Part shown: positions 1 through 37,062 of the stretch, one piece after another
Position numbering within the stretch: the first letter of the stretch is position 1
Layout of the letters: the number at the start of each line of letters is the position of its first letter
Virus record (IMG/VR): IMGVR_UViG_3300046001_003196
Span: 1-37,062 of that record
Source: a virus
DNA length: 37,062 nucleotides
Direction: 5' to 3' (one strand)
Made by a program: the position numbers and the translations under genes
Notes under the pieces: generated by a model
Told to the model about the DNA's origin: nothing
Database searches by the model: none
Seen by the model: only the letters and a program-made list of their open reading frames with translations

Positions 1-159
1 GACTATGGATTAAGAATGGCTGACTTACAATCTAAAACTAAGCAAGCTAATGATAAGATGTCAATAGAAAGAGAAAAGTTGCAAGTAGCTAGAGAGAATA
101 TGAATAATGATTTACAAGTTGCCAAAGAAAATGCAAAAGGCAGAAATAAGTCAAAATAA
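1..159 (+). CDS. C-terminal end of probable portal protein (partial)
   Basis: The reading frame is open from the first base and ends at TAA 157-159, giving 52 residues of a larger protein whose start lies outside the window. The visible part is a highly charged helix rich in Lys, Glu, Gln and Asn (for example MSIEREKLQVARENMNNDLQ) with no hydrophobic core, as in a coiled-coil tail. Crassvirales-type portal proteins typically end in such a charged helix, and the next two genes look like scaffold and major capsid protein, the order seen in these phages. The portal assignment is an inference from this tail and from position; another head protein ending in a coiled coil would look the same. Confidence 0.5.
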   Translation, partial: DYGLRMADLQSKTKQANDKMSIEREKLQVARENMNNDLQVAKENAKGRNKSK

Positions 160-231
160 TAACTAATTATAAGGGTTAAAAATATTAATGCTATATTATG
201 GAAAAAAATAAACAGAATTATTGTAATAGTG

Positions 232-262
232 TTTGATAATTAATATAACTGTTTTAGTTTTA
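232..262 (+). promoter_or_regulatory. Putative Bacteroidota-type promoter upstream of scaffold gene
   Basis: TTTG at 232-235 is followed after 19 bases by TAGTTTTA at 255-262, close to the Bacteroidota -33 TTTG / -7 TAnnTTTG pattern (last base A instead of G). It lies in the 141-base gap between the portal and scaffold genes and would start transcription about 30 bases before the ATG at 301. The sequence around it is very AT-rich, so a chance match is possible. Confidence 0.4.
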
Positions 263-270
263 CATAGAAT

Positions 271-299
271 ATAAACCAATTTTTTAAATATAACTACAT
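271..299 (+). promoter_or_regulatory. 29-nt leader element, copy A
   Basis: This block (beginning ATAAACCAA and ending TAACTACAT) lies directly before the ATG at 301 and matches 26 of 29 positions of the block at 3326-3354, which lies directly before the ATG at 3355. No other gene in the window has it. It may be a translation-initiation leader, an RNA processing site or part of a late promoter; the sequence alone cannot decide. Confidence 0.55.
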
Positions 300-300
300 T

Positions 301-1545
301 ATGGCTGATACAACAGAGAACATGTCTATGGGTAATTTTTCTATTCAAGACACAATGGAAATGGGGATGGGTAATCAAGAATTGTTAAACGATTTATTTG
401 AGCCAGAGACTGCTTCTAGTAATCCTGAAGATGTTACTGCAATCATTAAAGAAGCTAATCCTCCTGCTGCACCAGTTGCACCAGAAAAACAAAAAGGTAA
501 AACAATCACTCCACTTGATGATAATGCTGATGATAATGAAAAAAATCAAGCATCCATTGCTAACTTTTTAGGTGATAACGATGATGATGATGATGAAGAA
601 GAAACTAAAATTGTTTCAACTAAGGAAACACCAAAAGCAGAAACTAACGAAGAAGATGATGATACATCAGAGAATACACAATTTACTGCTTTAGCAAATG
701 ATTTGTTTAAGCTTGGAGTATTTAATGAAGATGAGGACGATGAACCAATTACTACACCTGAACAATTCCTTCAAAAATTTGAAGCAGAAAAGAAAAAGGG
801 TGCTTCAGAAATAGTTCAAAATTTCATAGGACAATTTGGAGAAGATTATCAAAATGCATTTGAAGCCATATTTGTAAAGGGAGCTGATCCTAAAGAATAT
901 TTTAATACATATAATAATGTAGTTGGTTTTGCTGAGATGGATTTATCTGATGAAGGTAACCAAGTAAAGATATTAAAACAAGCATTTCAAGATCAAGGTT
1001 TTGATGCAGATGATACTGAGACTGAAATAGAAAGATTAAGAAATTATGGTGATCTTGAAAGCGTAGCTGCAAAACATCATAAAGTGTTAGTTAAAAAAGA
1101 AGCTCAGAAGTTGAATCAAATGGAAGCGCAAGCTGAAAGAGAATTACAACAAAAACAAACTGTTAGAAATCAGTATATAAATAATGTTCAAGGTATACTT
1201 GAAGATAAATTAAAAGCTAAAGAATTTGATGGTATTCCATTAAATCCAAAATTAGTAAATGAATTACAAGATTTCCTATTAGTAGATAAATGGAAAACAC
1301 CATCTGGAGAAACACTTTCAGATTTTGATAGAACCATTTTAGATTTAAAAAGACCAGAGAATCATGCCATGAAAGTTAAAGTGGGATTGCTTCTTAAAAT
1401 CTTAGAAAAAGATCCAACACTATCTACTATACAAAAGAATGGTGTATCTAAAAAAACAAATGAACTATTTGGAGAAGTTGCAAGACAAGTTACAAAAGCT
1501 AAAACATCAAGCACTTCAGCAAATAAAACTTCATGGTTTCAATAA
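301..1545 (+). CDS. Acidic scaffold-like head protein
   Basis: 414 residues with no domain I recognise. The first half is strongly acidic, with runs such as DDDDDEEE near residues 95-101 and 'EEDDDTSENT' near 118, plus a Met-rich start (MSMGNF, MEMGMG). The second half is predicted mostly helical with a coiled-coil-like stretch around residues 255-300 (KKEAQKLNQMEAQAERELQQKQ region split by charged residues), and the end is basic and polar. Acidic, low-complexity, helical proteins encoded between portal and major capsid genes are commonly scaffolding or head-assembly proteins, so that role is inferred. The start at 301 is preceded by the 29-nt leader and an A/T-rich, non-Shine-Dalgarno region. 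The capsid gene begins 32 bases downstream and is probably co-transcribed. Confidence 0.55.
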   Translation: MADTTENMSMGNFSIQDTMEMGMGNQELLNDLFEPETASSNPEDVTAIIKEANPPAAPVAPEKQKGKTITPLDDNADDNEKNQASIANFLGDNDDDDDEEETKIVSTKETPKAETNEEDDDTSENTQFTALANDLFKLGVFNEDEDDEPITTPEQFLQKFEAEKKKGASEIVQNFIGQFGEDYQNAFEAIFVKGADPKEYFNTYNNVVGFAEMDLSDEGNQVKILKQAFQDQGFDADDTETEIERLRNYGDLESVAAKHHKVLVKKEAQKLNQMEAQAERELQQKQTVRNQYINNVQGILEDKLKAKEFDGIPLNPKLVNELQDFLLVDKWKTPSGETLSDFDRTILDLKRPENHAMKVKVGLLLKILEKDPTLSTIQKNGVSKKTNELFGEVARQVTKAKTSSTSANKTSWFQ

Positions 1546-1577
1546 ATAAATTAATTAATAACTAAAAGAATAATAAA

Positions 1578-3143
1578 ATGTCAATTCAAACAATTCCTGG
1601 GTTAACTGGTTTTACTTATGCTCGTGTTGCGTCTATGGACAAACGTGCAGTAGGGAAACTTACAGACTCAAATCACTTGGAGTCTTTTCACTCCACAGAG
1701 CCAGCTGACTATGATAAAAAAATCATCAGCTTATATACCCAAAGTTCATTGTATAGCAATGATTTCTTGGATATGATTAATAAAAGCACACCATTCTACA
1801 TCGACAATAATAGCGATGCTTGGAAATGGCAAATTGCTGTACCTTACAAGTTCCCTAAGATTATCGACATTCCTGCTACACTAACTGCTATTTTAGAAGG
1901 AACTGGTAAACCAGGTATTGATGGTCAAGAATTCCAATTAGTATTAGATACTAATGAGTTCTCTAAAAATGCTATTGTATCTGTAGGTTCTCGTCAGTAT
2001 GGTCCAAGATTTTATGTAATTAAAGATCCAACTCCTTGGAATGCTGGATTCTTATATACATTCAATCTAGTAACAGATAATCCAATCATGGATTTTGTAA
2101 GTAGCCAATTTTTACAAGTTGGTACTGAACTAGAATTGGTTGATGCTGCTATTGGTGAGTTTGACCAAGACTTATTAGGATTGCCAAGATTAGGTGAGCA
2201 AATCACAATGTTTGAATCATTAGGTTCTGCATATGGATATGAGCACAAAATCACAGAATGGGCTGATGACAAAATGATGAAAGATGCTTCAGGTAAAGCT
2301 CTTGATATTTTAGTATATGCTCCACAAAGACGTAACCAATTACCTTTAACTCGTAATGATGTTAAATGGGAGCCATTCATTGAATTCTGGATGCGTAAAT
2401 CTATGTTAGAACTAAAAGTTAAACGTATGATTTGGGCTAAGCCTGGTACAGTTAAAACTGGTGGTGGTAAACAAGAATTGAAACGTACATCTGCTGGTGT
2501 TTATCACAGAATGCGTAACAATGGTAACTTAGTACAATATAATAGAGGAGAATTCTCTGCTAACTTAATTCGTTCAGTATTTGGAGATTTATTCTACAGA
2601 AGGGTGGATGTTAAAGATCGTAGAGTTAAGATGTACACTAACGAAGCTGGATTCGATGTATTCCAACAAGCTTTGAAGAATGATGCATTAAATTCTGGTC
2701 TTACATTTATGGCTGATTCTGGAAACAGATACATGCAAGGTGAAGGACAGCATATCACTTACAACTTTGCATTTGATGCAATGGTTACACGTGAGACTGG
2801 TAGAGTTGAATTGATTCACTTAAAAGAATTAGATTTACCACAATCTAACTTAGAGTTTGGACAAAACAAAAAATCTACACCAGTATTTATGGTATTTGAT
2901 GTTTCTCCAATGTCTGATGGATCTATGGTGAATAACATTAGAGAAGTACGTATGAAAGGTGCTCCTTCTATGACATGGGGTTATATTGATGGAACTCGTC
3001 ATCACTTAGGTTTTGCTAAATCTCAAGGTATGTCAAGTGCTAACAAATTCCCAGGATATGAAATTTGGATGAAAGACAGATGCGATGTATTCATCGAAGA
3101 TTTGTCTAGAACTGTGTTGATTGAAGAAATCCCACAATTCTAA
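1578..3143 (+). CDS. Major capsid protein, crAss-like HK97-fold family
   Basis: 521 residues, the right size for a crAss-like major capsid protein that builds the icosahedral shell. Family-like segments seen include YHRMRNNGNLVQYNRGEFSA near residues 312-331, the region with VFGDLFYRRVDVKDRRVKM (about 335-353), and the C-terminal block with 'TWGYIDGTRHHLG' and 'DRCDVFIEDLSRTVLIEE'. Position after a scaffold-like gene supports the call. Relative to its neighbours the gene uses more CGT (Arg), AAC, TTC and GGT codons, as expected for a very highly expressed protein. The N-terminus contains GFTYAR (residues 11-16), a motif that recurs in the giant protein at 21403. It ends in TAATAATAA, three consecutive stops, and is followed by a densely structured non-coding segment. 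The family assignment is from memory of conserved patterns. Confidence 0.85.
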   Translation: MSIQTIPGLTGFTYARVASMDKRAVGKLTDSNHLESFHSTEPADYDKKIISLYTQSSLYSNDFLDMINKSTPFYIDNNSDAWKWQIAVPYKFPKIIDIPATLTAILEGTGKPGIDGQEFQLVLDTNEFSKNAIVSVGSRQYGPRFYVIKDPTPWNAGFLYTFNLVTDNPIMDFVSSQFLQVGTELELVDAAIGEFDQDLLGLPRLGEQITMFESLGSAYGYEHKITEWADDKMMKDASGKALDILVYAPQRRNQLPLTRNDVKWEPFIEFWMRKSMLELKVKRMIWAKPGTVKTGGGKQELKRTSAGVYHRMRNNGNLVQYNRGEFSANLIRSVFGDLFYRRVDVKDRRVKMYTNEAGFDVFQQALKNDALNSGLTFMADSGNRYMQGEGQHITYNFAFDAMVTRETGRVELIHLKELDLPQSNLEFGQNKKSTPVFMVFDVSPMSDGSMVNNIREVRMKGAPSMTWGYIDGTRHHLGFAKSQGMSSANKFPGYEIWMKDRCDVFIEDLSRTVLIEEIPQF

Positions 3144-3153
3144 TAATAACAGT

Positions 3154-3318
3154 AGTTACTACGCCAAGAAGAACAATAACTTGTATCAAGTTGTAGGCGT
3201 ACCAGAGTAACTCATTTCTCTGAGAAAGATCCCCTCGCCTCCCAGAGGGGAAACTTCTCAAACAGAGTGATGAATATAACTATATGTTATATTGCATTCC
3301 ATTCGATTGGAACACTCT
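3154..3318 (+). ncRNA. Candidate structured RNA (multi-hairpin) after the capsid gene
   Basis: The gap between the capsid gene and the next gene folds by eye into three linked domains. Domain 1: AGTTAC (3154-3159) pairs GTAACT (3207-3212) and TACGCC (3160-3165) pairs GGCGTA (3196-3201), enclosing AACTTG/CAAGTT (3178-3183 with 3187-3192). Domain 2: TGAGAA (3221-3226) pairs TTCTCA (3255-3260), enclosing CCCCTC/GAGGGG (3231-3236 with 3245-3250) and an 8-base loop. Domain 3: AGAGTG (3264-3269) pairs CACTCT (3313-3318), closing a three-way junction over ATATAAC/GTTATAT (3274-3280 with 3286-3292) and TTCCA/TGGAA (3297-3301 with 3308-3312). It is more GC-rich than its surroundings, and no T-run follows any stem, so it is not a simple terminator. 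I recognise no known RNA class. It could stabilise capsid mRNA, be a free RNA, or act on the downstream gene. Confidence 0.55.
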
Positions 3319-3325
3319 TCAAATT

Positions 3326-3354
3326 ATAAACCAAATTATTAAATTTAACTACAT
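3326..3354 (+). promoter_or_regulatory. 29-nt leader element, copy B
   Basis: Second copy of the leader at 271-299 (26 of 29 identical; differences at positions 10, 13 and 20 of the block). It begins 7 bases after the last stem of the structured RNA and ends at the ATG of the next gene (3355). With copy A it brackets the scaffold-capsid-structured RNA unit. Confidence 0.55.
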
Positions 3355-4326
3355 ATGGGCAAGTTAGGCAAAATCTCTACGATTAAGAGAGACTATTCAA
3401 GTAATTCACAATTGCAAACAATGCAAAGTGAGCTTTCAAGAAATAATATGACAAGAATTCCTGGTACAGGAGTTTTTAAATATCCTTATAAGGAACTAGA
3501 TGGTCAGTACAGAACAGGATTAGATGCAAAAGCTGCATACATCCAAAGGATTTCAGATCCAACTGAAAAAGAAATGGAGATAGAAAGAGTTACAAATCTT
3601 CGTGAGAAGTTAGAATCTGCATTAGGAGATATTGATTTATCACCAAGATCTAAATTTTGGAACTATGGATTATCACTTTCAACAGATGATGTTACACACG
3701 TACAGTCTGTAAAATTATTAGATGGAGATAACTACTTTGATCTTAGCGTTCCTTTTCAGGAATTAGCATTTTCATGGTTAAGAGTTCACCCAACTATTGC
3801 AAGTTCTTATCAAGCTTGGGAAAGAGGTGAATTTGCTGCAGACACACAATTTTATATTGTTGATGAAGATATTGAAAGTGGAATAGTATTCAAGAAAAAA
3901 CAATTGATTAATAAAGCAATTGTTAAGTTTGATAGTATGTCTCCTGAGAAAAAACGTAAAGTTGGAAGACTATTAGGTTTACCAGTAACAGAAGATACTA
4001 AAGAAGCAATTGTATATAATCAAGTAGATAACATGTTAAAACAATCAGAATTCAAATCTGGAGCATTCCAAGGTTTAAATCCTGTTGAAGTATTTAACAG
4101 ATTTGCTGACATGAAAGAAAACTTGTTACATATTAAAGATTTAGTTAAACAAGCAATTAATCATTCTATATATAGAATCAAACCAACTGGTAAGGTTTAT
4201 GAAGGAGAATATGAAATTGCTACAGATGAGGAATCATTAATCAAATTCCTTGCTGATGATGATAATCAAGATGAGTTAATTGTTCTTGAGCAAAAATTAA
4301 AAACAAAGAAAATAGCTGCTGTATAA
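3355..4326 (+). CDS. Conserved virion protein downstream of capsid, function unknown
   Basis: 323 residues, no catalytic motif or membrane segment. The N-terminus is basic and polar (MGKLGKISTIKRDYSSNS); a central part contains 'SPRSKFWNYGLSLSTDDV' (about 98-115) and a mixed alpha/beta section, and the C-terminal third is helical and ends in an acidic stretch (DEESLIKFLADDDNQDE) followed by a short Lys tail. Its place right after the capsid gene, with its own leader (3326-3354), and before a connector-like gene suggests a head or head-tail joining component. I do not recognise a named family with certainty. The next gene follows after 24 bases, so the two are likely co-transcribed. Confidence 0.6.
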   Translation: MGKLGKISTIKRDYSSNSQLQTMQSELSRNNMTRIPGTGVFKYPYKELDGQYRTGLDAKAAYIQRISDPTEKEMEIERVTNLREKLESALGDIDLSPRSKFWNYGLSLSTDDVTHVQSVKLLDGDNYFDLSVPFQELAFSWLRVHPTIASSYQAWERGEFAADTQFYIVDEDIESGIVFKKKQLINKAIVKFDSMSPEKKRKVGRLLGLPVTEDTKEAIVYNQVDNMLKQSEFKSGAFQGLNPVEVFNRFADMKENLLHIKDLVKQAINHSIYRIKPTGKVYEGEYEIATDEESLIKFLADDDNQDELIVLEQKLKTKKIAAV

Positions 4327-4350
4327 GAAGCTAGTTTAAAAATATAAAAC

Positions 4351-5082
4351 ATGATTCAAGTAGATAGTTTATTATATAAAATTGATCAAAGACTAAATAA
4401 ACTATCTACTAATGAACATCAACAGATTCAGCTTGAAGATAAGATATTAGCTCTTAACGAAGCTCAGATAAAGTTGATAAAGCAGAAAGTAGATGGCATT
4501 AGTGTAGTTAGTGGACTAGGAATGGATGCATTTAAGAAAAGATATGAAGATCTGCAAAGATTAGTAATAGATTATAATCATCAACCATTAACGCTTGTAG
4601 AATCAGATAAAGAAATACATCAGTGGAAAACTAACATACATCAATTAGAACCAAAGTATATGTTCTATGTAGATTCATATGTTTTAGCTGATAAAGGAAG
4701 ATGTAAGGATAGAAAAATTTGGATCAATAGAGATCTTGCAAAACATGGTGACCTTCAGTTCATATTAAACAATGAACATTACAAACCAAGTTTTGAATAT
4801 CAAGAAACATTTAACTTTCTTGCCTCTGATGAAATAAGTATATTTACAGATGGGACATTCACTCCTAAAAGTATAAATATAATGTATATGAGATATCCAG
4901 TATATATAAATAAAACAGGATATATTATGTTAGATGGCTTGCCATCATTTGATCAAGATTGTGAATTAGAGACATATCTAGAAGATGAATTGTTAGATTT
5001 AACAGTACAGAATCTAGCAATGTTTACAGAGAATCAATCAGCTGTGCAAAGTGCACAGTATAGAATACAAACAAACGAATAA
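4351..5082 (+). CDS. Putative head-tail connector / ring protein
   Basis: 243 residues. The first 45 residues form a heptad-like helix (LLYKIDQRLNKLSTNEHQQI and following). The C-terminal part has the pattern 'MYMRYPVYINKTGYIMLDG' followed by 'DQDCELETYLEDELLDLTVQ' (roughly residues 190-220), a beta strand plus helix arrangement that I associate with adaptor/ring proteins of Bacteroidota podoviruses, where a conserved acidic-Cys-Glu-Leu segment precedes a helix packing on the ring. Location between a capsid-associated gene and the fibre cluster agrees with a connector role. No enzyme motif is seen. The assignment is inference from pattern and position; a tail-completion protein is the alternative. 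Confidence 0.5.
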   Translation: MIQVDSLLYKIDQRLNKLSTNEHQQIQLEDKILALNEAQIKLIKQKVDGISVVSGLGMDAFKKRYEDLQRLVIDYNHQPLTLVESDKEIHQWKTNIHQLEPKYMFYVDSYVLADKGRCKDRKIWINRDLAKHGDLQFILNNEHYKPSFEYQETFNFLASDEISIFTDGTFTPKSINIMYMRYPVYINKTGYIMLDGLPSFDQDCELETYLEDELLDLTVQNLAMFTENQSAVQSAQYRIQTNE

Positions 5083-5108
5083 ATTTTAACAATTAATAAA
5101 TAAATAAA

Positions 5109-6314
5109 ATGGCAGATTTTTCATTAACTACGTTATTCGTAGTTCCCAGTGGCGTTCCAATCGCTAGTGCTGGAGTATTGACACAAGCCCTTAATGGAAA
5201 CATTGGTGAGGTAGGATTTTTTAATCCAAGTTATGTAGCTGTAAATTCTGGAAATGTTGCATCATTTCCTTATTTCTATGTAGCTCAAGGTAGAATTAAC
5301 ACCTATCTTCAAGGAACAAAACGTTCTGATAAGATTTCAGGTTGTCCAAGTGGATCTTCTTGTAAATCAAACGTAATTGAAGCTTACAAAGTAGTAGGAT
5401 GTCCAACTCCAGTAAATCAAATTACTGAAGTTAGTGACTGGAATGTTCATTGTGGTGACACTGTGACATTAACATTAAGAGGGTTCTCTTCTTATCTTAG
5501 TACATTGTACTTCAATGGATTCACACGTTCAGTGACTGTACAAGCACCTTGTTGTGATTGTGGTGGTGATCCTTGTGATACAGTTGATGTAAGTGCATTG
5601 ATTGATCAATTTATTGAGAAATTAGAAGCACAAGCTCCTGGTAACAACCCTGACAACATTCACTTAACTCAATTCTATACATTTACAAATGTAGGTGGAA
5701 CTGTTTTACAAATTGAAGGAAAACCAATAACTGTATATGGACAACCATGTGACGTTGCTGCGTTCCCATTTGAATTTGATAGACTTTGGTTTAGAACTTT
5801 TGTATACAGTGGTCCTGCAACTACAGCTGACTTTATTGTTGCTGATAATTGTAACATTGTTGCTGATACACTTATTACACAAGAATCTAACTTTGCTAGA
5901 GGATTGTCTACAGAAATTGCTCAATTAGAGAAAAACTTCTATAGCTACCAAGCAGGTTACTTGAAACATTTATACAGAATGGCTGGTTACAATGGTAACT
6001 TTGAAAGCTGGGTTTCTCCTGGTGCTACTTATGATACTTACTACATTAAATTTAATGAGTATTACAAAGGTGCATATAACTGGGGTGATTATATCACAGA
6101 AGATTCTACAGTGATTATAGCTGCTGTTTCTGGTTCAACTGAATCTACTGCTGTAAATAATATTTTAGCTGCTGCACTTGGATCAGAATATTTTACTGAT
6201 GCTTCGTCTGGAGCTTGTATCACTACAACTTCTACTACAACAGTTGCTCCTACAACAACTTCTACTACAACAGTTGCTCCTACGACAACTACTACTACTA
6301 CGACAGCGCCATAA
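5109..6314 (+). CDS. Abundant virion protein with C-terminal poly-Thr repeat tail
   Basis: 401 residues. The body (1-370) is beta-rich and unusually rich in Cys for a phage protein, including CPSGSSC (about 78-84) and CCDCGGDPC (about 147-155). The C-terminus is three ten-residue repeats: TTTSTTTVAP twice, then TTTTTTTTAP, ending in the stop. The gene uses more CGT, AAC and TTC codons than most neighbours, similar to the capsid gene, suggesting high expression. An intrinsic terminator lies just downstream. Candidate roles are auxiliary capsid protein, head fibre or another major surface protein; I cannot choose between them. The exposed Thr-rich tail resembles the linkers of the downstream fibre genes. 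The ATG is preceded by AATAAATAAATAAA, an A-rich non-SD leader. Confidence 0.6.
   Translation: MADFSLTTLFVVPSGVPIASAGVLTQALNGNIGEVGFFNPSYVAVNSGNVASFPYFYVAQGRINTYLQGTKRSDKISGCPSGSSCKSNVIEAYKVVGCPTPVNQITEVSDWNVHCGDTVTLTLRGFSSYLSTLYFNGFTRSVTVQAPCCDCGGDPCDTVDVSALIDQFIEKLEAQAPGNNPDNIHLTQFYTFTNVGGTVLQIEGKPITVYGQPCDVAAFPFEFDRLWFRTFVYSGPATTADFIVADNCNIVADTLITQESNFARGLSTEIAQLEKNFYSYQAGYLKHLYRMAGYNGNFESWVSPGATYDTYYIKFNEYYKGAYNWGDYITEDSTVIIAAVSGSTESTAVNNILAAALGSEYFTDASSGACITTTSTTTVAPTTTSTTTVAPTTTTTTTTAP
6222..6311 (+). repeat. Three 30-nt tandem repeats encoding poly-Thr tail
   Basis: Units at 6222-6251, 6252-6281 and 6282-6311. The first two are identical apart from one base and encode TTTSTTTVAP; the third has diverged to TTTTTTTTAP. 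The stop codon directly follows. Confidence 0.85.
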
Positions 6315-6339
6315 GTAGTGTACTAATTAATAATTAATC

Positions 6340-6372
6340 AAAGGGGATGGAATTTTATTCCTCCCCTTTTTT
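6340..6372 (+). terminator. Intrinsic terminator after the abundant virion protein
   Basis: AAAGGGGA (6340-6347) pairs TCCCCTTT (6362-6369), with inner stem GGAAT/ATTCC (6349-6353 with 6357-6361), a one-base bulge and a TTT loop, followed by further T residues. It lies 26 bases after the stop codon and would lower transcription into the downstream small genes. An ATG at 6347 lies inside the stem and is an unlikely start. Confidence 0.8.
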
Positions 6373-6388
6373 ATTAAAACAAAAAAAT

Positions 6389-6961
6389 ATGCCATCATTA
6401 AACTTAGATATTTTAGTAGTTCCTACATATAACACTTTAACTCTTGGAGTTATTGATGCGTCTACATATCCAACTACTCCCCCTTCTGTAACATCTCCAA
6501 CGATAGAGATAACTCCTCCTGGATTTAATGTTGCAATTATTCCTTTTGATGTTAATAATTTTAATATCTTTACGTCAGAAAATTTAGGAATCTCATCAAC
6601 AGGAGCTAATCAACCACTTCCTGATGGTGTATACCACTTAAAATATTCAATTGCACCTGCTAATATAAATTTTGTAGAAAGATCTATAATGCGTACAGAT
6701 CAAATTCAAGAAAGATTTGATGATGCATTTATGAGACTTGATATGATGGAATGTGATAGTGCAATAAGAACACAATCTAAAGTAGAACTAAATTCTATAT
6801 ATTTCTTTATTCAAGGAGCAATTGCAGCAGCTAATAACTGTGCAATAGTAAATTCAAATAAACTATATAAACAAGCAGATAGAGCATTAACTAATTTCAT
6901 GAGAAATAATTGTGGATGCTCTGGAAATAATTATATAAATAATTTTAATATCATTAAATAA
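6389..6961 (+). CDS. Small conserved structural protein of the fibre cluster
   Basis: 190 residues using the ATG at 6389. An upstream in-frame ATG at 6347 is rejected because it lies within the terminator stem, while 6389 has an A-rich leader (AACAAAAAAAT) like the other genes. The N-terminal half is beta-rich with a Thr/Pro stretch (TYPTTPPSVTSPTIEITPPG, about 26-45) and 'LPDGVYHLKYSI' (about 90-101). The C-terminal half is helical and ends with Cys-containing NNCGCSGNN. The 'LPDGxYxxKYSI...' pattern followed by 'QGAIAAANNC' is common in small proteins of Bacteroidota phages near fibre genes. The exact role is unknown; a fibre-attachment or minor virion protein is plausible. The next tiny gene starts one base after its stop. 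Confidence 0.6.
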   Translation: MPSLNLDILVVPTYNTLTLGVIDASTYPTTPPSVTSPTIEITPPGFNVAIIPFDVNNFNIFTSENLGISSTGANQPLPDGVYHLKYSIAPANINFVERSIMRTDQIQERFDDAFMRLDMMECDSAIRTQSKVELNSIYFFIQGAIAAANNCAIVNSNKLYKQADRALTNFMRNNCGCSGNNYINNFNIIK

Positions 6962-6962
6962 A

Positions 6963-7082
6963 ATGGCAAATTGTAGAACTTGTGGTGCTAATGTTGGATG
7001 TGGATGTCAATTGAAAGATGGATTGTGTGCAGCATGTCGTGCTGCTGCAACTAAAGCATTAAATTTTTTTAGATTATGTTAA
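6963..7082 (+). CDS. 39-residue Cys-rich zinc-ribbon-like protein
   Basis: ATG at 6963, one base after the preceding stop, ends at TAA 7080-7082. The protein starts MANCRTCGANVGCGC and contains Cys pairs spaced C-x2-C, C-x-C and C-x2-C (residues 4, 7, 13, 15, 22, 25), enough to bind one or two metal ions. A basic, hydrophobic tail (FFRLC) follows. Its tight spacing with both neighbours, and an overlap of 7 bases with the following gene, argue for real, translationally coupled coding. It falls below the usual length cut-off for gene calling. Function is unknown; small Cys-rich proteins in this position could help fold or attach the Cys-rich fibres. Confidence 0.65.
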   Translation: MANCRTCGANVGCGCQLKDGLCAACRAAATKALNFFRLC

Positions 7083-7342
7083 GCCCTAGATTAACTAATT
7101 GTTCTGAATGTTCAGACATTTCTTCATTGATTGCAGACATTGATTGCAAGGTTGCAGAGATGAGTACTAGTTTATATAATAATATTGTATTTATGTTAAA
7201 CATATCTATTAATCAGGAAGCTATTTCTGATTTATTAAACTATAAACGAATATTGCAATATAAGATATGTAATCCAGACTACGCAGGTCATTTTACTGTT
7301 AACATGATTGCTAGTAAAATAAAAATTTTAAAATTCAAATAA
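7076..7342 (+). CDS. Small helical protein of the fibre cluster, unknown function
   Basis: 88 residues, beginning inside the last codons of the 39-residue gene (ATG at 7076, overlap 7076-7082), which implies translational coupling. It has an N-terminal CSEC (residues 9-12) and an isolated Cys at about 23, then a mostly helical body ending in basic MIASKIKILKFK. No domain is recognised. The next gene starts two bases after its stop, so four genes between 6389 and 8514 form a compact unit. Its consistent association with a collar-type fibre gene suggests a role in fibre assembly or as a short chaperone, but this is inference. Confidence 0.55.
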   Translation: MLSPRLTNCSECSDISSLIADIDCKVAEMSTSLYNNIVFMLNISINQEAISDLLNYKRILQYKICNPDYAGHFTVNMIASKIKILKFK

Positions 7343-7344
7343 CT

Positions 7345-8514
7345 ATGTCTTGCAACAATTGCTTTAATGGATGTGCTGAAACTATCTCAGATCAGTGCGT
7401 AAAATATACAGGAATAGATGTTCCTGCTCTTGGTATTTCAACTGGTGATAATTTACTTGCTGTTGAAAATGCTATTGTAAACTTTCTTGTTCCAGCAATA
7501 AATGGTACAGGAATAAAACCTATTATAGATCCTGATATTATATGTGATATTGTAAAATCATATCTTCCTGCTTGTACTACATGTACAGGATTCACATTAA
7601 ATGAAATACTTACAGCTATTGTAAAGACAGTTTGTGATCTTCAAACTCAAATAGATGTTATTGATGCTACGCTTGATATATTAAATGCCCCTTATAGATT
7701 TGCATGTTTATCAGGTGTTACATCTTTTTCAGAAACACATGATGTGTTACAAGCAACTATAGATAATCTTTGTTCATTAAATTCAGCATTTAGTATATTA
7801 GTAGCACAGTTGGCTGCAACTAATGTAACTATATTTAATGTAGATTCGTATATAGCTGCATATTTAGCTAGCTCACCTTTAGCTAGTTCTAAAATGGTTC
7901 CTTATGCTCCAATTCCTTATTTTGGACCTCTTTCAAACTATCCTTCAATTGGAGACAGTTTTAGTATATCAGGAGTAGGATCTGGTTATTGGGCTAACGT
8001 GTATTTATGTAATGGAGATAATGGTACACCTGATTTAAGAGGATGGACACTTGTAGGTGTAACAACAGGAATGGGTGGAGGAACACTTAATTCTATAGTT
8101 GACCCTGCAGTTAATCCTGATAATCCTGTTTATACTATATCAGGACCAGACTCATTAAATGGATCAACTACAGTTACATTAGGTATTGGACAAATTCCAA
8201 ACCACACGCACCCAAATACAATAGTTACAACATTTAATGATCCTGAACATAGACATAAGTTTTCTGATGATTCAACCAGTCCTCTAAATACATTAAGAAC
8301 TAGTAATGATATTTTTCCTTTTGGGTCAGTTCCATATACAACAGCAAATATAAGTGCAGATGGAACTGGTACTGGACAGATTTATCTAACTTCTGAAGAA
8401 TCAACAGGAATAACTGTTGATGTAGATTTAACAAATGCTGGAATGGGTGGTGGAGGAGCTCACTCTAATGTTCAACCATCAAAAGGTTGTTATTATATAA
8501 TGTACAAACCTTAA
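7345..8514 (+). CDS. Tail-collar-domain fibre protein
   Basis: 389 residues. The N-terminus has a Cys-rich start (MSCNNCFNGC) and a helical, probably trimerising region ('YTGIDVPALGISTGDNLLAV', about 22-41) thought to attach the fibre. The C-terminal half matches the phage tail-collar / microcystin-dependent-protein pattern: LCNGDNGTPDLRGW (residues 221-234), GIGQIPNHTH (281-290) and a Gly-rich end with HSNVQPSKGCYYIMYK. In this family the N-H-T-H and related residues hold metal ions in a trimeric fibre tip. It is thus probably a receptor-contacting or collar fibre. Codon use is ordinary for the window. It overlaps no neighbour, but the adhesin gene starts only 6 bases later. Confidence 0.75.
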   Translation: MSCNNCFNGCAETISDQCVKYTGIDVPALGISTGDNLLAVENAIVNFLVPAINGTGIKPIIDPDIICDIVKSYLPACTTCTGFTLNEILTAIVKTVCDLQTQIDVIDATLDILNAPYRFACLSGVTSFSETHDVLQATIDNLCSLNSAFSILVAQLAATNVTIFNVDSYIAAYLASSPLASSKMVPYAPIPYFGPLSNYPSIGDSFSISGVGSGYWANVYLCNGDNGTPDLRGWTLVGVTTGMGGGTLNSIVDPAVNPDNPVYTISGPDSLNGSTTVTLGIGQIPNHTHPNTIVTTFNDPEHRHKFSDDSTSPLNTLRTSNDIFPFGSVPYTTANISADGTGTGQIYLTSEESTGITVDVDLTNAGMGGGGAHSNVQPSKGCYYIMYKP

Positions 8515-8520
8515 TTAACT

Positions 8521-9687
8521 ATGTGGCCATTCTTACCAAAAAAATGTGATTGTTCAGAAACTCCTACTAATCCAGGAACTTCATGTAATCCTAGTGGTCT
8601 TACCACTAATGATTTAGTATATGATGGTTCAGCTGGAGTATGTTCTAATGTTGCAACAGGAATGACAGCATCAGAAGCTTTTCAACAATTAGATTATTTT
8701 TTATGTAGCATAGAGTTAACACAATACATATTAAATCAAATTGAAAATAATCCAGAAGAATATCCTGAGTTTATTACATTAGTAAATGGTGCAATTAATT
8801 GTAGTACAATAGATGATTGTGGACCACCTCCACCACCAACAACTACAACCACGTCTTCTTCTACTAGTACATCAACAACTAGTACAACTAGTACAAGCTC
8901 TACTACTACCACAACCACAACTGTTGCTGAAGCATGTCATGTGTATGATTTAACAGCAATTACTGATAATGGTAACTGGATAGCAGAATTATGTTTTGGA
9001 GGCGTTGCAGAAGGTATTTTAGCTTTTGCTGGAAATACTGTCACTACTCCTTGTATTATAAATACATCATTAGTATTAAATGGAATAACTGCTGTTACAA
9101 ATTTTGTTGATTGTTCTATAACAACTACAACTACATCTAGTACGTCAACTTCTACATCAACAACAACATCAACTACTACAACAATATGTCCTTGTACATA
9201 TATTGATATAACTATTTTTAGATCATATATAGGTTTAAGTGATACAGGAAGTGCAGATGTACAATATGAAAATTGTAATGGAGATACTGTTATACAAACT
9301 TATACAGAAGAAGGAACTTATAATATTTGTAGTCAAGATATAAATTCTATAATAGGATCATATGTAAGGTTTGGTATTACATACATTGTTCCAGTAACTC
9401 CTTTTGATAGTGAGGAACTTTGCTGTATACCAACAACAACTACAACATCTACTACTGAAGAACTCTCTTGTAGAAGCTTTGTAGTATTTGCTAACTTCTC
9501 TACTCCAGCAGCATTTTCATATGACCCTTGTGGTGGTGGTGAGTCAATTAACATAACATTGCAAAATCCAGAAGGAGAGTTTCCTTCAGCTGTAGTTGTA
9601 TGTTGTGCTCCCTTAACTGTTCCTTTTGGTACTAATATTGATAATGGAAAGATTGACTTTACTCTAACTGGTGACTGTAGTGTTTAA
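8521..9687 (+). CDS. Modular poly-Thr adhesin/fibre protein with three domains
   Basis: 388 residues built as anchor, linker, domain A, linker, domain B, linker, domain C. The anchor (about 1-100) contains CDCSETP and ends CSTIDDC; it is similar to the anchor of the gene at 9716. A Pro-then-Thr/Ser linker follows (107-134). Domain A begins CHVYDLT and ends VDCS; domain B begins CPCTYIDI and ends ELCC; domain C begins CRSFVVFA and ends GDCSV. Each domain starts and ends next to Cys, so a disulphide could clamp it. Domain A resembles the single domain of the 9716 gene, and B that of the 10283 gene. A surface fibre or head-fibre role in host attachment is inferred from modular design and context; no sugar-binding fold can be proven here. 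Confidence 0.6.
   Translation: MWPFLPKKCDCSETPTNPGTSCNPSGLTTNDLVYDGSAGVCSNVATGMTASEAFQQLDYFLCSIELTQYILNQIENNPEEYPEFITLVNGAINCSTIDDCGPPPPPTTTTTSSSTSTSTTSTTSTSSTTTTTTTVAEACHVYDLTAITDNGNWIAELCFGGVAEGILAFAGNTVTTPCIINTSLVLNGITAVTNFVDCSITTTTTSSTSTSTSTTTSTTTTICPCTYIDITIFRSYIGLSDTGSADVQYENCNGDTVIQTYTEEGTYNICSQDINSIIGSYVRFGITYIVPVTPFDSEELCCIPTTTTTSTTEELSCRSFVVFANFSTPAAFSYDPCGGGESINITLQNPEGEFPSAVVVCCAPLTVPFGTNIDNGKIDFTLTGDCSV
8839..8922 (+). repeat. Poly-ACN linker tract (Thr/Ser)
   Basis: 28 codons of almost only ACA, ACT, ACC, ACG, TCN and AGT encoding a Thr/Ser linker between the anchor and domain A. Mixed synonymous codons keep it from being a pure microsatellite. Confidence 0.85.
9121..9183 (+). 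repeat. Poly-ACN linker tract (Thr/Ser)
   Basis: 21 Thr/Ser codons joining domains A and B of the same protein. Similar shorter tracts lie at 9433-9456, 10013-10033, 10244-10267 and 10514-10534 in this and the next two genes. Confidence 0.85.
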
Positions 9688-9715
9688 TAATTAATTTAAA
9701 ATAAAAATAATAAAA

Positions 9716-10270
9716 ATGTCTTGTACAAATAACATTAATATAAATTGTGGATGTGAAAATAATCCATGTGGATGTAAAACTTCATCAGATGAAGTTGTAT
9801 ACCAAGGACCTGATTTATCATGTACAGGTGTTTCAAATTGTGACACACTTACAGAAGTAATACAATCAATAGATGGATTTATTTGTAGTCCAGAAATGGT
9901 ACAAACAATAATCAATAACATTTTAAATAACACATCCTTATATAATCAGTTTACAACTATTGTAAATAATACAGTAGAGTGTCAAACAGTATGGGATTGT
10001 ATTAACGCACAAACCACAACTACCACTACAACTGCTATACCTACTTGTTCAGTATACAAATTAGGAACTACAGGTCCTAGTGGATTCCCTGGTGATAGTG
10101 ATTGGTCAGCTACAGATTGTAATACAGGTCTTTCAGTTGATGGAACAATTACATTCCCTACTAGTGTTAACACAGGATGTATAATTGATAGTTCATTAGT
10201 GTTAGGAGTAAAAGTAGAAATACTTGAAAATAATGCATGTCCTACTACTACAACTACTACCACTACTTAA
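9716..10270 (+). CDS. Short poly-Thr adhesin: anchor plus domain A, Thr tail
   Basis: 184 residues. The anchor (about 1-97) has CGCENNPCGC near the start and the pattern 'DLSCTGVSNCDTLTEVIQSI', paralogous to the anchor of the 8521 gene ('QQLDYFLCSIE' corresponds to 'QSIDGFICSPE'). A poly-Thr linker follows (about 100-106), then one domain (CSVYKLGTTG to ENNACP), related to domain A of the 8521 gene, and the protein ends in eight Thr residues. Its single TAA stop is in frame with the next gene, only four codons before that gene's ATG. It looks like a shorter paralogue produced by duplication, perhaps of the same particle appendage. The A-rich sequence AATAATAAAA precedes the start. Confidence 0.6.
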   Translation: MSCTNNININCGCENNPCGCKTSSDEVVYQGPDLSCTGVSNCDTLTEVIQSIDGFICSPEMVQTIINNILNNTSLYNQFTTIVNNTVECQTVWDCINAQTTTTTTTAIPTCSVYKLGTTGPSGFPGDSDWSATDCNTGLSVDGTITFPTSVNTGCIIDSSLVLGVKVEILENNACPTTTTTTTT

Positions 10271-10282
10271 AAACCAAATAAT

Positions 10283-10873
10283 ATGACAGTATTAATAACA
10301 TTAGTAATAGCAGGAACAGACTCTGGTCCTTTTGATCTCTATTCAAATAATGATGGATATGTATCTGCATTTGAATCAGGTGTAAGCAGAGCTGCATTAA
10401 TAGCAGGATATGCATCATCTCTTGTTCCTGATTATACAGCTATAATCAGAGTGAAATCAAATGGAGAACTTTGTACAAATTATATTGATATTCCTGTAAT
10501 AGAAATACCAAGCACAACTACTACTACCACAACTGCAGCTTGTGGATGTTTTGAAATAGAAACTAACATTAGTCAAACAGACTTAGATGACGCTACTGGA
10601 AATACTAATCCTGCAGATGATAATTTAATTAGTTTTTTCTTTTTAGATTGTAATGGTGTATTTAGCCAAGCATCTTATACAGTGGCTGGTACATATTATT
10701 CAACAGACGTATGTACAAATGATCCAGCAAGTATATTGAATTTCAGATACATGAAAAATGATATACTTATAACTACTGTTGTTTCAACAGCATCACTATC
10801 TGTTATATGTTGTACGACCACAACTACTAGTACAAGTTCTTCTACAACAACCACCACAACTACAACACCATAA
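10283..10873 (+). CDS. GPF-domain protein with Cys-clamped domain B and Thr tail
   Basis: 196 residues. The N-terminal domain (1-73) contains AGTDSGPFDLY (residues 10-20) and 'AIIRVKSNGELCTNYIDI', a small beta domain also found at the N-terminus of the 20537 gene (AGANAGPF). A short Thr linker (about 78-84) leads to a Cys-bracketed domain (CGCFEIE to VICC) related to domain B of the 8521 gene, then an 18-residue Thr/Ser tail ending TTP. Its frame continues that of the upstream gene across one TAA. Two strong terminator hairpins follow. A fibre or decoration role is inferred; the GPF domain may be an assembly module. Confidence 0.6.
   Translation: MTVLITLVIAGTDSGPFDLYSNNDGYVSAFESGVSRAALIAGYASSLVPDYTAIIRVKSNGELCTNYIDIPVIEIPSTTTTTTTAACGCFEIETNISQTDLDDATGNTNPADDNLISFFFLDCNGVFSQASYTVAGTYYSTDVCTNDPASILNFRYMKNDILITTVVSTASLSVICCTTTTTSTSSSTTTTTTTTP
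10814..10867 (+). repeat. Poly-ACN C-terminal tract
   Basis: 18 Thr/Ser codons immediately before the final Pro and stop, encoding the C-terminal tail of the GPF-domain protein. Confidence 0.85.
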
Positions 10874-10880
10874 TATAATT

Positions 10881-10911
10881 AACCTTGTTTTTGTTGGTTT
10901 AACAGGGTTTT
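10881..10911 (+). terminator. First of two tandem intrinsic terminators
   Basis: AACCTTGTT (10881-10889) pairs AACAGGGTT (10901-10909) over nine pairs with one G-T wobble, followed by TT. It comes 8 bases after the stop of the GPF-domain gene and is directly adjacent to a stronger hairpin. Confidence 0.55.
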
Positions 10912-10940
10912 CTCCTCAGATTTATGTCTGAGGAGTTTTT
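10912..10940 (+). terminator. Second, strong intrinsic terminator
   Basis: CTCCTCAGA (10912-10920) and TCTGAGGAG (10927-10935) form a perfect 9-bp stem with a 6-base loop, followed by TTTTT. It closes the fibre operon. Confidence 0.9.
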
Positions 10941-10941
10941 A

Positions 10942-10970
10942 TTTATAACTATTTTAGTTATAAAGAATTA
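10942..10970 (+). repeat. 29-nt palindromic boundary repeat, copy 1
   Basis: Starts TTTATAACTA and ends AAAGAATTA. It contains a perfect 9-bp inverted repeat, TTATAACTA / TAGTTATAA, around TTT. It matches 28 of 29 bases at 30365-30393. Both copies lie in gaps after the end of one gene set and before a promoter-like site. A looser relative lies at 243-270. Confidence 0.7.
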
Positions 10971-10989
10971 AATTCATAATTAAAAAACA

Positions 10990-11021
10990 TTGTTAACTAT
11001 TAAAACAATTTTTTATCTTTA
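10990..11021 (+). promoter_or_regulatory. Putative promoter before metallophosphoesterase gene
   Basis: TTG at 10990-10992 and TATCTTTA at 11014-11021, spaced 21 bases, resemble the Bacteroidota TTTG / TAnnTTTG promoter with one mismatch in the -7 box. It lies after the double terminator and 28 bases before the next ATG, where a new transcript start is expected. AT-richness weakens the evidence. Confidence 0.4.
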
Positions 11022-11048
11022 CAATATTTTTAACTAATATAAATATAT

Positions 11049-12263
11049 ATGTCTGAAAATCAAAGCTTATTAATTCAATTGCAAGAATTACTGACACACA
11101 AAAAAAGTAAGAAGTTTTATGCTGAAAGACTTGGAATAAGTGAATTTGAAGTGAATGAACTATTGAAAGAACTTAGAGAAAAAGACAACAATCAACACGA
11201 ACTAAAAAACTACACAGAAGAACGAAAGGTAAATATTGAGAGAGGTACAATAGAGAGTACAATTGTATCTGACTTTGATCCTAAAGATGATGTTGAATTA
11301 GCTCATCTACACAAGATAAACTTAGATAAATATATTATAACCAATTACTGGTCTAAGATGTTACCAAGTGGGAAGTTTACTTCCTCAATCTTCTCAAAAA
11401 GAAAAGAAGCAAAAGATTACTCTCCTGAAGACTTTGCTAAGTTTTTACAAAATTACAAATCCAACTACATACCTGAACCAAATCCTACAATTCAACATGC
11501 TAAAACAATAGATGTTGAATTATCATTATCTGATTACCATTTAGCAAAGAGACATGTTGATGGAGATAATTCAGTAGCTGATAGAACTGTTAGATATTTT
11601 ACTGCAGCAACTTCTCTTATATATGATGTTAAAGCAATATACGACATAAACACTATTGTATTCCCTATATCAAACGATTTCTTTCACACTGATAACTATC
11701 AACATCAAACTACAAATGGTACTCCACAGGACACTATAATGGATTATCATTCTGAATATGAATTAGGGTTTGAGATATTAGTAGGTACAATTCAAATGAT
11801 GAAAAAAGTTTGTAAAGAAGTACATGTAGTTTTAGTACAAGGTAATCATGATAGAACTAAATCTTATTATCTTGCACATGCATTAGAAGTTTATTTTAAA
11901 AAAGATGCTAATATATATTTCAATAGAGATCATGGTGTAGTAAAAGCTGTAGTTTTAGGAGATACATTTATTGGTTATCATCATGGTAATTGTAAGATTG
12001 AGGATTTGCCTTTATTGTTTGCAACTCATCCAGAATTTAGTCAAGCATTTGGTAACGCTAAATATAGAGAGATACACACAGGTGATAAACATCATTACAT
12101 GGCTAAAGAAGTGAAGGGTGTAAGAATACAACAAATGCCTAGTTTATCAGGAACTGATAGATGGCACTTAGATAATAACTATGTACACAGTGTACGTGCA
12201 GCTCTTGCTTTAGTATATGATAAAGATAAAGGTAAGATATGTGAATTTGAATATAGAATATAA
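11049..12263 (+). CDS. Metallophosphoesterase with N-terminal helix-turn-helix
   Basis: 404 residues. Residues about 15-45 (KKSKKFYAERLGISEFEVNE) look like a helix-turn-helix. The C-terminal two thirds carry the calcineurin-like metallophosphoesterase motifs in order: D162-Y-H164, N209-D210, G265-N-H-D268, the H311-H312 pair, and H343-T-G-D-K-H-H349. The family hydrolyses phosphodiesters or phosphomonoesters using two metal ions; the substrate cannot be told here. Motif II is ND rather than the usual GD, but the metal-binding Asp is kept. It is the first gene after the double terminator, followed 6 bases later by a ring-like gene, so it is transcribed with tail genes. It could be a virion-borne or late DNA- or nucleotide-processing enzyme; the HTH favours a DNA partner. 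Confidence 0.8.
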   Translation: MSENQSLLIQLQELLTHKKSKKFYAERLGISEFEVNELLKELREKDNNQHELKNYTEERKVNIERGTIESTIVSDFDPKDDVELAHLHKINLDKYIITNYWSKMLPSGKFTSSIFSKRKEAKDYSPEDFAKFLQNYKSNYIPEPNPTIQHAKTIDVELSLSDYHLAKRHVDGDNSVADRTVRYFTAATSLIYDVKAIYDINTIVFPISNDFFHTDNYQHQTTNGTPQDTIMDYHSEYELGFEILVGTIQMMKKVCKEVHVVLVQGNHDRTKSYYLAHALEVYFKKDANIYFNRDHGVVKAVVLGDTFIGYHHGNCKIEDLPLLFATHPEFSQAFGNAKYREIHTGDKHHYMAKEVKGVRIQQMPSLSGTDRWHLDNNYVHSVRAALALVYDKDKGKICEFEYRI

Positions 12264-12269
12264 AACAAT

Positions 12270-12995
12270 ATGTCAACATTAAGAAAATTAGTATCAGATG
12301 TACGTTCAGTACATAAACTTTTATCAACTGATAGCCTTATTACAGATAGAGCTATTGCTTCTGAAATAAGAAACAATTCTTTATTGCTTATTAAGAGAGA
12401 AACAAATCTTAGAAAGCTTTGGGCTACAGACACATTATTTACAACAATACCTTGTTTAGAAATGTGTGAAGTTCCTCTTTCTGAATGTTGTGATTATGTA
12501 GATGAGTGTACAATATCTAGAAGTAGAGAAAAGATTCCACGTATATCAGAAGGTAATTACCAATATGTAATACAAGGAGTTTATTCTATTAATGCATTAG
12601 GAGGTAAAGGGAAGAAGTTAAAAGAAATATCTGTCAACAGATATGCAAATCTATTAAGACTTCCTATTATTAAAAATGAGGCATACTTTTGGATTACTAA
12701 TGGATATTTATATGTAAACAATCCATTACTACAAGCAGTTAGGTTTGTAGCGTTCTTTGAAGAAGATGTTAGTAATGATATATTATATCCAGAATGTGGA
12801 TGTGGAAAAGAATACTCATTAGAAGATATATGTATTAATCCATTAGATAAAGAGTTTGCATGTCCAGGATATCTAGAACAACCTGTATTACAAATGACAT
12901 CACAAAAACTTTTATCTACATATTTTAATATTAAAACAGATCAAAGTCAAGATGGCGTAGATGGGCAAGCACCTAACTCAAAACCAACTAGTTAA
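12270..12995 (+). CDS. Putative tail ring / structural protein, crAss-like
   Basis: 241 residues. The N-terminal segment (LLSTDSLITDRAIASEIRNN, about 17-36) followed by 'LLIKRETNLRKLWATDTLFT' and 'IPCLEMCEVPLSECC' (about 60-74) matches a pattern I associate with a conserved structural protein encoded just upstream of the IHF-like and tubular tail genes in Bacteroidota podoviruses. A second Cys cluster (CGCGKEYSLEDIC, about 177-189) could bind metal. The last 20 residues are polar and probably disordered (DGVDGQAPNSKPTS). It is likely a ring component of the portal-tail assembly, inferred from pattern and position. The next gene starts 3 bases after the stop. Confidence 0.6.
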   Translation: MSTLRKLVSDVRSVHKLLSTDSLITDRAIASEIRNNSLLLIKRETNLRKLWATDTLFTTIPCLEMCEVPLSECCDYVDECTISRSREKIPRISEGNYQYVIQGVYSINALGGKGKKLKEISVNRYANLLRLPIIKNEAYFWITNGYLYVNNPLLQAVRFVAFFEEDVSNDILYPECGCGKEYSLEDICINPLDKEFACPGYLEQPVLQMTSQKLLSTYFNIKTDQSQDGVDGQAPNSKPTS

Positions 12996-12998
12996 TAT

Positions 12999-13481
12999 AT
13001 GTCAAGAGTAAAGGTTGAATGGAGGAGTGCAAGCAAAGATAATTATATAGATTTTTGCTCAAAGAATCCAAATATTATTTTAACATTCAATGAATGGAGA
13101 AATATTATTTATTCATTCAATGAAGAATATAAACAATACATATTAGAAACAGGAGAAAAAGTAAAGCTTCCATTTGGATTAGGAGAATTTTCTATAATTA
13201 AAAAGAAAAGAAAAAGAATAAAAGATGTTGATGGAAAAGAATTTGTTAACCTTCCTATTGATTGGCAAAAAACTAAACAGAAAGGGAAGGTGATATACAA
13301 CTTCAATTATCATACAGAAGGATTTTTTTTTGGTTGGCAATGGTTTAAAAAAATAGCTAGCTTTAGACATTCTAACTTATGGTATTTTAAACCTTCAAGA
13401 ATAACTTCAAGACTGTTGTCTCACTATATAAAAGCTGATGATAAGTATAAAGACTTATACAGAGAATGGAACATTAAATAA
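12999..13481 (+). CDS. IHF/HU-like DNA-binding-fold protein
   Basis: 160 residues. An N-terminal helical pair (YIDFCSKNPNIILTFNEWRN, about 16-35) is followed by ETGEKVKLPFGLGEFSI (50-66), which parallels the HU/IHF 'GEKV-L-GFG-FEV' turn, and a basic arm KKKRKRIKDVDG. The region near 128-143 (WYFKPSRITSRLLSHY) corresponds to the final HU helix 'FKPGKxLK'. It is longer than HU (about 90 residues) because of an inserted aromatic section ('YHTEGFFFGWQWF'). Crass-like genomes carry such IHF-like genes beside tail tube and stabilisation genes, as here. It may bend DNA at packaging or ejection, or be a ring subunit that reuses the fold; the sequence does not decide. Confidence 0.65.
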   Translation: MSRVKVEWRSASKDNYIDFCSKNPNIILTFNEWRNIIYSFNEEYKQYILETGEKVKLPFGLGEFSIIKKKRKRIKDVDGKEFVNLPIDWQKTKQKGKVIYNFNYHTEGFFFGWQWFKKIASFRHSNLWYFKPSRITSRLLSHYIKADDKYKDLYREWNIK

Positions 13482-13489
13482 TAAAAACA

Positions 13490-14458
13490 ATGAGTTACTA
13501 CTATAAATATAATTTCGTAAGTCCTGAACCAGTCTATGCTACTGTCAAAGAAGAATTAAAGTCTTATTTTGATACAGGTGCAGTAGATGATCTTTTATTT
13601 CCAACGTACCTTGACAAGTGTCTACAGAAACTTGGAAGAACAACTTATGTAATCTCTGAAGAAGTTCTATATATAGATGACTTTCAAGCAAGACTTCCAG
13701 ATAACTTTTATGCTGCAAGAGAAGTTTGGATGTTAGTTGAGATTCCTCAACTTCCATATCAATCAGCTAATTCATTATATACACAAGCAGCATCTTCTAC
13801 TACAATACAAGTTTCTCCTGTAACATCAGGAGGAGTTCCTTGTACAAATTTAGAATGCACAACAGGATGTCCTACATGTATGCCAGAATTAATCCAAGCT
13901 GTATATAAAACTAATCATCAAACAACAAGATCATTTAGACAATCATATCTTCTTAAACCAGGTAACATATCTGCTAGAAGTAATTGTTCTGTAGATTATT
14001 CAAATGATTTAGAATTATATGGACAGCATTCTGTTGTAAATTCAAATTTTCCAGGAGCAGCTGTTTATGATTCATTTGACATTAGAGACAATAAAATTGT
14101 AACTAATTTTAGAAGTGCAACAATACAATTATTATTTTATGCTACAGAGTATGATGAAGTTGGTAGTCAATTGATTCCTGACAACTATCGTATTAGAGAG
14201 TACATAGAAGCATTCATTAAATACAAAGTATTTGAGATGCTTACAAATCAAACTAATGATGAAACCTTTAATCAGTTACAACAAAAACTTGTATATTACA
14301 AACAGTTGTATGATGAAGCATTTATTATGGCAAGCATTGAAGTTAAGAAACAAGATGTTTACACAAAACAAAGAAGAATAAGACAAGATTTAAATAGATT
14401 TAATATGTACGAACTTCCAAATACGACTAATCGTTATGGAAGAAGAAGAAATAATTAA
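13490..14458 (+). CDS. Tail tubular protein (crAss/P22 gp4-like)
   Basis: 322 residues. The start 'VKEELKSYFDTGAVDDLLFP' (about 20-39) and 'YLDKCLQKLGRTTYVI' (about 40-55), then 'IDDFQARLPDNFYAAREVWM' (about 64-83), is a pattern of the tail tubular adaptor of crAss-like and related podoviruses: helical N-terminal domain, Cys-containing beta insert (CTTGCPTC region, about 124-133) and a C-terminal helical part ending in a very basic tail (RYGRRRNN). Such proteins link the portal to the tail tube or muzzle, which agrees with the stabilisation protein gene starting 2 bases downstream. The C-terminal basic tail may contact DNA. Confidence 0.75.
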   Translation: MSYYYKYNFVSPEPVYATVKEELKSYFDTGAVDDLLFPTYLDKCLQKLGRTTYVISEEVLYIDDFQARLPDNFYAAREVWMLVEIPQLPYQSANSLYTQAASSTTIQVSPVTSGGVPCTNLECTTGCPTCMPELIQAVYKTNHQTTRSFRQSYLLKPGNISARSNCSVDYSNDLELYGQHSVVNSNFPGAAVYDSFDIRDNKIVTNFRSATIQLLFYATEYDEVGSQLIPDNYRIREYIEAFIKYKVFEMLTNQTNDETFNQLQQKLVYYKQLYDEAFIMASIEVKKQDVYTKQRRIRQDLNRFNMYELPNTTNRYGRRRNN

Positions 14459-14460
14459 TC

Positions 14461-17400
14461 ATGGCAGATAATACATCTCAAGACAATACACCACAAGGGA
14501 ACATTAAATCAGAATACAATGTTGCTTCAACAGGTTTAAATTTAGATAACAGTGTTAATCAGATAGCTAAAGGACAATTAACTTATGCATTAAACGCATC
14601 AGTTGAAAACTTTGATGCTTCTTCAGTTAGTTATCAAAATGAACCAGGCAATGAATTTTGTATTGAGTTTCCTGCACAGTTTATTTTAATAGGAACACAT
14701 TTTATTGTTGAGCAAAGTAAACACATATTTTTTATTACTAATCCTGAAACAGGAGCATGTCAAATAGGATATATGGAGAATAATGATTGTGTTTATAAAA
14801 TATTAGTTAGTGCACCATGTCTTGCTTTTGATATAAATTATCCAATACATAAAGTTGTACATAAAATTACAAATTGTACAACAGAATTATATTGGACAGA
14901 TGGTTTAAATCCAAGAAGATATTTAGACATAAATAATATTCCTTATATATTACAAATTGATTCTGATCTTTGTGATCCTTCATTTACTGATCAACTTGAT
15001 TGTAATCAATTAAAATTACAACCTAATTTTAATATTCCTGAGTTAACAATAGTTGATGTTAGAAATGGTGGAGATCTTATCTCAGGCACATATCAATTTG
15101 CTATACAGTATTGTGATGCATCAGGTAATGAATACACATCTTATTATTCAGTTACTAATCCAACACCTATTGCTGATATACAAATAGTCACTCCTAATTT
15201 TAATTATGCTGTTGGTAAATCTATTGTTGTTAATATTAATAACTTAGATGCTACAGGACAGTTTCAGTATTTTAATCTTGCTGTAATCAAAACAATAAAT
15301 AACATTCCTTCTGTTGAGTTAGTGGGAACATATTTTATCGATGAAGCAAATAAAAATATCATATATACAGGACAAAACCAAACACAAATAAGATTAACTA
15401 TAAATGATATATTCTTAAAATATCCTTATTATGAAATAGCACAAGATCTAACATCTGTACAAGACATATTAATATGGGATAATTTAACATCTATAGATAG
15501 AATTAATTATCAATCTATTGCTAGTCAGATTACACTTCAATGGCAAACATATAAACTTCCTGCTACAGAAAACTATTCAGATGAACTCAATGCTACAAAT
15601 TTACGTGGATACATGCGTGATGAGGTGTATGCATTTGAGATTGTATTCTTATTGAGAAATGGAAAACAAACAGATGGTTTTCATATTCCTGGAAGAGAAA
15701 AAAATTCTAATGAAGCATATCCAGATGTTCTTGATACTAATGAAGATTTTATAGGAGAAGGACCTTCTGCTCCTTATTGGAAGATATATAACACAGCATC
15801 TGTAATTGGACCTGCTGTAGGAGATCCAATTGGAAATGCAACACCATACGAATATGGTGAATTTGCTTATTGGGAATCAGAAGATGTTTACCCATGCAAC
15901 ATAGATCTTTGGGGAGACTTAGCTGATCAACCTATTAGACATCATAAGTTTCCAGATGTGTTAGTTTCCCCTCATTATGAATCAGCTTTATTTGCTGGTC
16001 CAGGAAGTGCATTAGTTATGCAGAACGACGCTGTATTTCCTATTGGTGTAATAATAGATACAACTCAAGTTTTAAATTATATTAATTCTTCTAATTTAAC
16101 AAATAGTCAAAAGGCAGATATTGTAGGATATAAAATAATCAGAGGAGACAGAGGTACAAATAAATCTGTTATTGCTAAAGGTATTCTTAGAAATGTAGGA
16201 GAGTATGAAAGAGAAGAACAAAAGTTTTATTTTCCAAATTATCCATATAATGATTTAAATGTAGATCCATTTTTAAATGAAAATAATAATGCTTGGTCAT
16301 TAGTTTCAGAACCATTTTTAGTAAGATGGTTATCAAATGATGTAGTTGATGGAGTAGATTTAGGATACGCTACATGTGAATATACAGATGTTAACTCTAA
16401 CAAACTTACAACTAAAAAGATTTATCCTACTGGAGGTCCTACTAATCAAACTACTGGTGGTACTGGAGTATATGAATTTTGCTCTATTACAAGACCTATA
16501 TCAAAAGGAACTGGAAAACTTAGAGTGGGTCCTGCTAATTATGATGTTTGGGACATATACAGTGACTCTGGTCTTTTTACATGTGGACATAGAGCTGGAT
16601 GGAATGATCCATTTAATGATGATAATATTGCAGGTACAGTATTTAGAGAACAGCATGTATATAATTTAGGAGCAATTGGTGATGGAGCAACTTATACAAT
16701 TGTTGTTGTTGAAGATGGTGAAGGTCCTAGAACTACAAGATGTGGAACAATTTGGTTAATAATTGGTACTGTTAAGTGTTGTGAAGCAAGGTCATCTATA
16801 AGACCTCCTAAAGTGTTTGCATTAGGAGAAGTAGAAACTCCTCCAGGAATAGTTTTAGGTGCAGTAGCAACTGTTGGTGGTGCATTTCCTAATTTCATAG
16901 ATCAAAATAGACTATTTAGTAGAAGATCTTCATTAAACTGTAAAGAAGAAACTCCTCTAGCAGGTGTAGAAAATAAAAACAATCATTTACAGATATTTAA
17001 TTCTCCTGAGACATCATTTGGACAACCATTCTTAGGTGATGTATTAAAACTTGAGAACGTAATGTTTGGTGCTGGTAAAGCACATTTTGTTCAAGTAAAG
17101 AGTAATGCTAAATATAAATTGCTTTCTAAAGAAGCACAACAAGATGCTTTAGAAAGTGCAAATAGAATAGGAAACATTACAAGTGACTTTAATGCCACTG
17201 CTATGTTTACAGCATATCAGGCATATTTAACTATTTATGTAAATGGTATCACAAGAAAGAACTATGCTTATTCATATAACTCTATTGCTAATTATGATTA
17301 TTCTGAATCTATTCCAAATGATCTTGGAATTAAACAAAGAGATATTGATTATACACAATACTTAATTCCAGCTGTACAGTCTGTAGGAGACATCAATGGA

Positions 17401-20400
17401 ATAAGTATGAATAATTTTCAAAGAGAATCTTCTGTTTTTATTAGAACAATAGAAAATAGAAACACTTTACCAGTATCAGGATTTTCTTTTCCAAGTGATA
17501 CTTTCCCTATGATTTCTACAGGAGTAACTGATAAATCAAAACAAACTATTAGTAGTAGTTTTGTATGTGCTACACCAGCACAAGAAACTGATATTAGTGT
17601 AGTTTCTTATTATGCTTCTATGAAGAATATGTTTGTAAACCAATGGGGGCAAATATATTCATATGATACAGTTGATACAGGATTTCAAACAAATGTTAAT
17701 TCTTCTGCAATTAAAACAATATTTGGTGGAGATACATTTATATCTAGATTTGCATTCAAAACAAAACTTCCTTTCTTTATAGACAATAGAGTTAATGCTC
17801 CTGATGATTCAGATGTATTCTATGATGAGATTGGTAACATTGCCTATCCAAAATACTGGCACTCTGCTAGAAGTATATTAGATAACTATCAAATTAGTTC
17901 TCCTAATAATCCAGTAATTGCTAATATTATTTCTTATAAAGCACATAACTTTGATTGTCCTAGTGATCCTGCTAGTTATCCTCCTATACCAAATGCTGAT
18001 GTTCAAGCATTAACAGGTCTTAGTGGCACATATAGAACTTACTATGATGGATATTTTTATTTATTTGCATATGGAATTCCTAACTTCTATTGTGAAACAA
18101 GTTATAACTTAGATCTTAGACAAGCGTTTAATAATAAAGAAGGAGACTTTTGGCCTCATGTAACAACAGGTATTCCTGATGATTGGGTTCAAGAAAGTTA
18201 TGTATCTATAGCTAATGATAATACATATACATATAATGTAACATTCTCTAAACAAAATAAGGAAAATACGTTTACACATCTTCCTCCAGATTGGACAACA
18301 CAACTGTGTTATACAAACTTTCCATTTAGAGCAATCTATTCTGATACACAAAATCAAAACGCTGATGTTAGAGTTAACAACTGGTTAATCTATCGTCCTA
18401 TAGCACAATATGATTTTCCTCAGAATTATGGAAATCTAACATCATTAGATGGTATCCAAAATAAAGCTGTGTTGGCTAGATTTGAAAATAAATCATTGTT
18501 GTATAACACAATGCTTACAATCAATACAAGTAATCCACAAGCTGCCTATCTTGGTAACGATACATTATTTAAATCATCTCCTCCAATTGATTTTGCTGAA
18601 ACAGATCTTGGATATGTAGGAAGTCAGAATAAGTTCTTATTAAAAATTCCACAAGGACAAATAACTGTAGATGCTAAAAGAGGACAAATATTTCTTGTTA
18701 ATAGTAATCAAGCTGAAGATCTTTCTGCATTTGGCTCTGGATTGAATAGATTCTTTACAGACCATTTGGCATTTGAAATACTTAGATACTTTCCTAATAA
18801 AGAAGTTATAGTTAATAATGAAAGAATTGTAATTCCTGGAGTTAATATAGATAATAATTTTACAGGAGTTGGTCTTCATGGAGTATATGATTCTAAATAT
18901 GATAGAATTATAATTACTAAATTGGATTACATTCCAATAGATCCATATGTAAAATATAATTCTACTACTAAACAATTCTATGTAGAAGAAACAATAAATG
19001 ATATTGTATTTACAACACAAGTTTATTTAACAGACCCAGAATATTTCTGTAATAAGTCATGGACATTATCATTTAACTTTAATACTAAAAGTTGGATTTC
19101 TTTTCATTCATATATACCTAATTGGTATATAGCTGAAAACAATTTCTTTTATTCTGGTATAAATGGATGTTGTTCAGACATTGAAGGAGAATTTGAAGCA
19201 TTGGTAGGAGATACAAATAAACTTGTAACAACTACCACTACACAAGTTCCTGAAAGAACAACAAGTACAACAACTACTGTTACAACAATTAATTGTAATT
19301 TAGCTGGAATAATTTTCCAAACATCTTGTGAATTATCAGGAGATGCAATCATAACAGTTCCACCATCAACAACTACTACTGTGTGCACAAGACCAAGTAA
19401 TTTAAACTCTTTCACTTTTGCATCTGGTTATCAGATAGGATCAAATCCTGCTGTAGATTCTACAGTAAGTTTCAGTGCAGTTTGTGAAGCAATGTTAATC
19501 GTAGCTAGTCCTCAAGACAATTTAGTTATAACTTTATTTAATTTTACTACAGAAGAATTAAGTATTGGTCAAGTAGTATATTATGGTGACGATACTAATG
19601 ATTGTACTCTTGTTAGTGATGGATGGTACTACACTTCAGAATCACAATTTGATCAATTTGCTTATTATGTTGAATCAGGAGTAATTACAGAAATAGAATA
19701 TTGTATTTGTCTAACAACAACTACATCAACAACAATTATTAGTGTTCCTGAATGTTGTGGTATATTATTTAGTTCAGGTAATAATATTTATTATTCAAAT
19801 GACAATACTAATATGACAGAATTAAATGTTCCAGGATATAGTTCTTCTTTTGGAATAGCTATGACATCTAATTATTTATGGAGTGTAACAACACAATTCT
19901 CAATGTGGGATATTACATTGAGTCCATTCAGTGCAACATTTAATACAACTATACCATTCCCAGGAACATTCACAACTTCTTCAGGAATAGTTGCATTGAA
20001 CAATACAACACTAGTTGCAATAGATGATTCTGCTACACCAGAAGATGTTGTAGAACTAACACTTGATTGCAATGTAAATCCTCCTGTATTTACTTCTACA
20101 GTTCAATTTAGTTTACAAACAGATAGAACTGCCATAGGTAATATGTTATATACAGTTGCAAGTAAACTTATTGTAATAAATCAAGATACAGTAACATCTG
20201 ATTATTACTTGACACAATATGATTATGCTACAGGCGTAATTGAGTTAGATTTAAACATTGGCTCTAGTATTATTCCAACATCTATATTTCAATGTGAGTG
20301 TTTAATATACATTACAGATAATAGTAATAATGTATATGTAGTGAATCCAGATAATGCAACGCCATTGCTTAATGCAAATATCACTAGTCAAATTATTGAT

Positions 20401-20532
20401 TCAGCAGCACAGGTAGTTTCTTGTACATCAACTTCTTTAATAGAACCAACTACAACAACTACGTCATCATCTAGTACTACTACATCAACATCAACATCTA
20501 GTACAACGACTACATCAACAACAACTCCTTAA
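14461..20532 (+). CDS. Tail stabilisation (muzzle) protein body fused to adhesin cassette
   Basis: 2023 residues. Residues 1-1587 match the large tail stabilisation or muzzle protein of crAss-like phages: a start with 'TGLNLDNSVNQIAKGQLTYA', YWTDGLNPRRYL (144-155), NSPETSFGQP (847-856), and KSWISFHSYIPNWY (1543-1556), all beta-rich. Residues 1588-2023 are different: poly-Thr linkers, short Cys-bracketed domains, a propeller-like region beginning CCGILFSSGNNIYY (about 1770) with repeated strand patterns, and a Thr/Ser tail. The usual C-terminal part of the muzzle family is missing here and appears in the next gene. The protein probably forms the distal tail nozzle, with the cassette exposed to bind the host surface. 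It has no transmembrane segment. Confidence 0.75.
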   Translation: MADNTSQDNTPQGNIKSEYNVASTGLNLDNSVNQIAKGQLTYALNASVENFDASSVSYQNEPGNEFCIEFPAQFILIGTHFIVEQSKHIFFITNPETGACQIGYMENNDCVYKILVSAPCLAFDINYPIHKVVHKITNCTTELYWTDGLNPRRYLDINNIPYILQIDSDLCDPSFTDQLDCNQLKLQPNFNIPELTIVDVRNGGDLISGTYQFAIQYCDASGNEYTSYYSVTNPTPIADIQIVTPNFNYAVGKSIVVNINNLDATGQFQYFNLAVIKTINNIPSVELVGTYFIDEANKNIIYTGQNQTQIRLTINDIFLKYPYYEIAQDLTSVQDILIWDNLTSIDRINYQSIASQITLQWQTYKLPATENYSDELNATNLRGYMRDEVYAFEIVFLLRNGKQTDGFHIPGREKNSNEAYPDVLDTNEDFIGEGPSAPYWKIYNTASVIGPAVGDPIGNATPYEYGEFAYWESEDVYPCNIDLWGDLADQPIRHHKFPDVLVSPHYESALFAGPGSALVMQNDAVFPIGVIIDTTQVLNYINSSNLTNSQKADIVGYKIIRGDRGTNKSVIAKGILRNVGEYEREEQKFYFPNYPYNDLNVDPFLNENNNAWSLVSEPFLVRWLSNDVVDGVDLGYATCEYTDVNSNKLTTKKIYPTGGPTNQTTGGTGVYEFCSITRPISKGTGKLRVGPANYDVWDIYSDSGLFTCGHRAGWNDPFNDDNIAGTVFREQHVYNLGAIGDGATYTIVVVEDGEGPRTTRCGTIWLIIGTVKCCEARSSIRPPKVFALGEVETPPGIVLGAVATVGGAFPNFIDQNRLFSRRSSLNCKEETPLAGVENKNNHLQIFNSPETSFGQPFLGDVLKLENVMFGAGKAHFVQVKSNAKYKLLSKEAQQDALESANRIGNITSDFNATAMFTAYQAYLTIYVNGITRKNYAYSYNSIANYDYSESIPNDLGIKQRDIDYTQYLIPAVQSVGDINGISMNNFQRESSVFIRTIENRNTLPVSGFSFPSDTFPMISTGVTDKSKQTISSSFVCATPAQETDISVVSYYASMKNMFVNQWGQIYSYDTVDTGFQTNVNSSAIKTIFGGDTFISRFAFKTKLPFFIDNRVNAPDDSDVFYDEIGNIAYPKYWHSARSILDNYQISSPNNPVIANIISYKAHNFDCPSDPASYPPIPNADVQALTGLSGTYRTYYDGYFYLFAYGIPNFYCETSYNLDLRQAFNNKEGDFWPHVTTGIPDDWVQESYVSIANDNTYTYNVTFSKQNKENTFTHLPPDWTTQLCYTNFPFRAIYSDTQNQNADVRVNNWLIYRPIAQYDFPQNYGNLTSLDGIQNKAVLARFENKSLLYNTMLTINTSNPQAAYLGNDTLFKSSPPIDFAETDLGYVGSQNKFLLKIPQGQITVDAKRGQIFLVNSNQAEDLSAFGSGLNRFFTDHLAFEILRYFPNKEVIVNNERIVIPGVNIDNNFTGVGLHGVYDSKYDRIIITKLDYIPIDPYVKYNSTTKQFYVEETINDIVFTTQVYLTDPEYFCNKSWTLSFNFNTKSWISFHSYIPNWYIAENNFFYSGINGCCSDIEGEFEALVGDTNKLVTTTTTQVPERTTSTTTTVTTINCNLAGIIFQTSCELSGDAIITVPPSTTTTVCTRPSNLNSFTFASGYQIGSNPAVDSTVSFSAVCEAMLIVASPQDNLVITLFNFTTEELSIGQVVYYGDDTNDCTLVSDGWYYTSESQFDQFAYYVESGVITEIEYCICLTTTTSTTIISVPECCGILFSSGNNIYYSNDNTNMTELNVPGYSSSFGIAMTSNYLWSVTTQFSMWDITLSPFSATFNTTIPFPGTFTTSSGIVALNNTTLVAIDDSATPEDVVELTLDCNVNPPVFTSTVQFSLQTDRTAIGNMLYTVASKLIVINQDTVTSDYYLTQYDYATGVIELDLNIGSSIIPTSIFQCECLIYITDNSNNVYVVNPDNATPLLNANITSQIIDSAAQVVSCTSTSLIEPTTTTTSSSSTTTSTSTSSTTTTSTTTP
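19228..19380 (+). repeat. Poly-ACN tracts at the muzzle-adhesin junction
   Basis: Two Thr-rich tracts (19228-19290 and 19366-19380) on either side of a short Cys domain (CNLAGIIFQTSC). They mark where the muzzle body ends and the adhesin modules start. Confidence 0.75.
20449..20526 (+). repeat. Poly-ACN C-terminal tract of the muzzle-adhesin gene
   Basis: 26 Thr/Ser codons (ACA, ACT, ACG, TCA, TCT, AGT) directly before the last Pro and TAA. The next gene, with a GPF domain, starts 4 bases after the stop. Confidence 0.85.
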
Positions 20533-20536
20533 AGCT

Positions 20537-21403
20537 ATGTCAAAAACTATAATTGTAAAATTAACAAGAGCTGGTGCAAATGCTGGACCATTTACCATTA
20601 CTGATGATTTTGGGAATGTAATAGCAACTGATGTACCTAAAAAAACTCTTATTAGAGGAACTGCATTTGTTGTAAATAACGATGTATTGATATTATATCT
20701 AGAATCAACAGGGAAGTGTCCTATAAAAAAAGCATTTCCTTTACAATCATTTACAATTAATGATGTTGCAGATTCAACATTTATACAAACAACAACAGCT
20801 TGCTTGTGGAGACATCTAACTAATATACAATTATATAATTCTTATTATGGAAGAATAGATCAATACATTATTGAATATCCTTTCTCTTATCAATATCAAG
20901 ATGAAATCTTGCAGAATGTAAAAGACTACACTAAGGCATATGAATATCTCTCTATACCAGATGGTGTATTTAATGATAACACAAGAATAGAAACAAATAA
21001 TAAATGGTTTACACATGCTGTTCTATATAATGGACAACAGAGTTCAGGACTATTAGAACTAGTAGCTAAACCAATGAATAACTTAAAAGCATACAATCAA
21101 TATCCAATATTTAATACAAACAGTAAAACAATCACATATACAAAGAGTGATAACTTCTATCAGTATAATACATTCTGGGCTTTAGAGAAAAGTTCTCAAG
21201 TTCAATTATTTAATACGTCATGTGAAAGCATGTCAATTGATAAAGTGATTAATGAAAGCAATATGGATTATGGAATTAGAAGCTTTAAAAAATCTCCTCT
21301 AAGAGCAAAAGAATTAAAAATACGACATATTCTCAAAGACAATTGTACAACGCACTTAGTGAGCCAATTCATAATTGCTCCTGCGCAAATATCTTATAAG
21401 TAA
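20537..21403 (+). CDS. GPF domain fused to the detached muzzle C-terminal domain
   Basis: 288 residues in two parts. Residues 1-75 are the GPF-type small beta domain (AGANAGPF at 12-19), similar to the N-terminus of the 10283 gene. After a short Thr linker (QTTTA, 84-88), residues 89-288 (CLWRHLTN; then YNGQQSSGLLEL at 164-175; then 'YNTFWALEKSSQVQLF' and a Cys) resemble the C-terminal end of crAss-like tail stabilisation proteins, which typically have W-R-H, a Y-G turn, an N-x-x-Q-x-SGLL segment and a W/Cys end. So the product probably completes the muzzle fold made mainly by the upstream gene. Its stop overlaps the start of the next gene (TAATG). The split is inferred from family memory. 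Confidence 0.6.
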   Translation: MSKTIIVKLTRAGANAGPFTITDDFGNVIATDVPKKTLIRGTAFVVNNDVLILYLESTGKCPIKKAFPLQSFTINDVADSTFIQTTTACLWRHLTNIQLYNSYYGRIDQYIIEYPFSYQYQDEILQNVKDYTKAYEYLSIPDGVFNDNTRIETNNKWFTHAVLYNGQQSSGLLELVAKPMNNLKAYNQYPIFNTNSKTITYTKSDNFYQYNTFWALEKSSQVQLFNTSCESMSIDKVINESNMDYGIRSFKKSPLRAKELKIRHILKDNCTTHLVSQFIIAPAQISYK

Positions 21404-24400
21404 TGACTGGTAAAGTAAAATGCACATGTGGATGGTCATGGAACAAATCTGATTCTAGTAAGAAGGATATGTACATATGCCATGAGTGTGGAAGAGACAA
21501 TAGCAACAACATGAGAAATGGTGGATGGTTAGATTCATATGCTGATGGTGGAACAATGCAAGAACACCAAGAGAATTATAATGATTATAAAGTTTCTGCT
21601 CCTGAAGGTTTTCAAGGAACTGGATATAGCAATGTAGGTAGAGATTATTCTCCTGCATGGGGAGGACAGTTTGAAGATGGAGGAGAAATACCTATGGCTC
21701 AAAAAGGAAAAAAGTTAAAACCAATTACTACAAATGATCCTGCAGATCCTAGATTACATAAATATTTAGATAGTCTTAATCTTTACAAAGGGTATGAACT
21801 TTCTAAAAAATATAATAAACAAGGAGAATATAGTTTTCCTAATGCTCCAAAAGGAAAAGTAAAATATTCTAAATCAAATACTTTACCTCATAAATCTTAT
21901 GAAGAATATTTAAAATTTAGTAATGAATATGATAAAAGATTTAAAAAAGCATATGATAAAGGAGGGATGAATGCTGTTAATGCTGATTCTTTTTTATCTA
22001 GTAAACAAGGTAGGCAAACTTCTTTTTCTAAGAAAGAAGATCTTTATAAATATGATCCTGCTGCAAAAGCTTTAATAGACCAATATGAAAAATTATCTTT
22101 TAAAGAACCTGTAGAAACAGGATATTGGAAAACTCCTGATTTATACCATCCTACAATTAGAGATATAGGAAGTTATTATAAAGGAGCTTTTAATCCTATA
22201 TTTAAAAAACCAAATCAAGAAGTTATTTATTCTGGAAATCCAAAAGATGTTGAAAAATTAAGACAAAAACCTTATATAGCTGGAGTAACTAATCCTAAAA
22301 TACAAAAACAAGTAATATTACAAAAACCTATACAAGCAATAGAAAATAATTTACAACCAATAGGAATACAAAATGATTTTAATATAGAAGCAGATGTTCC
22401 ACAAATAAGACCTCAAGCAATAATGCCAAAGTCTTTTGATATTACATCACAAAGACAAACTATGTCTGGACCAAGTGATTATTATAATTACAATCAACAA
22501 GGTCTTAGTATAGAACAAGCATTAGAAGCTAAACGAGCAGCTGATGCATACAATCAATCTATACAGGATAAATATGGAAATAGTAAAAATCCTGAAGCTC
22601 AAGAAAGATTAAAACAATTAATGCAAGATGTAGAGCTAACTCCTAATTATCAAATGGGTGGATCTGTCTATCCAGTTAATTATGTTCCTCAAGCTCAAGA
22701 TGGTGAAAATTTAAATACACCAGAAAATTGGGAAAAATCTATAAGAAATATAGAACACCAAATTGGTAATCCTAATGAATGGTCTATTGATGGTTATAGA
22801 CAATTACAAAAACAAGTCAATGAGTATAAATTCTGGAGAGAAAATACTCCAGAAGGAAAAGCTGTTTATGATTCTCACAATGAATCAAATGAATATGTAG
22901 TTCCTCTTCCTGATCATTTAAAAATGTATAAACCTTTAAATATGCTTGAAGAAGTTACTCCTAATTATAAAAAAGTAGGAGTTGTTCCTCAAGCACAAGG
23001 TGGTTATCGAATGGGAACTTACTTTGATGAAGATGCTAGAGAAATAGAACCTAATATGATGGAAGAAACCTATGACGATTATCGTACAGCAATGGAAGGT
23101 ATGATGAAATCTAAGATGGCTACACAAGCTACATTAGGAAATAAAAGTGCACAACGTATGATGTCTAGTAATCCTTCTAAATATATATTTACAGGTAATG
23201 AAAGATTCTCTGATGGAAGTCAAGCTGAAGGTGCTGGAGCTTATGGAACTCATTATATGTCAAATAGAGATAATTATGTTTATCCTAACTTACAAGATAA
23301 TGGAGAAGGAATATTAAACTTTATACCAAATGCATCTCCTTCTGATAGAGAAGCTATGAGATTTGAAAATGCTGATGAAGCTGATTACTTTGCTAATCAT
23401 TATAAGGAAGTTGCTCCTATGATGAAAGCTAATAAAATGCAGATGGGTGGTTCTATGCCAGGAGCTGTAGGATTTACATATGCTAGAACTAAAGGTATTC
23501 CATCAGAAGGTCCATATGCAAAGAAGACACTTCCTAGTGCACAGAATGGAGGAGAGATGAGATATTATCAAAATGGATTAGATTGGAAACCAAAAGGAAT
23601 GAAAGATGGTGGATGGTTAGATGGATATGATAAAGCTGAAGAAGGTGAGAAGATAAAAATAAAAGAACGCCCAACAGAAACAGTTAGTGAAAGTACTGGT
23701 ATTGGACAAAACATGAAAATTAAATTAAATAAAAATGTAAAACATACATTAGGTGAAATTAAAAAAGGAAATAATATTGTAAAAAAACGTGGGAACTATG
23801 TAGTGACTGCTAATAATAAAGTTTTAATTCCTGTTAATAGAAAAGGGCAACAACAACAATATGTTCCTTATAAACAATTAGATCCTAAAGAAAAATTAAA
23901 CCAAGAAGAAATAAATAAAATTGCTAATTATAAAGAAGCATTAGATAAAGAAAATCTTGGTATTGGAAGTAGACCTTTAATTTATTTAGAATCACCAGAA
24001 AAAATATTAGGTGATATAGGTATTCCAGGAATGGAAACTTCTGAAGATGATAGATTACGTGCTGCTCAATTATACAATCATCCTGATAATGCTAATATGT
24101 CAATGTTAGATGTTATGTCTGATAGTTTTAACTATGGTGTTAGAAAAGTTCCAGGTGCAGCTTTGAATACAGCTCTTGCTATGATAGGAAATCCTAATGC
24201 AGGACCATTGAGAGTTATAGGTGAAGCAATGAATCCTTTACCAACGCCTTTACCAGGAAGAGGTATGAAAATAAATGCAGGGGATGATGTTGCAAGAATG
24301 GCAAAACAAGCTGATAATGTACAAGATACTTATGGATTAATTAAAGAAAAAAATAATCCTCTTCAGTTTGATTCAGAAATAAATTGGGGTAAAGAGTATT

Positions 24401-25974
24401 TTGAAAAAATACAAAATAAAGAAAAAGAACTTCAGGATTTAGTTTTTTCTAAAAAGATTACTGAAAAAGAATATTTAGAAGGAGTACCATTATATGAAAA
24501 AGAATTAGCAAAAGAATTAGGACTTGAAAATAAGTTAGGTAGTGGAAATTATGGAAAGGTATTTGAATCACCAAATGACGCATCTAAAGTAATAAAATTA
24601 GGAAATCCTATGTCAGCTGGAGGAACAGGTGCTTCAAATTGGACACCTGAACTTATAGAAAAATTAAAGTCTATAAAACAAAATGCAAATATTGCTGTTC
24701 CAGAACAAGTAGAATATTTTGAAATACCTTCTTTGTATCAAGGATATGGACCAAAGACAAAAGAAGTTATGACTATGCCTAATTTAAATCAAGTAGCTGC
24801 TGAAAATTTAAACTTAAATAAAAGAGATAGATATGCTTTATTTTTAAAACAAGCAAGACAACTTAGAGATCAAGGCATTCAACTAGATGTTAAAAATATT
24901 GAAAATTTTAAGTTTAATAAAGATAAAGGTGTTTTTGATATTTATGATATAAATCCAGGATATATTTCTAATCCTGGTTACTATATGCAAGATGTGGTAA
25001 ATAAAACAAGAGGTCCTTTATTTGAAAACATGCAATTTAAACAAGGAGGAATCATTAAAGATGATAGGGGGCAATGGGATCACCCAGGAGAGATAACAGA
25101 AATAAATTCTCCATATATAACAATGCAAGGAGTTCCTTATCCTGTTCTTGGTATATCAGATACAGGAGATACAAAACTAATGAAGCCAGGAAAGAACTAT
25201 AAGTTTAAAGGAAAGAAGGTTACAGAGTTTCCTATGGCTCAAAATGGAATAAAAACATTTTATAATGATTATATTAACTCTCCAAAGTATAAAGAAAGAT
25301 TAGAGTTACAAAATTATAATAATCCTGATAAAGTAGTATCTGATAGAAGTAAACATTTAATGAAAACAAAATTAAATACTATCAAAGATACAGGAGGATT
25401 TACAGCAAATAACACAGGATCATATTATACTCCTGAAACAAATACAGTTGATTATGATGAATTTGATTTAAAACTTTATCCAGGATCAACTTCTGAAGAT
25501 ATTAAAACTCATGAGTTATCACATGCAGTAAGTGCATTATCTCCAAGAAATAAAAGTAATTTAACTTTAAATAAAAATGAAGTAACTGAAATTAACTCAA
25601 GAAATAAAAATAAACAGGAACATGAAAAAGATCCAGAGGAAGCTAAAGCAGATATGGATGTACTTCGTTATCATTTAAAAAAAGATAAATTATATGATAC
25701 TGGTAAAGAAGAATTTACACCAGAATTATATAATGCAGCAAAGAAAAAATATAAAAATAACCAAACTATAAAAAGATTTTTTAATAGATTTTCAGATAAA
25801 GATGCTATTTATTTAATGAATAGCATTGCTCAACTTAATGATAAAGATGAGTATGTGCCTATGGCTAAGAATGGATTAAGACAAGAACAAAAAGGTTTGG
25901 TAAACTTGGATAATCTCCTTAATTTTACAAACTATAATACCCAACAACCAGGAGGCTGGTTAGATACTTTATAA
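21403..25974 (+). CDS. Giant cargo protein with zinc ribbon, kinase-like and metallopeptidase-like regions
   Basis: 1523 residues, beginning in a TAATG overlap. Residues 7-29 form a zinc ribbon (CTCGW...CHECG). A Gly-loop GSGNYGKV (1046-1053), K1065, D1162-V-K1164 with N1168, and Y-D1182-I-N-P-G match the order of protein-kinase elements, though the spacing of N1168 is one residue longer than usual. Near the C-terminus H1370-E-L-S-H1374 is an HExxH zinc motif, and E1412 or E1413 in DPEEAKAD could be the third ligand. P-M-A-Q-x-G-like motifs recur at 97, 429, 529, 711, 1277 and 1486, and GGWLD recurs at about 41, 736 and 1517. It is probably an internal, ejected multi-domain (polyvalent) protein acting on host targets; substrates are unknown. 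Confidence 0.65.
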   Translation: MTGKVKCTCGWSWNKSDSSKKDMYICHECGRDNSNNMRNGGWLDSYADGGTMQEHQENYNDYKVSAPEGFQGTGYSNVGRDYSPAWGGQFEDGGEIPMAQKGKKLKPITTNDPADPRLHKYLDSLNLYKGYELSKKYNKQGEYSFPNAPKGKVKYSKSNTLPHKSYEEYLKFSNEYDKRFKKAYDKGGMNAVNADSFLSSKQGRQTSFSKKEDLYKYDPAAKALIDQYEKLSFKEPVETGYWKTPDLYHPTIRDIGSYYKGAFNPIFKKPNQEVIYSGNPKDVEKLRQKPYIAGVTNPKIQKQVILQKPIQAIENNLQPIGIQNDFNIEADVPQIRPQAIMPKSFDITSQRQTMSGPSDYYNYNQQGLSIEQALEAKRAADAYNQSIQDKYGNSKNPEAQERLKQLMQDVELTPNYQMGGSVYPVNYVPQAQDGENLNTPENWEKSIRNIEHQIGNPNEWSIDGYRQLQKQVNEYKFWRENTPEGKAVYDSHNESNEYVVPLPDHLKMYKPLNMLEEVTPNYKKVGVVPQAQGGYRMGTYFDEDAREIEPNMMEETYDDYRTAMEGMMKSKMATQATLGNKSAQRMMSSNPSKYIFTGNERFSDGSQAEGAGAYGTHYMSNRDNYVYPNLQDNGEGILNFIPNASPSDREAMRFENADEADYFANHYKEVAPMMKANKMQMGGSMPGAVGFTYARTKGIPSEGPYAKKTLPSAQNGGEMRYYQNGLDWKPKGMKDGGWLDGYDKAEEGEKIKIKERPTETVSESTGIGQNMKIKLNKNVKHTLGEIKKGNNIVKKRGNYVVTANNKVLIPVNRKGQQQQYVPYKQLDPKEKLNQEEINKIANYKEALDKENLGIGSRPLIYLESPEKILGDIGIPGMETSEDDRLRAAQLYNHPDNANMSMLDVMSDSFNYGVRKVPGAALNTALAMIGNPNAGPLRVIGEAMNPLPTPLPGRGMKINAGDDVARMAKQADNVQDTYGLIKEKNNPLQFDSEINWGKEYFEKIQNKEKELQDLVFSKKITEKEYLEGVPLYEKELAKELGLENKLGSGNYGKVFESPNDASKVIKLGNPMSAGGTGASNWTPELIEKLKSIKQNANIAVPEQVEYFEIPSLYQGYGPKTKEVMTMPNLNQVAAENLNLNKRDRYALFLKQARQLRDQGIQLDVKNIENFKFNKDKGVFDIYDINPGYISNPGYYMQDVVNKTRGPLFENMQFKQGGIIKDDRGQWDHPGEITEINSPYITMQGVPYPVLGISDTGDTKLMKPGKNYKFKGKKVTEFPMAQNGIKTFYNDYINSPKYKERLELQNYNNPDKVVSDRSKHLMKTKLNTIKDTGGFTANNTGSYYTPETNTVDYDEFDLKLYPGSTSEDIKTHELSHAVSALSPRNKSNLTLNKNEVTEINSRNKNKQEHEKDPEEAKADMDVLRYHLKKDKLYDTGKEEFTPELYNAAKKKYKNNQTIKRFFNRFSDKDAIYLMNSIAQLNDKDEYVPMAKNGLRQEQKGLVNLDNLLNFTNYNTQQPGGWLDTL

Positions 25975-25976
25975 TT

Positions 25977-28900
25977 ATGAAAGCACAATTTTTAAAAATC
26001 GCTAAATGTAAGGATGAAAAATCCTTCTACAAAAAGTACCCTACTCAGGAAGCTTTTTTCAAAGCTCACCCTGAAGCTAGATCTATTAAGAAAGCTGAAA
26101 TAGGAGCTTACATAGGAGGTGATACTATGGCTAATGCTGAACCAATTAGCTATCAAACGTATTATGATGATGCTGATAAATTAATCACTGGATTTACAGA
26201 AAAAGAAAGACAAGAAGCTACTTATAAAGAACAAGAGTTAAAAGCAAATAAAGCTAGTTCTTCTGGTATGGAAAAACTTCTAGGGATGATTGGTGGAGGT
26301 GCTCCTGGTGGTGAAGAAGAAGGTGGCATGCCTGATATGGGTATGGGTAGAAATGGAAAATATATTCCTAGAGCATATGGTGGTGAAGAAGTACCAGGTG
26401 GCTACAGTGGTGGATATTATCCACCTCCAATAGATGCAAGTCTTGAGGGATCTCCTGGGTATCAATACCAACAAGCACACGATGCTCCAAGTGGTGGTGG
26501 TGGTGCAGGATTTCTTAATAATGCATTAAAAGCTGTTCCTATTGTAGGAGGTCTTATAAGTGGAATACAAGGATTAAAAGCTGAGAAAGAAGCAGCTAAA
26601 GCAGCTAAACAACAAAAAACAGTAAGTGGTTTACAATTAACAGCTTCTGCTACTAGACCTGAACAAATACAAAGAAGATATGTACGTCCTGAAGATGTGT
26701 CTATTCAACCAAATCAAATGTTTCCTACATATGGTGTAGGAACAAATGTTCTTGCTAGAGATGGTGAAATAATTAGAAGAGCACAATCAGGAACATCAGA
26801 AGCAGGTTCTGTTGACATTGCTCCAGAAATTCCTGGAGGTATGATGGGAAGAGCACCAATGATTCCTGAAGTTGATGCTTTAATGCCTATTAAAGAAAAA
26901 CCATCAAATTTTGATTCTAAATCTGCTAGAGATAACTGGGTTCAAAAAACAGGACTTCCATGGAGTGAAGCTAAAAGACTTGGATATACAAATGGTTCTG
27001 CAAAAGATAATACAAAACTATTAAGTGAGTTAAATGATCCTAGGTTTAAAAAAGAAAATCTAAGAAGAGAAGCTCCTAAAAGTAAATCTCAAGGACGTAC
27101 ACCTGTACAACATACAGATACACCTACAGGAAGGTTGACACCTATTAAAAAACCATTAACTATGGATGAGTATTTTAAAGGTAAACCTAAATATAAACCA
27201 TCAAAAAGTAACATAGGTGTTCCTGATGAAGGAAATATGGTTACTAGAATTGGAGAACGTTTAGCTAATCCTTTGCAAACATTTGCTAATTATGCTAAAT
27301 ATAGAGAACTACCTCCTGAAGGATTTTCTAAATATAGTAAAAATGCTTTTGATCAAGTGTTGGCACTTAGAAATCCTGCATACTGGGCAAATGCTGTAGG
27401 CAATGCTTCAGACTATGCAAGTGAAGAAGAATACAAAAAAGCAGTAATAGAAGCTGCAGAGGCATTACCTGCATTAGGAAAACTTAAATATACTAAATAT
27501 ATACCATATGAAAAAGGACTTCCTGCAGCAAGAGAGTTTGTTAGGAGAGCTGGTTATTTAGGAGAAGGTGCTAAAAGAATAGGTACTGGAGCTGCTAAAC
27601 AATTACCTGGAAACGCTGCAAAACAAATAGGACCAGGATATGTTCCTAATTTTACAATGTATCGAAGTGGTGGAGAAATACAAAACACATATGCTCCAGG
27701 TTATTTATATGACAATCTTGGTTATGAACCATTAAATGATTCTAATGTAAAACAATATTATAGAGGTGGAGATATTCCTAAAGCTCAAGGTGGGTTTAGT
27801 AATTACATGAATAGCTTGAGTGGAGGAGGAAGTGGTTTCTCTGGAGCAGGTGAAGCAGGAAGCACTCCTTGGGGAGCAATTGGTTCAACTGCAGCAGGGA
27901 TGACAGGTGAAACAAATGCTGGTGGTAATATTGGTGGTACAGTTGGTGGAGCTTTAGGGAGTGCTTTTGGACCAGCAGGTAATGCAGTTGGAACTTTTGT
28001 TGGCACTATAGCAGGAAATGCACTTGATCCATATGCAAAAGCAATTAAAAGAGACACAGCTGCAACAAAAAGAAATATTGAAAATATAGCATATAATAAA
28101 ATGGCTCCTGGTTTAATAGCTCCATATCAAGCACATGCAAGAAATGGTAGAAACATTGCTAACTACGAAGAAGGTGGATATATGAATCCTGAATATAACC
28201 CACAAGTTATAGCTTCTTTTGGTGGTCTTAGTGAACAAGAAGTATATGACTATGCTCATGATGGAATGCAATCATTAAGAGCAGGAGGTCACATTAGAGG
28301 AGAGTATACACCTATTAGTAATAGAGGTATGGAACAATATGCTATGGGTGGTGAAGTTAAAACTACATGGGGGGGACATGCTGAAACTATTTCACATAAT
28401 CCATATATGCCAGGTACTGGTGAAACTATTATGTTTAGAGGAAAATCACATGATGAATCTGATGGTAATGGTAACACAGGTATAGGTGTTAAATATGGCA
28501 AAGGTGCAAAAGATAGTTATACAGACTATGCTGAATATGGAACTCAAGAAGCTGATGCTGATGTAGAAGTGGAAAGAGGAGAACCAGCTGCAGAGTTACA
28601 AGATGCTAATGGTGAAAAGAATTTAACAGTATATGGTAATTTAAAAATACCAAATCAATATATAGACTTATTAGGAGATCCTAATGCCAAGGGTAAGAAG
28701 TTTAAAAACTATGTTAATGATTTATCTAAAATAGAAGCTAAACAAAATAAAATTGTAGAGTCTTCTACAAATAAACTTAATGCATTGAACCCACAAACTC
28801 AGTTTGATAAATTAAAATTAACTTCATTACAGGCTAGTATAGAAGGAGCTAATATGAAACTTAAGGATATAGCTAGTAAGAAAATGAATGCAGCTTATTT

Positions 28901-30371
28901 ACAAAATGCCATTAATGATACAGCAGAAGAAAATGGTTTAGTTGCTGATGATCTTGCAAGAGGTAGAGTGAAAGTTGATAAAGAAGCTTTACAAGAATAT
29001 GCTGAGTATGGTAAGACAATCAAAAAAGCTGAAACAGGAACAACAATAGATAATGAAGGTAAAAAAATTACAAAAGCTGAAAGACAAAGATTGCTTAAAT
29101 CAGGAGAGTATAAAGTAGATCCATCCAATCCTAAAAATATTTATAGAGTAAAATCTAAAAGTGCTACAAGTGAACAAAAGAAATCTGCAAGTGCTTTAGG
29201 GTATATTCCTAAAGGACAAAGTGTAGATCCTACTACTGGATTATCAAATAAAATTACAAAAAAAGAATTTGAAGATTTTAAAAACAATAATAAATGGTAT
29301 GATTGGAGTAAGTTTGATGCAAAAGATCCAAACGCTGTAAATGATGCTGCAAATAAATTTAATGAAAAAGCAAAAGAAATAGGTTCAGATGCAAGAATAT
29401 TACCAGACAAAGATGGTAAGGTTACAATTGTAGGTCAGCAATATATAAGTGGAAAGTTGGAAGATGCTAAACAAGAAACTCCAGGTTCTACTGAAGCAGA
29501 TTATTTAGAAGTAGAAGATGAAGATAAAGTATATGATGTAAATGCTCAAAAAAGAAATCCTTGGTTAGATCTTGCAGGACAAGTACTTCCATTCTTTAGA
29601 CCTACAGATCAAGAAGGACTAGACTATGATCAATTAATGGGAGAGATGTATGCTTTGTCTAGTAATCAATTAGAGCCTGTACAAGCACAAGGATATCAAC
29701 CTGACCTTGCTACACCATATGATATTTCATATCAAGATCAATTAAATGCAAATCAAGCTGATTATAATGCTACACAAAAAATGGTTGGATATAATCCTGC
29801 TGCACAATCAATATTAAATGCTCAGAAATATGCAGCTAATACAGGAGTGCTAGGAGAACAGTTCAGAGCTAATCAAGCAATGAAGATGGGTGTATATGAT
29901 CAAAACAGACAAACATTAAATGATGCTAAGCTTAAAAACTTATCAATATTTGATCAACAATATACAAGACAAGAGCAAGCTAAGAGCAATACAAAAGCTG
30001 TAACACAAGCTGCATTGAATTCTATTTCTGATAAGTATGCTAAGAACAAACTTGAGAACAGAGAGCTTGGTATATATGAGAACTTATACAACTACAGATA
30101 TGATCCATCAGGAAGAGCTATAAACATGAACGCTCCTTGGCAAGCTAATATTCCTAATATGTATAATAAAGGCAATCAAACTGCTAACATGCGTGAGGTA
30201 TATGATAAACAAGGAAACTTTTTAAGATATGAACCTATTGGACAAACTCAAACAACCACTGATGATACACTAGATGCTGCAGGTAGAACTACTGGAATTG
30301 GTGATAAAAAGAATGGTGGTAAAATAAAATATAAAAATGGTTCAATTGTAAGCTCATACAAAAATTTATAA
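25977..30371 (+). CDS. Giant internal virion protein with glycine-zipper segment
   Basis: 1464 residues. The N-terminus (KDEKSFYKKYPTQEAFFKA, about 13-31) is a conserved opening in Bacteroidota phage internal proteins. Residues about 630-685 form a Gly/Ala-zipper-like hydrophobic stretch (AIGSTAAGMTGET; GGNIGGTVGGALGSAFG) able to pack in a membrane. A conserved section around 807-870 has GTGETIMFRGKSHDE and VEVERGEPA. Motifs PKAQGG (601-606), RRAQSG (about 269) and KKAETG (about 1015) resemble those in the preceding gene. The C-terminal part (about 1220-1420), with 'EMYALSSNQLEPVQAQGYQP' and 'NRELGIYENLYNYRYDP', is Gln/Asn-rich and helical and shared widely in this protein type. It may form or travel through the DNA ejection channel. 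It starts 2 bases after the previous stop. Confidence 0.65.
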   Translation: MKAQFLKIAKCKDEKSFYKKYPTQEAFFKAHPEARSIKKAEIGAYIGGDTMANAEPISYQTYYDDADKLITGFTEKERQEATYKEQELKANKASSSGMEKLLGMIGGGAPGGEEEGGMPDMGMGRNGKYIPRAYGGEEVPGGYSGGYYPPPIDASLEGSPGYQYQQAHDAPSGGGGAGFLNNALKAVPIVGGLISGIQGLKAEKEAAKAAKQQKTVSGLQLTASATRPEQIQRRYVRPEDVSIQPNQMFPTYGVGTNVLARDGEIIRRAQSGTSEAGSVDIAPEIPGGMMGRAPMIPEVDALMPIKEKPSNFDSKSARDNWVQKTGLPWSEAKRLGYTNGSAKDNTKLLSELNDPRFKKENLRREAPKSKSQGRTPVQHTDTPTGRLTPIKKPLTMDEYFKGKPKYKPSKSNIGVPDEGNMVTRIGERLANPLQTFANYAKYRELPPEGFSKYSKNAFDQVLALRNPAYWANAVGNASDYASEEEYKKAVIEAAEALPALGKLKYTKYIPYEKGLPAAREFVRRAGYLGEGAKRIGTGAAKQLPGNAAKQIGPGYVPNFTMYRSGGEIQNTYAPGYLYDNLGYEPLNDSNVKQYYRGGDIPKAQGGFSNYMNSLSGGGSGFSGAGEAGSTPWGAIGSTAAGMTGETNAGGNIGGTVGGALGSAFGPAGNAVGTFVGTIAGNALDPYAKAIKRDTAATKRNIENIAYNKMAPGLIAPYQAHARNGRNIANYEEGGYMNPEYNPQVIASFGGLSEQEVYDYAHDGMQSLRAGGHIRGEYTPISNRGMEQYAMGGEVKTTWGGHAETISHNPYMPGTGETIMFRGKSHDESDGNGNTGIGVKYGKGAKDSYTDYAEYGTQEADADVEVERGEPAAELQDANGEKNLTVYGNLKIPNQYIDLLGDPNAKGKKFKNYVNDLSKIEAKQNKIVESSTNKLNALNPQTQFDKLKLTSLQASIEGANMKLKDIASKKMNAAYLQNAINDTAEENGLVADDLARGRVKVDKEALQEYAEYGKTIKKAETGTTIDNEGKKITKAERQRLLKSGEYKVDPSNPKNIYRVKSKSATSEQKKSASALGYIPKGQSVDPTTGLSNKITKKEFEDFKNNNKWYDWSKFDAKDPNAVNDAANKFNEKAKEIGSDARILPDKDGKVTIVGQQYISGKLEDAKQETPGSTEADYLEVEDEDKVYDVNAQKRNPWLDLAGQVLPFFRPTDQEGLDYDQLMGEMYALSSNQLEPVQAQGYQPDLATPYDISYQDQLNANQADYNATQKMVGYNPAAQSILNAQKYAANTGVLGEQFRANQAMKMGVYDQNRQTLNDAKLKNLSIFDQQYTRQEQAKSNTKAVTQAALNSISDKYAKNKLENRELGIYENLYNYRYDPSGRAINMNAPWQANIPNMYNKGNQTANMREVYDKQGNFLRYEPIGQTQTTTDDTLDAAGRTTGIGDKKNGGKIKYKNGSIVSSYKNL

Positions 30372-30393
30372 CTATTTTAATTATAAAGAATTA
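30365..30393 (+). repeat. 29-nt palindromic boundary repeat, copy 2
   Basis: Identical to 10942-10970 at 28 of 29 bases; the single difference (A for G) places a mismatch in the inverted repeat. It overlaps the final codons and stop of the preceding gene (TAA 30369-30371). Confidence 0.7.
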
Positions 30394-30430
30394 CCAATAT
30401 TTATTACAAGTATTGGTAGTTCTAATTTTT
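30392..30430 (+). terminator. Weak terminator-like hairpin
   Basis: TACCAATA (30392-30399) pairs TATTGGTA (30411-30418) around an 11-base loop, and a T-run lies further along (30426-30431). The stem is AT-rich and the T-run is spaced by several bases, so termination is likely weak. Its right arm overlaps the promoter -33 region. Confidence 0.4.
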
Positions 30431-30443
30431 TCTATTAAATTTG
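30413..30443 (+). promoter_or_regulatory. Good match to Bacteroidota promoter before the 943-residue gene
   Basis: TTG (30413-30415), 20 bases, then TAAATTTG (30436-30443), an exact TAnnTTTG -7 box. Transcription would start near 30450, about 35 bases before the ATG at 30484. This is the clearest host-type promoter in the window. Confidence 0.6.
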
Positions 30444-30448
30444 CTAAT

Positions 30449-30466
30449 CACATGTGACACACATGT
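30449..30466 (+). promoter_or_regulatory. Operator-like CACATGT repeats at the predicted start site
   Basis: CACATGTG (30449-30456) is a perfect 8-base palindrome, and CACATGT recurs at 30460-30466, an 11-base step, about one helical turn. It lies on the predicted transcription start, where a repressor or processing factor could act. Confidence 0.4.
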
Positions 30467-30483
30467 AACAAAATAAAAAGCTC

Positions 30484-33315
30484 ATGGCATCATTTACAGA
30501 TAATCCTCAATTGCTTGGAACCTTTAACCCTTATGTAGCTCAACTTCCTGTTGACGCTATGGTTAAAGTTGGTATGCAAAAACAAAAGCAATACGATGAG
30601 GGTATACAAAAGATACAAACAAACATTGATAACATTGCAGGACTTGATGTTAGTAGAGATGTGGATAAAGCATATCTACAATCTAAACTTAATCAATTGG
30701 GTAATGATACAAGAATATTTGCAATGGCAGATTTCTCTAATGCGCAAATGGTCAACTCTGTAAATGGAATGACAAACTCTCTTATAAAAGATAACAATAT
30801 ACAAACTGCTGTATCTTCTACAGCTAAATTAAGAAAAGAACAAGGTAGAATAGAAAAAGATATACAGGATGGTAAATCAAATCCTGCTAACACTGAATAC
30901 TTTAATAAGCGTGCACAAAATTATTTAAATTCAAGTGATATAGGAGAAAATTTTAATGCTAGTTATATTTCTTATTTTGATGTAGATAAGTTTGCTAGAG
31001 AAACATTCGATGCTGTAAAACCAGATGGATTTTCATATGATCAAATATATCAATTAGGAGCTGATGGTAAACCTTCAAAAGATGCTAAAGGTAATCTTAT
31101 ACTATCACCTACAATGACTAGAATGGAGAAGGAAGGAATTTTTCCTCCTAAAGTTAAAGCAACGTTAGAACAAATCTTTTCAGATGCTAGAGTTGGTCAA
31201 CAATTAGATATTACAGGCCAATACAATTATAGAAACTTAAATCCTAATCAACTTTCAGAAAAGATTATACAACAAAAAGAATCTATAGTCAGTGGTTATG
31301 AAAATCAAATAAATGAACTCATTCTTCAAAAAAGTATGGGCAAGGATGTTCAAAAAGACATTGATGATCTAACAAGTAAAATGACAACTGTTTCATCTTC
31401 TTATGATGATTATGCTAAATCAGCTATGACTAATCCAGATGGTGTAAGAGGAGCTTTATATAAAGATGATGTTTCAGCTAGGTATACAACTATGTTTGGA
31501 CAAATTAAAGATAAGTCTCAAGTAATGGAGAATCCAGAGTGGAACCAAAATTGGAAAATGCAAACAGAAGCAAATAGACAATCTGAATTTGCACAAACAT
31601 TACGTCAAAGAAAAATAGAACATGCTGACACTAAACAATATCAATATGATTCATTAGCACAAGCAAAAGAACTTGCTTTGATTGCTGCTAAAGGTAAGAA
31701 ACAAACATTAGGTGGAGCTGATGGAGGACTTGGTTCAGGTCCTGGAGGTATACCTAGTGAGCAAGCTGCTCAGTCTGCTGCTATTGAAACAATGAGAGTA
31801 CAAGCTACTGATTTTGAAAATGCAGCAAATGATTATTCTAATGCATCAGATTCATTTATTTGGGAAACTATTTTTTCAAAAGTTCCTAACAATGGTGTTA
31901 AACTAAAAGGGTTGATGGATAAAGGAATGAAACGTGATCAAGCTATTGCTTTATTAATAAACAATGGTGCTAAAGTTTCTAACAAAACTCCAGAAGAATA
32001 TAAATCATATTGGTCAAGTAAAGCATCTTTAGAATATAAAAAATTAACTCCTGAACAACAAGCTGCTCGTCCAGTCATTGCTGATGCATATCAAACATAT
32101 AGAAATTCTAAACGAATCTTTGATAGTCAATTAATAGTAAATGAAAGAATTAAAAAACAAACGAAAGCTGAACTTGGAGAAGTAGGTAATAAAATTGCAA
32201 TGACAGATTTTAAACCACAAGTTATTACTTATAATGATAGAAAATATACAGTAGATAAACAAGACATGCTTGATCTTGCAATTTATAAAAAAGGTAATTT
32301 AGGATTTATGCAATCTATATTTGGTGGAGAAGATTCTAGACTTCTTGAAGAAGAATCAAAATTTGCTCTTGCTAGATTAACTAAAAGAGGTAAAGGAGCA
32401 TTAGCAGAAGCATATCTTAAAGATAATGAAAATGTTACTATAGATCAAAATGGTAAAGCTACTCGCATGGAAGGGGATGGTTTCTTTGGAAGTTTAAAAG
32501 AATTAGCTAATATTCCTGATAGACTAAGATATCAATCTGAAGGATGGGGAGGAACTACTAGAAATTGGAATCAAGTTCATTCTATAGAAGGCATGTTAAA
32601 TAATGAGGTTTATTCAAAGGGGATTCAGAAAAAAGCTGAAATTATACAACAACATTATAACATTCATCCAAATAGAAATATTAATATTATAACAGGAGAT
32701 GCTGAAACTGATAAAGGTACAATAGCACAACTTAGACGTTTTGCTGGTGAAGCTGTATCAGGAGCAGGAAATTTATCTCCAGATTATAAAGAGTTTGGTA
32801 AAAATGTAAAAGGAGATATTAATGATATTACATTAGGAGCTAGAACTATTTTTGATGAAAATAATAATCCTATGGTTGAAGTAATATCTTATGGCGAAGA
32901 TAGTGAAAGAAAAGCAGGTATTACATTAACACCAGATCAAGCTACTAACATTGGAATTGATCTTGGTTCATTGTATGAAAGTAAAGAAGCTTCTGCACTT
33001 AGAAATAAATTAAATTTTAATAACTATAAAACTTCTGAAGGCGATCCTTCAGATAAATCTACATACGTTAATGAAGATGCATATTATGATAAGACTGATT
33101 TCCCAGGAATGAAAGGTAATAAAACATTTGATGTTCAAGCAAATATTATATATAATGGTGGTAAATATTATCCTTTTATATATGTATCTGATGGAAAAAC
33201 AACACCTAATCCAATACAATTAAATGGTGATGAGAATTTAGAAAATTTAATAACAAGTCTTAAAAACGTAGTTACACCTACTTTTGTTAATGGTTTAATG
33301 ACAAATCCAAACTAA
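30484..33315 (+). CDS. Large internal virion protein (943 residues), unknown function
   Basis: 943 residues with no recognised catalytic motif or membrane segment. The N-terminus ('LLGTFNPYVAQLPVDAMVKV', about 10-29, then KQKQYDEGIQKIQTNIDNIA, about 34-53) begins a long helical region and is typical of a conserved large protein beside the glycine-zipper protein in Bacteroidota phages. Coiled-coil-like parts lie around 255-300; a flexible Gly-rich linker (GGADGGLGSGPGG, about 410-422) separates the halves. The C-terminal third is mixed alpha/beta. It has its own predicted promoter and operator-like repeats. It probably belongs to the virion interior or tail, by analogy and position. A chaperone or channel-forming role would also fit. 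Confidence 0.55.
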   Translation: MASFTDNPQLLGTFNPYVAQLPVDAMVKVGMQKQKQYDEGIQKIQTNIDNIAGLDVSRDVDKAYLQSKLNQLGNDTRIFAMADFSNAQMVNSVNGMTNSLIKDNNIQTAVSSTAKLRKEQGRIEKDIQDGKSNPANTEYFNKRAQNYLNSSDIGENFNASYISYFDVDKFARETFDAVKPDGFSYDQIYQLGADGKPSKDAKGNLILSPTMTRMEKEGIFPPKVKATLEQIFSDARVGQQLDITGQYNYRNLNPNQLSEKIIQQKESIVSGYENQINELILQKSMGKDVQKDIDDLTSKMTTVSSSYDDYAKSAMTNPDGVRGALYKDDVSARYTTMFGQIKDKSQVMENPEWNQNWKMQTEANRQSEFAQTLRQRKIEHADTKQYQYDSLAQAKELALIAAKGKKQTLGGADGGLGSGPGGIPSEQAAQSAAIETMRVQATDFENAANDYSNASDSFIWETIFSKVPNNGVKLKGLMDKGMKRDQAIALLINNGAKVSNKTPEEYKSYWSSKASLEYKKLTPEQQAARPVIADAYQTYRNSKRIFDSQLIVNERIKKQTKAELGEVGNKIAMTDFKPQVITYNDRKYTVDKQDMLDLAIYKKGNLGFMQSIFGGEDSRLLEEESKFALARLTKRGKGALAEAYLKDNENVTIDQNGKATRMEGDGFFGSLKELANIPDRLRYQSEGWGGTTRNWNQVHSIEGMLNNEVYSKGIQKKAEIIQQHYNIHPNRNINIITGDAETDKGTIAQLRRFAGEAVSGAGNLSPDYKEFGKNVKGDINDITLGARTIFDENNNPMVEVISYGEDSERKAGITLTPDQATNIGIDLGSLYESKEASALRNKLNFNNYKTSEGDPSDKSTYVNEDAYYDKTDFPGMKGNKTFDVQANIIYNGGKYYPFIYVSDGKTTPNPIQLNGDENLENLITSLKNVVTPTFVNGLMTNPN

Positions 33316-33320
33316 TAATT

Positions 33321-36300
33321 ATGCTTCAACCAGATAAAGAAAACTATGTAAATAGAAAAGCAGTTGCTTTAGGTCTTCCTGTTACACCAATTGTAGGAGA
33401 TGTAGACTTTGATAGAAATGAGAGTGAACCAGGACAAAAAATATCTGCTCGTGATACATGGAATCAAGCATTAGCTAATCCTAAACAATTAGGCGTATCA
33501 GATATACCACTGTCTTCTTTCTATATAGGTAATAGATATAAACAAACTCTACCTGGAACAAACTATGAAGAGATGGCTGCTCAAGGTCAAACTGCTGGTG
33601 AGAGATGGGCTAATGGTTCATTGAAGCTATTAGGCACTGCAACAACATCTTTTATTTCTGGTACAGCTGGTCTTGTTTATGGAATAGGAGCATCTATAAA
33701 AGATCAAAGACTTGCATCACTAATTGATAACCCTGTTACAAGAGGGATGGATGATGCAATGAAATACATGGAGGACTATGCTCCTAACTATTACTCAAGT
33801 CAAGAAAAAGATGCTAAATGGTGGTCTCCAGATAATGTTCTTACAGCAAACTTTTGGTCTGATAAAGTATTAAAAAATCTTGGTTATTCTGTAGGAGCAA
33901 TTGGTGGTGGGGTTGCTTGGGGAAGTTTATTCAAATCTATTGGTCTTACAAATAAATTAGTTCAAGCAGGTAGAGGTATGGAAACTGCTACAGCTATTGA
34001 ACAAGCAATGTCTGCTGCACCTAATTTACAAAAGTTTTCTGCTTTTGAAAATGCATTAGGAAGTCTTTCTCAAAAATATATTAAATCTCCAATAGCATCA
34101 GTGTTAAAAGATTCTGATAGAATTCTAACTTCTACAATGGGTACATTTGGAGAAGCTTCTATAGAAGGTCTTCAAGGAATGAATACTTATAGAAAAAATG
34201 CAATTGATGAATATAAAAATATTTATGGAGAAGAACCTACAGGAGAGGCATTAGATAAAATTAATAAATCTGCTGATCAAGTAGGTATGTATATATGGGG
34301 AGCAAATAGTTTATTGTTAACAGGTACAAACTATATACAACTACCAAAAATATTGGGAAGTTCTAGAAAGGCTGATAAAGCTATGATTAATAGTATTGGT
34401 AAAGATGCAGAAACTGGTTTATTCAAACAGTTAGTTCCAACTACTACATTTGGAAGACTTGCTCAAAAAGTTAAAGGAGTTGGTCAAGTTTTATTTGCTC
34501 CTTCAGAAGCTTTTGAAGAAGGTGTACAATCATCTATACAAACAGGTGTAACTAATTATTTTGAACGTGCTCGTAAAAATAGAGAAGAGACTAATGATTT
34601 TCTTAGTACAATAAATGGTACTATGCAAAATGTACTTGGTGAAGGTATATATGAAACTCTAACTACTAAAGAAGGATTAGAAAGTATATTAATTGGAGGT
34701 ATATCAGGAGGAATTCAACAAGGTGGTATTATTGGAACATATAAAAATGAACAAGGTAAAACAAGAGTTGGTATTGGTAAGTCTGGAACAATTGCTCAAC
34801 AAGGTTTGTTTGGTACAGGTGGAGAAAGACAAGCTAACACTGATGTAGCAGTAAATGCACTTAATAAAACAACTATTGAAAAACAATTAAAAGATGGTTT
34901 AAGTTATTTAGGTAGAGGAATTGGTTCTCAAAAACTAAGACAGCAAGCAATTGTTAATAACGATGTGCTTTCTGAAAAAGATTATGAAACTGATTTTACA
35001 CTTTCTTATTTGATGCCTAGAATTAAATATGGAAAATTTGATTCTGTAACAGGAGAATTAGATTTATATAAAAATCAAGCTATGGATCCTGATGGGTTCA
35101 GACAATTAGTAACAGGAGGAATTGCAAATAGCAATGAAACAAGAGATCAATTTATAAAAAGAATAAATGATTTACAAGAATTTTCTAAAAATGTAAATTC
35201 ATTATATGATTCTATAAATGATAAATATGAAAACCAATTAGATGATGAAGGAAAAATTAAATACACAGATGATGTAATTGATAAACTTGTTTATGCTGCA
35301 GCAAAGATTAAAGATTATGATAATCGTATACCAGGTGTAGCTAATTCTATAATACCATCAGGCGTAAATACACAATCTTTTTTAAATGCATTATTTCAAC
35401 AAGAGGGATCTGATGTAGAAGATATTAGAAAAGTATTAGCTTCTATAGATGAATTAGATGTAACTGATGATGTTAAAAAAGATTTTAAAAATAGTTTATA
35501 TGATCTTGCTGAAATTTCTTTGAGAAGAAAAGAAATGATTGATCAGTATAATAGTATTTTAAATGGTCCACAAGAATTTAAAGAAGAACCATATGAATAT
35601 ACAAAGGAAGACTTACTAGCACTTCCTGAAGGAAAAATAGTTGACGTAGAAGGAAATGTAATTGATGCAGAAGGAAACATTGTTTCTAAACCAACAGTTA
35701 AACTTAAAACAAAATCTGGAGAAAGAAATATTGAAATAGGTACAGAATACTTTTTAGGTAGAAGAACTTTTTATTCTAAAGATGGAAAAGAAGTTTATAG
35801 AATTCCTACATTAACTGTTCTTGCAGAAAATGAAGATGGTACAATTAAAATAAAAGATGCTAAAGGAGATATAAGAGATATATCTAAAGAAGAATTAGAA
35901 GATTATAAATTAGCAAAAGTTTCTTCTACATTAAAAAACAAAGTGGCTAAGTATTACTTAGAGCACATGAACTCTGTATTTGAGTTCTATGGTAAGAAGA
36001 TAACAAATGCAGAAGGAAAAAGAGTTCCTGTAAGAGGAAGACTTGAATATGAAGAAACTGATAATGGTTTAAAAGATAAACTATTTTTTGTATATAAAGA
36101 TGAGAAAGGAACCATAGTTAGAAAAGAGATAGATGGATCTATGGTTGTTCCTAAAGACAAAAAATATAAACATGCTATTTTAAAACATATTGGAGACTTA
36201 AGTCCTGCTCAACAAAAAGCAGAAGATGATTTTGGAAAAACAACATCTGCTAGTGTACAAGCAAAATTACAAAGAAGAGAAGATGTTCTTAATCAATTGT

Positions 36301-37062
36301 ATGAAGAAGTTTTAGGTAAAAAAGAAAATACAGAAAAACTAATTTCTGAGAAAACTCAAAAGTTAGAAAAATTAAGAAAACAGATAACTGATGTAACTGA
36401 TCAGATTGAAACTAATAAAAATCCTCAAGATAAAAGATTTAAAAAGTTTACACTCAAAGAAACTATTTTTGATGCTATTTCACAATTAAAAGAATTATCA
36501 AAAATGGAACAAGATCTTCAACAAGAGTTAGAAGAACTATACACTGTAGATGATGAATTAAAATTAAATGTAGAATACATTGAACAACTTATTGATAGTA
36601 TGGAAGAACTTCCTACATCAACAAAAGAATTCATAGATGAATTAAATGATGAATTAATTGATTTGAATATACTAGTTGAAGAAACTGGTAAACAAATTAA
36701 TATGGTTAGTTCATTAATGGATGCTACTAGAGATGCAATTAAGTCTGCTATCAAATATCTTAGTGGGTTAATTAAAAACTTTGAATCAAGATATTTCAAT
36801 GTTCCTTCTCCACAAGGACAGCAATGGGTTGACTTCTTACAAGCAAATCCTAACTTCTTAAAAGCAAAACCAAACTATAAAGCTGAGTTTAATGCTTTAG
36901 AAGAAATCATAGCTACAACAGAAGATTTTGACATCACTCCTAATGAATCACGTTTAGAAGATCTTGAAGAACATTTAGATGTATTACAAGGAGCTCTAAA
37001 AGATTATGAAAAGCAAATTAAGGTTAGAGAAGATGTTTTAAATAAACTTGAAGATGTATATA
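33321..37062 (+). CDS. Giant cargo/ejection protein, N-terminal 1247 residues (partial)
   Basis: Starts at ATG 33321, 5 bases after the previous stop, and stays open to the last base of the window, so at least 1247 residues are encoded. Hydrophobic Gly-rich segments lie near residues 103-127 (LLGTATTSFISGTAGLVYGI), 187-208 (GYSVGAIGGGVAWG) and 453-475 (SILIGGISGGIQQGGIIG), suggesting membrane insertion on ejection. The stretch APSEAFEEGVQSSIQTGVTN (about 393-412) is typical of such proteins. A beta-rich part lies around 785-870, and the region after about 970 is mostly charged coiled coil. A virion RNA polymerase is expected nearby in crAss-like phages and could be the continuation or a later gene; no DxDxD or other polymerase motif is visible here. 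Confidence 0.65.
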   Translation, partial: MLQPDKENYVNRKAVALGLPVTPIVGDVDFDRNESEPGQKISARDTWNQALANPKQLGVSDIPLSSFYIGNRYKQTLPGTNYEEMAAQGQTAGERWANGSLKLLGTATTSFISGTAGLVYGIGASIKDQRLASLIDNPVTRGMDDAMKYMEDYAPNYYSSQEKDAKWWSPDNVLTANFWSDKVLKNLGYSVGAIGGGVAWGSLFKSIGLTNKLVQAGRGMETATAIEQAMSAAPNLQKFSAFENALGSLSQKYIKSPIASVLKDSDRILTSTMGTFGEASIEGLQGMNTYRKNAIDEYKNIYGEEPTGEALDKINKSADQVGMYIWGANSLLLTGTNYIQLPKILGSSRKADKAMINSIGKDAETGLFKQLVPTTTFGRLAQKVKGVGQVLFAPSEAFEEGVQSSIQTGVTNYFERARKNREETNDFLSTINGTMQNVLGEGIYETLTTKEGLESILIGGISGGIQQGGIIGTYKNEQGKTRVGIGKSGTIAQQGLFGTGGERQANTDVAVNALNKTTIEKQLKDGLSYLGRGIGSQKLRQQAIVNNDVLSEKDYETDFTLSYLMPRIKYGKFDSVTGELDLYKNQAMDPDGFRQLVTGGIANSNETRDQFIKRINDLQEFSKNVNSLYDSINDKYENQLDDEGKIKYTDDVIDKLVYAAAKIKDYDNRIPGVANSIIPSGVNTQSFLNALFQQEGSDVEDIRKVLASIDELDVTDDVKKDFKNSLYDLAEISLRRKEMIDQYNSILNGPQEFKEEPYEYTKEDLLALPEGKIVDVEGNVIDAEGNIVSKPTVKLKTKSGERNIEIGTEYFLGRRTFYSKDGKEVYRIPTLTVLAENEDGTIKIKDAKGDIRDISKEELEDYKLAKVSSTLKNKVAKYYLEHMNSVFEFYGKKITNAEGKRVPVRGRLEYEETDNGLKDKLFFVYKDEKGTIVRKEIDGSMVVPKDKKYKHAILKHIGDLSPAQQKAEDDFGKTTSASVQAKLQRREDVLNQLYEEVLGKKENTEKLISEKTQKLEKLRKQITDVTDQIETNKNPQDKRFKKFTLKETIFDAISQLKELSKMEQDLQQELEELYTVDDELKLNVEYIEQLIDSMEELPTSTKEFIDELNDELIDLNILVEETGKQINMVSSLMDATRDAIKSAIKYLSGLIKNFESRYFNVPSPQGQQWVDFLQANPNFLKAKPNYKAEFNALEEIIATTEDFDITPNESRLEDLEEHLDVLQGALKDYEKQIKVREDVLNKLEDVY

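Follow-up and report, generated by a model that had tools for sequence, protein, structure and literature searches.

In the crAss-like phage studied here, the muzzle protein is encoded by two genes, ORF1 and ORF2, which jointly span the full length of the crAss-like muzzle family. Few known viruses match crAss-like phages in abundance, and how their tail tip recognises hosts is an open question. We analysed a window of 37,062 nt that comprises positions 1–37,062 of IMG/VR record IMGVR_UViG_3300046001_003196, one metagenomic contig representing a fragment and not a whole genome; the muzzle and ring-protein features given below lie on the + strand. ORF1 (14461–20532, 2023 aa) encodes muzzle chain 1, and ORF2 (20537–21403, 288 aa), which begins 4 nt after ORF1, encodes chain 2. 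The muzzle locus directly follows the genes for ring protein 2 (12270–12995; PF25702, 63 bits) and ring protein 1 (13490–14458; PF24228, 40 bits), the latter immediately 5′ of ORF1, an order identical to that in crAss001. The only crAss-like matches seen for the window lineage were to muzzle, ring and head proteins. A DNA repair exonuclease gene (11049–12263) lies between Thr-linker genes and the ring-protein genes.

ORF1 matches the Pfam model PF25731 (crAss_MUZ) with 124.8 bits (cut-off 27) and also phrog_37948/15100. Its muzzle core comprises residues 1–1576 (14461–19188), single-chain muzzles matching to residue ~1576, and lacks the last ~200 residues of the muzzle. Searches of Pfam, PHROG and PDB sequences with ORF2 returned no match, and a profile of its C-terminal part found nothing useful among PDB sequences. 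ORF2 residues 84–288 do have counterparts: they align with the final part of the muzzle gene of Leptolyngbya phage Lbo-JY46, of Flavobacterium phages and of a faecal phage whose record lacks annotation, and residues 87–288 (20795–21400) correspond to the ~200 residues absent from ORF1. Core and C-terminal part are contiguous in single-chain relatives: ORF1 1567 aligns with residue 1455 of the single 1654-aa Leptolyngbya phage protein and ORF2 84–288 with 1457–1654, its last residue; in FpV4, ORF1 1570 aligns with 1765 and ORF2 90–288 with 1768–1961, again the last residue; in MT837925, ORF1 1568 and ORF2 90 align with 1165 and 1175; and in csAssE-Sib, ORF1 1576 and ORF2 88 both align with 2067. 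Because the ORF1 match stops where the ORF2 match starts, the break (break B) is a single point. It is flanked by SGING-C1570-C1571-SDIEG in ORF1 and TTA-C89-LWRH in ORF2. All single-chain relatives examined carry core and C-terminal part in one chain, which the window does not.

The two flanks of break B are separated by added sequence on both chains. Chain 1 continues past the core into a Thr-linked cassette (ORF1 residues 1577–2023, 19189–20529) that ends in a Thr/Ser tail; the chain 1 stop codon, the 4-nt gap and the chain 2 ATG follow (20530–20539); and chain 2 opens with a GPF domain (ORF2 residues 1–86, 20537–20794). An earlier note, made from the sequence alone, had read the 2023-residue gene as a crAss-like muzzle body without its normal end and had located that end in the next gene behind a GPF domain. 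Both claims held, as did its description of Thr linkers, Cys-bracketed stretches and a short QTTTA linker; its placement of the break at residue 1587 held roughly, the real break being slightly earlier, in the C1570/C1571 region. Two observations would have refuted that reading, ORF2 being unrelated to the muzzle end or chain 1 being already complete; both were looked for and neither was found. The small gene after the muzzle is most probably part of the muzzle, which bears on annotation.

To establish how general the split is, we scanned viral contigs. Two scans yielded 405 stretches with ORF2 relatives and 290 with relatives of the core; further scans and removal of near-copies left 166 representatives, among them 23 single-chain, 119 two-chain and 24 three-chain muzzles. 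A scan with the Leptolyngbya muzzle returned nothing, one with the phi17:2 muzzle returned two loci, and a mixed profile (A3) reached the single-chain outgroup. A genome-collection scan for ORF2 found no relatives and hence gave no hint of the host. Break B occurs at the same turn in all 143 distinct split relatives, and this shared architecture places the split beyond chance. When core tiles were mapped to reading frames, breaks fell at only two fixed sites, with one contig excepted. In contig IMGVR 3300044522_000270 (loci L027 and L093) the muzzle is broken near residues ~630–810, possibly a third site or an assembly fault. The second fixed site, break A, corresponds to ORF1 residues ~1513–1520 (18997–19020); it is intact in the window and divides the muzzle into three chains in 24 of the 143 split relatives. 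At break A, too, a Thr linker closes the upstream chain, in some cases together with a domain, and the chain that follows starts at a Met of its own.

The chains start separately. ORF2 begins with ATG in every split relative (143/143). Of the 119 cases with ORF2 directly next to chain 1, 54 have it in relative frame +1, 40 in +2 and 25 in 0; in the other 24, 250–3,500 nt, mostly holding an extra gene, separate chain 1 from ORF2. An individual ATG for each second gene together with variable frame and spacing argues that no frameshift joins the chains. An Rfam search of the window produced no match, i.e. no self-splicing intron RNA between the pieces. In the records of 12 relatives (103–117 kb), core and C-terminal part each occur exactly once and lie in different frames, whereas three single-chain outgroup records carry both in one frame. 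With one copy of each per record and in separate frames, the missing muzzle end must come from chain 2. A hidden second copy of the C-terminal part was considered and rejected on the basis of the same 12 records.

All split representatives together with one unsplit form, L262, constitute one clade with a support of 100 in a tree of the shared parts, from which the junction columns were excluded. The split is an old trait of the whole lineage and not a recent accident; the earlier note is corrected in this respect, and its two-chain picture is extended by a third chain in some relatives and by chain ends that are probably disulfide-joined. Break B changes state twice on the tree, the second change being L262, which lies near the base of the clade. 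L262 may be ancestral, and a re-fused form remains possible. Break A changes nine times, each change being forced by strongly supported branches, which indicates that it was repeatedly gained or lost. The tree rests on a quick search and one support measure, and several outgroup branches are long, leaving the finer order there uncertain.

Structure prediction was applied to the fold around the breaks. The C-terminal part of ORF2 modelled alone reached pLDDT values of only ~35–77, weak evidence that it needs a partner; the GPF domain is predicted to be a small beta domain, with pLDDT ~80–91 over ORF2 residues 1–80. A fold search with ORF2 alone found no significant match, only weak Ig/FnIII-like ones. 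A 480-residue fragment of L262 that runs across both break sites was predicted with a pLDDT of 70, and the sole significant match in a fold search of the PDB was the crAss001 muzzle (E 2.1e-7 and 3.4e-7). In this model both break sites lie in turns between short strands, with low confidence at break B. Mapped onto crAss001 gp44 by a weak alignment, break B falls at ~1234–1237 and break A at ~1198–1200; the matches to the Pfam muzzle model reach 1220/1224, so that the model ends near break B. According to the published domain layout of gp44, residues 318–1021 hold IG2 together with the crass domain (PMC10172136). As the mapped positions exceed 1021, both breaks would lie past IG2/crass, in the C-terminal propeller/ring-joining stretch, subject to the weakness of the alignment. 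That the two chains form one joint fold, as the earlier note proposed, is a strongly supported and likely inference; neither a complex prediction nor a structure demonstrates it.

A pair of cysteines across break B supports contact between the chains. On the upstream side of the break, SG(I/L)NGCC occurs in most relatives, with SG(I/L)NGGC or a similar form in a minority; on the downstream side the sequence is T(A/G)CLWRH or TASLWRH. Among the split representatives, 119 of 143 have Cys on both sides and 24 on neither; none has it on one side only. Visual scoring of the junction sequences of the 23 single-chain forms found neither cysteine in 22 and both in L262, where they span a 12-residue loop (C-DGFTSTQQSATS-C); this brings concordance to 166 of 166 representatives. 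The pair formed by ORF1 Cys1570 (codon 19168–19170, the first Cys of the GCC motif) and ORF2 Cys89 (codon 20801–20803) ranks first among 18,900 cross-chain column pairs after background correction (z 13.2). Rank 2 is a neighbour of the same residue, and rank 3 links the SFNF strand of chain 1 with the LYN stretch of chain 2. Each Cys trait changes six times on the tree; just three independent contrasts are strongly supported, and all are concordant. Thus, the covariation is good, not final, evidence for the likely inference that the chains touch at break B and are usually joined by an interchain C1570–C89 disulfide. The disulfide cannot be required, since 24 of the 143 split representatives lack the pair. 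Cys1571 of ORF1 (19171–19173), the second Cys of the GCC motif, is kept in most relatives that lost the first Cys together with ORF2 Cys89.

The sequence inserted at break B is hypervariable. A run of at least five Thr/Ser residues occurs within 60 residues after the core in 142 of 143 relatives. Median identities, taken over 655 pairs whose cores are at least 83% identical, are 0.86 for the core, 0.82 for the C-terminal part, 0.56 for the GPF domain and 0.30 for the cassette. Correlation of distances with those of the core discriminates poorly (C-terminal part, r 0.52; GPF domain, 0.55; cassette, 0.32), and only the cassette stands apart. The window cassette matches no known domain in Pfam. 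In relatives, site-A cassettes and intervening genes contain Fib_succ_major (8/34), fn3 and galactose-binding-like domains, and a DUF5122 propeller makes up one site-B cassette. The cassette probably binds the cell surface; this is inferred and no binding data exist, and the earlier note's receptor-binding modules on the muzzle are not shown. In relatives such as L129, L132 and L107, chain 1 stops 20–43 residues past the core, with little beyond a Thr tail. The break persists in L129 and L132 with no more than a short Thr tail on chain 1, so display is not its sole possible use.

The GPF domain is not restricted to the muzzle: it opens separate Thr-linker genes, and of its matches 94 lie 5′ of the muzzle and 22 in between the muzzle chains. 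The window has one such gene (10283–10873, + strand), consisting of a GPF domain (profile match 36.8 bits, E 1.6e-9), Thr linker, variable domain and Thr tail. The Thr-linker gene just before it (9716–10270, + strand) has a terminal Thr tail, as does ORF1 before the ATG-GPF of ORF2. With a Thr tail followed by ATG-GPF at both places, break B resembles an adhesin-type gene boundary inside the muzzle. The Thr linkers at 8837–9193, 10806–10877, 19226–19285 and 20429–20533 have imperfect DNA repeats in common, 60–75% identical to a reference copy; such repeats would permit recombination between linkers, a possibility and not proof. The earlier idea that an adhesin cassette was recombined into the gene is supported by the hypervariability of the insert and its likeness to this neighbouring boundary; the route itself is inferred. 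In the window, the Thr-linker genes form a three-gene array (8521–10873), of which two genes end in bare Thr tails, and the Cys-bracketed domains of the array resemble those of the muzzle cassette.

The crAss001 muzzle gp44 (PDB 7QOK, 7QOL; PMC10172136) belongs to the same family and follows the ring proteins in the same gene order. It is one chain of 1371 residues with short turns at both sites, whereas the window lineage has one or both chain breaks there. The published length variation of muzzles concerns the crass and IG2 domains (PMC10172136) and thus differs in place from these breaks. The single-chain muzzles of Lbo-JY46, phi17:2 (Cellulophaga), csAssE-Sib and FpV4 (Flavobacterium) show contiguous homology to core and C-terminal part; each is one gene without a cassette and without the Cys pair at the turn. 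Intron- and intein-split crAss-like genes (PMC7886860) are likewise conserved phage genes in several frames; their pieces, however, are rejoined, whereas the muzzle chains have their own starts and extra domains. Fib_succ_major, listed among the target domains of diversity-generating retroelements (PMC4159848), is common to these targets and some muzzle cassettes. A reverse transcriptase was absent from all 14 relatives' records searched, ten of which exceed 100 kb, and retroelement diversification of the cassettes was rejected on this ground. Searches of the open-licence literature found no report of a split muzzle.

We consider the following explanation likely. The muzzle would consist of two separately translated chains, chain 1 folding as the body and chain 2 completing its end, with the break in a turn between two short strands of the muzzle C-terminal part. 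The new termini would lie side by side on the assembled muzzle, where the Cys staple of most members would confer near single-chain behaviour while leaving the tip open; the free end of chain 1 would present the cassette and that of chain 2 the GPF domain. Should the muzzle be hexameric, as it is in crAss001, it would carry six projecting cassettes, probably in contact with the cell surface. As to origin, recombination via Thr linkers most likely placed an adhesin-type gene boundary (Thr tail, stop, ATG, GPF) in a loop that the Cys pair had already closed; this route is inferred, and it implies a sequence of steps that can be tested: first the Cys pair spanning the loop, next the break, last the exchange of cassettes.

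Several rivals deserve consideration. ORF2 may derive from the muzzle end and now be an independent tail protein, chain 1 alone serving as a shortened muzzle. In favour, ORF2 has its own start and an added N-terminal domain, and a Pfam model that stops near break B would allow the last part to be a separable domain. However, the 12 long records contain no further copy of the C-terminal part, this part is almost as conserved as the core, all single-chain relatives keep it, and cross-chain coevolution centres on the break; we regard this alternative as unlikely. Still less credible is that frameshifting, RNA splicing or protein splicing rejoins the pieces into one polypeptide. Some crAss-like groups are rich in self-splicing introns and inteins (PMC7886860), but the mixed frames, the extra genes in most of the 24 spaced cases, the ATG and GPF domain in all 143 split relatives and the absence of an Rfam match in the window speak against it.

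An assembly error or a decaying gene could be suspected because the window is a single metagenomic contig; this is all but excluded by the 143 distinct relatives, drawn from many samples, that share the break and have near-invariant residues on either flank. It remains possible that the two-chain muzzle is real and the cassette does not bind a receptor, acting instead in surface shielding, as a tether or as a tolerated insertion. The lack of a known domain in the window cassette and the chains that end in a bare Thr tail fit this view; against it, hypervariable modular cassettes are typical of binding modules, as are the Fib_succ_major, fn3 and galactose-binding-like domains found at site A and in intervening genes of relatives.

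On the two-chain reading, which we prefer, the muzzle is a natural example of an essential structural protein whose chain has been stably split: across a large clade, the gate protein carries a fast-changing module and is maintained as two or three chains. A bolder interpretation, toward which we lean slightly less than away, treats the muzzle as an evolved plug-in display scaffold, in which two turns were opened into chain breaks, with a disulfide staple at one and recurrent gain or loss at the other, and whole adhesin genes are swapped by Thr-linker recombination with the fold undisturbed. Were this true, part of host recognition would reside on the gate, which would couple binding to ejection.

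Downstream of the muzzle, 21403–25974 encodes a 1523-aa protein with a Cys-rich start and a weak tail-protein match. It contains repeated GGWLD and MAQ(K/N)G motifs, with GGWLDTL at its extreme end.

Follow-up and report, generated by a model that had tools for sequence, protein, structure and literature searches.

What is the function of a 1523-residue protein encoded next to the muzzle gene of a crassvirus-type phage? The protein, P0001, is encoded by an ORF at 21403-25974 (all features described here lie on the + strand), open across 1523 aa, in a virus record of 37,062 bases, the whole of which is called the window below. The first-pass annotation had described it as an internal cargo protein with a zinc ribbon, a kinase-like region and an HExxH region, delivered with the DNA and able to phosphorylate and cleave host proteins early in infection. 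The motifs on which this description was based were all found at the residues it gave, within one ORF: the Cys pairs C7/C9 and C26/C29, LGSGNYGKV (1045-1053), K1065 in VIKLG, LDVKN (1161-1165, comprising D1162, K1164 and N1165, with an additional N1168), DINPG (1182-1186), HELSH (1370-1374, including E1371) and DPEEAKAD (1410-1417). The answer that we consider probable is that P0001 is a crassvirus-type cargo protein, whose conserved backbone has three slots, A, B and C, that hold exchangeable effector modules.

Gene position of P0001

The genes around P0001 were analyzed using Pfam, which showed that the window contains a crassvirus structural block with the capsid, ring 2, ring 1 and muzzle families (Crass_capsid, CrAss_Ring_2, CrAss_Ring_1 and crAss_MUZ) near P0001. 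The major capsid protein is encoded at 1578-3143 (Crass_capsid, 6e-29), and the muzzle protein at 14461-20532 (crAss_MUZ, 4.6e-36). Two genes separate the muzzle gene from the C1-type gene, namely that of a conserved 288-aa protein directly upstream of P0001 (20537-21403) and P0001 itself. The C1-type cargo protein (25977-30371) was assigned by gene order, as it has the position of crAss001 gp45, and its homology to gp45 was recognized by eye only; the probable C2-type cargo protein (30484-33315) was also assigned by its position in the gene order.

P0001 had this place between the muzzle and 288-aa genes and the C1-type gene in all related loci where it could be tested. The muzzle gene was upstream of the P0001-type gene in 75 of 75 testable loci, the 288-aa gene was upstream in all 79 loci where it was found, and the C1-type gene was downstream in all 66 where it was found. 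In crAss001, cargo C1 (gp45) and C2 (gp46) come immediately after the muzzle gene, gp44. The possibility that P0001 is the C1 protein itself was dropped, since the next ORF occupies the C1 position and crAss001 has no counterpart of P0001.

A conserved backbone with three slots

A leader search with residues 1-100 of P0001 returned 80 viral loci with 48-90% identity. Beyond the leader, the sequences of the related proteins differed extremely. The backbone statistics were obtained from 59 nonredundant relatives out of these 80 loci, using profiles of four conserved segments. The data showed that the segments occur in the order M1<M2<M3<M4 in 59 of 59 proteins, and that the mean pairwise identity of the segments is 64-75% (72% for M1 and 69% for M2).

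M1 (residues 1-105; 21403-21717), shared by the 80 related loci, contains a four-Cys zinc ribbon, GGWLD, PAWGGQF and PMAQKG. The zinc ribbon (CTCGWSW...CHEC, residues 7-29; 21421-21489), noticed earlier in this one protein, proved to be conserved, with the exact CxCGW...CxxC pattern in 64 of the 80 leaders; the exceptions included CxxC/CGH variants (L032, L049, L072 and L086) and other N-termini. M2 (678-719) and M2b (714-744) together cover 23434-23634, and the M2 HMM matched 55 of the 59 relatives. M3 (1213-1284; 25039-25254) ends in EFPMAQNG and was found in 54 relatives, while M4 (1486-1521; 25858-25965), which starts with PMAKNG and ends with GGWLD, was found in 43. Slot A lies between M1 and M2, slot B between M2 and M3, and slot C between M3 and M4; the joints are marked by P-x-A-[QK]-x-G and GGWLD motifs. 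In P0001, slot A is occupied by an insert of several modules (100-677; 21700-23433), and in the relatives the same slot is empty or contains unrelated modules. The slot B insert (720-1212; 23560-25038) was delimited with the segment profiles of the relatives.

The occupancy of the slots was then counted, a slot being taken as filled when it held more than 60 aa. Slot A was filled in 39 of 55 proteins and slot B in 38 of 53, and slot C in 6 of 43. Insert sizes ranged from 0 to 976 aa across the slots, and the nonredundant relatives were 178-1678 aa long; at 229 aa, L036 was the shortest relative in which M1-M2-M3-M4 were all clearly recognized, and its backbone has hardly any insert. M3 and M4 share about 7 residues at the PMA[QK]NG joint in most of the proteins, and in the window two copies of this joint, EFPMAQNG and YVPMAKNG, flank the slot C domain. 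P0001 is a conserved backbone carrying exchangeable modules in three slots. The make-up of several domains seen in the first-pass annotation was correct, but it had overlooked that the backbone is conserved and that the domains inserted in it can be swapped.

Most inserts matched no described family, and no named Pfam function was found for slot A or the remainder of slot B in the window. The Pfam families detected in inserts of single or few members were ART-PolyVal (5.6e-11), GNAT, DUF6782 (putative metallopeptidase), DUF6973 and PT-TG. When the inserts were compared with each other, 92 of 416 insert tiles had no relative among other inserts. HExxH occurred 25 times in the inserts, where 0.36 occurrences were expected, and these fell into eleven similarity groups, for part of which the zincin nature was tested. 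The insert repertoire resembles that of polyvalent proteins (PMC5512222), which supports a predicted action of the modules inside the host cell.

Exchange of modules between near-identical phages

Direct sequence evidence that modules have been inserted, lost and moved among these phages came from comparison of closely related loci. L020 and L030 were 99.8% identical over 6273 nt, through the muzzle gene, the 288-aa gene and M1, up to the end of M1; after M1, L020 had 926 nt extra in slot A, and then the two were 98.9% identical again. L028 and L034 were 95.8% identical upstream, L028 had extra sequence in its slots, and the identity was again 94% downstream. L031 and L035 were 99% identical to the left and right of a segment in slot B that measured about 900 nt in one and 390 nt in the other, and this part of slot B was the sole difference within the gene. 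L084/L085 and L059/L083 were comparable patchworks. One zincin family was found in slot C (window, L027 and L042), in slot B (L044), in slot A (L072) and after M4 (L053). The virion tool set of these phages appears to be swapped quickly, and we infer that the molecular route is recombination at the conserved joints.

The slot C insert is a zincin domain

The insert in slot C (residues 1285-1485; 25255-25857) contains the HELSH zinc-binding and catalytic motif (1370-1374; 25510-25524) and, downstream, E1413 (25639-25641), the predicted third zinc ligand. E1413 and D1417 form ExxxD, which is the pattern of Glu-zincins. In an alignment of 12 homologues, the invariant residues included H1370, E1371, H1374, E1413, R1422 and a late Asn, and the catalytic residues were invariant even in homologues with as little as 19% identity to the window copy. 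HExxH arose in 0.95% of composition-shuffled copies of P0001. Because of this frequency and the invariance of the motif residues in the 12 homologues, the zinc motif is not a chance occurrence.

For structure prediction, the alignment omitted the first zincin copy of each of phi4:1 and phi14:2, as including them misplaced the third-ligand Glu. The AlphaFold2 model of the domain had a pLDDT of 84.7 and a pTM of 0.86, with strands at 43-47, 61-63 and 68-72, a helix at 84-97 containing HELSH and a helix at 131-147 containing E1413. The top matches in VIA-align were neprilysin (Z 8.6, 166 residues, 4.9 A), PepO, ECE-1, lethal factor (Z 7.5) and PPEP (Z 6-7). In Foldseek against the PDB, the zincin matches were individually not significant (best E 0.14); the structure matches in BFVD were significant, to Cellulophaga phage proteins (1e-12 and 5e-8) and uncultured phage proteins (6e-5 to 2e-4). 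A HMMER search of the PDB with the zincin profile gave weak matches only, including fragilysin aligned at HExxH. The C-terminal domain also matched phrog_24249 (1.4e-23), phi4:1 gp041, phi17:2 gp042 and phi14:2 g070, a scan of viral contigs gave ten zincin loci, and profile searches added members among the leader-bearing proteins.

Since the motif residues are invariant, the AlphaFold2 model is good and metallopeptidases head the structural matches, the HExxH region is assigned as a zincin of the clan MA Glu-zincin type, in which fold and motif agree and proteolysis is the predicted activity. The first-pass annotation had suggested looking for this fold, which was recovered here by structure prediction.

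A candidate kinase in slot B

The module proposed to be a kinase lies in slot B, at about residues 1004-1206 (24412-25020). All the kinase-type motifs are present in order, with the Gly loop (1045-1053), the candidate beta-3 Lys (K1065), the candidate catalytic Asp with Asn (D1162 with N1165 and N1168) and the candidate metal-binding Asp (D1182). Among viral contigs the module had one non-self relative, in L003, with 64% identity; none was found in genome contigs or phage records, or elsewhere in the 48 related phage records searched. L003 is an unrelated phage with the gene order portal, module-bearing protein, 532-aa protein, probable scaffold and capsid, and in its module-bearing protein an N-terminal region with a weak match to phage lysozyme (E 0.002) is joined to the kinase-like module.

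Weighed together, these data leave us leaning towards a kinase, possibly a reduced one, and it is also quite possible that residues 1035-1200 are not a kinase and that the order of the motifs is coincidental within another fold. The model is one reason for caution, as AlphaFold2 prediction from the two sequences gave a pLDDT of 39.9 and no usable fold. The database matches, to several unrelated kinases, were below significance: Pfam gave no significant kinase match (best YrbL, E 0.01, 15.9 bits, where the cut-off is 31.5), and no PDB sequence matched the kinase region significantly (best E 0.28). However, the only six sequences listed when the two-sequence profile was searched against the PDB were all protein kinases (CK2 alpha and HopBF1) aligned at the Gly loop; HopBF1 is, as far as we know, a minimal kinase. 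The weak matches of the window sequence alone to the FERONIA kinase and YrbL fell at the same place, with one non-kinase ranking above FERONIA.

The motif residues themselves point both ways. The first-pass annotation had named their loss in homologues as evidence against a kinase, and this loss was partly seen in L003, where LDIGN replaces LDVKN, so that the Lys of D-x-K (K1164) is Gly; moreover, the closest Asn residues are at D+3 and D+6, compared with D+5 in kinase spacing. In contrast, the Gly-loop glycines, K1065, D1162, N1165, N1168 and D1182 are all retained in L003. With regard to a reduced kinase, some polyvalent kinases have lost the C-terminal subdomain, according to Iyer et al. 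(PMC5512222).

Packaging, delivery and the role of the zincin

The cargo status given to P0001 in the first-pass annotation gained backing from synteny and from virion proteins of related phages. Two homologues of the zincin, phi4:1 gp041 and phi14:2 g070, carry annotations as virion proteins detected by mass spectrometry, and their genes have the same position as that of P0001. In crAss001, gp45 and gp46 were detected in virions, and gp45 was resolved in the tail and capsid (PMC10172136). The phi14:2 g070 and L018 proteins combine the zincin, in one chain, with a homologue of the gp45 domain that cryo-EM showed attached to the portal. From the detected homologues and the synteny we infer that P0001 is probably packaged in the virion. 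M1-M4, however, are not detectably related to the portal-bound domain of gp45. A profile of this domain had no match in P0001, and the candidate identification of M3 as a copy of it was rejected, with an hhalign probability below 1% and negative results for all of M1-M3. By analogy with the cargo of crAss001, P0001 may also be ejected into the host.

In the working that we propose, the backbone would position P0001 inside the virion, and at infection the protein would be ejected via the tail, before or with the DNA and at least partly unfolded. The modules would refold in the cell and act early, the slot C zincin cutting proteins and the slot B module possibly serving as a reduced protein kinase. 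The phages would renew their module set through recombination at the conserved joints. Tentatively, the short segments might suffice to load, order and eject any slotted domain, with a shared module pool recombined at P-x-A-[QK]-x-G joints, which would make the backbone a plug-in injector for Bacteroidota.

The zincin might not act on host proteins, being instead an autoprocessing protease that frees the modules, either within the virion or once ejected, by cutting the cargo polyprotein, perhaps at its P-x-A-[QK]-x-G joints. This has been proposed for polyvalent-protein zincins, with P1 DdrB cited as processed (Iyer et al., 2017, PMC5512222), although the same paper gives N4 vRNAP as packaged unprocessed. 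Similar joint motifs are indeed found on both sides of the modules in P0001. However, many members have the joints without an HExxH domain, which is present in 23 of 92 inserts, and in the phi4:1, phi14:2 and L018 proteins the zincin occurs without the M1-M4 backbone. We therefore regard autoprocessing as rather unlikely.

It is more doubtful still that the zincin works alongside virion lysozymes to get the tail across the envelope, with peptidoglycan or periplasmic proteins as its substrates. Such a role would fit phi4:1 gp041, which combines a phage tail lysozyme (PF18013, 5e-32) with two HExxH domains, and the L003 protein, with its weak lysozyme match beside the kinase-like module; P0001, however, had no lysozyme match, its structural matches are protein and peptide endopeptidases, and the ART and GNAT modules of the same family point to the cytoplasm. 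That P0001 is a structural filler (a tape or packing protein), its inserts decayed or selfish and without function in infection, is very improbable, for although homologues are annotated merely as tail or structural proteins and L036 is a near-empty natural backbone, the catalytic residues of the zincin have stayed invariant in such distant homologues and recognizable enzyme families recur among the inserts.

Significance and comparison with known systems

We know of almost no cellular role established for crassvirus cargo. Crassviruses are more abundant in the human gut than any other phages (PMC10172136), and relatives of theirs occur in other environments. A constant carrier with changing modules reveals the module boundaries, so that uncharacterized domains can be cut out and tested singly. 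With the family one can also address directly which barriers in the host favour a change of modules, and study in a natural system how proteins are delivered into Bacteroidota.

Our reading of P0001 is an injected effector of the polyvalent kind, the modules of which can be exchanged. Polyvalent proteins (Iyer et al., 2017, PMC5512222) are large multidomain phage proteins, thought to be co-injected with the DNA, that contain zincins, ART, GNAT, reduced kinases and lysozymes. P0001 itself has one supported enzyme domain (the zincin) and one possible one (the kinase); across its family, zincins, ART-PolyVal and GNAT occur, and one member matches the Pfam ART-PolyVal model itself. In contrast, the P0001 family has a conserved backbone, fixed slots, recurring joints and one gene position in the crassvirus block, and no such slotted backbone is described in the passages of PMC5512222 consulted; a limited text search of the literature found no prior description either.

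Among crassvirus cargo, P0001 resembles crAss001 C1 (gp45) and phi14:2 g070 in being encoded downstream of the muzzle, g070 consisting of the gp45 portal-bound domain and two HExxH domains. P0001 differs from gp45 in that it is a separate protein, encoded after the muzzle block and before the C1-type gene, and crAss001 has no equivalent of the P0001 gene. With phi4:1 gp041 (phrog_24249), P0001 shares a homologous zincin (34% identity), a gene position and a relation to the virion, gp041 having been found there by mass spectrometry. However, gp041 has a tail lysozyme at its N-terminus, contains two zincins, and did not turn up in the M1-leader search. Among gluzincins, M13 (neprilysin and PepO) and M34 (PPEP and lethal factor) share with it HExxH, followed by a Glu within ExxxD, and a similar fold (Z 6-8.6), but with 8-17% identity and middling Z no family membership is claimed for the P0001 zincin. 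Polymorphic toxin systems (PMC3482391) likewise combine a conserved trafficking part with exchangeable toxin domains, whereas exchange in the P0001 family is not confined to the C-terminus and takes place at three slots within the protein. Both polyvalent proteins and the cargo of crassviruses were known already; what is new, to our knowledge, is a slotted conserved backbone with exchange of modules between near-identical phages.

Neighbours of the cargo gene

A protein of 288 aa (20537-21403 in the window) is, in every case, encoded immediately upstream of the variable gene (21403-25974, + strand). The length of this protein was constant, and its identity was 55-81% in most loci with a complete copy. 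No family is annotated for it, and it may be a partner or chaperone of the backbone. In the related viral loci L026, L036, L038, L042, and L047, a gap of approximately 700 nt (about 5280 to 5990) separates this gene from the cargo gene, which leaves room for an additional gene.

Several consecutive ORFs at 5109-10873 of the window carry long Thr/Ser-rich tracts (TTTTTTST repeats) and are possibly fibre or surface proteins. Similar tracts were found in the C-terminal half of the muzzle (19258-20530). A crassvirus-type muzzle (33% identity) is also encoded at 85805-87721 of PP438436.1, named Leptolyngbya phage Lbo-JY46; this was surprising for a cyanobacterial host, and the host assignment may need to be checked.

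Zincin and kinase-like modules in other phages

The zincin in phi14:2 g070 (L005:7816-9597), and in a second case at L018:5392-6663, is fused to a homologue of residues 425-552 of crAss001 gp45, the portal-bound domain. This fusion suggests that the protease docks at the portal. The phi4:1 virion protein gp041 (L004:6423-8642), detected by mass spectrometry and annotated only as a tail protein, has an N-terminal phage tail lysozyme followed by two tandem HExxH domains.

A kinase-like module 64% identical to that of the window was found in a different phage, in a protein adjoining the portal gene (L003:3780-6875) that also has a weak lysozyme match. The module has thus moved between unrelated phages. 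The next protein (L003:6878-8476) starts with repeated CYKCGGKM units alongside GG motifs, and the backbone leader is similar in style to this start.
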